DNA of 64,000 bases from Procambarus clarkii (taxonomy: Eukaryota > Arthropoda > Malacostraca > Decapoda > Cambaridae). This document shows, piece by piece, positions 1 to 64,000 of the stretch. A model generated the notes under the pieces. It did no database searches and was not told the origin of the DNA. It saw only the letters and a list, made by a program, of their open reading frames with translations. The position numbers and the translations under genes are program-made. The DNA is taken from contig NC_091195.1 in NCBI RefSeq assembly GCF_040958095.1, forward strand, positions 25,818,684-25,882,683, read 5' to 3'. The first letter of the stretch is position 1. Every line of letters starts with the position of its first letter.

Positions 1-333
1 GAGAAGGTAGAGGGCATCGTGGGAGTCCAAGTCCCCAATTCTCTCTTCCATCCTCTTTAGGTCTCTAAACTTTTCGTCAAGGACTGCAGCAATGGCACTG
101 TGGCCCAGAGGTGCTCCGAGTAGTGTGCTGTCGGTAGGTTTAACGACTGAGGCTTCTGGTAGAACTGATTTCACTGCTCTAATGATTACTTCACTAGATG
201 CAATAATTTCGCACTTGGAGGGGCTAAGAACGAGACCCATGGACTCCCCCCGTGTCTTCACCAGCTGTAAGTCTTCTAGCAGGGAATCTTGTGTGCCTGC
301 CAGAGTGCCATCATCCAGGAACTGGATGATGGC
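1..333 (-). pseudogene. LINE reverse transcriptase fragment (post-YxDD part), truncated by the window edge
   Basis: Read on the minus strand from 333 to 1, one frame is open without a stop. It begins with AIIQFLDDGTLAGT, the FLDD catalytic box (palm motif C) of a non-LTR reverse transcriptase. It continues with a palm/thumb-like stretch containing GLVLSPSKCEIIA, the usual 'L.L...K.E.' motif after the catalytic box. Upstream RT motifs are missing: just before the FLDD box the sequence turns abruptly into the 18-bp tandem repeat at 334-415. The element is therefore broken exactly there, and its 3' part runs out of the window. The FLDDGTLAG form resembles LINEs common in aquatic invertebrates, but the clade cannot be settled from about 110 residues. 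No start codon or host gene is implied. Confidence 0.75.
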
Positions 334-415
334 ACGTCATACAGTATACATACGTCATACAGTATACATACGTCATACAGTATACGTATACGTCGTATAC
401 GTCATACAGTATACA
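334..415. repeat. 18-bp minisatellite acgtcatacagtatacat, about 4.5 copies
   Basis: Three near-perfect 18-bp units are followed by a degraded stretch rich in GTATAC and TACGTA palindromes. The array lies exactly between the LINE RT scrap (ending at 333) and the inverted Penelope fragment (starting near 411), so it marks a rearrangement junction. Confidence 0.85.
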
Positions 416-735
416 GTTGGTTTTTGTCTGCTACTGAAGACCCTATCTTCGATGGTTCCCATATAAAAATTAGCAAATAAAACTCCTAAGGGGGAGCCCA
501 TTGCTACTCCGTCTATTTGTAAATACATGTCTCCTTGTGGACTGATGAAAGGGGCTTCCTTTGTACATGCTTCGAGAAGACTTTTCAAGTGTGGCTCAGG
601 TATGTCTAATTTGGGGGTGCTCTCGTCTCTGTATACTCTGTCCAGTATCATTCCTATGGTTGTGTCGACTGGGACGTTGGTAAAAAGGGATTCAACGTCC
701 AGGGAAGCGATGATTCCATCGGGCTGGGTATATAC
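411..735 (-). pseudogene. Penelope-like element reverse transcriptase, N-proximal palm segment, inverted
   Basis: The minus-strand frame reads SLDVESLFTNVPVDTTIG, then GDMYLQIDGVAMGSPLGVLFANFY, both typical of Penelope-like RT (palm motif A with the catalytic Asp, then motif B). It ends at RQKPTVY, just where the family would continue into the catalytic RYVDD box. That box is instead on the opposite strand at 739. The reading frame is open from about 746 down to 373, but real homology stops near 411, where the 18-bp repeat begins. Both ends of this segment lie on short palindromes (gtatac near 408-413, gtatatac at 728-735), which suggests inversion between them. No finger domain or N-terminal region is visible, so the copy is dead. 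Confidence 0.85.
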
Positions 736-1764
736 TGCCGTTATGTAGATGACATATTCGTAATAGTAAAAGACTCAGATGAACTAATTGACCTAAAAAG
801 ACACCTAGAGAGAGAGTCAGTACTCCGATTTACACATGAAAATAGTGAAAATAACAGTCTGCCATTCTTGGATGTACTAATAACAAAAACAGGAACCTCT
901 TTAAGCACCAACGTATATACCAAGCCCACCAACATAGGATTATGCCTGAACGGTAGAAGTGAGTGCCCCAAAAGATACAAAACCAGTGTTCTCAATGCTT
1001 ATATTCGTCGAGCGCTTACCCACTGCTCTGAATGGAGCAACGTGAGTAGAGAGTTTGAAAGAGTAACTCAGGTATTGGTGAACAACGGATATAGCAACGC
1101 GGAAATAAACGCTGCTATAAGAAGACACTTGGACCGTTGGTATAATTCAGAACCTAGAACAGAAACCACAACACCCCCAATAAAATTATATTACAAATCA
1201 ACCATGCACAGTGAACATATAAAAGAGGAAAGAATAATGAAAGAAATAATCCGTAAAGGAGTAAAAAGCACTACTCCTAACCAAAACATAAACCTGATAA
1301 TATTCTACAAAACCAAGAAGACTTCCGAACTCCTTATCAAAAACAGCCCGAAGCCGACGGAGAACCCTCTACGGCAGTCAAGCGTTGTATACATGTACAC
1401 TTGCCCCCACGAAGGATGTAACCTTCAATGTAAGTACATAGGTATGACGTCGACCAAGCTGACGAGGCGTTTGACATGCCATCTTCAATCTGGTGCCCCT
1501 AGGAATCACATGAGACAAGCCCATGACATTACTCTAACAAGAGAAATGTTGAACAAGAATACTTGCATAATAGACAAAACCCAAGATTCAAGAAGATTAC
1601 AAATTCTTGAGGCAATTCACATAAGAATAGAGCGACCTACCATGAACACCCAAATCACGGAACTATTTACTCTACCCACCATGAGAGTAAGGACAAGACA
1701 AGAACATATTGATGCCAACACAGAAGACAATGTCCAACATAACAGGCCAATTACACTGGATTAA
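736..1764 (+). pseudogene. Penelope-like element: RT catalytic box to C-terminal GIY-YIG endonuclease
   Basis: The frame is open from the inversion point to TAA at 1762-1764. It starts with CRYVDDIFVIVKD, the RT catalytic YVDD box, followed by NNSLPFLDVLI and VYTKPTN, which mark the RT thumb in Penelope-like elements. The C-terminal third has VVYMYTCPHEGC and CKYIGMT, a zinc-binding Cys cluster next to the GIY-YIG nuclease core. A downstream ILEAIHIRIERP supplies the conserved catalytic Glu. An ATG at 868 gives 298 codons, but the family signature begins 130 bases upstream, so 868 is not the true start. The endonuclease half looks intact. The RT is broken because its motifs A and B are inverted at 411-735. 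This family encodes RT plus GIY-YIG endonuclease for target-primed retrotransposition. Confidence 0.88.
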
Positions 1765-2030
1765 TCTTTGTGTTTAGATAGGAGATGCCTCGTATGGGCC
1801 AATAAGCCTTCTGCAGCCCCTATGTTTATCCCTTATGTATCCCCCCATGTTTTTCACCTTCATTGTATTATCACCTGACCTAATGCGGGTATAAAATCAA
1901 CTAGTATTGTAAGATCTGTTCACTTGAGAATGAACCATGGAGGTTCGAAACGTCGTGCAAATTATACAAATAAGTGTAATACACTCTATAGTAAATCACT
2001 TCTTTTCTTCACCTTAAAAGTACGAAAATG
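1765..2030 (+). mobile_element. 3' untranslated tail of the Penelope-like element
   Basis: Non-coding sequence follows the endonuclease stop codon. It contains a stem GAACC (1932-1936) and GGTTC (1942-1946), then GAAAC (1947-1951), an arrangement like stem II plus the GAAA core of the hammerhead ribozymes known from Penelope-like terminal repeats. The other core box is degenerate (cttgaga in place of ctgaNga). The downstream end of the element is not defined by a visible target-site duplication. Confidence 0.5.
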
Positions 2031-2174
2031 AGTTTTGGAGAACTCCTATTTCAATTAAGCCCTGATGCTAAGAAAATAGAGGGATAGAAGCCCTAAACCA
2101 GAAAATAATAAATACAGAATATGCGGTCATATTCAATGAAACATGTTTGAAAGAAAACCTGCTGCCAGTATACA

Positions 2175-2177
<3 letters not shown>

Positions 2178-2252
<75 letters not shown>
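2178..2252. repeat. (TA)n microsatellite
   Basis: Uninterrupted alternating T and A for about 75 bp, preceded and followed by unique AT-rich DNA. Confidence 0.97.
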
Positions 2253-2253
<1 letters not shown>

Positions 2254-2503
2254 AAGCTTCTTAAGAAGAAAGTTTACACAAATTTAATATTAATGTTTTT
2301 GACAAGAGATTGTCACGTGACAGTCATCTGTCATGCAGTCATCAGCAAGTCATCACTCATCGTGTAACTATACCCATCACAGCTCATCACAGGAATCAAC
2401 ACCTCGTATAAACATATAGCTGAAAATACTGTTTAAACAACCCTTAATAGAAGTTTCAGGCACACTAAAGTGTCAGGAATAAGATTCCAGAATTTCAAAA
2501 TCT

Positions 2504-4038
2504 CATTTTCTGTCATTTTCAACGTTCATCTTGTCACTAATAGATCACTTTAGGAGCTGAACTAATACATTTTCTGTCACTTTCAACGTTAATCTCGTCA
2601 CTAATAGATCACTTTAGGAGCTGAACTAATACATTTTCTGTCACTTTCAACGTTAATCTTGTCACTAATAGATCACTTTAGGGGCTGAACTAATACATTT
2701 TCTGTCATTTTCAACGTTCATCTCGTCACTAACAGATCACTTTAGGAGCTGAACTAATACATTTTCTGTCACTTTCAACGTTAATCTTGTCACTAATAGA
2801 TCACTTTAGGGGCTGAACTAATACATTTTCTGTCATTTTCAACGTTCATCTTGTCACTAATAGATCACTTTAGGAGCTGAACTAATACATTTTCTGTCAC
2901 TTTCAACGTTCATCTTGTCACTAATAGATCACTTTAGGAGCTGAACTAATACATTTTCTGTCATTTTCAACGTTCATCTTGTCACTAATAGATCACTTTA
3001 GGAGCTGAACTAATACATTTTCTGTCATTTTCAACGTTAATCTCGTCACTAATAGATCATTTTAGGGGCTGAACTAATACATTTTCTGTCATTTTCAACG
3101 TTAATCTCGTCACTAATAGATCACTTTAGGAGCTGAACTAATACATTTTCTGTCACTTTCAACGTTCATCTTGTCACTAATAGATCACTTTAGGAGCTGA
3201 ACTAATACATTTTCTGTCACTTTCAACGTTCATCTTGTCACTAATAGATCACTTTAGGAGCTGAACTAATACATTTTCTGTCATTTTCAACGTTCATCTC
3301 GTCACTAATAGATCACTTTAGGAGCTGAACTAATACATTTTCTGTCACTTTCAACGTTAATCTTGTCACTAATAGATCACTTTAGGAGCTGAACTAATAC
3401 ATTTTCAGTCATTTTCATCGTTAATCTTGTCACTAATAGATCACTTTAGGAGCTGAACTAATACATTTTCTGTCATTTTCAACGTTCATCTTGTCACTAA
3501 TAGATCACTTTAGGAGCTGAACTAATACATTTTCTGTCATTTTCAACGTTCATCTTGTCACTAATAGATCACTTTAGGAGCTGAACTAATACATTTTCTG
3601 TCATTTTCAACGTTAATCTCGTCACTAATAGATCACTTTAGGGGCTGAACTAATACATTTTCTGTCATTTTCAACGTTCATCTTGTCACTAATAGATCAC
3701 TTTAGGAGCTGAACTAATACATTTTCTGTCATTTTCAACGTTAATCTTGTCACTAATAGATCACTTTAGGAGCTGAACTAATACATTTTCTGTCATTTTC
3801 AACGTTAATCTCGTCACTAATAGATCACTTTAGGAGCTGAACTAATACATTTTCTGTCACTTTCAACGTTCATCTTGTCACTAATAGATCACTTTAGGAG
3901 CTGAACTAATACATTTTCTGTCATTTTCAACGTTAATCTCGTCACTAATAGATCACTTTAGGAGCTGAACTAATACATTTTCTGTCATTTTCAACGTTAA
4001 TCTCGTCACTAATAGATCACTTTAGGAGCTGAACTAAT
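2504..4038. repeat. 64-bp tandem array, about 24 copies
   Basis: The unit begins cattttctgtcattttcaac and continues through an AACGTT palindrome, gtcactaatagatcac and ggagctgaactaat. The length is constant at 64 bp. Variation is confined to a few columns (cac/cat, gttaatc/gttcatc, ctc/ctt, gga/ggg), which shuffle among units as expected from unequal exchange. No coding potential is apparent. Confidence 0.96.
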
Positions 4039-4144
4039 AAATACTGAAACTCCACTCATTTCGGCCTTCATATTCGGCTTTGTTAATTGTGAATCAAATT
4101 AATACATAATCAACATTTTGCAACATTTCCAAATTCAGTTTGTC

Positions 4145-4438
4145 TATTGTTGTAAAGTTACTTGTACTGTGATTGTTGTAAAGTTACCTGTACTGTGATT
4201 GTTGTAAAGTTACCTGTACTGTGATTGTTGTAAAGTTACCTGTACTGTGATTGTTGTAAAGTTACCTGTACTGTGATTGTTGTAAAGTTACCTGTACTGT
4301 GATTGTTGTAAAGTTACCTGTACTGTGATTGTTGTAAAGTTACCTGTACTGTGATTGTTGTAAAGTTACCTGTACTGTGATTGTTGTAAAGTTACCTGTA
4401 CTGTGATTGTTGTAAAGTTACCTGTACTGTGATTGTTG
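4145..4438. repeat. 26-bp tandem array, about 11 copies
   Basis: The unit is tgttgtaaagttacctgtac plus tgtgat. All copies after the first (which has cttgtac) are almost identical, so expansion was recent. Confidence 0.95.
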
Positions 4439-4700
4439 CAGTTCCTGAGGTGATGGTTAGCTGTCTTCTTATTTAAATCGTCGATATTTTATCAGAATTG
4501 ACCAATCCGTTACAAATGCGACGTAATAACAAAAGTTTAACCACCGTAATTTTGACGTTTTCAATGTATCGGGCTCAATAGGTTAGGTGGGTTGGTTGGG
4601 TTCATGTGTTTCTGGTTAGACGAAACAGCTGTATCATTACTGAGTGATGCTGAAATACGTCAGAATGTTATGTAATATTTGTAATGTTTCCTATGTAATG

Positions 4701-4779
4701 TTTGACTAATATTAGTCATTTCTTTACAGGTAAGAAAGGTTTGGTGGAGAGAAGAAAGGTCGCGTGCATTCAGGTAGGT
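4701..4779 (+). promoter_or_regulatory. Candidate 3' splice site joined to a donor (recursive-splice-like), with a possible 44-nt exon
   Basis: A branch-point-like tgactaat (4703-4710) and a pyrimidine-rich stretch precede CAG (4727-4729), which is followed directly by GTAAGA. The acceptor is thus fused to a donor, as in recursive splice sites of long arthropod introns. A second donor, CAG followed by GTAGGT, lies at 4771/4774, so 4730-4773 could be a 44-nt exon. It is on the same strand as the exons at 9859 and 30103. There is no independent proof of transcription. Confidence 0.35.
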
Positions 4780-4863
4780 CCAAGATCCATCGTGGGATGG
4801 TATTTGGGGCGGTTTGTTGGTATGGTCACGCGGACCTGACACCGCTAGGCGCGCAACCATTGG

Positions 4864-5146
4864 TGTCCTCGACGATCACCCGGAGACAACCATCGTGGTC
4901 CTCGACGATCACCTGGAGACTACCATCGTGGTTCTCGACGATCACCTGGAGACTACCATCGTTGTCCTCGACGATCACCTGGAGACTACCATCGTTGTCC
5001 TCGACGATCACCTGGAGACAACCATCGTTGTCCTCGACGATCACCTGGAGACAACCATCGTCGTCCTCGACGATCACCTGGAGACAACCATTGTGGTCCT
5101 CGACGATCACCTGGAGACAACCATCGTCGTCCTCGACGATCACCTG
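4864..5146. repeat. 33-bp tandem array, about 8.6 copies
   Basis: The unit is gtcctcgacgatcacctgga followed by gacaaccatcgtg. Its length is a multiple of three and stop-free, so it gives 11-residue repeats on both strands (VLDDHLETTIV on plus). The single-base variants (ggt, cgt, tgt) show no clear synonymous bias, so I do not call it coding. Confidence 0.93.
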
Positions 5147-5555
5147 TGGAAAAGTCTCGTTTGTGTACCCAAGTCTAAATGCCCACGTAACTACCCAACT
5201 CCAGGGCAATTCAACAGATTGTAAACCATCTACAATAACAGTACACTGAGATATTCCTGGCTCTATACCATCCAGGAGAGTATACTTAGAGATTCATCAG
5301 CTGTAAGCCATACAGAAGGGGAGTATACAAGACATATAGAGAGTATACTGAGACATGCTCATATGTAAACTATGTTGAAGGAGAGTATAGTGAGATGATA
5401 TAATGAAGGTGAGGTTAATGTAACCTTCTGTAGCTCTCATGGAGATTAACTTTAAAGGGAACAGACTAGTTTACGTAGCTCCTGGCAGTGGTGGTATACA
5501 TGCGTGGTGTATGGGGGTATACATGTGTGGTGTAGTTAGTGTGTGTTGGAGTGTA
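5147..5555. other. No gene recognised; loose repeats of gagagtatac
   Basis: There are three or four scattered copies of gagagtatac-like motifs (about 5276-5390) and short ggtgta motifs near 5490-5550. I see no open frame or transposon motif here. Confidence 0.5.
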
Positions 5556-5686
5556 CTCACCTAATTGTGCTTGTGGGGGTTGAGCTCTGGCTCTTTGGTC
5601 CCGCCTCTCAACTGTCAATCAACTGGTGTACAGGTTCCTGAGCCTATTGGGCTCTATCATATCTACATTTGAAACTCCACCTGAAA

Positions 5687-6157
5687 CTATGAAACTATGG
5701 AATCAGCCTCCACCACATCACTTCCTAATGCATTCCATCTGTTAACTATTCCCGCACTGAAAAAGTTCTTTCTAACGTCCCTGTGGCTCATGTGGGTACT
5801 CAGTTTCCACCTGTGTCCCCTTGTTCGTGTGCCCCTTGTGTTAAATAGACTGTCTTTATCTACCGTATCAATACTTCTGAGAATCTTTTATGTGGTGATC
5901 ATGTCCCCTCTAACTTTTCTGTCTCCCAGTGACGTGAGGTTTAATTCCCGTAGTCTCTCCTCGTAGCTCATACCTCTCAGCTCGGGTACTAGTCTGGTGG
6001 CAAACCTTTGAACCTTTTCCAGTTTAGTCTTATCCTTGACTAGATATGGACTCCATGCTGGAGCCGCATACTCCAGGATTGGCCTGACATATGTGGTATA
6101 CAAAGTTCTGAATGATTCCTTACACAAGCTTCTAAAGGCCGTTCTTATGTTAGCCAA
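5687..6157 (-). pseudogene. LINE ORF2 C-terminal region with an internal nonsense codon
   Basis: A frame from 6157 reads TLYTTYVRPILEYAAPAWSP and KLEKVQRFATRLVP, the standard post-RT region of CR1-like ORF2. It hits TAA at 5888-5890. The same frame then continues past the stop with RDVRKNFFSAGIVNRWNALG up to TAG at 5687-5689, so the TAA is a point nonsense mutation and 5687 is the ancestral end. Between 6157 and 6355 the frame is broken by further small indels. Confidence 0.85.
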
Positions 6158-6354
6158 CCTGGCATATGCTGCTGATGTTATCCTCTTGATATGAGCTTCA
6201 GGGGACAGGTCTGGCGTGATATCAACCCCCAGGTCTTTCTCTCCCTCTCTGACTATTGAAGTATTTCATCTCCCAGATGATACCTTGTATCTGGCCTCCT
6301 GCTTCCTACGCCTATCTTCATTACATTACATTTGGTTGGGTTAAACTCTAACAA

Positions 6355-7601
6355 CTATTTGTTCGACCATTCCTGCAGCTTGTCCAGGTCTTCTTGAAGC
6401 CTCAAGCTGTCCTCCTCTGTCTTAATCCTTCTCATAATTTTGGCGTCGTCAGCAAACATTGAGAGGAATGAGTCTATACCCTCTGGGAGATCATTTACAT
6501 ATATCAGAAACAGGATAGGTCCGAGTACAGAGCCCTGTGGGACTCCACTGGTGACTTCACGCCAATCTGAGGTCTCACCCCTCACTGTAACTCTCTGCTT
6601 CCTATTGCTTAGATACTCCCTTATCCACTGGAACGCCCTACCAATTACTCCTGCCTGTTTCTCCAGCTTATGCATCAACCTTTTATGGGGTACTGTGTCA
6701 AAGGCTTTCCGACAGTCAAAAAAATGCAGTCCGCCCATCCTTCTCTTTCTTGCTTAATCTTTATCACCTGATCGTAGAATTCTATTAAACCTGTAAGGCA
6801 AGATTTACCCTCCCTGAACCCATGTTGATGGGTTGTCACGAAGTCCCTTCTCTTCAGATGTGTTACCAGGTTTTTTCTCACGATCTTCTCCATCACCTTG
6901 CATGGTATACAAGTCAAGGACACTGGCCTGTAGTTCAGTGCCTCTTGTCTGTCACCCTTTTTGTATATTGGGACCACATTCGCCGTCTTCCATATTTCTG
7001 GTAGGTCTCCCGTCTCCAGTGACCTACTATACACTATGGAGAGTGGTAAGCAAAATGCTCCTGCACACTCTTTCAATACCCATGATGAGGTTTCGTCCGG
7101 GCCAACAGCCTTTCTCACGTCCAGCTCCAATAGGTGCTTCTTGACCTCATCTTTTGTAATTTCGAACCTTTCCAAGGTCGCCTGGTTTGCTGCCACCTCT
7201 CCTAGCGCCGTGACCTCTCCTTGTTCTATTGTAAAGATCTCCTGGAACCTCTTCTTGAGTTCTTCACACACCTCTTTGTCATTCTCTGTGTACCTGTCCT
7301 CGCCCACCCTAAGTTTCATCACCTGTTCCTTGACTGTTGTTTTCCTCCTGATGTGACTGTGTAGTAGCTTTGGTTCGGTCTTGGCTTTATTAGCTATATC
7401 ATTTTTATACCTTTTCTCAGCTGCTCTTCTCACACTAACATACTCGTTCCTGGTTCTCTGGTATCTCTCTCTGCTTTCTGGTGTTCTGTTATTACGGAAG
7501 TTTCTCCATGCCCTTTTGTTCAGCTCCTTTGCTTTCATACATTCCTTATTAAACCATGGATTCTTCCTTTGCTTCTGTTTTTTCCTGTCGGGCTGGGACA
7601 A
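6355..7601 (-). pseudogene. LINE reverse transcriptase domain (CR1-like element)
   Basis: The first frame (7601-6675) contains KNPWFNKECMKAK in the linker, then VGPDETSSWVLKE, IYKKGDRQEALNYRPVSLT and HGFREGKSC, the RT finger and early palm motifs. A frameshift in an A-rich run near 6715-6725 passes to a second frame. That frame has FDCRKAFDTVPH (motif A Asp), SGVPQGSVLGPILFLIYVND (motif B) and FADDAKI (motif C, catalytic Asp pair). The SGVPQGSVLGPILF wording is typical of the CR1/Jockey group. The catalytic residues are present but the frame is not continuous. Confidence 0.93.
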
Positions 7602-8536
7602 ACCTGCTTACAGCCTCCTGACACTTTTGGGTGACATAGTCCATCATGTCTTGTACGGACTTGGTTCCGAGATCTGTGTCCCAATGTATATCCCATAGAA
7701 ATTTATTCATCTCCTCATAGTTTCTCTTTCGGTACGCCAGCCCTTTGTTTCCCAGTTCTTTTTTGGGGGTGATAATTCCTAGCTCAACCAGGTACTCAAA
7801 GCTCAATACACTATGATCACTCATTCCCAAGGACGCTTCCATCTTAACTTCCCTTATATCCGACTTATTTAGGGTAAATATCAGATCAAGCAAGGCTGGT
7901 TCATCCTCTCCTCTCATTCTTGTCGGTCCCTTGACGTGTTGACTTAGAAAGTTTCTTGTTGCCACATCCAGCAGCTTAGCTCTCCACGTGTCTGGTCCTC
8001 CATGCGGGTCTCTGTTCCCCCAATCTATCTTCCCATGGTTGAAGTCTCCCATGATTAGTAGCCTGGATCCGTTCCTGCTAGCCACAGAAGCTGCTCTCTA
8101 TTATATTGATGGTGGCCAAGTTGTTTCTATCATATTCCTGTCTAGGTCTTCTGACATTCGGTGGGGGGTTATATATGACTACTATTATAATTTTCTGTCC
8201 TCCAGTTGCTATGGTGCCTGATATGTAGTCACTGACACCTTCACAGTTCTGAATTACCATCTCTTCGAAACTCCAACCTTCTCTTAGTTGCAAAGCTACA
8301 CCACCACCTCCTCTCCCTTCTCTCTCTTTCCTCACTGCATAGTAGCCCTGTGGAAACACTGCGTTTGCTATAGTTTTCGTTAGCTTTGTTTCTGTGAGTG
8401 CTATTATGTCTGGGTTTTCTTCTAGTGCCCATTCTCCGAGTTCACTTGTTTTATTTGTAACCCCATCTAAGTTAGTGTACATTGCCTTGAAGCTCACTTT
8501 CTTCTGTTCATTTTCTTGTCCCTTTCTTGTCGAGCA
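7549..8536 (-). pseudogene. LINE apurinic-like endonuclease domain (CR1-like element)
   Basis: The domain is read in two frames joined by a frameshift near 8085. Motifs in order: MYTNLDG near the N-terminus, DIIALTETKL (catalytic Glu), VVIYNPP, LIMGDFNH (Asp/Asn pair) and GMSDHSVLSFE (catalytic Asp-His). All are diagnostic of the EEP-type endonuclease that nicks target DNA in APE-type LINEs. An ATG at 8536 starts a frame 13 codons before the conserved SFKAMYTN block and is a plausible ORF2 start. The second part runs into the RT N-terminal region and stops at 7549, where a second frameshift passes to the frame beginning near 7601. Confidence 0.9.
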
Positions 8537-8876
8537 TTCTGCTGGTGTGGGAAGCTGTTCCGTGGGTCAGAAGATCTGTGAGGTGGTTTGCAGGGTCTCA
8601 GAGGATTTTGGGGTGTGGGGGGTGGGGTTGAAGGGAAGGGGGGACAGTGTGTGGTGTAGTGTGTAGCTAGTGTGTGGTGTAGGCTCCACACTCCTGCTCC
8701 TGCCAGCCTACAAACGCAATAATAACTGTCTTCATGTAACTGTAATTGAGGATTTGTATCATGTTAAAACTGCGTCAAATTAATGACATAGATCCTGGTT
8801 ATCTCACTTTCAATAATTACTTAAGCGTAAATTATAACTTAATTGTATTACATAATATTGTCTTTTTTGTTCAGAA
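8537..8876. other. No gene recognised upstream of the LINE ORF2, up to the gap
   Basis: The first 160 bp are GT-rich and may be the remaining 5' part of the LINE. The rest (8700-8876) is AT-rich unique sequence. No ORF1 zinc knuckle is visible. Confidence 0.4.
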
Positions 8877-9376
8877 NNNNNNNNNNNNNNNNNNNNNNNN
8901 NNNNNNNNNNNNNNNNNNNNNNNNNNNNNNNNNNNNNNNNNNNNNNNNNNNNNNNNNNNNNNNNNNNNNNNNNNNNNNNNNNNNNNNNNNNNNNNNNNNN
9001 NNNNNNNNNNNNNNNNNNNNNNNNNNNNNNNNNNNNNNNNNNNNNNNNNNNNNNNNNNNNNNNNNNNNNNNNNNNNNNNNNNNNNNNNNNNNNNNNNNNN
9101 NNNNNNNNNNNNNNNNNNNNNNNNNNNNNNNNNNNNNNNNNNNNNNNNNNNNNNNNNNNNNNNNNNNNNNNNNNNNNNNNNNNNNNNNNNNNNNNNNNNN
9201 NNNNNNNNNNNNNNNNNNNNNNNNNNNNNNNNNNNNNNNNNNNNNNNNNNNNNNNNNNNNNNNNNNNNNNNNNNNNNNNNNNNNNNNNNNNNNNNNNNNN
9301 NNNNNNNNNNNNNNNNNNNNNNNNNNNNNNNNNNNNNNNNNNNNNNNNNNNNNNNNNNNNNNNNNNNNNNNNNNNN
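8877..9376. other. Assembly gap of 500 N
   Basis: Exactly 500 undetermined bases, a conventional scaffold gap size, so the real distance between the flanks is unknown. Confidence 0.99.
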
Positions 9377-9858
9377 CACTTTAACTCCGCCTATCCGAAG
9401 CCTATGGCCAATGGATTTAAACACAACTGGCTGATCTAGAAGCTTGGCCAATGGCATGGACAGGCACTACCCTCTGCGGACTCCGCCTCCACAAGCCTCC
9501 ATGGCTTCAACCAATCACAACCAGGCTTGAACATAAGGGTCAATTACTCTTGACAGAAAACTCCAGTAACTAGCACAGTACCATCACCCACGTGTAACTT
9601 GAGAACACAAGTTTATTGGCCCTGAGGTACTCTTTCCTATTCATCACTGGACAGATGGACAGGAGAGAGAGGGGAGCAAGTGACTTCACACTGTTTATGA
9701 CCACAAGGGTCAGACCGTGACTAATGGGAGGGATGACCTAAGGGAGGGAAGGCAAGTGAGGGAAGGGGAAGGAGCTATGGTCTGCACATACCATTACACA
9801 TGTGTGACGTATGTGGTCATGTTGTGCCCATGTGGTGACGTATGTGGTGTCATTCCAG
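9377..9858. other. No gene recognised; intergenic, promoter or intron DNA before exon A
   Basis: Mixed unique sequence with two gtggtgacgtatgtggt-like direct repeats (about 9805-9855). The 3' end, tggtgtcattccag at 9845-9858, is a plausible splice acceptor for the exon that follows. Confidence 0.4.
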
Positions 9859-10161
9859 GTGAGGCGGGAGGAGTAAGGCGGCGGCCATTATGGAGGGCCG
9901 CCCAGCTGGCCGCCTGCGGGCTCCTGGCCAGCCCCTGGCCACCCCACACCCCCTGCACCCCTGCTTCCCTCCCCTGGCCACCCACCCGGCGGGCCACGGA
10001 CCGGTCCACCACCATCCGGCCCACCTGCAGCACCCGGGCCACGCCGGCCACGACCCACATCCGGCTCCCAATGGTGACCTGACGACGCGCCGTGAGGACG
10101 ACCGCTCTCCCAAGTCGTCCAACTCTCACCTCTCACTGCTCTCTGCCTCCTTCCCCTGCAG
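9859..10161 (+). CDS. Putative first coding exon (exon A) of a host gene, ending at a strong splice donor
   Basis: A possible acceptor CAG ends at 9858. In-frame TGA occurs at 9860-9862, then the frame is open and the first ATG is at 9890, with A at -3 and G at +4, a good Kozak context. The frame runs 90 codons plus two bases to CAG at 10159-10161, followed by GTGAGT, a consensus donor (phase 2). The encoded segment is low-complexity, rich in His, Pro, Gly and Ala (HPAGHGPVHHHPAHLQHPGH), and ends in a Ser-rich stretch RSPKSSNSHLSLLSASF. It looks like a disordered N-terminus and I cannot name the protein. Phase 2 matches the acceptor of exon B at 30103, where the split codon would become AGC. 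The last 11 exon bases are copied into every unit of the adjacent array. An antisense frame is also open here but lacks splice support. Confidence 0.55.
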
Positions 10162-13113
10162 GTGAGTCCCCGTGACGTGTTCCCCTGCAGGTGAGTCCCC
10201 GTGACGTGTTCCCCTGCAGGTGAGTCCCCGTGACGTGTTCCCCTGCAGGTGAGTCCCCGTGACGTGTTCCCCTGCAGGTGAGTCCCCGTGACGTGTTCCC
10301 CTGCAGGTGAGTCCCCCGTGACGTGTACCCCTGCAGGTGAGTCCCCATGACGTGAACCCCTGCAGGTGAGTCCCCCTTGACGTGTACCCCTGCAGGTGAG
10401 TCCCCCATGACGTGTACCCCTGCCCCTACCCCTGCAGGTGAGTCCCCGTGACGTGTTCCCCTGCAGGTGAGTCCCCGTGACGTGTTCCCCTGCAGGTGAG
10501 TCCCCGTGACGTGTTCCCCTGCAGGTGAGTCCCCGTGACGTGTTCCCCTGCAGGTGAGTCCCCGTGACGTGTTCCCCTGCAGGTGAGTCCCCCGTGACGT
10601 GTACCCCTGCAGGTGAGTCCCCATGACGTGAACCCCTGCAGGTGAGTCCCCCTTGACGTGTACCCCTGCAGGTGAGTCCCCCATGACGTGTACCCCTGCC
10701 CCTACCCCTGCAGGTGAGTCCCCGTGACGTGTTCCCCTGCAGGTGAGTCCCCGTGACGTGTTCCCCTGCAGGTGAGTCCCCAGTGACGTGTTCCCCTGCA
10801 GGTGAGTCCCCCGTGACGTGTACCCCTGCAGGTGAGTCCCCCGTGACGTGTACCCCTGCAGGTGAGTCCCCCATGACGTGTACCCCTGCAGGTGAGTCCC
10901 CATGACGTGAACCCCTGCAGGTGAGTCCCCCTTGACGTGTACCCCTGCAGGTGAGTCCCCCATGACGTGTACCCCTGCCCCTACCCCTGCAGGTGAGTCC
11001 CCGTGACGTGTTCCCCTGCAGGTGAGTCCCCATGACGTGTTCCCCTGCAGGTGAGTCCCCGTGACGTGTTCTCCTGCAGGTGAGTCCCCCTGACATGTAC
11101 CCCTGCAGGTGAGTCCCCCATGACGTGTACCCCTGCAGGTGAGTCCCCCTGACGTGTTCCCCTGCAGGTGTGTCCCCCTGACGTGTTCCCTGCAGGTGAG
11201 TCCCCTTGACGTGTACCCCTGGAGGTGAGTCCCCCTTGACGTGTACCCCTGCCCCTACCCCTGCAGGTGAGTCCCCATGACGTGTACCCCTGCAGGTGAG
11301 TCCCCCTTGACGTGTACCCCTGCAGGTGAGTCCCCATGACGTGTACCCCTACAGGTGACTCCCCCATGACGTGTACCCCTGCAGGTGACTCCCCCATGAC
11401 GTGTACCCCTGCAGGTGAGTCCCCCATGACGTGTACCCCTGCAGGTGAGTCCCCTTGACGTGTACCCCTGGAGGTGAGTCCCCCTTGACGTGTACCCCTG
11501 CAGGTGAGTCCCCCATGACGTGTACCCCTGCAGGTGAGTCCCCTTGACGTGTACCCCTGGAGGTGAGTCCCCCTTGACGTGTACCCCTGCAGGTGAGTCC
11601 CCTTGACGTGTACCCCTGGAGGTGAGTTCCCCTTGACGTGTACCCCTGCAGGTGAGTCCCCTTGACGTGTACCCCTGCAGGTGAGTCCCCATGACGTGTA
11701 CCCCTGCAGGTGAGTCCCCCTTGACGTGTACCCCTGGAGGTGAGTCCCCCTTGACGTGTACCCCTGCAGGTGAGTCCCCTTGACGTGTACCCCTGGAGGT
11801 GAGTCCCCCTTGACGTGTACCCCTGGAGGTGAGTCCCCCTTGACGTGTACCCCTGGAGGTGAGTTCCCCTTGACGTGTACCCCTGGAGGTGAGTCCCCCT
11901 TGACGTGTACCCCTGGAGGTGAGTCCCCCTTGACGTGTACCCCTGCAGGTGAGTCCCCTTGACGTGTACCCCTGCAGGTGAGTCCCCCTTGACGTGTACC
12001 CCTGCAGGTGAGTCCCCCATGACGTGTACCCCTACAGGTGAGTCCCCCATGACGTGTACCCCTGCAGGTGAGTCCCCCATGACGTGTACCCCTACAGGTG
12101 AGTCCCCCATGACGTGTACCCCTACAGGTGAGTCCCCCATGACGTGTACCCCTACAGGTGAGTCCCCCATGACGTGTACCCCTGCAGGTGAGTCCCCTTG
12201 AGGTGTACCCCTGGAGGTGAGTCCCCCTTGACGTGTACCCCTGCCCCTACCCCTGCAGGTGAGCCCCCCATGACGTGTACCCCTGCAGGTGAGTCCCCCA
12301 TGACGTGTACCCCTGCAGGTGAGTCCCCCATGACGTGTACCCCTGCAGGTGAGTCCCCATGACGTGCACCCCTGCAGGTGAGTCCCCCATGACGTGTACC
12401 CCTGCAGGTGAGTCCCCCATGACGTGTACCCCTGCAGGTGAGTCCCCTATGACGTGTACCCCTGCAGGTGAGTCCCCTATGACGTGTACCCCTGCAGGTG
12501 AGTCCCCCATGACGTGTACCCCTGCAGGTGAGTCCCCCATGACGTGTACCCCTGCAGGTGAGTCCCCCATGACGTGTACCCCTGCAGGTGAGTCCCCCAT
12601 GACGTGTACCCCTGCAGGTGAGTCCCCCATGACGTGTACCCCTGCAGGTGAGTCCCCCATGACGTGTACCCCTGCAGGTGAGTCCCCCATGACGTGTACC
12701 CCTGCAGGTGAGTCCCCCATGACGTGTACCCCTGCAGGTGAGTCCCCCATGACGTGTACCCCTGCAGGTGAGTCCCCCATGACGTGTACCCCTGCAGGTG
12801 AGTCCCCCATGACGTGTACCCCTGCAGGTGAGTCCCCCATGACGTGTACCCCTGCAGGTGAGTCCCCCATGACGTGTACCCCTGCAGGTGAGTCCCCCAT
12901 GACGTGTACCCCTGCAGGTGAGTCCCCCATGACGTGTACCCCTGCAGGTGAGTCCTCCATGACGTGTACCCCTGCAGGTGAGTCCCCCATGACGTGTACC
13001 CCTGCAGGCGAGTCCCCCATGACGTGTACCCCTGCAGGTGAGTCCCCCATGACGTGTACCCCTGCAGGTGAGTCCCCCATGACGTGTACCCCTGCAGGTG
13101 AGTCCCCCATGAC
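10151..13113 (+). repeat. 29-30-bp array carrying a splice-donor motif in every unit, about 100 copies
   Basis: Each unit holds ttcccctgcag (or tacccctgcag) followed by gtgagtcccc and then tgacgtgt. The first copy is the real exon-A/intron junction: the last 11 bases of the exon and the first 18-19 intron bases were amplified together. Early copies are 29 bp with gtgacgtgtt. Later copies are 30 bp with catgacgtgtac and are nearly identical from about 12360 to 13113. A compound block ending in cccctgcccctacccctgcag recurs at about 10330-10440, 10600-10710 and 10900-10990, a higher-order repeat. The long open frames on both strands are by-products of the stop-free unit. Confidence 0.96.
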
Positions 13114-13132
13114 AACGTGTCGGTCCACCGGT

Positions 13133-13176
13133 CCGTCCTGGACCACGAGTGGGGTCCAACAAGTGGTCCAGGACGG
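13133..13176. repeat. Perfect 14-bp inverted repeat with a 16-nt loop
   Basis: ccgtcctggaccac at 13133-13146 is the exact reverse complement of gtggtccaggacgg at 13163-13176. It sits in the short unique spacer between two arrays, and parts of it (ggtccaggacg) resemble the unit of the following 42-bp array. Confidence 0.9.
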
Positions 13177-13279
13177 GTCATTAGTCCTAGGCAGCCAGGG
13201 TAATTGGGCTGTTAGGTAGACAAAAGCACATGTGTTGACGCAGTTATTGTGAGAGTTTGAGGCACGTGGGTGAGGTGGA

Positions 13280-16200
13280 CGACCTGTCGTGTTCCACTAC
13301 TGGGTCAGTAGTCCCCCTGGACGACCTGTCGTGTTCTACTACTGGGTCAGTAGTCCCCCTGGACGACCTGTCGTGTTCCACTACTGGGTCAGTATAGTCC
13401 CCCAGGACGACCTGTCGTGTCCACTAGTGTTCCACTAGTCCCCTAGGACGACCTGTCATGTCCACTAGTGTTCCACTAGTCCCCCAGAACGACCTGTCGT
13501 GTCCACTACTGGACCAGTAGTCCCCCTGGACGACCTGTCGTGTTCCACTACTGGGTCAGTAGTCCCCTTGGACGACCTGTCGTGTTCCACTACTGGGTCA
13601 GTAGTCCCCCTGGACGACCTGTCGTGTTCCACTACTGGGTCAGTAGTCCCCCAGGACGACCTGTCGTGTCCACTAGTGTTCCACTAGTCCCCCAGAACGA
13701 CCTGTCGTGTCCACTATTGGACCAGTAGTCCCCCAGGACGACCTGTCGTGTTCCACTACTGGGTCAGTAGTCCCCCTGGACGACCTGTCGTGTTCACTAC
13801 TGGACCACTAGTCCCCCAGGACGACCTGTCGTGTTCCACTACTGGGTCAGTAGTCCCCCAGGACGACCTGTCGTGTCCACTAGTGTTCCACTAGTCCCCC
13901 AGAACGACCTGTCGTGTTCCACTACTGGGTCAGTAGTCCCCCTGGACGACCTGTCGTGTTCTACTACTGGGTCAGTAGTCCCCCTGGACGACCTGTCGTG
14001 TTCCACTACTGGGTCAGTATAGTCCCCCAGGACGACCTGTCGTGTCCACTAGTGTTCCACTAGTCCCCCAGAACGACCTGTCGTGTTCCACTACTGGGTC
14101 AGTAGTCCCCCTGGACGACCTGTCGTGTTCTACTACTGGGTCAGTAGTCCCCCTGGACGACCTGTCGTGTTCCACTACTGGGTCAGTATAGTCCCCCAGG
14201 ACGACCTGTCATGTCCACTAGTGTTCCACTAGTCCCCCAGAACGACCTGTCGTGTCCACTACTGGACCAGTAGTCCCCCTGGACGACCTGTCGTGTTCCA
14301 CTACTGGGTCAGTAGTCCCCTTGGACGACCTGTCGTGTTCCACTACTGGGTCAGTAGTCCCCCTGGACGACCTGTCGTGTTCCACTACTGGGTCAGTAGT
14401 CCCCCAGGACGACCTGTCGTGTTCACTACTGGACCACTAGTCCCCGAGGACGACCTGTCGTGTTCCACTACTGGACCAGTAGTCCCCCAGGACGACCTGT
14501 CGTGTTCCACTACTGGGTCAGTAGTCCCCCAGGACGACCTGTTGTGTCCACTACTGGACCACTAGTCCCCCAGGACGACCTGTCGTGTTCCACTAGTGGT
14601 CCACTAGTCTCCCAGGACGACCTGTCGTGTTCCACTACTGGACCAGTAGTCCCCCAGGACGACCTGTCGTGTTCCACTACTGGGTCAGTAGTCCCCCAGG
14701 ACGACCTGTCGTGTTCCACTACTGGGTCAGTAGTCCCCCAGGACGACCTGTCGTGTTCCACTACTGGGTCAGTAGTCCCCCAGGACGACCTGTCGTGTTC
14801 ACTACTGGACCACTAGTCCCCCAGAACGACCTGTCGTGTTCCAATACTGGACCAGTAGTCCCCCAGGACGACCTGTCGTGTCCACTACTGGACCACTAGT
14901 CCCCCAGGACGACCTGTCGTGTTCCACTACTGGGTCAGTAGTCCCCCAGGACGACCTGTTGTGTCCACTACTGGACCACTAGTCCCCCAGGACGACCTGT
15001 CGTGTTCCACTAGTGGTCCACTAGTCCCCCAGGACGACCTGTCGTGTTCCACTACTGGACCAGTAGTCCCCCAGGACGACCTGTCGTGTTCCACTACTGG
15101 GTCAGTAGTCCCCCAGGACGACCTGTCGTGTTCCACTACTGGGTCAGTAGTCCCCCAGGACGACCTGTCGTGTCCACTAGTGGGTCACTAGTCCCCCAGG
15201 ACGACCTGTCGTGTTCCACTACTGGGTCAGTTGTCCCCCAGGACGACCTGTCGTGTTCCACTAGTGGTCCACTAGTCCCCCAGGACGACCTGTCGTGTTC
15301 AATACTGGGTCAGTAGTCCCCCTGGACGACCTGTCGTGTTCACTACTTGTCCACTAGTCCCCCAGGACGACCTGTCGTGTTCACTACTGGACCACTAGTC
15401 CCCCAGGACGACCTGTCGTGTCCACTACTTGTCCACTAGTCCCCCAGGACGACCTGTCGTGTTCCACTACTTGTCCATTAGTCCCCCAGGACGACCTGTC
15501 GTGTTCCACTACTGGGTCAGTAGTCCCCCAGAACGACCTGTCGTGTTAAACTACTTGTCCACTAGTCCCCCTGGACGACCTGTCGTGTTCACTACTGGAC
15601 CACTAGTCCCCCAGAACGACCTGTCGTGTTCCACTAGTGGTCCACTAGTCCCCCTGGACGACCTGTCGTGTTCACTACTTGTCCACTAGTCCCCCTGGAC
15701 GACCTGTCGTGTCCACTAGTGGTCCACTAGTCCCCCAGGACGACCTGTCGTGTTCACTACTGGACCACTAGTCCCCCAGGACGACCTGTCGTGTTCCACT
15801 ACTTGTCCACTAGTCCCCCAGGACTACCTGTCGTGTTCCACTACTTGTCCACTAGTCCCCCTGGACGACCTGTCGTGTTCCACTAGTGGGTCACTAGTCC
15901 TCCAGGACGACCTGTCGTGTTCCACTAGTGGGTCACTAGTCCCCCAGAACGACCTGTCGTGTCCACTACTGGTCCACTAGTCCCCCAGGACGACCTGTCG
16001 TGTTCCACTAGTGGGTCACTAGTCCTCCAGGACGACCTGTCGTGTCCACTACTGGTCCACTAGTCCCCCAGGACGACCTGTCGTGTTCCACTAGTGGGTC
16101 ACTAGTCCCCCAGGACGACCTGTCGTGTCCACTACTGGTCCACTAGTCCCCCAGGACGACCTGTCGTGTCCACTACTGGTCCACTAGTCCCCCAGGACGA

Positions 16201-19200
16201 CCTGTCGTGTTCCACTACTGGTCCACTAGTCGCCCAGGACGACCTGTCGTGTCCACTACTGGTCCACTAGTCCCCCAGGACGACCTGTCGTGTCCACTAG
16301 TGGGTCACTAGTCCCCCAGGACGACCTGTCGTGTTCCACTAGTGGGTCACTAGTCCCCCAGGACGACCTGTCGTGTCCACTACTGGGTCACTAGTCCCCC
16401 TGGACGACCTGTCGTGTCCACTACTGGGTCACTAGTCCCCCCAGGACGACCTGTCGTGTCCACTACTGGTCCACTAGTCCCCCAGGACGACCTGTCGTGT
16501 CCACTAGTGGGTCACTAGTCCCCCAAGGACGACCTGTCGTGTTCCACTAGTGGGTCACTAGTCCCCCAGGACGACCTGTCGTGTTCCACTAGTGGGTCAC
16601 TAGTCCCCCAGGACGACCTGTCGTGTTCCACTAGTGGGTCACTAGTCCCCCCAGAACGACCTGTCGTGTTCCACTAGTGGGTCACTAGTCCCCCAGGACG
16701 ACCTGTCGTGTTCCACTAGTGGGTCACTAGTCCCCCAGGACGACCTGTCGTGTCCACTAGTGGGTCACTAGTCCCCCAGAACGACCTGTCGTGTTCCACT
16801 AGTGGGTCACTAGTCCCCCAGGACGACCTGTCGTGTTCCACTAGTGGGTCAGTAGTCCCCCAGGACGACCTGTCGTGTTCCACTAGTGGTCCACTAGTCC
16901 CCCAGGACGACCTGTCGTGTTCACTAGTGGGTCACTAGTCCCCCAGGACGACCTGTCGTGTCCACTAGTGGGTCAGTAGTCCCCCAGGACGACCTGTCGT
17001 GTTCCACTAGTGGGTCACTAGTCCCCCAGGACGACCTGTCGTGTCCACTAGTGGGTCAGTAGTCCCCCAGGACGACCTGTCGTGTTCCACTAGTGGTCCA
17101 CTAGTCCCCCACGACGACCTGTCGTGTTCCACTAGTGGGTCACTAGTCCCCCAGGACGTCCTGTCGTGTCCACTAGTGGGTCAGTAGTCCCCCAGGACGA
17201 CCTGTCGTGTTCCACTAGTGGTCCACTAGTCCCCCAGGACGACCTGTCGTGTTCCACTACTTGTCCATTAGTCTCCCAGGACGACCTGTCGTGTTCCACT
17301 ACTGGGTCAGTAGTCCCCCAGAACGACCTTTCGTGTTAAACTACTTGTCCACTAGTCCCCCTGGACGACCTGTCGTGTTCACTACTGGACCACTAGTCCC
17401 CCAGAACGACCTGTCGTGTTCCACTAGTGGTCCACTAGTCCCCCTGGACGACCTGTCGTGTTCACTACTTGTCCACTAGTCCCCCTGGACGACCTGTCGT
17501 GTCCACTAGTGGTCCACTAGTCCCCCAGGACGACCTGTCGTGTTCACTACTGGACCACTAGTCCCCCAGGACGACCTGTCGTGTTCCACTACTTGTCCAC
17601 TAGTCCCCCAGGACGACCTGTCGTGTTCCACTACTTGTCCACTAGTCCCCCTGGACGACCTGTCGTGTTCCACTAGTGGGTCACTAGTCCTCCAGGACGA
17701 CCTGTCGTGTTCCACTAGTGGGTCACTAGTCCCCCAGAACGACCTGTCGTGTCCACTACTGGTCCACTAGTCCCCCAGGACGACCTGTCGTGTTCCACTA
17801 GTGGGTCACTAGTCCTCCAGGACGACCTGTCGTGTCCACTACTGGTCCACTAGTCCCCCAGGACGACCTGTCGTGTTCCACTAGTGGGTCACTAGTCCCC
17901 CAGGACGACCTGTCGTGTCCACTACTGGTCCACTAGTCCCCCAGGACGACCTGTCGTGTCCACTACTGGTCCACTAGTCCCCCAGGACGACCTGTCGTGT
18001 TCCACTACTGGTCCACTAGTCGCCCAGGACGACCTGTCGTGTCCACTACTGGTCCACTAGTCCCCCAGGACGACCTGTCGTGTCCACTAGTGGGTCACTA
18101 GTCCCCCAGGACGACCTGTCGTGTTCCACTAGTGGGTCACTAGTCCCCCAGGACGACCTGTCGTGTCCACTACTGGGTCACTAGTCCCCCTGGACGACCT
18201 GTCGTGTCCACTACTGGGTCACTAGTCCCCCCAGGACGACCTGTCGTGTCCACTACTGGTCCACTAGTCCCCCAGGACGACCTGTCGTGTCCACTAGTGG
18301 GTCACTAGTCCCCCAAGGACGACCTGTCGTGTTCCACTAGTGGGTCACTAGTCCCCCAAGGACGACCTGTCGTGTTCCACTAGTGGGTCACTAGTCCCCC
18401 AGGACGACCTGTCGTGTTCCACTAGTGGGTCACTAGTCCCCCAGGACGACCTGTCGTGTTCCACTAGTGGGTCACTAGTCCCCCCAGGACGACCTGTCGT
18501 GTTCCACTAGTCCCCCAGGACGACCTGTCGTGTCCACTAGTGGGTCACTAGTCCCCCTGGACGACCTGTCGTGTTCCACTAGTGGGTCACTAGTCCCCCT
18601 GGACGACCTGTCGTGTCCACTAGTGGGTCACTAGTCCCCCTGGACGACCTGTCGTGTTCCACTAGTGGGTCACTAGTCCCCCAGGACGACCTGTCGTGTC
18701 CACTAGTGGGTCACTAGTCCCCCTGGACGACCTGTCGTGTTCCACTAGTGGGTCACTAGTCCCCCTGGACGACCTGTCGTGTCCACTAGTGGGTCACTAG
18801 TCCCCCTGGACGACCTGTCGTGTCCACTAGTGGGTCACTAGTCCCCCTGGACGACCTGTCGTGTTCCACTAGTGGGTCACTAGTCCCCCTGGATGACCTG
18901 TCGTGTTCCACTAGTCCCCCAGGACGACCTGTCGTGTCCACTAGTCCCCCAGGACGACCTGTCGTGTTCCACTAGTCCCCCAGGACGACCTGTCGTGTCC
19001 ACTAGTCCCCCAGGACGACCTGTCGTGTTCCACTAGTCCCCCAGGACGACCTGTCGTGTTCACTAGTGGGTCACTAGTCCCCCAGGACGACCTGTCGTGT
19101 TCACTAGTGGGTCACTAGTCCCCCAGGACGACCTGTCGTGTTCCACTAGTCCCCCTGGACGACCTGTCGTGTCCACTAGTGGGTCACTAGTCCCCCAGGA

Positions 19201-19775
19201 CGACCTGTCGTGTTCACTAGTGGGTCACTAGTCCCCCAGGACGACCTGTCGTGTTCCACTAGTCCCCCTGGACGACCTGTCGTGTCCACTAGTGGGTCAC
19301 TAGTCCCCCAGGACGACCTGTCGTGTTCCACTAGTCCCCCAGGACGACCTGTCGTGTTCACTAGTGGGTCACTAGTCCCCCAGGACGACCTGTCGTGTTC
19401 ACTAGTGGGTCACTAGTCCCCCAGGACGACCTGTCGTGTCCACTAGTCCCCCAGGACGACCTGTCGTGTTCCACTAGTCCCCCAGGACGACCTGTCGTGT
19501 CCACTAGTCCCCCAGGACGACCTGTCGTGTCCACTAGTCCCCCAGGACGACCTGTCGTGTTCCACTAGTCCCCCAGGACGACCTGTCGTGTTCACTAGTG
19601 GGTCACTAGTCCCCCAGGACGACCTGTCGTGTTCACTAGTGGGTCACTAGTCCCCCAGGACGACCTGTCGTGTTCCACTAGTCCCCCTGGACGACCTGTC
19701 GTGTCCACTAGTGGGTCACTAGTCCCCCAGGACGACCTGTCGTGTTCCACTAGTCCCCCAGGACGACCTGTCGTG
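13280..19775. repeat. 42-bp array (with 40-41-bp and 31-bp variants), about 165 copies
   Basis: The core is cgacctgtcgtgttccacta followed by a small palindromic module (ctgggtcagtagt, gtgggtcactagt or gtggtccactagt) and cccccagga. Units lacking the palindromic module (31 bp) are common only in the last kilobase (18900-19775). A block of about 1.1 kb starting near 15460 is repeated 1790 bp downstream: the rare variant gttaaactacttg occurs at 15544 and 17334, and gtcgcccaggac at 16229 and 18019. That shows segmental duplication inside the array. Short open frames here are not genes. Confidence 0.95.
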
Positions 19776-19954
19776 GTTTAAATCTGTGTGTTGTGGTTTT
19801 TCTGACTCGTGGATTTTTGTACAGATTCGGTGTCGTTTTTGTTGCGATAATCCGGATTTCTTTAACGGATTCACGGGATGAGCGGGAGACCGGACTGTGG
19901 AGACGGGCATTGTGTCGAGGAGAAATGTGATTATTATCTGATCAACACGACCTG

Positions 19955-20135
19955 ATCCCCTAGTTGTGCTTGCGGGGGTTGAGCTCTGGCTCTTTGGTCC
20001 CGCCTCTCAACCGTCAATCAACAGGTGTACAGGTTCCTGAGCCTATTGGGCTCTATCATATCTACACTTGAAACTGTGTATGGAGTCAGCCTCCACCACA
20101 TCACTGCCTAATGCATTCCACCTGTCAACCACAGA
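19955..20135 (-). mobile_element. Solo 3' end of the CR1-like LINE
   Basis: The stretch from about 19957 (ctagttgtgcttgcgggggt) through gagcctattgggctctatca to gtcagcctccaccacatcac matches 5560-5740 almost base for base, in the same orientation. It holds the 3' UTR and the last ORF2 codons only, so this is a severely 5'-truncated copy inserted in the large intron. Confidence 0.88.
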
Positions 20136-20475
20136 GAGAGCAGCTTCAGAAAACCCACAAGATCTTCTCTGAATGCTCTTCATTTTCTTCTTCAAGGCTG
20201 TGGGTCCCTACACTTGCACCAGAGGTGGTACCCCTACTATATATAATATATATATAATATAAGAGGCCGCTGGCCGCCCCGTGGCCGCCTCTTAAATATT
20301 CAAGACATTCTCTATTATAAAATTATAATTTCACCTGAGAAGACTTCACGTAACTCTAGATTTTCATATTTTATTTTTGTGTGGCCTGTGTGTGTGCGAG
20401 GAGACCCGGGCCGTGCAGGCCACGGTGGTACAAGTGGTGTTTAACATATATATAAAGGGGTTACCTCCTTTGGTG
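20136..20475. other. No gene recognised; AT-rich spacer between arrays
   Basis: Unique DNA with a short TATA-rich stretch at about 20235-20262 and a second atatatataaagg at 20446-20458. The latter could pass as a TATA box, but no coding start follows, only an array. Confidence 0.4.
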
Positions 20476-20479
20476 CAGT

Positions 20480-23400
20480 TGTGTGGCCCTGTGGCTCTCT
20501 TCCACGGTGTTGGCCACCCCTTGTGGCCCTCTACACGGTGTTGGCCACCCTTGTGGCACTCTACATGGTGTTGGCCACTCCTTGTGGCCCTCTACACGGT
20601 GTTGGCCACCCCTTGTGGCCCTCTACATGGTGTTGGCCACCCTTGTGGCCCTATTCACGGTGTCGGCCACCCCTTGTGGCCCTCTACACGGTGTTGGCCA
20701 CCCCTTGTGGCCCTCTACACGGTGTTGGCCACCCCTTGTGGCCCTCTACACGCTGTTGGCCACCCCGTGTCGCCCTCTACACGGTGTTGGCCAACCCTTG
20801 TGGCCCTCTACACGGTGTTGGCCACCCCTTGTGGCCCTCTACACGATGTTGGCCACCCCTTGTGGCCCTCAACACGGTGTTGGCCACCCGTTGTGGCCCT
20901 CTACACAGTGTTGGCTACCCTTGTGGCCCTCTACACGGTGTTGGCCACCCTTGTGGCCCTCTACACGGTGTTGGCCACCCTTGTGGCCCTCTACACGGTG
21001 TTGGCCACCCTTGTGGTCCTCTACACGGTGTTGGCCACCCTTGTGGTCCTCTACACGGTGTTGGCCACCCTTGTGGTCCTCTACACGGTGTTGGCCACCC
21101 TTGTGGCCCTCTACACGGTGTTGGCCACCCTTGTGGCCCTCTACACGGTGTTGGCCACCCTTGTGGCCGTCTACACGGTGTTGGCCACCCTTGTGGCCCT
21201 CTACACTGTGTTGGCCACCCTTGTGGCCCTCTACACAGTGTTGGCCACCCTTGTGGCCCTCTACACAGTGTTGGCCACCCCTTGTGGCCCTCTACACAGT
21301 GTTGGCCACCCCTTGTGGCCCTCTACACGGTGTTCGCCACCCTTGTGGCCCTCTACACGGTGCTGGCCACCCTTGTGGCCCTCTACACGGTGTTGGCCAC
21401 CCCTTGTGGCCCTCTACACGGTGTTGGCCACCCCTTGTGGCCCTCTACACGGTGTTGGCCACCCCTTGTAGCCCTCTACAGTGTTGGCCGCCCTTGTGGC
21501 CCTCTACACGGTGTTGGCCACCCTTGTGGCCCTCTACAGTGTTGGCCACCCCTTGTGTCCTCTACATGGTGTTGGCGACCCCTTGTGGCCCTCTACGCGG
21601 TGTTGGCCACCCTTTGTGGCCCTCTACGCGGTGTTGGCCAGCCTTTGTGGCCCTCTACGCGGTGTTGGCCACCTTTTGTGGCCCTCTACACGGTGTTGGC
21701 CACCCTTGTGGCCCTCTACACTGTGTTTGCCACCCTTGTGGCCCTCTACACGGTGTTGGCCACCCTTGTGGCCCTCTACACGGTGTTGGCCACCCCTTGT
21801 GGCCCTCTACACGGTGTTGGCCACCCTTGTGGCCCTCTACACGGTGTTGGCCACCCCTTGTGGCCCTCTACACGGTGTTGGCCACCCCTTGTGGCCCTCT
21901 ACACGGTGTTGGCCACCCTTGTGGCCCTCTACATGGTGTTGGCAACCCTTGTGGCCCTCTACACTGTGTTGGCCACCCTTGTGGCCCTCTACACTGTGTT
22001 GGCCACCCCTTGTGGCCCTCTACATGGTGTTGGCCACCCTTTGTGGCCCTCTACACGGTGTTGGCCACCCCTTGTGGCCCTCTACACGGTGTTGGCCACC
22101 CCTTGTGGCCCTCTACACGGTGTTGGCCACCCTTGTGGCCCTCTACACTGTGTTGGCCACCCTTGTGGCCCTCTACACTGTGTTGGCCACCCTTGTGGCC
22201 CTCTACACTGTGTTGGCCACCCTTGTGGCCCTCTACACTGTGTTGGCCACCCTTAAGGCCCTTTACACGGTGTTGACCACCCCTTGTGGCTCTCTACACG
22301 GTGCTGGCCACCCCTTGTGGCCCTCTACACGGTGCTGGTCACCCTTGTGGCCCTCTACACGGTGCTGGTCACCCTTGTGGCCCTCTACACGGTGTTGGCC
22401 ACCCTTGTGTCCCTCTACACGGTGTTGGCCACCCCTTGTGGCCCTCTACACGGTGTTGTCCACCCTTGTGGCCCTCTACACGGTGTTGGCCACCCCTTGT
22501 GGCCCTCTACACGGTGTTGGCCACCCCTTGTGGCCCTCTACACGGTGTTGGCCACCCTTGTGGCCCTCTACACGGTGTTGGCCACACCTTGTGGCCCTCT
22601 ACACGGTGTTGGCCATCCCTTGTGGCCCTCTACACGGTGTTGGCCACCCTTGTGGCCCTCTACACGGTGTTGGCCACCCTTGTGGCCCTCTAAACGGTGT
22701 TGGCCACTCTTGTGGCCCTCTACACGGTGTTGGCCACCCCTTGTGGCCCTCTACTTGGTGTTGGCCACCCCTTGTGGCCCTCTAAACGGTGTTGGCCACC
22801 CTTGTGGCCCTCTACACGGTGTTGGCCACCCTTGTAGCCCTCTAAACGGTGTTGGCCACCCTTGTGGCCGTCTACACGGTGCTGGCCACCCTTGTGGCCC
22901 TCTACACTGTGTTGGCCACCTTTGTGGCCCTCTACACAGTGTTGGCCACCCTTGTGGCCCTCAACACAGTGTTGGCCACCCCTTGTGGCCCTCTACACAG
23001 TGTTGGCCACCCCTTGTGGCCCTCTACACAGTGTTGGCCACCCCTTGTGGCCCTCTACACAGTGTTGGCCACCCCTTGTGGCCCTCTACACGGTGCTGGC
23101 CACCCTTGTGGCCCTCTACACGGTGTTGGCCACCCCTTGTGGCCCTCTACACGGTGTTGGCCACCCTTGTGGCCCTCTACACGGTGTTGGCCACCCCTTG
23201 TGGCCCTCTACACGGTGTTGGCCACCCTTGTGGCCCTCTACATGGTGTTGGCAACCCTTGTGGCCCTCTACACTGTGTTGGCCACCCTTGTGGCCCTCTA
23301 CACTGTGTTGGCCACCCCTTGTGGCCCTCTACATGGTGTTGGCCACCCTTTGTGGCCGTCTACACGGTGTTGGCCACCCCTTGTGGCCCTCTACACGGTG

Positions 23401-26400
23401 TTGGCCACCCTTGTGGCCCTCTACACTGTGTTGGCCACCCTTGTGGCCCTCTACACAGTGTTGGCCACCCCTTGTGGCCCTCTACACAGTGTTTTCCACC
23501 CCTTGTGGCCCTCTACACGGTGTTGGCCACCCCTTGTGGCCGTCTACACGGTGTTGGCCACCCCTTGTGGCCCTCTACACGGTGTTGGCCACCCCTTGTG
23601 GCCCTCTACACGGTGTTGGCCACCTTTGTGGCCCTCTACACAGTGTTGGCCACCCTTGTGGCCCTCAACACAGTGTTGGCCACCCCTTGTGGCCCTCTAC
23701 ACAGTGTTTTCCACCCCTTGTGGCCCTCTACACGGTGTTGGCCACCCCTTGTGGCCCTCTACACGGTGTTGGCCACCCTTGTGGCCCTCTACACGGTGTT
23801 GGCCACACCTTGTGGCCCTCTACACGGTGTTGGCCATCCCTTGTGGCCCTCTACACGGTGTTGGCCACCCTTGTGGCCCTCTACACGGTGTTGGCCACCC
23901 TTGTGGCCCTCTAAACGGTGTTGGCCACCCTTGTGGCCCTCTACACGGTGTTGGCCACCCCTTGTGGCCCTCTACTTGGTGTTGGCCACCCCTTGTGGCC
24001 CTCTAAACGGTGTTGGCCACCCTTGTGGCCCTCTACACGGTGTTGGCCACCCTTGTAGCCCTCTAAACGGTGTTGGCCACCCTTGTGGCCGTCTACACGG
24101 TGCTGGCCACCCTTGTGGCCCTCTACACTGTGTTGGCCACCTTTGTGGCCCTCTACACAGTGTTGGCCACCCTTGTGGCCCTCTACACAGTGTTGGCCAC
24201 CCCTTGTGGCCCTCTACACAGTGTTGGCCACCCCTTGTGGCCCTCTACACAGTGTTGGCCACCCCTTGTGGCCCTCTACACAGTGTTGGCCACCCCTTGT
24301 GGCCCTCTACACGGTGCTGGCCACCCTTGTGGCCCTCTACACGGTGTTGGCCACCCCTTGTGGCCCTCTACACGGTGTTGGCCACCCTTGTGGCCCTCTA
24401 CACGGTGTTGGCCACCCCTTGTGGCCCTCTACACGGTGTTGGCCACCCTTGTGGCCCTCTACATGGTGTTGGCAACCCTTGTGGCCCTCTACACTGTGTT
24501 GGCCACCCTTGTGGCCCTCTACACTGTGTTGGCCACCCCTTGTGGCCCTCTACATGGTGTTGGCCACCCTTTGTGGCCGTCTACACGGTGTTGGCCACCC
24601 CTTGTGGCCCTCTACACGGTGTTGGCCACCCCTTGTGGCCCTCTACACGGTGTTGGCCACCCTTGTGGCCCTCTACACTGTGTTGGCCACCCTTGTGGCC
24701 CTCTACACAGTGTTGGCCACCCCTTGTGGCCCTCTACACAGTGTTTTCCACCCCTTGTGGCCCTCTACACGGTGTTGGCCACCCCTTGTGGCCCTCTACA
24801 CGGTGTTGGCCACCCCTTGTGGCCGTCTACACGGTGTTGGCCACCCCTTGTGGCCCTCTACACGGTGTTGGCCACCCCTTGTGGCCCTCTACACGGTGTT
24901 GGCCACCCCTTGTGGCCCTCTACACGGTGTTGGCCACCTTTGTGGCCCTCTACACAGTGTTGGCCACCCTTGTGGCCCTCAACACAGTGTTGGCCACCCC
25001 TTGTGGCCCTCTACACAGTGTTTTCCACCCCTTGTGGCCCTCTACACAGTGTTGGCCACCCCTTGTGGCCCTCTACACGGTGTTCGCCACCCTTGTGGCC
25101 CTCTACACGGTGCTGGCCACCCTTGTGGCCCTCTACACGGTGTTGGCCACCCCTTGTGGCCCTCTACACGGTGTTGTCCACCCTTGTGGCCCTCTACACG
25201 GTGTTGGCCACCCCTTGTGGCCCTCTACACGGTGTTGGCCACCCTTGTGGCCCTCTAGACGGTGTTGGCCACACCTTGTGGCCCTCTACACGGTGTTGGC
25301 CATCCCTTGTGGCCCTCTACACGGTGTTGGCCACCCTTGTGGCCCTCTACACGGTGTTGGCCACCCTTGTGGCCCTCTAAACGGTGTTGGCCACCCTTGT
25401 GGCCCTCTACACGGTGTTGGCCACCCCTTGTGGCCCTCTACTTGGTGTTGGCCACCCCTTGTGGCCCTCTAAACGGTGTTGGCCACCCTTGTGGCCCTCT
25501 ACACGGTGTTGGCCACCCTTGTGGCCCTCTAAACGGTGTTGGCCACCCTTGTGGCCGTCTACACGGTGCTGGCCACCCTTGTGGCCCTCTACACTGTGTT
25601 GGCCACCTTTGTGGCCCTCTACACAGTGTTGGCCACCCTTGTGGCCCTCAACACAGTGTTGGCCACCCCTTGTGGCCCTCTACACAGTGTTGGCCACCCC
25701 TTGTGGCCCTCTACACAGTGTTGGCCACCCCTTGTGGCCCTCTACACGGTGTTCGCCACCCTTGTGGCCCTCTACACGGTGCTGGCCACCCTTGTGGCCC
25801 TCTTCACGGTGTTGGCCACCCCTTGTGGCCCTCTACACGGTGTTGGCCACCCCTTGTAGCCCTCTACAGTGTTGGCCGCCCTTGTGGCCCTCTACACGGT
25901 GTTGGCCACCCTTGTGTCCTCTACATGGTGTTGGCGACCCCTTGTGGCCCTCTACGCGGTGTTGGCCACCCCTTGTGGCCCTCTACGCGGTGTTGGCCAC
26001 CCCTTGTGGCCCTCTACGCGGTGTTGGCCACCTTTTGTGGCCCTCTACATGGTGTTGGCCACCCTTGTGGCCCTCTACACTGTGTTTGCCACCCTTGTGG
26101 CCCTCTACACTGTATTGGCCACCCTTGTGGCCCTCTACACGGTGTTGGCCACCCTTGTGGCCCTCTACACGGTGTTGGCCACCCCTTGTGGCCCTCTACA
26201 CGGTGTTGGCCACCCTTGTGGCCCTCTACACGGTGTTGGCCACCCCTTGTGGCCCTCTACACGGTGTTGGCCACCCTTGTGGCCCTCTACATGGTGTTGG
26301 CAACCCTTGTGGCCCTCTACACTGTGTTGGCCACCCTTGTGGCCCTCTACACTTTGTTGGCCACCCCTTGTGGCCCTCTACACGGTGTTGGCCACCCTTT

Positions 26401-27812
26401 GTGGCCCTCTACACGGTGTTGGCCACCCCTTGTGGCCCTCTACACGGTGTTGGCCTCCCTTGTGGCCCTATCTACACTGTGTTGGCCACCCTTGTGGCCC
26501 TCTACACTGTGTTGGCCACCCTTGTGGCCCTCTACACTGTGTTGGCCACCCTTAAGGCCCTTTACACGGTGTTGGCCACCCCTTGTGGCTCTCTACACGG
26601 TGCTGGCCACCCCTTGTGGCCCTCTACACGGTGCTGGTCACCCTTGTGGCCCTCTACACGGTGTTGGCCACCCTTGTGGCCCTCTACACGGTGTTGGCCA
26701 CCCTCGTGTCCCTCTACACGGTGTTGGCCACCCCTTGTGGCCCTCTACACGGTGTTGTCCACCCTTGTGGCCCTCTACACGGTGTTGGCCACCCCTTGTG
26801 GCCCTCTACACGGTGTTGGCCACCCTTGTGGCCCTCTACACGGTGTTGGCCACACCTTGTGGCCCTCTACTCGGTGTTGGCCATCCCTTGTGGCCCTCTA
26901 CACGGTGTTGGCCACCCTTGTGGCCCTCTACACGGTGTTGGCCACCCTTGTGGCCCTCTAAACGGTGTTGGCCACCCTTGTGGCCCTCTACACGGTGTTG
27001 GCCACCCCTTGTGGCCCTCTACTTGGTGTTGGCCACCCCTTGTGGCCCTCTAAACGGTGTTGGCCACCCTTGTGGCCCTCTACACGGTGTTGGCCACCCT
27101 TGTGGCCCTCTAAACGGTGTTGGCCACCCTTGTGGCCCTCTAAACGGTGTTGGCCACCCTTGTGGCCCTCTAAACGGTGTTGGCCACCCCTTGTGGCCCT
27201 CTACTTGGTGTTGGCCACCCCTTGTGGCCCTCTAAACGGTGTTGGCCACCCTTGTGGCCCTCTACACGGTGTTGGCCACCCTTGTGGCCCTCTACACGGT
27301 GTTGGCCACCCTTGTGGCCCTCTAAACGGTGTTGGCCACCCTTGTGGCCCTCTAAACGGTGTTAGCCACCCTTGTGGCCCTCTAAACGGTGTTGGCCACC
27401 CTTGTGGCCCTCTAAACGGTGTTGGCCACCCTTGTGGCCCTCTACACGGTGTTGGCCACCCCTTGTGGCCCTCTACTTGGTGTTGGCCACCCCTTGTGGC
27501 CCTCTAAACGGTGTTGGCCACCCTTGTGGCCCTCTACACGGTGTTGGCCACCCTTGTGGCCCTCTAAACGGTGTTGGCCACCCTTGTGGCCCTCTAAACG
27601 GTGTTAGCCACCCTTGTGGCCCTCTAAACGGTGTTGGCCACCCCTTGTGGCCCTCTACACAGTGTTGGCCACCCTTGTGGCCCTCTAAACGGTGTTGGCC
27701 ACCCCTTGTGGCCCTCTACACAGTGTTGGCCACCCCTTGTGGCCCTCTACACGGTGTTGGCCACCCCTTGTGGCCCTCTACACGGTGTTGGCCACCCTTG
27801 TGGCCCTCTACA
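20480..27812. repeat. 30/31-bp array, about 240 copies, with higher-order repeats
   Basis: The unit is gtgttggccacccttgtggc followed by cctctacacg. The 31-bp form has one extra C (ccccttg). Because 30- and 31-bp units mix, all three plus-strand frames are largely open, producing spurious frames up to 1062 codons. Marker variants (ggtgctggcc, gtgttttcc, ctacttggtg, ctctaaacgg) recur in the same order 1221 bp apart. The block from about 22690 to 23910 is repeated at about 23914 to 25130, a clear higher-order unit. The array is directly followed, with no spacer, by the 17-bp array. Confidence 0.96.
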
Positions 27813-28092
27813 CCTCGTAGCGTCACCGAGCTCGTAACACCACCGACCTCGTAACACCACCGACCTCGTAACACCACCGACCTCGTAACACCACCGACCT
27901 CGTAACACCACCGACCTCGTAACACCACCGACCTCGTAACACCACCGACCTCGTAACACCACCGACCTCGTAACACCACCGACCTCGTAACACTATTGAC
28001 CTCGTAACACCACCGACCTCGTAACACTATTGACCTCGTAACACCACCGACCTCGTAACACCACCCACCTCGTAACACCACCGACCTCGTAA
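27813..28092. repeat. 17-bp array cctcgtaacaccaccga, about 16 copies
   Basis: Head-to-tail units with occasional cactattga variants. It joins the 30/31-bp array on its left at ctctacacctcgtag and the 13-bp array on its right at ctcgtaatcat, so three unrelated arrays abut. Confidence 0.94.
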
Positions 28093-28096
28093 TCAT

Positions 28097-28506
28097 ATGA
28101 ATCATTAATATGTATCTTTAATATGTGTCTTTAATATGTATCATTAATATGTATCATTAATATGTATCTTTAATATGTATCATTAATATGTATCTTTAAT
28201 ATGTATCATTAATATGAATCATTAATATGTATCATTAATATGTATCTTTAATATGTATCATTAATATGTATCATTAATATGTATCATTAATATGTATCTT
28301 TAATATGTATCATTAATATGTATCATTAATATGTATCTTTAATATGTATCATTAATATGTATCATTAATATGTATCATTAATATGTATCATTAATATGTA
28401 TCATTAATATGTATCTTTAATATGTATCTATGTATCATTAATATGTATCATTAATATGTATCTTTAATATGTATCATTAATATGTATCTTTAATATGTAT
28501 CATTAG
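28097..28506. repeat. 13-bp AT-rich array tatgtatcattaa, about 31 copies
   Basis: Alternates between cattaa and ctttaa forms, with one partial unit near 28430. No coding potential. Confidence 0.94.
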
Positions 28507-28695
28507 TATTCATGTATTGTATACATAGGGTAATTTTGTTTCTATAAATTACCCTTTATTATGGGAGGCAAAATTTCCATTTTCTATACATTTTAGGCCT
28601 AAGCAATTATGAAATTACCTTACTACTAATGGCCCCAAGACTCAAGAATTATTTATACAACCACTGACGAAACCGCTACATCTTTCAACACCATG

Positions 28696-30109
28696 AGACC
28701 TGGTCTCTTTTGACAGTTTGACCTGGTCTCTTGACAGCTTGACCTAACATGACCTGGTCTCTTGACAACTTGACCTAACATGACCTGGTCTCTTGACAGC
28801 TTGACCTAACATGACCTGGTCTCTTGACAACTTGACCTAACATGACCTGGTCTCTTGACAACTTGAGCTAACATGACCTGGTCTCTTGACAGCTTGACCT
28901 AACATGACCTGGTCTCTTGAGAGCTTGACCTAACATGACCTGGTCTCTTTTGACAGTTTGACCTAACATGACCTGGTCTCTTGACTACTTGAGCTAACAT
29001 GACCTGGTCTCTTGACAGCTTGACCTAACATGACCTGGTCTCTTGACAGCTTGACCTAACATGACCTGGTCTCTTGAGAGCTTGACCTAACATGACCTGG
29101 TCTCTTTTGACAGTTTGACCTAACATGACCTGGTCTCTTGACTACTTGAGCTAACATGACCTGGTCTCTTGACAGCTTGACCTAACATGACCTGGTCTCT
29201 TTTGACAGCTTGACCTAACATGACCTGGTCTCTTTTGACAGCTTGACCTAACATGACCTGGTCTCTTGACTACGTGAGCTAACATGACCTGGTCTCTTGA
29301 CAGCTTGACCTGACATGGCCTGGTCTCTTGACAGCTTTACCTAACATGACCTGGTCTCTTGACAGCTTGACCTAACATGACCTGGTCTCTTTTGACAGCT
29401 TGACCTAACATGACCTGGTCTCCTACAGCTTGAGCTAACATGACCTGGTCTCTTGACAGCTTGAGCTAACATGACCTGGTCTCTTTTGACAGCTTGAGCT
29501 AACATGACCTGGTCTCTTGACAGCTTGACCTAACATGACCTGGTCTCCTACACAGCTTGACCTAACATGACCTGGTCTCTTGACAGCTTGAGCTAACATG
29601 ACCTGGTCTCTTGACAGCTTGACCTAACATGACCTGGTCTCTTGACAGCTTGAGCTAACATGAACTGGTCTTGACAGCTTGACCTAGTCTCTTGACAGCT
29701 TGACCTAACATGACCTGGTCTCTTGACAGCTTGACCTAACATGACCTGGTCTCCTACACAGCTTGACCTAACATGACCTGGTCTCTTGACAGCTTGACCT
29801 AACATGACCTGGTCTCCTACACAGCTTGGCCTAACATAACCTGGTCTCCTGACAGCTTGACCTAACATGACCTGGTCTCCTACACAGCTTGAGCTAACAT
29901 GACCTGGTCTCTTGACAGCTTGACCTAACATGACCTGGTCTCCTACACAGCTTGACCTAACATGACCTGGTCTCTTGACAGCTTGACCTAACATGACCTG
30001 GTCTCCCACAGCTTGAGCTAACATGACCTGGTCTCCCACAGCTTGAGCTAACATGACCTGGTCTCCCACAGCTTGACCTAACATAACCTGGTCTCTTGAC
30101 AGCTTGACC
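28696..30109 (+). repeat. About 31-bp array carrying a splice-acceptor motif in every unit, about 45 copies
   Basis: The unit is ggtctcttgacag followed by cttgacctaacatgacct. The last copy is the real intron/exon-B junction: ctcttgacag is the acceptor and cttgacct gives the first eight exon bases. Variants are cttttgacag, ctcctacacag, ctcccacag and an internal gagctaac, and most keep a terminal CAG. Units of 26-34 bp mix, so the antisense open frames here are incidental. Confidence 0.95.
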
Positions 30110-30220
30110 TCGTCCATCAACGACCTGACGAGCGAGGCGGCGGTGCTGGAGACGGCCATCAAGAACAACGACACGTACCAGGTGAAGCGACTCCTCGAGC
30201 TGCACCACGACAAGTTCCAG
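30103..30220 (+). CDS. Putative internal exon (exon B) of the same host gene, possibly ankyrin-repeat-like
   Basis: An acceptor CAG at 30100-30102 is followed by 118 exonic bases and then GTCAGT at 30221. The first base completes a phase-2 codon. The next 39 codons read LTSSINDLTSEAAVLETAIK and then NNDTYQVKRLLELHHDKFQ, a highly non-repetitive, codon-like sequence unlike the surrounding DNA. The pattern 'AAVLETAIKNND..QVKRLLELH' resembles the paired helices at the start of an ankyrin repeat, which is inference from pattern only. The exon ends in phase 0. A phase-2 donor lies at exon A (10161), so both exons can be joined in frame. I could not find the next exon in this window. Confidence 0.7.
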
Positions 30221-30592
30221 GTCAGTACGGGTCATGCAGTCATGCACGAGTGGTCGAGACGGTTGGGCAGTACGGTAATCACTCGCATCGACCGTACGAA
30301 GCGTCGTACGAAGCAATAAGATACTTAACATACTAAGAAGGTTAGGTGAGGTCGGTGTTTTCTATGAAGCTTTTCAAGGTAAACTAAAATATTCACAATT
30401 AGTATGTCACTTATGCACTTATTTAATAAGTCAATATTGACTGTACGAAAGTGCGAGAACGAGTTGCGTTATGAGGTCATGTGAAGTGTACAGTGAGGTG
30501 TACCCACACTTGTACCCACTTGTACCCACTTGTACCCACACTTATGTAATGTAATGAAGATAGGTGTCGGGAGCAGGAGGCCAGATACAGAT
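30221..30592. other. Intronic DNA after exon B; nothing recognised
   Basis: Unique sequence with three copies of acttgtaccc near 30507-30540. It presumably belongs to the next intron of the host gene. Confidence 0.4.
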
Positions 30593-31143
30593 ACAGCGCC
30601 ATCTCTTACACGTAGGAGCAACACACGCTATTCTAAATATGTTACGATTCCTTTTCAGTGTTTCCGATTGCATTGATAATGTTAATGTTCATAGATTTAG
30701 ATTTATTTTCATTTTGATTTAACTATTTTGTGTGACACTGCGTTGGAATTGAGCTGTGTTGTTTACCATACCGTTCATTCCGTGAGTATAGTTTATTTTT
30801 ATATTTTTTCATTGTTTTTAATTTCGATTTTCAAGTGTTCTTCCTATTGTTCATAGATGGGAACATCAAATCTTTTGATGGTCCAAATTTTCTGATGGGA
30901 ACTTCAGATCATTTGGGAATGCATCGGACGAGGGAGTGGGGAATGGTGGGGAGGACGAAGGGACGGGGGAGGGGAAAATGGTGGGGAGAACGAGGGGAGT
31001 GGGGAATGGTTGGAAGGACGAAGGGACGGGGGAGGGGAAAATGGTGGGGAGAACTGTGGGACAGGGAAAGGATGCTGTGGCGACCAGCTCAGCAACGCAC
31101 AATCGTTGCTGAGCCACAGCAACGTGTGGCCAGGTACAGCTAG
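30593..31143 (+). mobile_element. Helitron-like element, 3' part with terminal hairpin and CTAG end
   Basis: The 3' terminus shows GTTGCTG (31105-31111), loop agcca, CAGCAAC (31117-31123), a perfect 7-bp hairpin. About 16 bases further on, the element ends in CTAG at 31140-31143. A subterminal hairpin and CTRR end are the hallmarks of Helitrons. The body (30593-30760) is homologous to 31456-31610 in the next element. It includes an imperfect duplication of about 70 bp around 30937-31060 (gggaatggt...gggacgggggaggggaaaat). There is no Rep/helicase, so it is non-autonomous and 5'-truncated. Confidence 0.75.
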
Positions 31144-31611
31144 TCTATATAAATAAAAATGAAAATGTTCGTTTGTTCAAAATCGCTTATCTCCTAAAGT
31201 TCTTCGCTGATTGCTTTGAAATTTTCACACAACGTTCCATTGGCATCCGAGCAGGTGTTTATATACATTCTATATATATATGTCACGTCTGTGATGGGAA
31301 AAAACATGCATTTTTGAAAAACTGTGTTTTTCATGTGATGGAAATCTTCGAAACATCTTACACAACGTTGCATTCGAATAGGTGCATGTTTTTATATACC
31401 TACTATATACATGCCGCACCTGTGACAGGAAAAAACATGTTTTTTTTTTTATAAAACAGCACCAGCTGTTGCACGTAGGAGCAAACCACGCTATACTAAA
31501 TATGTTACGATTTCATTTCGATCTTTCCGATTGCATTGATAAAGTTCATTTTCATAGATTTCGATTTATTTTCATTCTAATTTCATTATTTTGTGTGACA
31601 TTGTGTTGGAC
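31144..31611 (+). mobile_element. Second Helitron-like element, 5' end, head-to-tail with the first
   Basis: It starts with TCTATATAAATAAAAATG directly after the CTAG of the previous element; Helitrons begin with TC. From 31456 (cagcaccagctgttgcacg) to about 31610 it matches 30593-30750 of the first copy. It then stops at gtgttgga, where the 21-bp array begins, so its 3' half is missing or replaced. Non-coding. Confidence 0.7.
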
Positions 31612-32830
31612 CAGGAGCTGGGATATGAGGACAAGGAGCTGGGATATGAGGACAAGGAGCTGGGATATGAGGACTAGGAGCTGGGGTATGAGGACAAGGA
31701 GCTGGGATATGAGGACAAAGAGCTGGGATATGAGGACTAGGAGCTGGGATATGAGGACAAGGAGCTGGGATATGAGGACAAGGAGCTGGGATATGAGGAC
31801 AAGGAGCTGGGATATGAGGACAAGGAGCTGGGATATGAGGACAAGGAGCTGGGATATGAGGACAAGGAGCTGGGATATGAGGACAAGGAGCTGGGATATG
31901 AGGACAAGGAGCTGGGATATGAGGACAAGGAGCTGGGATATGAGGACAAGGAGCTGGGATATGAGGACAAGGAGCTGGGATATGAGGACAAGGAGCTGGG
32001 ATATGAGGACAAGGAGCTGGGATATGAGGACAAGGAGCTGGGGTATGAGGACAAGGAGCTGGGATATGAGGACAAGGAGCTGGGATATGAGGACAAGGTG
32101 CTGGGATATGAGGACAAGGTGCTGGAATATGTAGACAAGGAGCTGGGATATGAGAAGGAGCTGGGATACGAGGACAAGGAGCTGGGATATGAGGACCAGG
32201 AGCTGGGATATGAGGACCAGGAGCTGGGATATGAGGACAAGGAGCTGGGATATGAGGACAAAGAGCTGGGATATGAGGACAAAGAGCTGGGATATGAGGA
32301 CAAGGAGCTGGGATATGAGGACTAGGAGCTGGGATATGAGGACTAGGAGCTGGGATATGAGGACTAGGAGCTGGGATATGAGGACTAGGAGCTGGGATAT
32401 GAGGACTAGGAGCTGGGATATGAGGACTAGGAGCTGGGATATGAGGACTAGGAGCTGGGATATGAGGACTAGGAGCTGGGATATGAGGACAAGGAGCTGG
32501 GATATGAGGACCAGGAGCTGGGATATGAGGACCAGGAGCTGGGATATGAGGACCAGGAGCTGGGATATGAGGACAAGGAGCTGGGATATGAGGACAAGGA
32601 GCTGGGATATGAGGACAAGGAGCTGGGATATGAGGACAAGGAGCTAGGATATGAGGACAAGGAGCTGGGAGATGAGGACAAGGAGCTGGGATATGAAGAC
32701 AAGGAGCTGGGATATGAGGACCAGGAGCTGGGATACGAGGACAAGGAGCTGGGATATGAGGACAAGGAGCTGGGATATGAGGACAAGGAGCTGGGATACG
32801 AGGACAAGGAGCTGGGGTATGAGGACCAGG
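31612..32830. repeat. 21-bp array gagctgggatatgaggacaa(g), about 58 copies
   Basis: Very uniform. Variants change only the last codon-like triplet (caag, ctag, ccag) or single bases. The 21-bp unit keeps frame, so a frame ELGYEDK repeats, but ctag units introduce stops at several places (for example about 32322-32472). The array begins inside the second Helitron. Confidence 0.96.
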
Positions 32831-33081
32831 AAATATTGACCTCTAGCGTCCTGTATTGACCAACAAATACACCTCCACCAAGCCATGGTAAACACTGTGC
32901 GTGCTGCACACACCAACAGGTTAATTGATCAGAGTTTGAGCAACATTTTTGAGTTTCAAAGGAAAAAAAAATATATATTGGCCGTGGAAAAAGTCGCCGT
33001 TTGACATCAGTCAATATGTAATGAAACGTTGTGTCCTTCTTGCTCGGAGTGTGCGAGGCTTTTATGTCCATAATAGCGACT

Positions 33082-34100
33082 GCTTTTGTGGAGGCTTTTG
33101 TGGAGGCTTTTGTGGGGGCTTTTGTGTAGGCTTTTGTGTAGGCTTTTGTGTAGGCTTTTGTGTAGGCTTTTGTGGAGGCTTTTGTGGGGGCTTTTGTGTA
33201 GGCTTTTGTGTAGGCTTTTGTGTAGGCTTTTGTGTAGGCTTTTGTGTAGGCTTTTGTGTAGGCTTTTGTGTAGGCTTTTGTGTAGGCTTTTGTGGAGGCT
33301 TTTGTGTAGGCTTTTGTGTAGGCTTTTGTGGAGGCTTTTGTGGAGGCTTTTGTGGGGGCTTTTGTGTAGGCTTTTGTGTAGGCTTTTGTGTAGGCTTTTG
33401 TGGGGGCTTTTGTGTAGGCTTTTGTGGAGGCTTTTGTGGAGGCTTTTGTGGAGGCTTTTGTGTAGGCTTTTGTGGGGGCTTTTGTGGGGGCTTTTGTGTA
33501 GGCTTTTGTGGGGGCTTTTGTGGAGGCTTTTGTGGGGGCTTTTGTGGAGGCTTTTGTGGAGGCTTTTGTGGAGGCTTTTGTGGAGGCTTTTGTGGAGGCT
33601 TTTGTGGAGGCTTTTGTGGAGGCTTTTGTTTAGACTTTTGTGTAGGCTTTTGTGGAGGCTTTTGTGGAGGCTTTTGTGGAGGCTTTTGTGTAGGCTTTTG
33701 TGTAGGCTTTTGTGTAGGCTTTTGTGGAGGCTTTTGTGGAGGCTTTTGTGTAGGCTTTTGTGTAGGCTTTTGTGAAGGCTTTTGTGTAGGCTTTTGTGTA
33801 GGCTTTTGTGTAGGCTTTTGTGGAGGCTTTTGTGTAGGCTTTTGTGTAGGCTTTTGTGTAGGCTTTTGTGTAGGCTTTTGTGTAGGCTTTTGTGGAGGCT
33901 TTTGTGTAGGCTTTTGTGGAGGCTTTTGTGGAGGCTTTTGTGTAGGCTTTTGTGGAGGCTTTTGTGTAGGCTTTTGTGTAGGCTTTTGTGTAGGCTTTTG
34001 TGGAGGCTTTTGTGGAGGCTTTTGTGAAGGCTTTTGTTTATTGGTCAGTGCTTTTGTGTAGGCTTTTGTTTATTGGTCAGTGCTTTTGTGTAGGCTTTTG
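33082..34100. repeat. 12-bp array ggcttttgtgta, about 80 copies
   Basis: Units differ almost only in the last two bases (tgta, tgga, tggg). The last two units are extended to gtttattggtcagtgctttt. It gives a 370-codon open frame made of four-residue GFCV/GFCG repeats, which I treat as incidental. The 250-bp spacer before it (32831-33081) is unique and contains nothing I recognise. Confidence 0.95.
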
Positions 34101-34284
34101 TAGTGAACATAACGCTAATACTAATGAACAAACTGCCAGACCCAACAGTTAGGGAAGCCACAGAACAGAAGGAACAAAATATTATCGCCTCTATAACCTA
34201 GCACACTAAGGACTGTGTATTGACTTCCTTGGAGGCTTCAGTCCTCCAAGTTTATGATTGGGAAGAGCAAACAACATTGTAACA

Positions 34285-36388
34285 GGAAAACTACCAGGAT
34301 ATACCTAACTACAGGTCAGAGAACTACCAGGATATAACTACAGGTCAGAGAACTACCAGGATATAACTACAGGTCAGAGAACTACCAGCATATAACTACA
34401 GGTCAGAGAACTACCAGGATATACCTAACTACAGGTCAGAGAACTACCAGGATATAACTACAGGTCAGAGAACTACCAGGATATAACTACAGGTCAGAGA
34501 ACTACCAGCATATAACTACAGGTCAGAGAACTACCAGGATATACCTAACTACAGGTCAGAGAACTACCAGGATATAACTACAGGTCAGAGAACTACCAGG
34601 ATATAACTAACTACAGGTCAGAGAACTACCAGGATATAACTACAGGTCAGAGAACTACCAGCATATAACTACAGGTCAGAGAACTACCGGGATATAACTA
34701 CAGATCAGAGAACTACCAGGATATAACTACAGGTCAGAGAACTACCAGGATATAACTACAGGTCAGAGAACTACCAGCATATAACTACAGGTCAGAGAAC
34801 TACCAGGATATAACTAACTACAGGTCAGAGAACTACCAGGATATAACTACAGGTCAGAGAACTACCAGGATATAACTACAGGTCAGAGAACTACCGGGAT
34901 ATAACTACAGGTCAGAGAACTACCAGGATGTAACTACAGGTCAGAGAACTACCAGGATGTAACTACAGGTCAGAGAACTACCAGGATATAACTAACTACA
35001 GGTCAGAGAACTACCAGGATATAACTACAGGTCAGAGAACTACCAGGATATAACTACAGGTCAGAGAACTACCAGGATATAACCACAGGTCAGAGAACTA
35101 CCAGGATATAACTAACTACAGGTCAGAGAACTACCAGGATATAACTAACTACAGGTCAGAGAACTACCAGGATATAACTACAGGTCAGAGAACTACCAGG
35201 ATATAACTACAGGTCAGAGAACTACCAGGATATAACCACAGGTCAGAGAACTACCAGGATATAACTAACTACAGGTCAGAGAACTACCGGGATATAACTA
35301 CAGGTCAGAGAACTACCAGGATATAACTACAGGTCAGAGAACTACCAGGATGTAACTACAGGTCAGAGAACTACCAGGATATAACTACAGGTCAGAGAAC
35401 TACCAGGATATAACTAACTACAGGTCAGAGAACTACCAGGATATAACTACAGGTCAGAGAACTACCAGGATATAACCACAGGTCAGAGAACTACCAGGAT
35501 ATAACTAACTACAGGTCAGAGAACTACCAGGATATAACTAACCACAGGTCAGAGAACTACCAGGATATAACTAACCACAGGTCAGAGAACTACCAGGATA
35601 TAACTAACTACAGGTCAGAGAACTACCAGGATATAACTAACCACAGGTCAGAGAACTACCAGGATATAACTAACTACAGGTCAGAGAACTACCAGGATAT
35701 AACTACAGGTCAGAGAACTACCAGGATATAACTACAGGTCAGAGAACTACCAGGATATAACTAACTACAGGTCAGAGAACTACCAGGATATAACTAACCA
35801 CAGGTCAGAGAACTACCAGGATATAACTAACTACAGGTCAGAGAACTACCAGGATATAACTACAGGTCAGAGAACTACCAGGATATAACTACAGGTCAGA
35901 GAACTACCAGGATATAACTACAGGTCAGAGAACTACCAGGATATAACTACAGGTCAGAGAACTACCAGGATATAACTAACTACAAGTCAGAGAACTACCA
36001 GGATATAACTACAGGTCAGAGAACTACCAGGATATAACTAACTACAAGTCAGAGAACTACCAGGATATAACCACAGGTCAGAGAACTACCAGGATATAAC
36101 TACAGGTCAGAGAACTACCAGGATATAACTACAGGTCAGAGAACTACCAGGATATAACCACAGGTCAGAGAACTACCAGGATATAACTAACTACAGGTCA
36201 GAGAACTACCAGGATATAACCACAGGTCAGAGAACTACCAGGATATAACTACAGGTCAGAGAACTACCAGGATATAACTAACTACAGGTCAGAGAACTAC
36301 CAGGATATAACCACAGGTCAGAGAACTACCAGGATATAACCACAGGTCAGAGAACTACCAGGATATAACCACAGGTCAGAGAACTACA
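34285..36388. repeat. 25-33-bp array aactaccaggatataactac + aggtcagag, about 70 copies
   Basis: Length variants come from one or two actaa insertions. Most units contain tacaggtcagag, that is CAG followed by GTCAGA, a weak donor-like motif. The many stops on both strands exclude coding. Confidence 0.94.
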
Positions 36389-36699
36389 GATTTCAGAAAT
36401 AGAGTAGAAACCGAAGCGATTGTGCTTGAATGAGGAAATCATATTGTAAGAGAAACCTATGTATATATCTGTACAAAGGAATGTCTGTCTGTCTCTGTTC
36501 CAGGATTAATGTCAGGCACCTGTGGGTACCTTTACCCAGCTTTGCAGGAGGACTGGTGTGGGGTGCAGGACAAACATAGGCTGGCTTGGGTCGCTGATGT
36601 TGGTTCTGTTAAGAGGGTGAAAGGCAGGAATAGTGAACCCTTCAAAACCGGTGAAAAGTGGCGGGAGGTGCCCCTGGAGGTCTTCACTTCAAAGTGATG
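36389..36699. other. No gene confidently recognised; 63-codon frame after an acceptor-like site
   Basis: ctctgttccag at 36493-36503 looks like a splice acceptor. A frame from ATG 36509 to TGA 36697 reads MSGTCGYLYPALQEDWCG and ends GEKWREVPLEVFTSK. Its frame does not fit the phase-0 end of exon B, where GAT TAA would give an immediate stop, so I do not link it to that gene. It lies at the 3' side of the LINE tail and may belong to its 3' UTR. Confidence 0.3.
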
Positions 36700-38515
36700 G
36701 CTCAGTGAAGTAATTAGACCATTGTGATGTTGTGTGGGAGATCATGCCGCAGTTCCTGCTCATAGAGTTTGCAACTGGAGTGCTCAGGATTGGGAGATCC
36801 GTCACCTGTAGCCACCTGCCACAGGTAACGGTAGCCACCTGCCACAGGTAGCGGTAGCTACCTGCCACAGGTAACGGTAGCCACCTGCCACAGGTAGCGG
36901 TAGCCACCTGCCACAGGTAGCGGTAGCCACCTGCCACAGGTAGCGGTAGCTACCTGCCACAGGTAACGGTAGCCACCTGCCACAGGTAACGGTAGCCACC
37001 TGCCACAGGTAGCGGTAGCTACCTGCCACAGGTAACGGTAGCCACCTGCCACAGGTAGCGGTAGCCACCTGCCACAGGTAGCGGTAGCTACCTGCCACAG
37101 GTAACGGTAGCCACCTGCCACAGGTAACGGTAGCCACCTGCCACAGGTAACGGTAGCCACCTGCCACAGGTAACGGTAGCCACCTGCCACAGGTAACGGT
37201 AGCCACCTGCCACAGGTAACGGTAGCCACCTGCCACAGGTAACGGTAGCCACCTGCCACAGGTAACGGTAGCCACCTGCCACAGGTAACGGTAGCCACCT
37301 GCCACAGGTAACGGTATAGCCACCTGCCACAGGTAACGGTATAGCCACCTGCCACAGGTAACGGTATAGCCACCTGCCACAGGTAACGGTATAGCCACCT
37401 GCCACAGGTAACGGTATAGCCACCTGCCACAGGTAACGGTATAGCCACCTGCCACAGGTAACGGTATAGCCACCTGCCACAGGTAACGGTATAGCCACCT
37501 GCCACAGGTAACGGTAGCCACCTGCCACAGGTAACGGTAGCCACCTGCCGCAGGTAACGGTAGCCACCTGCCACAGGTAACGGTAGCCACCTGCCACAGG
37601 TAACGGTAGCCACCTGCCACAGGTAACGGTAGCCACCTGCCACAGGTAACGGTAGCCACCTGCCACAGGTAACGGTATAGCCACCTGCCACAGGTAACGG
37701 TATAGCCACCTGCCACAGGTAACGGTAGCCACCTGCCACAGGTAACGGTATAGCCACCTGCCACAGGTAACGGTATAGCCACCTGCCACAGGTAACGGTA
37801 GCCACCTGCCACAGGTAACGGTAGCCACCTGCCACAGGTAACGGTAGCCACCTGCCACAGGTAACGGTAGCCACCTGCCACAGGTAACGGTAGCCACCTG
37901 CCACAGGTAACGGTAACCACCTGCCACAGGTAACGGTAGCCACCTGCCACAGGTAACGGTAGCCACCTGCCACAGGTAACGGTAGCCACCTGCCACAGGT
38001 AACCCAACCTGATCCTGGCAACCACTGTGTCGCACAGTCTGGTCGACGTTTTGTGCTGTCCATAGATAGTAGGTTTCAGATCTGAACAAATCATAGCTTT
38101 TTATACTAGTACTTTCAGGTCGTTGGGAGTCAGTAATTTCTTTCCTATCAGACCTGAGTGTTTGGATCAATACAGTTTTGACAGCAGAGATGTGGATACC
38201 TAGATCTAATTCAACTTTATCTTTGTTGCACGCTAATTTGACTGCAATGTCTGTGAAGGTATCCATACAAAGGAGATTCGAAACCCTTTACTCTGTGCAT
38301 CAATTAGGTCATTTATAATTGGGAGTATGAGGTTCTTGCTGTCGATCTTCCAGGAGAAGTTTTCGATTGCTTGAAGAGCAGACTTTGAATCGCAATATTA
38401 TATAAACTCTCGATGGAGGAGGCAATTGTTTCAAGTGTGACAGCTTTGAGAAGAGCAAGATTCTCATTACCTTTCTTGGTGACAGGTGTGTATGATACTT
38501 GAATGGTGGGGGGCA
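36700..38515 (-). pseudogene. LINE ORF2 tail: RNase H domain and Cys/His C-terminus, interrupted by an array
   Basis: The minus strand reads ALLKAVTLETIASSIESL, then (after a one-base shift near 38400) YCDSKSALQAIENFSW and GFRISFVW: the RNase H central region with the catalytic Asp of the 'DSKSAL' motif. The following IPSHVG-type motif is lost in a small deletion near 38270. The frame continues with DIAVKLACNKDKVELDLGI and VVARIRLGY. Here the 23-bp array (36811-38003) begins. Beyond it the element resumes with PNPEHSSCKLYEQELRHDLP, the C-terminal Cys/His motif with one Cys replaced by Tyr. This is the end of an RNase H-bearing LINE (I-like superfamily). The RT is not in the window. Confidence 0.8.
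36811..38003. repeat. 23-bp array (25-bp variant) inside the LINE tail, about 51 copies
   Basis: The plus-strand unit is gccacctgccacaggtaacg plus gta. On the minus strand one frame reads GYRYLWQV, which is what this LINE family encodes just after ARIRLGY. The unit is thus a copied piece of the host ORF. Each unit includes a 5-bp inverted repeat (acctg-cca-caggt). Copies with caggtagcgg occur only in the first 300 bp; 25-bp copies with a tata insertion cluster at 37310-37500 and 37670-37800. Confidence 0.95.
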
Positions 38516-38689
38516 TACATAGGATAGAAAGATGAGGGGGAATGGGGTCGATGGGGGAGGGGAGACAGAGGAAGGGAACAGGGAGGCTGGATAGACAGAC
38601 TATCCCGTACCTCTTCTAACACAAGAAATTTGAAATTCAAAATATAGTTTGACTCAGTACTGAACCTTTACTGCAACCTAACCTAACCT

Positions 38690-39390
38690 ACACAAGGGGG
38701 GGGGGAGCAGCTCCCTCTACACAAGGGGGGAGCAGCTCCCTCTACACAAGGGGGAGCAGCTCCCTCTACACAAGGGGGGAGCAGCTCCCTCTACACAAGG
38801 GGGGAGCAGCTTCCTCTACACAAGGGGGGGAGCAGCTCCCTCTACACAAGGGGGGGAGCAGCTCCCTCTACACAAGGGGGGGAGCAGCTCCCTCTACACA
38901 AGGGGGGGAGCAGCTCCCTCTACACAAGGGGGGGAGCAGCTCCCTCTACACAAGGGGGGGAGCAGCTCCCTCTACACAAGGGGGGGAGCAGCTCCCTCTA
39001 CACAAGGGGGGGAGCAGCTCCCTCTACACAAGGGGGGAGCAGCTCCCTCTACACAAGGTGGGGAGCAGCTCCCTCTACACAAGGGGGGAGCAGCTCCCTC
39101 TATACAAGGGGGGGAGCAGCTCCCTCTACACAAGGGGGGGAGCAGCTCCCTCTACACAAGGGGGGGAGCAGCTCCCTCTACACAAGGGGGGGAGCAGCTC
39201 CCTCTACACAAGGGGGGGAGCAGCTCCCTCTACACAAGGGGGGGAGCAGCTCCCTCTACACAAGGGGGGAGCAGCTCCCTCTACACAAGGTGGGGAGCAG
39301 CTCCCTCTACACAAGGGGGGAGCAGCTCCCTCTATACAAGGGGGGGAGCAGCTCTCCTACACAAGGGGGCCAGCTCTCCTACACAAGGGA
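38690..39390. repeat. 24-27-bp array gcagctccctctacacaagg + gggga, about 28 copies
   Basis: Length varies in the G run (5-9 G). A compound block with aaggtgggg and tatacaagg recurs about 232 bp apart (39059 and 39291). The open frame of 139 codons is an artefact. Confidence 0.94.
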
Positions 39391-39840
39391 GACAGCCAAC
39401 CACCATTTAATCCCTCGTTTCCTGGACGCTGGAGAGACAATTGGAGCAAAATAAACATTGAAACACTCACAAATTAGCTCCACCTGAAGTGACACTGCCT
39501 AAGACTTGTGACACATTGCCCAATGGTTACCGCAGCCTGAGAGGCCGGAGTAACTAGCGTCTTAAGGAGCCAACTAACCACCTGCGCCTCTAAGGCAGGT
39601 CTGCCTAAGGTCGATAATGCTCGTCTTACCCCCTACGAGAGAGAGCAGACAAGACAATGATGAATACCGTGCCTGCGCGTCTCATCTCGTGTTGGCTGAC
39701 TTGACTAATTACTCAGCTGGTGCATGTTGAGGCGCGGGTGAGTCCCGGGCTCCTTACTCAGGGGCTCCATTACTCAGGCAGGGCTCAATAGTGCTCACCA
39801 GGTTCATTACTGGTATTCAATAGTGGTATGGAGCCCATTG
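39391..39840. other. No gene recognised; unique spacer
   Basis: Mixed composition with ggcaggtctgcctaagg and several ctcaggggctcc/actcaggcagg motifs. No transposon motif or exon-like frame. Confidence 0.45.
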
Positions 39841-40820
39841 TTGTGGTGGTGGGGGTGGTGGTAGGGGTGTGATTGGTGGAGGGGAGGGGTGTGGTGGTGG
39901 GTGGTGGTGGTGGGGGGTGTGGTGCTGTGTTGTGATTGGTGGAGGGGAGGGGTGTGGTGGGGGGTGTGGTGGTGGGGGTGGTGGTGGGGTGTGATTGGTG
40001 GAGGGGAGGGGTGTGGTGGTGGGTGGTGGTGGTGGGGTGTGATTGGTGGAGGGGAGGGGTGTGGTGGTGGGGGTGGTGGTGGGGTGTGATTGGTGGAGGG
40101 GAGGGGTGTGGTGGTGGGTGGTGGTGGTGGGGTGTGATTGGTGGAGGGGAGGGGTGTGGTGGTGGGTGGTGGTGGTGGGGTGTGATTGGTGGAGGGGAGG
40201 GGTGTGGTGGTGGGTGTGGTGGTGGGGTGTGATTGGTGGAGGGGAGGGGTGTGGTGGTGGGGGTGGTGGTGGGTGTGATTGGTGGAGGGGAGGGGTGTGG
40301 TGGTGGGTGGTGGTGGTGGGGTGTGATTGGTGGAGGGGAGGGGTGTGGTGGTGGGTGGTGGTGGTGGGGGGTGTGGTGCTGTGTTGTGATTGGTGGAGGG
40401 GAGGGGTGTGGTGGTGGTGGGGTGTGATTGGTGGAGGGGAGGGGTGTGGTGGTGGGGGTGGTGGTGGGGTGTGATTGGTGGAGGGGAGGGGTGTGGTGGT
40501 GGGTGGTGGTGGTGGGGTGTGTGGTGCTGTGTTGTGATTGGTGGAGGGGAGGGGTGTGGTGGTGGGGGTGGTGGTGGGGTGTGATTGGTGGAGGGGAGGG
40601 GTGTGGTGGTGGGTGGTGGTGGTGGGGTGTGGTGCTGGGTTGTGATTGGTGGAGGGGAGGGGTGTGGTGGTGGGTGTGGTGCTGTGTTGTGATTGGTGGA
40701 GGGGAGGGGTGTGGTGGTGGGTGGTGGTGGTGGGGTGTGGTGCTGGGTTGTGATTGGTGGAGGGGAGGGGTGTGGTGGTGGGTGTGGTGCTGTGTTGTGA
40801 TTGGTGGAGGGGAGGGGTGG
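39841..40820. repeat. G-rich array of 45-60-bp units (gtgattggtggaggggaggg...)
   Basis: Each unit has gtgattggtggaggggaggg followed by variable ggtggtgggt blocks, about 20 units. Strand composition is extremely asymmetric (G and T on plus), so G-quadruplex or triplex formation is plausible. The reverse strand gives long Pro/His/Thr frames without biological meaning. Confidence 0.93.
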
Positions 40821-41860
40821 GGTGGTGACGGTGGTGGGGTGTGGTGGTGGTGTGGTGACGGTGGTGGGGGATGGTGGTGGTGTGGTGACGGTGGTGGGGG
40901 ATGGTGGGGGTGTGGTGACGGTGGTGGGGGATGGTGGGGGTGTAGTGACGGTGGTGGGGGATGGTGGGGGTGTAGTGACGGTGGTGGGGGATGGTGGGGG
41001 TGTGGTGACGGTGGTGGGGGATGGTGGGGGTGTAGTGACGGTGGTGGGGGATGGTGGGGGTGTAGTGACGGTGGTGGGGTGTGGTGGTGGTGTGGTGACG
41101 GTGGTGGGGGATGGTGGTGGTGTGGTGACGGTGGTGGGGGATGGTGGGGGTGCGGTGACGGTGGTGGGGGATGGTGGGGGTGTAGTGACGGTGGTGGGGG
41201 TGTAGTGACGGTGGTGGGGGATGGTGGTGGTGTGGTGACGGTGGTGGGGGATGGTGGTGGTGTGGTGACGGTGGTGGGGGATGGTGGTGGTGTGGTGACG
41301 GTGGTGGGGGATGGTGGGGGTGTAGTGACGGTGGTGGGGGATGGTGGGGGTGTGGTGACGGTGGTGGGGGATGGTGGGGGTGTGTGGTGACGGTGGTGGG
41401 GGTGTAGTGACGGTGGTGGGGGATGGTGGGGGTGTAGTGACGGTGGTGGGGTGTGGTGGTGGTGTGGTGACGGTGGTGGGGGATGGTGGGGGTGTAGTGA
41501 CGGTGGTGGGGGATGGTGGGGGTGTAGTGACGGTGGTGGGGGTGTGGTGACGGTGGTGGGGGATGGTGGGGGTGTAGTGACGGTGGTGGGGGATGGTGGT
41601 GGTGTAGTGACGGTGGTGGGGGATGGTGGGGGTGTAGTGACGGTGGTGGGGGATGGTGGTGGTGTAGTGACGGTGGTGGGGGATGGTGGGGGTGTAGTGA
41701 CGGTGGTGGGGGATGGTGGGGGATGGTGGGGGTGTGGTGACGGTGGTGGGGGATGGTGGGGGTGTAGTGACGGTGGTGGGGGATGGTGGGGGTGTAGTGA
41801 CGGTGGTGGGGGGATGGTGGGGGTGTAGTGACGGTGGTGGGGGATGGTGGGGGTGTAGTG
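40821..41860. repeat. 30-bp G-rich array gtgacggtggtgggggatgg..., about 34 copies
   Basis: The unit continues with tgggggtgta. It directly abuts the previous G-rich array, with which it shares ggtggtgggg blocks. Four or more G runs per 60 bp occur throughout. Confidence 0.94.
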
Positions 41861-41991
41861 AAACCCCGGAACACCAGAACAGACCTGAATTCACACACAT
41901 ACTGGTTCACTAAAGTGTTGCTATCATAAGAACACAAGTGTTTCATTTCACCTTTGAGCAACACACTAAAAATTTTACTAGTATTGTGCTG

Positions 41992-42298
41992 GTGATTGTG
42001 CTGGTGATTGTGCTGGTGATTGTGTTGGTGATTGTGTTGGTGATTGTGCTGGTGATTGTGTTGGTGATAGTGTTGGTGATTGTGTTGGTGATTGTGTTGG
42101 TGATTGTATTGGTGATTGTGCTGGTGATTGTGTTGGTGATTGTGTTGGTGATTGTGTTGTTGATTGTGCTGGTGATTGTGCTGGTGATTGTGCTGGTGAT
42201 TGTGTTGGTGATAGTGCTGGTAATTGTGCTGGTGATTGTGCTGGTGATTGTGTTGGTGATTGTGCTGGTGATTGTGCTGGTGATTGTGCTGGTGATTG
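41992..42298. repeat. 12-bp array attgtgctggtg, about 26 copies
   Basis: Variation is nearly limited to gct/gtt. Plus frame VLVI, minus frame HQHN; both follow from unit length and I do not call them genes. Confidence 0.95.
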
Positions 42299-42434
42299 GC
42301 CTCCTGCCTGCCAGTTCTGTGTTGCAGCAACACCGCTAAAAATAGATTGACTGAAGACTTTTACGGGTTGAACACCGGCTGTATATTGGCCATATTTTCC
42401 TGCTATGTTCTACTCATTTTTATTGTCTGAATGA

Positions 42435-45400
42435 GAGGCAGTGTTGTAGAGGCAGTGGTGTAGTGTAGCAGTGTTGTAGAGGCAGTGTTGTAGTGTAGCA
42501 GTGTTGTAGAGGCAACTGGTGTAGTGAGGCAGTGTTGTAGAGGCAACTGGTGTAGTGAGGCAGTGTTGTAGAGGCAACTGGTGTAGTGAGGCAGTGTTGT
42601 AGAGGCAGTGGTGTAGTGAGGCAGTGTTGTAGAGGCAACTGGTGTAGTGAGGCAGTGTTGTAGAGGCAACTGGTGTAGTGAGGCAGTGTTGTAGAGGCAA
42701 CTGGTGTAGTGAGGCAGTGTTGTAGAGGCAGTGGTGTAGTGAGGCAGTGTTGTAGAGGCAGTGGTGTAGTGAGGCAGTGTTGTAGAGGCAACTGGTGTAG
42801 TGAGGCAGTGTTGTAGAGACAGTGGTGTAGTGAGGCAGTGTTGTAGAGACAGTGGTGTAGTGAGGCAGTGTTGTAGAGGCAGTGGTGTAGTGAGGCAGTG
42901 TTGTAGAGGCAGTGGTGTAGTGAGGCAGTGGTGTAGTGAGGCAGTGTTGTAGAGGCAGTGGTGTAGTGAGGCAGTGTTGTAGAGGCAGTGGTGTAGTGAG
43001 GCAGTGGTGTAGTGAGGCAGTGGTGTAGTGAGGCAGTGTTGTAGAGGCAGTGGTGTAGTGAGGCAGTGTTGTAGAGGCAGTGGTGTAGTGAGGCAGTGTT
43101 GTAGAGGCAGTGGTGTAGTGAGGCAGTGTTGTAGAGGCAGTGGTGTAGTGAGGCAGTGTTGTAGAGGCAGTGGTGTAGTGAGGCAGTGGTGTAGTGAGGC
43201 AGTGGTGTAGTGAGGCAGTGTTGTAGAGGCAGTGTAGTGAGGCAGTGTTGTAGAGGCAGTGGTGTAGTGAGGCAGTGTTGTAGAGGCAGTGGTGTAGTGA
43301 GGCAGTGTTGTAGAGGCAACTGGTGTAGTGAGGCAGTGTTGTAGAGGCAACTGGTCGTGTGAGGCAGTGTTGTAGAGGCAACTGGTCGTGTGAGGCAGTG
43401 TTGTAGAGGCAACTGGTCGTGTGAGGCAGTGTTGTAGAGGCAACTGGTCGTGTGAGGCAGTGTTGTAGAGGCAACTGGTGTAGTGAGGCAGTGTTGTAGA
43501 GGCAACTGGTGTAGTGAGGCAGTGTTGTAGAGGCAACTGGTGTAGTGCAGCAGTGTTGTAGAGGCAGTGGTGTAGTGAGGCATTGTTGTAGAGGCAACTG
43601 GTGTAGTGCAGCAGTGTTGTAGAGGCAGTGGTGTAGTGAGGCAGTGTTGTAGAGGCAGTGGTGTAGTGAGGCAGTGTTGTAGAGGCAACTGGTGTAGTGT
43701 AGCAGTGTTGTAGAGGCAACTGGTGTAGTGAGGCAGTGTTGTAGAGGCAACTGGTGTTGTGAGGCAGTGTTGTAGAGGCAACTGGTGTAGTGAGGCAGTG
43801 TTGTAGAGGCAACTGGTGTAGTGAGGCAGTGTTGTAGAGGCAACTGGTGTAGTGAGGCAGTGTTGTAGAGGCAACTGGTGTAGTGAGGCAGTGTTGTAGA
43901 GGCAACTGGTGTTGTGAGGCAGTGTTGTAGAGGCAACTGGTGTAGTGCAGCAGTGTTGTAGAGGCAGTGGTGTAGTGAGGCAGTGTTGTAGAGGCAACTG
44001 GTGTAGTGCAGCAGTGTTGTAGAGGCAGTGGTGTAGTGAGGCAGTGTTGTAGAGGCAGTGGTGTAGTGAGGCAGTGTTGTAGAGGCAACTGGTGTAGTGT
44101 AGCAGTGTTGTAGAGGCAACTGGTGTAGTGAGGCAGTGTTGTAGAGGCAACTGGTGTTGTGAGGCAGTGTTGTAGAGGCAACTGGTGTAGTGAGGCAGTG
44201 TTGTAGAGGCAACTGGTGTAGTGAGGCAGTGTTGTAGAGGCAACTGGTGTAGTGAGGCAGTGTTGTAGAGGCAACTGGTGTAGTGAGGCAGTGTTGTAGA
44301 GGCAACTGGTGTTGTGAGGCAGTGTTGTAGAGGCAACTGGTGTAGTGCAGCAGTGTTGTAGAGGCAGTGGTGTAGTGAGGCAGTGTTGTAGAGGCAACTG
44401 GTGTAGTGCAGCAGTGTTGTAGAGGCAGTGGTGTAGTGAGGCAGTGTTGTAGAGGCAACTGGTGTAGTATAGCAGTGTTGTAGAGGCAGTGGTGTAGTGC
44501 AGCAGTATTGTAGAGGCAGTGGTGTAGTGAGGCAGTGTTGTAGAGGCAACTGGTGTTGTGAGGCAGTGTTGTAGAGGCAACTGGTGTAGTGTAGCAGTGT
44601 TGTAGAGGCAACTGGTGTAGTGCAGCAGTGTTGTAGAGGCAACTGGTGTAGTGCAGCAGTGTTGTAGAGGCAACTGGTGTAGTGCAGCAGTGTTGTAGAG
44701 GCAACTGGTGTAGTGCAGCAGTGTTGTAGAGGCAACTGGTGTAGTGCAGCAGTGTTGTAGAGGCAACTGGTGTAGTGCAGCAGTGTTGTAGAGGCAACTG
44801 GTGTAGTGCAGCAGTGTTGTAGAGGCAACTGGTGTAGTGCAGCAGTGTTGTAGAGGCAACTGGTGTAGTGCAGCAGTGTTGTAGAGGCAACTGGTGTAGT
44901 GCAGCAGTGTTGTAGAGGCAACTGGTGTTGTGAGGCAGTGTTGTAGAGGCAACTGGTGTAGTGCAGCAGTGTTGTAGAGGCAACTGGTGTAGTGTAGCAG
45001 TGTTGTAGAGGCAACTGGTGTAGTGTAGCAGTGTTGTAGAGGCAACTGGTGTAGTATAGCATTGTTGTAGAGGCAACTGGTGTAGTGTAGCAGTGTTGTA
45101 GAGGCAACTGGTGTAGTGAGGCAGTGTTGTAGAGGCAACTGGTGTAGTGTAGCAGTGTTGTAGAGGCAACTGGTGTAGTGAGGCAGTGTTGTAGAGGCAA
45201 CTGGTGTAGTGAGGCAGTGTTGTAGAGGCAACTGGTGTAGTGCAGCAGTGTTGTAGAGGCAACTGGTGTAGTGCGGCAGTGTTGTAGAGGCAACTGGTGT
45301 AGTGAGGCAGTGTTGTAGAGGCAACTGGTGTAGTGCAGCAGTGTTGTAGAGGCAACTGGTGTAGTGCAGCAGTGTTGTAGAGGCAACTGGTGTAGTGCAG

Positions 45401-48070
45401 CAGTGTTGTAGAGGCAACTGGTGTAGTGAGGCAGTGTTGAAGAGGCAACTGGTGTAGTGCAGCAGTGTTGTAGAGGCAACTGGTGTAGTGCGGCAGTGTT
45501 GTAGAGGCAACTGGTGTTGTGAGGCAGTGTTGTAGAGGCAACTGGTGTAGTGAGGCAGTGTTGTAGAGGCAACTGGTGTAGTGCAGCAGTGTTGTAGAGG
45601 CAACTGGTGTAGTGAGGCAGTGTTGTAGAGGCAACTGGTGTAGTGAGGCAGTGTTGTAGAGGCAACTGGTGTAGTGCAGCAGTGTTGTAGAGGCAACTGG
45701 TGTAGTGAGGCAGTGTTGTAGAGGCAACTGGTCGTGTGAGGCAGTGTTGTAGAGGCAACTGGTGTAGTGCAGCAGTGTTGTAGAGGCAACTGGTGTAGTG
45801 AGGCAGTGTTGTAGAGGCAACTGGTGTAGTGCAGCAGTGTTGTAGAGGCAACTGGTGTAGTGCAGCAGTGTTGTAGAGGCAACTGGTGTAGTGCAGCAGT
45901 GTTGTAGAGGCAACTGGTGTTGTGAGGCAGTGTTGTAGAGGCAACTGGTGTTGTGAGGCAGTGTTGTAGAGGCAACTGGTGTAGTGAGGCAGTGTTGTAG
46001 AGGCAACTGGTGTAGTGAGGCAGTGTTGTAGAGGCAACTGGTCGTGTGAGGCAGTGTTGTAGAGGCAACTGGTGTAGTGAGGCAGTGTTGTAGAGGCAAC
46101 TGGTGTAGTGAGGCAGTGTTGTAGAGGCAACTGGTGTAGTGAGGCAGTGTTGTAGAGGCAACTGGTGTAGTGAGGCAGTGTTGTAGAGGCAACTGGTGTA
46201 GTGTAGCAGTGTTGTAGAGGCAACTGGTGTTGTGTAGCAGTGTTGTAGAGGCAACTGGTGTAGTGTAGCAGTGTTGTAGAGGCAACTGGTGTAGTGTAGC
46301 AGTGTTGTAGAGGCAACTGGTGTAGTGAGGCAGTGTTGTAGAGGCAACTGGTGTAGTGAGGCAGTGTTGTAGAGGCAACTGGTGTAGTGTAGCAGTGTTG
46401 TAGAGGCAACTGGTGTAGTGAGGCAGTGTTGTAGAGGCAACTGGTGTTGTGAGGCAGTGTTGTAGAGGCAACTGGTGTAGTGCAGCAGTGTTGTAGAGGC
46501 AACTGGTGTAGTGAGGCAGTGTTGTAGAGGCAACTGGTGTAGTGAGGCAGTGTTGTAGAGGCAACTGGTGTTGTGAGGCAGTGTTGTAGAGGCAACTGGT
46601 GTAGTGCAGCAGTGTTGTAGAGGCAACTGGTGTAGTGAGGCAGTGTTGTAGAGGCAACTGGTGTAGTGAGGCAGTGTTGTAGAGGCAACTGGTGTAGTGA
46701 GGCAGTGTTGTAGAGGCAACTGGTCTAGTGCAGCAGTGTTGTAGAGGCAATTGGTCGTGTGAGGCAGTGTTGTAGAGGCAACTGGTCGTGTGAGGCAGTG
46801 TTGTAGAGGCAACTGGTCGTGTGAGGCAGTGTTGTAGAGGCAACTGGTGTAGTGAGGCAGTGTTGTAGAGGCAACTGGTCTAGTGCAGCAGTGTTGTAGA
46901 GGCAATTGGTCGTGTGAGGCAGTGTTGTAGAGGCAACTGGTCGTGTGAGGCAGTGTTGTAGAGGCAACTGGTGTTGTGAGGCAGTGTTGTAGAGGCAACT
47001 GGTGTTGTGAGGCAGTGTTGTAGAGGCAACTGGTGTAGTGAGGCAGTGTTGTAGAGGCAACTGGTGTAGTGAGGCAGTGTTGTAGAGGCAACTGGTCGTG
47101 TGAGGCAGTGTTGTAGAGGCAACTGGTCGTGTGAGGCAGTGTTGTAGAGGCAACTGGTGTAGTGCAGCAGTGTTGTAGAGGCAACTGGTGTAGTGTATTA
47201 GTGTTGTAGAGGCAACTGGTGTAGTGAGGCAGTGTTGTAGAGGCAACTGGTGTAGTGAGGCAGTGTTGTAGAGGCAACTGGTGTAGTGAGGCAGTGTTGT
47301 AGAGGCAACTGGTGTAGTGTAGCAGTGTTGTGGAGGCAACTGGTGTTGTGAGGCAGTGTTGTAGAGGCAACTGGTGTAGTGAGGCAGTGTTGTAGAGGCA
47401 ACTGGTGTAGTGTAGCAGTGTTGTAGAGGCAACTGGTGTAGTGAGGCAGTGTTGTAGAGGCAACTGGTGTAGTGAGGCAGTGTTGTAGAGGCAACTGGTG
47501 TAGTGAGGCAGTGTTGTAGAGGCAACTGGTGTAGTGTAGCAGTGTTGTAGAGGCAACTGGTGTAGTGAGGCAGTGTTGTAGAGGCAACTGGTGTAGTGAG
47601 GCAGTGTTGTAGAGGCAACTGGTGTAGTGCAGAAGTGTTGTAGAGGCAACTGGTGTAGTGCAGCAGTGTTGTAGAGGCAACTGGTGTAGTGAGGCAGTGT
47701 TGTAGAGGCAACTGGTGTAGTGAGGCAGTGTTGTAGAGGCAACTGGTGTAGTGAGGCAGTGTTGTAGAGGCAACTGGTGTTGTGTAGCAGTGTTGTAGAG
47801 GCAACTGGTGTAGTGAGGCAGTGTTGTAGAGGCAACTGGTGTAGTGAGGCAGTGTTGTAGAGGCAACTGGTGTAGTGCAGAAGTGTTGTAGAGGCAACTG
47901 GTGTAGTGCAGCAGTGTTGTAGAGGCAACTGGTGTAGTGAGGCAGTGTTGTAGAGGCAACTGGTGTAGTGTAGCAGTGTTGTAGAGGCAACTGGTGTAGT
48001 GAGGCAGTGTTGTAGAGGCAACTGGTGTTGTGAGGCAGTGTTGTAGAGGCAACTGGTGTAGTGAGGCAGT
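42435..48070. repeat. 30/31-bp array ggcagtgttgtagaggcaac..., about 183 copies
   Basis: The unit continues with tggtgtagtga (31 bp). A 30-bp form has gcagtgg instead of gcaactgg and dominates the first kilobase. Minor forms are gtcgtgtga, gttgtga, and cagc/tagc in place of aggc. Because 30- and 31-bp units mix and none holds a stop on the minus strand, all three minus frames are open for 1400-1907 codons. A block near 43690-44080 is repeated 400 bp downstream. Confidence 0.96.
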
Positions 48071-48489
48071 ATGGGCTTCCTCCTAATAAATGAGTGACCA
48101 TATTTTATCGTGAGTGACGTGAGCACATATTGTACTCAACAATTGATGCCTGCAGGGTCGAGTGCTGGCTCCTGGACCCCACCTTTCTTCCTGCCGGCTG
48201 TTTAACCCAACGACTCCTCTCTAATTTATCTATCATACCTAGTTTTAAAGTTGCCTATCTATCTGTCTATCTGGGAGAGTGACGGTGGTGGCTTGAACCA
48301 CATGAGTGACTCACATGTGTGAGAACGGTTTGAGAGACCAGCCTAGAGAGCTACCAACCCGTCACTCAACTGAGACATTGTGCACCTCGTGGACCTCAAC
48401 GTGCTATGGGAAGGTTAGGTTAGGGTAATTTGGTGGGTTGTAATCTCCAGTTACATTCAATGGTGACTCTATTACACAATGGACGCTGG
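48071..48489. other. Spacer with no gene; contains a diverged LINE 3' UTR-like piece
   Basis: Unique DNA between two large arrays. Apart from the piece at 48140-48235 (listed separately) and a short tatctatctgtctatctg stretch, nothing is recognised. Confidence 0.45.
48140..48235 (-). mobile_element. Diverged relative of the CR1-like LINE 3' UTR
   Basis: gatgcctgcagggtcgagtg then ctggctcctggaccccacct aligns by eye, with many differences, to gtgcttgcgggggttgagct then ctggctctttggtcccgcct at 5568-5610. It is probably a related subfamily. Confidence 0.35.
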
Positions 48490-48540
48490 TTACAACGACC
48501 AGTTTAATTTAATTAATTTTTCCCCGAGGGGCGAGTTTAT

Positions 48541-50263
48541 TGGGCAGCGTCACTCATCCTGTGAGTGGACACACCGCCATAGTGACAGTATTGGGCAGCG
48601 CCACTCATCCTGTGAGTGGACACACCGCCATAGTGACAGTATTGGGCAGCGCCACTCATCCTGTGAGTGGACACACCGCCATAGTGACAGTATTGGGCAG
48701 CGCCACTCATCCTGTGAGTGGACACACCGCCATAGTGACAGTATTGGGCAGCGCCACTCATCCTGTGAGTGGACACGCCGCCATAGTGACAGTATTGGGC
48801 AGCGCTACTCATCTTGTGAGTGGACACACCGCCATAGTGACAGTATTGGGCAGCGCCACTCATCCTGTGAGTGGACACACCACCATAGTGACAGTATTGG
48901 GCAGCGCTACTCATCCTGTGAGTGGACACACCGCCATAGTGACAGTATTGGGCAGCGTCACTCATCCTGTGAGTGGACACACCGCCATAGTGACAGTATT
49001 GGGCAGCGCCACTCATCCTGTGAGTGGACACACCGCCATAGTGACAGTATTGGGCAGCGCCACTCATCCTGTGAGTGGACACACCGCCATAGTGACAGTA
49101 TTGGGCAGCGCCACTCATCCTGTGAGTGGACACACCGCCATAGTGACAGTATTGGGCAGCGCCACTCATCCTGTGAGTGGACAGACCACCATAGTGACAG
49201 TATTGGGCAGCGCCACTCATCCTGTGAGTGGACACACCGCCATAGTGACAGTATTGGGCAGCGTCACTCATCCTGTGAGTGGACACACCGCCATAGTGAC
49301 AATATTGGGCAGCGCCACTCATCCTGTGAGTGGACACACCACCATAGTGACAGTATTGGGCAGCGCCACTCATCCTGTGAGTGGACACACCACCATAGTG
49401 ACAGTATTGGGCAGCGCCACTCATCCTGTGAGTGGACACACCGCCATAGTGACAGTATTGGGCAGCGCCACTCATCCTGTGAGTGGACACACCGCCATAG
49501 TGACAGTATTGGGCAGCGTCACTCATCCTGTGAGTGGACACACCGCCATAGTGACAATATTGGGCAGCGCCACTCATCCTGTGAGTGGACACACCACCAT
49601 AGTGACAATATTGGGCAGCGCCACTCATCCTGTGAGTGGACACACCGCCATAGTGACAGTATTGGGCAGTGTCACTCATCCTGTGAGTGGACACACCGCC
49701 ATAGTGACAGTATTGGGCAGCGTCACTCATCCTGTGAGTGGACACACCGCCATAGTGACAGTATTGGGCAGCGCCACTCATCCTGTGAGTGGACACACCG
49801 CCATAGTGACAGTATTGGGCAGCGCCACTCATCCTGTGAGTGGACACACCGCCATAGTGACAGTATTGGGCAGCGCCACTCATCCTGTGAGTGGACACAC
49901 CGCCATAGTGACAGTATTGGGCAGCGCCACTCATCCTGTGAGTGGACACACCGCCATAGTGACAGTATTGGGCAGCGCCACTCATCCTGTGAGTGGACAC
50001 ACCGCCATAGTGACAGTATTGGGCAGCGCCACTCATCCTGTGAGTGGACACACGACCATAGTGACAGTATTGGGCAGCGCCACTCATCCTGTGAGTGGAC
50101 ACACCGCCATAGTGACAGTATTGGGCAGCGCCACTCATCCTGTGAGTGGACACACCGCCATAGTGACAGTATTGGGCAGCGTCACTCATCCTGTGAGTGG
50201 ACACACCGCCATAATGACAGTATTGGGCAGCGTCACTCATCCTGTGAGTGGACACACCGCCGT
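48541..50263. repeat. 51-bp array with an internal hairpin, about 34 copies, in the LINE 3' UTR
   Basis: The unit is gggcagcgccactcatcctg followed by tgagtggacacaccgccata and gtgacagtatt. It contains a perfect inverted repeat CCACTCA-tcctg-TGAGTGG. Length is constant at 51 bp (17 codons), so two plus frames and one minus frame stay open for about 600 codons. In the frame giving 17-residue repeats with GQRHSSCEWTHRHS, the common variants change residues (R to H, S to N, H to Y), so there is no sign of protein-level constraint. Sequence on either side reads as one continuous 3' UTR across a single unit. Confidence 0.95.
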
Positions 50264-50418
50264 AGCAGCATGTACAACACTCCCCAATAGGAAGAAAACC
50301 CGCTGGGTTGTTCATCCTGTCACTTGTACCCAGACACAGCTGGGACTTGCTTAACTGTCTCAAGTGAACAGCTCCTCAAACAAGAAGATTAACATCTATC
50401 AACCCTTAAAAGCTTACG

Positions 50419-52480
50419 TTATCTTGCGGGTGCAAAATGGGGGAATCTTTTAAGAACAGCATCAATATTTGACAAATAGTGTTTTCCTAACTCAAACAAT
50501 GTGGGGTTTATTATTCTACACATATTCCTAATGTCTCTCAGGTGTTCACATTCACGTAGATAGTGGTCAAGGCGGTGTCCGTCACTCTCACCACAGATTC
50601 TGCAACTCCGCTGATCAACTGTTGTTTCCATTCCGAATCTCCATGGATATTTGTATCCAAGACGGATTCTCGCTATTACTGATTCTCTCCCGCGTCCTCC
50701 TCCTCTTCGGCCATAATGATTGGGATTGGCAGCAGCAACCATGTTGTACCATCGTACAGATTCACTGGTTTGTGCTTCTATCCTCCTTTCCTCAGTTACC
50801 TTGTCACGGTGATGTTGCCTGACAATACCTCTAATTTGTAGTAGAGTCTTGGGTATGAAGTATTCAATATGGTCTCCTTCAGCGCCTTCAGCAGCCAGCA
50901 CATCTGCTCGTTCATTCCCACATATTCCAACATGGGAGGGGATCCCCAACATGGGTGGGGGCTCCCCCAACATGGGAGGGGCTCCCTAACATGGGAGGGG
51001 ACCCCCCAACATGGGAGGGGCTCCCTAACATGGGAGGGGACCCCCCAACATGGGAGGGGCTCCCCAACATGGGAGGGGACCCCCCAACATGGGAGGGGCT
51101 CCCCAACATGGGAGGGGCTCCCCAACATGGGAGGGGCTCCCCAACATGGGAGGGGACTCCCCAACATGGGAGGGGACCCCCCAACATGGGAGAGGAGCCC
51201 CAACATGGGAGGGGATCCCCAGCATGGGAGGGGAGCCCCAACATGGGAGGGGAGCCCCAACATGGGAGGGGAGCCCCAACATGGGAGGGGATCCCCAACA
51301 TGGGAGGGGCTCCCCAACATGGGAGGGGACCCCCCAACATGGAAGGGGACCCCCCAACATGGGAGGGGATCCCCAATATGGGAGGGGACCCCCAACATGG
51401 GAGGGGACCCCCAACATGGGAGGGGACCCCCCAACATGGGAGGGGACCCCCCAACATGGAAGGGGATCCCCAACATGGGAGGGGATCCCCAATATGGGAG
51501 GGGATCCCCCAACATGGGAGGGGCTCCCCAACATGGGAGGGGACCCCCCAACATGGGAGGGGACCCCCCAACATGGGAGGGGACCCCCCAACATGGAAGG
51601 GAACCCCCCAACATGGGAGGGGACCCCCCAACATGGGAGGGGACCCCCCAACATGGAAGGGGACCCCCCAACATGGGAGGGGCTCCCCAACATGGGAGGG
51701 GACCCCCCAACATGGGAGGGGACCCCCCAACATGGGAGGGGACCCCCCAACATGGAAGGGGACCCCCCAACATGGAAGGGGACCCCCCAACATGGGAGGG
51801 GACCCCCCAACATGGGAGGGGACCCCCCAACATGGAAGGGGACCCCCCAACATGGGAGGGGACCCCCCAACATGGAAGGGGAGCCCCCAACATGGGAGGG
51901 GACCCCCCAACATGGGAGGGGACCCCCCAACATGGGAGGGGATCCCCCCAACATGGGAGGGGACCCCCCCAACATGGAAGGGGACCCCCCAACATGGGAG
52001 GGGACCCCCCAACATGGGAGGGGACCCCCCCAACATGGGAGGGGATCCCCTCAACATGGGAGAGGATCCCCAACATGGGAGGGGATGCACAGAAACTTGA
52101 CGACTCTTCCCTGGTTGGTTAATGCCCTTAGCAGCTGATTTCAGCGACTGTCGCAAGATTTTCTGCCCGATTTTTACTTAGACTTTGTAATGCTGCTTTT
52201 GAATCAGTGCAGATCACTGCGCCATTAGTGTTTCATTCAAGGAATCTTAACGCCATTACAATGGCAGTTAGCTCCGGTCGTTGAAGAGGCATACTTCTCA
52301 ATAGATGCTTTCTCTTCATTTCCGTGTTGAAAGACATTATTCCTAATCACAGTGTATGCTGCACCAGCCCTGCCATTGACAGGATTAGATGACCCGTCAG
52401 TGTAGATTTGATCTAATTCATCTCCGGCTTCTTTATAGTGTGACGGTAACGCGTTGGTGTTCGGCTGTTTCAAAAGCTAG
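50419..52480 (-). pseudogene. LINE RNase H domain and C-terminal Cys/His region, split by an array
   Basis: From the N-side: IYTDGSSNPVNGRAGAAYTV (first catalytic Asp), then after frameshifts VICTDSKAALQSL (catalytic Asp) and VVKFLCIPSHVG, ending near 52088. The 20-bp array follows. The domain resumes at IPSHVGICGNERADVLAAEG (His-containing motif and final Asp). The tail reads SVIARIRLGYKYPWRFG and SCRICGESDGHRLDHYLREC, a CxxC...H...C motif typical of LINE C-termini, and stops near 50419. RNase H removes RNA from the RNA/DNA hybrid during retrotransposition. With the array in place the domain cannot fold. Confidence 0.88.
50928..52087. repeat. 20-bp array ccaacatgggaggggacccc inside RNase H, about 57 copies
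   Basis: On the minus strand the unit contains cccctcccatgttgg, the same bases that encode PSHVG of the host RNase H. Both edges of the array fall exactly on that motif: LCIPSHVG on one side and IPSHVGICGNE on the other. Units are 19-21 bp, with gga/ggct/ggat variants in the spacer. The unit is not a multiple of three, so all frames shift and six-frame open reading is an artefact. Confidence 0.95.
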
Positions 52481-53254
52481 GGGTATGGCCTCGTCACACA
52501 AAAGAAAAAAAAGAAAAAAGCTGGAACTTTCGTCTGTGGTAAGGTAATGGGAAGACACACAAAACACAAGTAAATTTAACAATGAAATTTTAATTACGTT
52601 AGAAAAGCAAAACATGAATAAAATTGGACATAAAAATTGTAACATAAATCAATCAAACAAAATAATAAGAATAATCACTGGCAAATGAAAAGTTACGTTA
52701 AGACAAGTGCGTAATATCAAAGTAAATATATTAGTGCAGGAATATTGGCTTCAAGCTGCCACCTCCCTTAGTACACGTAAGCCAAGGCTTAGTCTACCAA
52801 TGAGACGTGTTAACTTGTGGAAAGCACTAGATATTCTGCCCTCCTCAGGTCGCGGTGGCTCAGACATCAGCTCGTGTGGCGGGTGGAGGAGCAGGTGCGA
52901 CGGGCGCCAGCCAATCAGCGACAAGCAGTTTGCCGGTTTGAGTGGCGGAGGTGGAGCAGGTGTCCTGGTGTTGGATACGTTTTGCTCTGGGGCAAAACTT
53001 GTTGTTGTACTTGTTGGATATATCTACTATATTAGTTGTTTCTGGGACGTAGTTTGGAGGGAAGAGCAGGCTCAATCTCTCTTGAAAGAGATTATCGTCA
53101 CAATAGATTTCCTGGAGATACTTGTGCCTCATTTCTTGTCGTATCATAATGGATTATTCGTTGTCATTTCATTGATGATAATCCTGCAAGAGTCATCCTC
53201 CCAGGGAGGTAACCTCTCTGCAGGCAGGAGCTCACGGGCTTGCTCAAGCAGGTG
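52481..53254 (-). other. Linker between RT and RNase H of the LINE, partly unrecognised
   Basis: Near 53180-53250 the minus strand reads ARELLPAERLPPWEDDS, which fits a post-RT LINE linker. From about 52860 to 53147 a 95-codon minus frame (QEMRHKYLQEIYCDDNLFQE) is open, and 52490-52740 is AT-rich with poly-A-like runs. This may be an insertion of another element, but I cannot identify it. Confidence 0.4.
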
Positions 53255-54850
53255 AAGCTCTTCGAGGTAGCAGACTGATCTGTGATGACATTTTTTTGCT
53301 TCTCCTGTTTCCTCGTGTGAGAAGGACAGAACTTAGTTTTTTCTTGGCAATATTATTGTAATGGGGATCTCTAGCTATGTTAATTGCAAGCTTAGCATTC
53401 AGTTCTTTGATTCTGCTTTTAACACTGGGGAGGGACAACTCCTCTCGTAGATTAGACGTTTTGGCAGTTCTTGGAACTCCAAGAATGATTGTCATGGCTT
53501 CATTTTGTATATTTTAAAGCCTTTTAAAAGGCTTTAAGGTCTAAGCCTTAAGTCTTAGACCTGGACTTAAGTCTGGCGGCATAGTCTAAGACCTTTTTTC
53601 CACCCATAGGCTGTGTACATCATTTTAAGCACGGCAATAGAGGCTCCATGTCCATTCCAGGTCAAAGCTTTCAGTGCCCTGAGTCGACTTTTACATGTTC
53701 CTATGAGTTGGTTGAGCTCCTCTTTCTTCCCCTTGTTAGAGCCGACAGTGACGCCAAGGTACCGATAGTGGTCAACCCATTCAAGTGTTACACCATTAAT
53801 TTGTAGTTCTTCATTTTCTCCCCGCTTGTGATGGGAGTTTGCTTACGTCTTGTTTGTGCAGAGAGTGAGACCGAGCTCAATACATTTCCTTCCAAGGAGT
53901 TCAATGGACTGTTTAATTTTTCCCAAGGTTGGAGCTTGTATTAAGACATCATCTGCATGTATCACTTGTTGTGTTCCTTCCGGAAAATCAATATTTGCAA
54001 TGGCAGTTCATAAGTATGTTGAATAGTGTAGGGCTTAAGACTCCACCTTGGGGGGGTCCCGAGTTCCATATTCATTGTTCTGGAGACTGCTCCATTGAAG
54101 CAGACCTTGGCTTTCCTTCCTGTGAGGTAGTCTTCAACCCATTTCATGAGTCTCCCCTTGACACCCATGCATGCAAGCTCGTCCAGGATCGCAATCCCCT
54201 GTGCTTTCTCCAAGGCTCCTTTGATGTCAACAAAGACAGAGTACTTAGCTGTGTCATTAGCCAAGTAATTAACTATACAATTTGCTATGCTCCGTCCTTT
54301 AACAAATCCATTAACCCCCTCCCCTAACCTGCCTATTTTGTGCAACAGTCGGTTTAGGATGATCCTTTCAAGCATCTTGCAAGTGCATGACACGAGGCTG
54401 ATAGGTCTGTAATTACCAGGGTCATTAGGCTTCGGTATGGGAACAATTATTGCGTGTTATCATTGTGTGGGCAACACTCCACTTAGGAATGACTTGTTAA
54501 ACAGGTGGAGTAGTGGATTCCCAGACACTTCACACAGTGCATTGAGTATGTCGTAGGTGACGCCATCTTCACCAGGTGCTGTACTTTTACCCTTTTTCAT
54601 CGCGCCCTTTACTTCCTGGGCTGTGATTGGTTCCCCATATTCGTCATCACTAGACAGTGCTCTTGTTATCCTAATTCTTCTGTCATCATGTCGCAGGAGC
54701 TGTTCCCTGCTTACTTCTGCAGGGAGGGAGGAGGAGGATGCTGCATCACTCCACTTGTGAATTAGTTCCTCAGCCTTACCCTGGGGGTCTTTGTGAGCCG
54801 CAGGCCGGGCTCTGCCCCCCTTAGCTATCTGAATTTTTGCCCACACTTGT
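53255..54850 (-). pseudogene. LINE reverse transcriptase domain (RNase H-bearing element)
   Basis: Motifs in order on the minus strand: KKGKSTAPGEDGVTYDIL, FLSGVLPTQ, SCTCKMLERIILNRLL, GFVKGRSIANCI, and FVDIKGALEKAQG (motif A Asp). A G-run near 54045 then shifts the frame within the expected GTPQGGVLSP motif. In another frame VIHADDVLIQAP (motif C, HADD in place of YADD) appears at about 53940-53970. The following GVTLEWVDHYRYLGVTVG and KAELNAKLAINIARD belong to the thumb and linker. The catalytic Asps are present, but at least two frameshifts and several nonsense codons inactivate it. Confidence 0.88.
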
Positions 54851-55099
54851 CTTGCAGATGTTTCCCGTCCAATAGAGTTAGTGAATTCAAGACATTATCT
54901 TTCCCGCTCTTTAATCTTCTCTTCCCTGGCTACTTGACACACAGTTTTAAACAGTTCTTGGTTACTTTCAGTGGGATGTCTCCGGTACTCTCTACTCATG
55001 CTCCTTACATATGAATTGAGCATCTTTATGTAATCGTTCTCATTCCATTTTATTTTCTTCTGAGGGTTAGTGCGCCCAGGCGTATGGCGCGGAACTCTT

Positions 55100-55930
55100 A
55101 GACAGCTCTCAATTTGGTGATTAAGGTCATCAACAAATGTGTCATGTCTTCTGGTATTTGGTATTCCGTGAACCAGTCACTCATCCTGTTGATGAAGTGC
55201 GGCCTCATATCTGGTCCGAGTGATAACCTTTTTCTTTGATTTGTCTCTTTCCTTCTCTTGCTCATGTCGACGGTGGTAATCAGTGCCCAGTGGTCACTAC
55301 ATAAACTGCACAATGTGTGTACTGGCATCCGTGTCCTGTGCATTCAGCAGGACAGCGTAGTCTAATCTTCCTCCTCTGAGCCCTGGAAACACAAACCGTA
55401 ACTGTCTCTATTTTCCTCTTGTTACAACTTGTAATAAAGTTGTTACATCTAGGCTTAACGTGTTTATGACGTATTAGAACGTTGTTACAACTTGCTATAT
55501 TGGTTGTTATAACTGGTTAGGAGGGGTTAAAACTTGTTCGAACGTTGTACCAACGTCGTAGTTTCGGTGTGTGTTTGGCGGGAGGTGAGTTGGCTGTTCA
55601 TCACCCAGGACTCTAAGGTTGTCACTTCCCCTGACAAACAGTGACAGTTTCCGTCCACTGACACTGGGCTGATGACAGTTGGCAGCAAAGTGTGGGTGTC
55701 TGGCATTCAGGTCACCGACCAGCAGGGTAGGTTCCTCACTAACAAACTCAGGCAGTGTGTCAAGGTCAAGTTTACTCTGTGGCACATATAGGTTGATTAT
55801 ATGTAGGGCATTATTGTTCAAGTGTAAGGGTCACCCGCAGTGACTCATACTCATCCCCATCGTGCAGGTCATCAATAATGTGTGCGGGTTGGTGGTCATC
55901 AACGGGCGACCACCAACGTGGGATTGGATG
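55100..55930 (-). pseudogene. LINE apurinic-like endonuclease (RNase H-bearing element), 5'-truncated
   Basis: On the minus strand: HIIDDLHDGDEYESLRVTL, then after a one-base shift NALHIINLYVPQSK, TLLVGDLNARHPHFA (catalytic GDLNA), and near 55270-55290 SDHWALITTVDM (catalytic SDH). The N-terminal catalytic Glu motif is missing, as expected if the copy was truncated near 55930. An AT-rich insertion separates the two halves (55385-55555). Confidence 0.82.
55385..55555. other. Short insertion with palindromic ttgttacaactt motifs inside the endonuclease
   Basis: Repeated fragments of gttgttacaacttg and aacgttgt, mutually complementary, interrupt the endonuclease frame. It could be a small foldback element. 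No terminal repeats or target duplication were established. Confidence 0.45.
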
Positions 55931-56041
55931 CACGCCGGCGTATTCGTGAAGGGTTAATCTCCCTAATTGCGAAACAAGTGACGCCAATCACTGGAAACTA
56001 ATATGCCTTCGCGGCAAAGAAACGCAGACAGGCAGATGATT

Positions 56042-56262
56042 GGGGAGCCCCAGGAGTCCCTCAGGGTGACCAGCCCCGCCCCACACAGAGAACACCAGGG
56101 AGCCCCAGGAGTCCCTCAGGGTGACCAGCCCCGCCCCACACAGAGAACACCAGGGAGCCCCAGGAGTCCCTCAGGGTGACCAGCCCCGCCCCACACAGAG
56201 AACACCAGGGAGCCCCAGGAGTCCCTCAGGGTGACCAGCCCCGCCCCACACAGAGAACACCA
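56042..56262. repeat. 55-bp tandem repeat, 4 copies
   Basis: The unit begins gggagccccaggagtccctc and ends cacagagaacacca. The four copies are essentially identical except the last, which turns into ccaggtagc. It lies just beyond the 5' truncation point of the LINE. Confidence 0.95.
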
Positions 56263-56339
56263 GGTAGCACAACTGAACACTCGCCCCCAGCTAAAGCGCT
56301 AAAAGTCATCCAGTGTCCCCCGGCAGAGCAGAAGCCGGC

Positions 56340-59092
56340 CACCCACCACGACTGAGGGCACACTAGGAGCCCACCACGGCTGAGGGCACACCAGGAGCCC
56401 ACCACGGCTGAGGGCACACCAGGAGCCCACTACGGCTGAGGGCACACCAGGAGCCCACCACGGCTGAGGGCACACCAGGAGCCCACTACGGCTGAGGGCA
56501 CACCAGGAGCCCACTACGGCTGAGGGCACACCAGGAGCCCACCACGACTGAGGGCACACCAGGAGCCCACCACGGCTGAGGGCACACCAGGAGCCCACTA
56601 CGGCTGAGGGCACACCAGGAGCCCACTACGGCTGAGGGCACACCAGGAGCCCACCACGACTGAGGGCACACCAGGAGCCCACCACGACTGAGGGCACACT
56701 AGGAGCCCACCACGACTGAGGGCACACCAGGAGCCCACCACGGCTGAGGGCACACCAGGAGCCCACCACGGCTGAGGGCACACCAGGAGCCCACCACGGC
56801 TGAGGGCACACCAGGAGCCCACCACGGCTGAGGGCACACCAGGAGCCCACCACGGCTGAGGGCACACCAGGAGCCCACCACGGCTGAGGGCACACCAGGA
56901 GCCCACCACGGCTGAGGGCACACTAGGAGCCCACCACGACTGAGGGCACACTAGGAGCCCACTACGGCTGAGGGCACACTAGGAGCCCACTACGGCTGAG
57001 GGCACACTAGGAGCCCACCACGGCTGAGGGCACACTAGGAGCCCACCACGGCTGAGGGCACACCAGGAGCCCACCACGGCTGAGGGCACACCAGGAGCCC
57101 ACCACGGCTGAGGGCACACCAGGAGCCCACCACGGCTGAGGGCACACCAGGAGCCCACCTACGGCTGAGGGCACACCAGGAGCCCACCTACGGCTGAGGG
57201 CACACCAGGAGCCCACCACGGCTGAGGGCACACCAGGAGCCCACCTACGGCTGAGGGCACACCAGGAGCCCACCACGGCTGAGGGCACACCAGGAGCCCA
57301 CCACGGCTGAGGGCACACCAGGAGCCCACCACGGCTGAGGGCACACCAGGAGCCCACCACGGCTGAGGGCACACCAGGAGCCCACCACGGCTGAGGGCAC
57401 ACCAGGAGCCCACCACGGCTGAGGGCACACCAGGAGCCCACCACGGCTGAGGGCACACCAGGAGCCCACCACGGCTGAGGGCACACCAGGAGCCCACCAC
57501 GGCTGAGGGCACACCAGGAGCCCACCACGGCTGAGGGCACACCAGGAGCCCACCACGGCTGAGGGCACACCAGGAGCCCACCACGGCTGAGGGCACACCA
57601 GGAGCCCACCACGGCTGAGGGCACACCAGGAGCCCACCACGGCTGAGGGCACACCAGGAGCCCACCACGGCTGAGGGCACACCAGGAGCCCACCACGGCT
57701 GAGGGCACACCAGGAGCCCACCACGGCTGAGGGCACACCAGGAGCCCACCACGGCTGAGGGCACACCAGGAGCCCACCACGGCTGAGGGCACACCAGGAG
57801 CCCACCACGGCTGAGGGCACACCAGGAGCCCACCACGGCTGAGGGCACACCAGGAGCCCACCACGGCTGAGGGCACACCAGGAGCCCACCACGGCTGAGG
57901 GCACACCAGGAGCCCACCACGGCTGAGGGCACACCAGGAGCCCACCACGGCTGAGGGCACACCAGGAGCCCACCACGGCTGAGGGCACACCAGGAGCCCA
58001 CCACGGCTGAGGGCACACCAGGAGCCCACCACGGCTGAGGGCACACCAGGAGCCCACCACGGCTGAGGGCACACCAGGAGCCCACCACGGCTGAGGGCAC
58101 ACCAGGAGCCCACCACGGCTGAGGGCACACCAGGAGCCCACCACGGCTGAGGGCACACCAGGAGCCCACCACGGCTGAGGGCACACCAGGAGCCCACCAC
58201 GGCTGAGGGCACACCAGGAGCCCACCACGGCTGAGGGCACACCAGGAGCCCACCACGGCTGAGGGCACACCAGGAGCCCACCACGGCTGAGGGCACACCA
58301 GGAGCCCACCACGGCTGAGGGCACACCAGGAGCCCACCACGGCTGAGGGCACACCAGGAGCCCACCACGGCTGAGGGCACACCAGGAGCCCACCACGGCT
58401 GAGGGCACACCAGGAGCCCACCACGGCTGAGGGCACACCAGGAGCCCACCACGGCTGAGGGCACACCAGGAGCCCACCACGGCTGAGGGCACACCAGGAG
58501 CCCACCACGGCTGAGGGCACACCAGGAGCCCACCACGGCTGAGGGCACACCAGGAGCCCACCACGGCTGAGGGCACACCAGGAGCCCACCACGGCTGAGG
58601 GCACACCAGGAGCCCACCACGGCTGAGGGCACACCAGGAGCCCACCACGGCTGAGGGCACACCAGGAGCCCACCACGGCTGAGGGCACACCAGGAGCCCA
58701 CCACGGCTGAGGGCACACCAGGAGCCCACCACGGCTGAGGGCACACCAGGAGCCCACCACGGCTGAGGGCACACCAGGAGCCCACTACGGCTGAGGGCAC
58801 ACCAGGAGCCCACCACGGCTGAGGGCACACCAGGAGCCCACCACGGCTGAGGGCACACCAGGAGCCCACCACGGCTGAGGGCACACCAGGAGCCCACCAC
58901 GGCTGAGGGCACACCAGGAGCCCACCTACGGCTGAGGGCACACCAGGAGCCCACTACGGCTGAGGGCACACCAGGAGCCCACCACGGCTGAGGGCACACC
59001 AGGAGCCCACCACGGCTGAGGGCACACCAGGAGCCCACCACGGCTGAGGGCACACCAGGAGCCCACCACGGCTGAGGGCACACCAGGAGCCA
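56340..59092. repeat. 28-bp array gcccaccacggctgagggca + caccagga, about 98 copies
   Basis: Roughly 55 consecutive copies between about 57260 and 58790 are identical, while both edges carry variants (ctacgg, cacgac, cactagg, and a one-base longer cctacgg). This is the most homogeneous array of the window. The frames of about 530-640 codons on the minus strand are artefacts of the stop-free unit. Confidence 0.96.
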
Positions 59093-59404
59093 GCCAAGAC
59101 CCACGAACTCTCGGTACCTCTCGGCCAAGCCGGCCCCCGAACACCGTCACTCCGCCGGGAGAACCAGCCAGAACACGGCAAAAAATTTTTTACCAACAAT
59201 CCCGTGACCCAAGGCAATATATGCACCAAGTGTGGTACAACTGGCCATTGAAAAGGGATGACAAACAGCAGTGTCAAATCCAAATTGCAAAACAGAACGT
59301 GATCGGGCGACTCCCAGGTGGAGGAGTCGTCCAGACGTCCGCTCAGCGTCAAGGGTGAACCAGGAGTCCTAATCTCTGCATTTATATTGTTACTATCTTA
59401 TCTT
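59093..59404. other. No gene recognised; unique spacer
   Basis: GC-rich start (gccggcccccgaacaccgtc) then mixed sequence with no frame or transposon motif that I recognise. Confidence 0.45.
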
Positions 59405-59720
59405 GAGGTTATCTTGAGATGATTTCAGGGCTTTAGTGTCCCCGCGGCCCGGTCCTCGACCAGGCCTCCACCCCCAGGAAGCAGCACGTGACAGCTGACT
59501 AACACCCAGGTACCTATTTACTGCTAGGTAACAGCGGCATAGGGTGAAAGAAACTCTGCCCATTGTTTCTCGCCGGCACCTGGGATCGAACCCAGGACCA
59601 CAGGATCCCAGGACCACAGGATCCCAGGACCACAGGATGACATAAGTAGTGAAACCCATTTTCTTTCCCCAGCGGGCAGGGAGAACTTGTGATAACCGCT
59701 GAACCTTGGGTTGAAGTGTC
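59405..59720 (-). mobile_element. SINE copy 1, with divergent head and triplicated 16-mer
   Basis: From about 59407 to 59565 it matches the SINE at 61938-62110 nearly base for base (ggttatcttgagatgatttc, ggcccggtcctcgaccaggc, ctgctaggtaacag), in the same orientation. The head differs. On minus it keeps a B-box-like ggttcgatccc (near 59580-59590), but tcccaggaccacagga occurs three times in a row (59590-59640, plus strand). A box-A-like cagcggttatcac lies further out (about 59693-59705). The body is shared and the head belongs to another subfamily or is rearranged. Confidence 0.7.
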
Positions 59721-59905
59721 CCCCACCAGTGTCTCTCATAGCACTATGACGCACTGTATGATCTCATTAATGCTATTGCAAACTCCATTGCAGTTTCACT
59801 GTAGTATAGTGAGATGTTCTTCACTGTGATTATACATTTTGATGTTGTTTGTCATCAGATGCGCTATGTTCATTATTATTATTGTGTTCACTTGTGTTAT
59901 TGTGT

Positions 59906-61605
59906 TATTGTGGTGACGGCACCAACCTCTCCTCTAACATTGTGGTGACGGCACCAACCTCTCCTCTAACATTGTGGTGACGGCACCAACCTCTCCTCTA
60001 ACATTGTGGTGACGGCACCAACCTCTCCTCTAACATTGTGGTGACGGCACCAACCTCTCCTCTAACATTGTGGTGACGGCACCAACCTCTCCTCTAACAT
60101 TGTGGTGACGGCACCAACCTCTCCTCTAACATTGTGGTGACGACACCAACCTCTCCTCTAACATATTATTGTGGTGACGGCACCAACCTCTCCTCTAACA
60201 TATTATTGTGGTGACGACACCAACCTCTCCTCTAACATTGTGGTGACGGCACCAACCTCTCCTCTAACATTGTGGTGACGGCACCAACCTCTCCTCTAAC
60301 ATTGTGGTGACGGCACCAACCTCTCCTCTAACATATTATTGTGGTGACGACACCAACCTCTCCTCTAACATTGTGGTGACGGCACCAACCTCTCCTCTAA
60401 CATTGTGGTGACGGCACCAACCTCTCCTCTAACATTGTGGTGACGGCACCAACCTCTCCTCTAACATATTATTGTGGTGACGACACCAACCTCTCCTCTA
60501 ACATTGTGGTGACGACACCAACCTCTCCTCTAACATTGTGGTGACGGCACCAACCTCTCCTCTAACATATTATTGTGGTGACGACACCAACCTCTCCTCT
60601 AACATTGTGGTGACGACACCAACCTCTCCTCTAACATATTATTGTGGTGACGACACCAACCTCTCCTCTAACATTGTGGTGACGACACCAACCTCTCCTC
60701 TAACATTGTGGTGACGGCACCAACCTCTCCTCTAACATTGTGGTGACGGCACCAACCTCTCCTCTAACATATTATTGTGGTGACGGCACCAACCTCTCCT
60801 CTAACATATTATTGTGGTGACGACACCAACCTCTCCTCTAACATATTATTGTGGTGACGACACCAACCTCTCCTCTAACATATTATTGTGGTGACGACAC
60901 CAACCTCTCCTCTAACATTGTGGTGACGGCACCAACCTCTCCTCTAACATTGTGGTGACGGCACCAACCTCTCCTCTAACATATTATTGTGGTGACGGCA
61001 CCAACCTCTCCTCTAACATATTATTGTGGTGACGACACCAACCTCTCCTCTAACATATTATTGTGGTGACGGCACCAACCTCTCCTCTAACATATTATTG
61101 TGGTGACGGCACCAACCTCTCCTCTAACATATTATTGTGGTGACGACACCAACCTCTCCTCTAACATTGTGGTGACGGCACCAACCTCTCCTCTAACATA
61201 TTATTGTGGTGACGACACCAACCTCTCCTCTAACATATTATTGTGGTGACGGCACCAACCTCTCCTCTAACATATTATTGTGGTGACGACACCAACCTCT
61301 CCTCTAACATTGTGGTGACGGCACCAACCTCTCCTCTAACATATTATTGTGGTGACGGCACCAACCTCTCCTCTAACATATTATTGTGGTGACGGCACCA
61401 ACCTCTCCTCTAACATATTATTGTGGTGACGGCACCAACCTCTCCTCTAACATATTATTGTGGTGACGGCACCAACCTCTCCTCTAACATATTATTGTGG
61501 TGACGGCACCAACCTCTCCTCTAACATATTATTGTGGTGACGGCACCAACCTCTCCTCTAACATATTATTGTGGTGACGGCACCAACCTCTCCTCTAACA
61601 TATTA
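59906..61605. repeat. 32/37-bp array attgtggtgacggcaccaac + ctctcctctaac, about 49 copies
   Basis: The 37-bp form has an extra atatt. The first units are 32 bp, the middle is a mixture, and the final eight or so are all 37 bp, a directional gradient. A second binary variant, cggcacc/cgacacc, varies independently of the first. Confidence 0.95.
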
Positions 61606-61937
61606 TGTCTGTATTTGGCCATTTACTTGTATGGCCGAAAATGAACGTATTTTGAAAATTAAAAATAATTGAAAATAAATTTTGTATTTTTTTCCAAAAC
61701 AGTAAGTTTAGGGTCCTCTGATAGGTTAGGAGGGCAGGAAGTTCTCCTAAGGTTTCTAAACGTTATGAAAAACGTTAATTGAAAGTTTCCTCTCCTAACC
61801 TAACCGAGTAAGCCGGAGGACTCGAACAAAAAACGGGACAGTGCATCACTTTTGTGAGCCGATTTCATTTCAAATTATGTCCATTTTTGGCCATTGCGAA
61901 CATACGAGTGAAAAGCGACGTTATTTTTAAGAGGACG
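61606..61937. other. No gene recognised; AT-rich, possibly a dispersed repeat
   Basis: Contains tttggccatttacttgtatggcc near the start and ccatttttggccattgcg near the end, a loose inverted resemblance. No clear terminal inverted repeats or coding frame. Confidence 0.4.
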
Positions 61938-62173
61938 GGTTATCTTGAGATGATTTCGGGGCTTTAGTGTCCCCGCGGCCCGGTCCTCGACCAGGCCTCC
62001 ACCCCCAGGAAGCAGCCCGTGACAGCTGACTAACACCCAGGTTCCTATTTACTGCTAGGTAACAGGGGCATTCAGGGTGAAAGAAACTTTGCCCATTTGT
62101 TTCTGCCTCGTGCGGGAATCGAACCCGCGCCACAGAATTACGAGTCCTGTGCGCTATCCACCAGGCTACGAGG
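61938..62173 (-). mobile_element. tRNA-derived SINE (copy 2) with an intact tRNA-like head
   Basis: On the minus strand the head (62173-62106, 68 nt) starts cctcgtagcctggtgg, with box A tagcctggtgg, and ends in box B ggttcgattcc. It has a 6-bp acceptor stem (cctcgt/acgagg), a 5-bp anticodon stem with loop ctcgtaa (CGT, Thr-like) and a 5-bp T stem. The D stem does not pair well and there is no proper 7-bp acceptor. The body continues for about 170 bp, ending in ctcaagataacc, and is shared with the copy at 59405. Pol III promoter boxes plus a family-specific tail indicate a SINE, not a working tRNA gene. Confidence 0.8.
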
Positions 62174-62985
62174 GTTGATTAATGTGCGCTGGTGTTGGTG
62201 TGTGTGCTGATGTGATGGTGTCATTGTGTCTGCATTGTGCATAACCTTGCACCAGGCTCCGGCCCGCTGAACCCCTCAGCAGATGGTGCTGCTGCAGCAG
62301 GATCTGCAACACTTGCTCCTGAGACTTGTTAATCTGGCAAAGGGCGTTCTCAAATATCGTTTGTTTGCGCATTATTCGTTTGACGAGTTGGTGATTTTGT
62401 GTCATTTCGTCAAGAATTGCTTTGATATGATTCAGGGTGGCATTCTCCTGGGGTCAGGAAGGTGGACTGGTTGGTGGGTCAGAGTGGGTGGCTGGTGTGG
62501 TTGGAGGGAGGAGGGGGAAGTAGTAGGGAGGGGGTGGAGATGTCTGGTTGAAGGGGAAGGAGGGGGTGAGTGGTGGTGAGGCGCCGTGGGTAGAGAGTGA
62601 AGAATGAGTGGACGCGTTTCTGGGATGGGGAGAGGTGGGTAGGCCTCAGGGATGGGGAGAGGTGGGTAGGCCTCAGGGATGGGGAGAGGTGGGTAGGCCT
62701 CAGGGATGGGGAGAGGTGGGTAGGCCTCAGGGATGGGGAGAGGTGGGTAGGCCTCAGGGATGGGGAGAGGTGGGTAGGCCTCAGGGATGGGGGAGTGGTG
62801 GCCGGTTATTCTGCACATGTCCCAGGCTGGATCACCCGCTCGACCCTCGGCCCCTCTATTCACTGGCTCACCTGCGACCTGGGCCGCCGTACATGTTGGG
62901 CCTTGCCAAGTAGGCCTCATGCTGCAGTGTCGAGTCCAGGCCTGGTGGGATTGCATGCAGTTGACACACTTGGGTGATGACACCC
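62174..62985 (-). pseudogene. LINE ORF1 (gag-like): zinc knuckle, proline-rich region, coiled-coil end
   Basis: On the minus strand: SSPKCVNCMQSHQAWTRHC, a CX2CX3HX6C zinc knuckle of the type found in Jockey/I-like LINE ORF1. Next come an Ala/Arg-rich stretch, six repeats of IPEAYPPLP, and a Pro/His/Ser-rich segment. After a frameshift near 62432 there is a helical stretch ENATLNHIKAILDEMTQNHQ to QEQVLQILLQQHHLL, which looks like a coiled coil. ORF1 proteins bind element RNA. Upstream (62986 onward) the same frame runs into the 21-bp array, so the earlier zinc knuckles are replaced or displaced. Just downstream sits the SINE at 62173, in the same orientation. It may belong to the same family as the LINE at 48490-55930, but that cannot be shown. 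Confidence 0.75.
62622..62795. repeat. 27-bp array inside the LINE ORF1, about 6.4 copies
   Basis: The plus-strand unit is gggatggggagaggtgggta + ggcctca. Minus-strand translation gives nine residues per unit (IPEAYPPLP) in frame with the zinc knuckle. Copies are practically identical. Confidence 0.93.
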
Positions 62986-64000
62986 GGACACTGACGCCAC
63001 ACACCCGGACACTGACGCCACACACCCGGACACTGACGCCACACACCCGGACACTGACGCCACACACCCGGACACTGTCACCACACACCCGGACACTGTC
63101 ACCACACACCCGGACACTGTCGCCACACACCCGGACACTGACGCCACACACCCGGACACTGACGCCACACACCCGGACACTGTCACCACACACCCGGACA
63201 CTGTCACCACACACCCGGACACTGTCACCACACACCCGGACACTGTCACCACACACCCGGACACTGTCGCCACACACCCGGACACTGACGCCACACACCC
63301 GGACACTGTCACCACACACCCGGACACTGTCACCACACACCCGGACACTGTCACCACACACCCGGACACTGTCACCACACACCCGGACACTGTCACCACA
63401 CACCCGGACACTGTCACCACACACCCGGACACTGTCACCACACACCCGGACACTGTCACCACACACCCGGACACTGTCACCACACACCCGGACACTGTCA
63501 CCACACACCCGGACACTGTCACCACACACCCGGACACTGTCACCACACACCCGGACACTGTCACCACACACCCGGACTGTCGCCACACACCCGGACACTG
63601 ACGCCACACACCCGGACACTGACGCCACACACCCGGACACTGACGCCACACACCCGGACACTGACGCCACACACCCGGACACTGACGCCACACACCCGGA
63701 CACTGACGCCACACACCCGGACACTGTCACCACACACCCGGACACTGTCGCCACACACCCGGACACTGACGCCACACACCCGGACACTGTCACCACACAC
63801 CCGGACACTGTCACCACACACCCGGACACTGTCGCCACACACCCGGACACTGTCACCACACACCCGGACACTGTCACCACACACCCGGACACTGTCACCA
63901 CACACCCGGACACTGTCACCACACACCCGGACACTGTCACCACACACCCGGACACTGACGCCACACACCCGGACACTGTCGCCACACACCCGGACACTGT
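62981..64000. repeat. 21-bp array cacccggacactgtcaccac + a, at least 48 copies, open at the window end
   Basis: Variants are gtcacc, gtcgcc and gacgcc. One unit near 63575 lacks three bases. Minus-strand frames read VRVCGDS or VSGCVVT, continuous with the LINE ORF1 zinc knuckle at its left edge. The array runs off the right edge. Confidence 0.95.

Follow-up and report, generated by a model that had tools for sequence, protein, structure and literature searches.

The 5' splice site of a conserved crustacean gene is here the first of 98 tandem copies of itself. With a probability of roughly 0.8, we interpret this donor array as a near-neutral, junction-spanning minisatellite (a "mirage") in which the outermost copies work and the rest are decoys. 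The array begins within coding exon A and extends into intron 1 of the gene. It lies in the window, by which we mean the whole stretch of 64,000 bases that was analyzed. The features between exons A and B are as follows, with a slash marking a splice junction within a sequence.

9890 to 10161, plus strand: exon A, with a likely start ATG at 9890 and its end in phase 2; the last 11 bases, TTCCCCTGCAG, belong to the repeat unit.
10151 to 13113, plus strand: donor array, 98 copies of CCCCTGCAG/GTGAGTCCCC...; copy 1 is the true donor (10162) and the others are putative intronic decoys.
10162 to 30102, plus strand: intron 1, 19,941 bases, of which 18,855 (94.6%) lie in six tandem arrays.
13277 to 19775, no strand assigned: minisatellite in intron 1, about 160 copies of a unit of about 42 bases, with no donor-like motif scoring 8 or more.
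20490 to 27813, no strand assigned: minisatellite in intron 1, about 240 copies of a unit of about 30 bases.
27812 to 28092 (17-base unit) and 28095 to 28509 (13-base unit), no strand assigned: two abutting arrays in intron 1.
28719 to 30110, plus strand: acceptor array, about 45 units, mostly of 30 to 33 bases, of TCTCTTGACAG/CTTGACCTAACATGACCTGG; exon B has its true acceptor in the final unit.
30103 to 30220, plus strand: exon B, SLTSSINDLTSEAAVLETAIKNNDTYQVKRLLELHHDKFQ, entered in phase 2 and left in phase 0.

The donor array, parsed by donor, has a 29/30-base unit to which exon A contributes its last 11 bases and intron 1 its first 18 to 19. Its 97 spacings are 30 bases (59 cases), 29 bases (32), 42 bases (5), and 28 bases (1). 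The exact sequence CAGGTGAGT was present in 82 of the 98 copies and GAGGTGAGT in 11, with other forms in the remaining 5. In ungapped columns, AG was intact in 98/98 copies and GT in 97/98. There was no occurrence of CAGGTGAGT outside the array on the plus strand of the 64,000-base window. A sequence-only reading of this DNA had reported about 100 tandem copies at these positions, almost all keeping CAG/GTGAGT and each setting an acceptor directly against a donor, and our counts bear this out, with nearly every unit reading AG/GT. Donor scores were calculated from a position weight table of donor base frequencies for both strands of all 25 arrays in the window; only the donor array reached 12.5, and the next best score was 8.9. 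The first five units after the first junction are identical in sequence. They are followed by a nine-unit block (AAAAABCDE) that is repeated once, and the far end consists of single-unit runs. TACCCC was found in 79 of the 98 copies, compared to TTCCCC in exon A, a change that the exon could not accept if it is to retain the Phe.

Exon A joins exon B in frame (...SHLSLLSASFPC/SLTSSINDLTSEAAVLETAIKNNDTYQVKRLLELHHDKFQ), and one of three protein searches retrieved Homarus americanus P0007 with 73% identity and 93% of the query covered. The SASFPC/SLTSS junction is common to this protein and to Hyalella azteca P0001. The gene structure and these two orthologues thus agree with the earlier proposal that the donor is a genuine exon end. 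Other matches came from krill (P0002), Scylla (P0004, which has a different start ahead of exon B), and Penaeus (P0005), and two were weak (P0003, with an E value of 0.14, and P0006). P0003 ends in SASFPCRLVPI, a departure exactly at the A/B junction, and we read it as apparently running into an intron at the matching position. The database names "serine-rich," "ripk4," and "YHR217C" look like automatic labels. The Pfam accessions on the krill, Scylla, and Penaeus entries are those of what we take to be ankyrin repeats. Exon A belongs to a conserved, uncharacterized ankyrin-repeat gene of malacostracan crustaceans; searches of Pfam and PDB with exons A and B gave no match. The gene continues downstream of the window on the same strand, with exon C at +1829 to +1938, exon D at +7862 to +9215, and then exons E to I, and exons A to D together form 618 codons without a stop. 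Exons E and F occur twice in tandem around an N gap (downstream +28105 to +30538, L025-L026), as either an assembly duplication or a true tandem copy. Upstream of exon A, positions 9380 to 9800 are a dispersed repeat; scoring 40 of the 489 candidates gave 62 matches, and the best other copies are 86% identical over about 430 bases. Positions 1 to 1760 and 5540 to 8600 are presumably reverse-transcriptase-like remnants, comprising a Penelope-like piece and a minus-strand LINE-like piece.

The acceptor of intron 1 is arrayed as well, and its unit includes the first 8 bases of exon B. Most units contain a CTAAC branch-point-like stretch about 21 bases before the AG, a pyrimidine run, and the AG itself, and the array, which includes TTTTGACAG units, holds 38 CAG and 2 GAG acceptors. 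By script count, AG was present in 38 of 45 units, made up of 26/27 close to exon B and 12/18 at a distance from it (P = 0.012). The seven units counted as lacking AG comprise six distant ones and one (29655) where the parse split a unit and left its AG in the following piece. Selection on the acceptor copies was rejected as an explanation, since duplicated blocks mean that the copies are not independent. The exon-derived portions of the two units (TTC CCC TGC AG in exon A and C TTG ACC T in exon B) are conserved codons, indicating that in both cases the exon is the source and the array is the copy. The exon B donor at 30221 (CAG/GTCAGT) is not arrayed. The sequence-only reading included neither this acceptor array nor the recurrence of such arrays in the gene and genome, nor did it name the known class (mirages; ABCA7).

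Two further observations concern intron 1 and its surroundings. Arrays cover 44,056 of the 64,000 bases of the window (68.8%), and three of those in intron 1 adjoin within 2 to 3 bases (27812 to 28095), as if the ends of old arrays start new ones. The acceptor array also contains 27 copies of TGACCTAACATGACCT, or 38 when TGAGCT is allowed as the first half. We take this motif to be the reverse complement of an AGGTCA direct repeat with a spacing of 4, resembling a nuclear-receptor DR4 element. The likeness is probably due to chance, because half of the motif is exon sequence.

We additionally examined the consequences of donor and acceptor choice for the reading frame. Only one of 3,724 donor-acceptor combinations in intron 1 was open to the end of exon B, namely, the first donor with the last acceptor. 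These combinations pair 98 AGGT sites (97 unit donors plus a stray AGGT at 12203 inside a unit, with the GC copy at 13008 excluded) with the 38 CAG sites, the two GAG acceptors being left out. Later donors joined to the true acceptor read AGG TGA immediately, and four examples of earlier acceptors read AGC TTG ACC TAA or AGC TTG AGC TAA. It had been suggested that the exon could be extended in 29- to 30-base steps and that the array could act as a splice-site buffer. None of the 97 other AGGT sites leaves the frame open with the true acceptor, so that such an extension would run into an immediate stop. The genuine donor and the AG/GT units of that reading stand, but the stepwise extension and a buffer of harmless spare sites are not supported.

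Intron 3, just beyond the window, has both of its splice sites repeated. Its donor is present in 10 copies of a 38-base unit that takes in about 30 exon bases, and its acceptor is present in 4 copies of a 31-base unit. Only the outermost sites keep the frame, with 0/9 later donors and 0/3 upstream acceptors leaving it open. At an exon-anchored array elsewhere (L020, 51-base unit), all six later donors keep the frame and are stop-free, indicating that the stop rule of the gene in the window is not general. L020 is a donor array at an Ig-like exon, where the use of inner donors would lengthen the product by stop-free repeats of 17 residues.

The frequency of such arrays was assessed in the gene and in the genome (4.03 Gb, 2,308 contigs), which the Homarus similarity and the repeats suggest is crayfish-like. 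Triple CAGGTRAGT, with 16 to 46 bases between motifs and thus roughly at the spacing of the donor array, gave 9,714 + 9,528 matches genome-wide, compared to 28,016 + 28,954 for the reversed motif. This control is a single motif, and the counts lean on large arrays, since one array yields many matches. The argument that about 100 donors are beyond chance and hence functional was rejected, as donor-motif arrays are common genome-wide while being rarer than those of the reversed motif. In the 262 kb that was read (248.6 kb without N), there were 110 arrays with a TRF score of at least 60, a period of at least 7, at least 3 copies, and at least 60 bases, and the probability that a random point of the collapsed sequence falls within a unit was 0.032. 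Four of the 14 placed junctions of the gene (the A donor, B acceptor, C donor, and D acceptor) lie inside arrays, against an expected 0.44; the donor of exon F, exon I, and the duplicates of exons E and F are not among the 14. Without the reported junction, the count was 3/13 (nominal P = 0.007), an excess over chance that comes from one gene and a post-hoc choice. Two further arrays start or end no more than 12 bases from a junction (the H donor and the G acceptor), and the array nearest to the exon E acceptor, which ends at +28070, is separated from it by 34 bases or more. The array before exon G (downstream +30798 to +31483) has a 16/33-base unit with TACTAAC and ends 12 bases short of the acceptor, so that a branch-point-like motif is repeated many times beside a true acceptor.

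Other exon-anchored arrays were found outside the gene. Among the matches listed, all on contig C1, 14 donor-motif arrays were sampled, and 4 of them begin where a coding exon ends. The sample comprised 14 of about 23 arrays distinguished by eye among the first 100 or so places listed, and the 9 left out were mostly dispersed or repeated families. In Pfam, three of the four exons matched above the cut-off (An_peroxidase, 7tm_1, and PDZ) and one below it (Ig_3). An independent sample was drawn from G protein-coupled receptor (GPCR) exons, with 20 boundaries of 147 7tm_1 matches, 15 of them having a clear splice consensus by eye. An array runs across one of the 20 boundaries (L043, with a 40-base unit and 9.1 copies inside the stretch), a frequency no different from the chance rate of 0.032 per point. 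In the same sample, another array begins about 5 bases into the intron (L056). A third 7tm_1 exon end (L059) carries a two-copy duplication around CCACAG/GTATGGTTGATGA, of the AGGT-duplication type proposed to create introns. A near-identical 51-base unit occurs in opposite orientation in the arrays at 48538 to 50265 and at downstream +42226 to +44116, indicating that some arrays belong to dispersed families rather than having been seeded locally. Together, these counts bear on whether splice junctions are preferred minisatellite seeds in this genome rather than random hits. The excess of arrayed junctions within the gene speaks for such a hotspot. However, the donor motif was rarer than its reversed control and the GPCR boundaries fit chance, and we regard the idea as possible but doubtful.

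Explanations in which the copies have a function, or do not exist as assembled, were considered on the same evidence. In recursive splicing, the copies would be zero-length exons, with exon A joined to an inner AG and the intron removed stepwise. The AG/GT units with their consensus donors are suited to this; when the sequences are joined, splicing of donor 1 to an inner AG would rebuild exon A/GTGAGT, an identical junction that would leave no trace in the mRNA. The pyrimidine content before the AG was 0.65 and 0.59 in two inner copies, compared to 0.59 at the true acceptor, and human AGGT sites that work both ways are documented in the available text of PMC10809524. However, each unit has a short pyrimidine run rich in C, its branch-like TGAC precedes the AG by only some 15 bases, and the array arises without any such need, so recursion appears improbable. 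We consider dosage control somewhat less improbable, though still unlikely. Under this explanation, some transcripts would use inner donors or acceptors, carry a stop, and be degraded, and array length would tune output. The stop in 3,723 of 3,724 combinations is what it predicts, and for the human ABCA7 repeat, retention of one unit and lower expression with a longer variable-number tandem repeat (VNTR) are described (PMC5954066, in the text available). However, the same text states that its authors saw no effect of VNTR length on NMD (PMC5954066). A stop is moreover expected in most extended frames and is no sign of design, and the six extensions at L020 contain none. Misassembly that inflated the copy number, or produced the array itself, is very improbable. 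A 500-base N gap (8877 to 9376) lies about 780 bases upstream, and the duplicated exon pair beside the downstream N gap suggests local assembly trouble. However, the copies show variants in an ordered succession that includes a higher-order block, the array at the acceptor is independent of this one, and other contigs carry arrays of a similar kind. A 300-base piece of the donor array folded better than 60 shuffles (simple dinucleotide walk; z of about -3), and the probability of all 9 donor bases being open together was low in every copy, at 1.1e-3 for the first donor and 1.2e-3 for the second, while the median of the copies other than the first was 7e-5. The idea that RNA structure conceals the inner donors was rejected, as the first donor equals the second and there is no clear switch.

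A minisatellite process that is sometimes seeded across a splice junction explains the observed structure, gene, frame, source of the exon bases, and recurrence without invoking a function. We propose that a 29/30-base segment across the exon A/intron 1 boundary underwent tandem duplication and then expansion to its present 98 copies and that like events occurred independently for a 31-base segment at the intron 1 acceptor and, in intron 3, at either end. The duplication would grow into the intron, so that the outermost copy stays joined to the exon as the working site and the inner copies become intronic decoys. Splicing would proceed mostly via the outermost pair, the sole pair that keeps the frame, and use of an inner copy would give a stop-containing mRNA. 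The arrays may persist as nearly neutral elements in a genome full of minisatellites. The preservation of AG and GT in the donor copies could also reflect selection, but recent expansion explains it equally well.

The closest known systems are the mirages of amphioxus (Adh3 and the globins BflGb6 and BflGb9), in which, according to the available text, minisatellite-like units lie across a 5' or 3' boundary and many keep AG/GT (PMC3087553). The arrays here share two of the properties of mirages, with units that span the exon-intron boundary at exons A and B and an end copy that is the authentic boundary of a real gene. In amphioxus, RT-PCR suggested that regular splicing was undisturbed, and the Adh3 mirage units are 10 to 72 bp long (PMC3087553, text available). 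The copy numbers, 98 and about 45 here, compare with 6 and 3 in two BflGb6 haplotypes (PMC3087553, text available). The present case differs in being from a crustacean and in that the donor and the acceptor of the same intron are both arrayed, which occurs in two introns of the gene. Among the literature compared, the most detailed donor-side case is the VNTR in intron 18 of human ABCA7, with about 12 to 427 copies of 25-bp units that lie directly at exon 18 and include the donor (PMC5954066, text available). The first copy is canonical there, and the one-unit retention gives a frameshift (PMC5954066, text available). That repeat is described as starting at the GT and is on the donor side only, and the available text makes no mention of exon bases (PMC5954066).

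Other systems resemble the arrays in part, as far as the available texts describe them. Dual-specific sites and UBC arrays likewise have tandem AG/GT usable as a donor or an acceptor, but the UBC repeats are coding monomers, whereas those here are intronic (PMC10809524). The Rogers model of intron gain by tandem duplication also involves tandem AGGT duplicates; in contrast, an existing conserved intron here gained copies of its own boundaries, and no new intron is apparent (PMC4974935). Human duplicated genes contain minisatellites with units of about 30 bp, some of them at exon-intron boundaries and said to be able to form new introns, but these average about 4 copies and belong to primate segmental duplications (PMC2812944). 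Crayfish genomes are described as minisatellite rich, as here, and the main text of that satellitome study, in the form available, contains no words beginning with "intron," "exon," or "splic" (PMC13130569). Arrays at both ends of one intron, or arthropod arrays in such numbers, were not met within a limited search of partly available literature, and we make no claim to a first report.

The presence of identical splice sites by the dozen in a conserved gene removes sequence strength as an explanation of site choice and leaves position, exon definition, and the order of transcription. Two doubly arrayed introns of one gene, together with five exon-anchored arrays that small samples revealed elsewhere, provide material for this question. 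Boundary arrays also bear on the lengthening of introns and on the possible origin of new ones. A broader suggestion, which we put forward only tentatively, is that this crayfish-like lineage has splice junctions as hot minisatellite seeds and that the donor and acceptor of many of its introns are now present in dozens to a hundred copies at the intron ends, with the outermost copy winning and, possibly, silent recursive steps. If true, the genome as a whole would serve as a natural experiment on the choice of one site from many identical ones.
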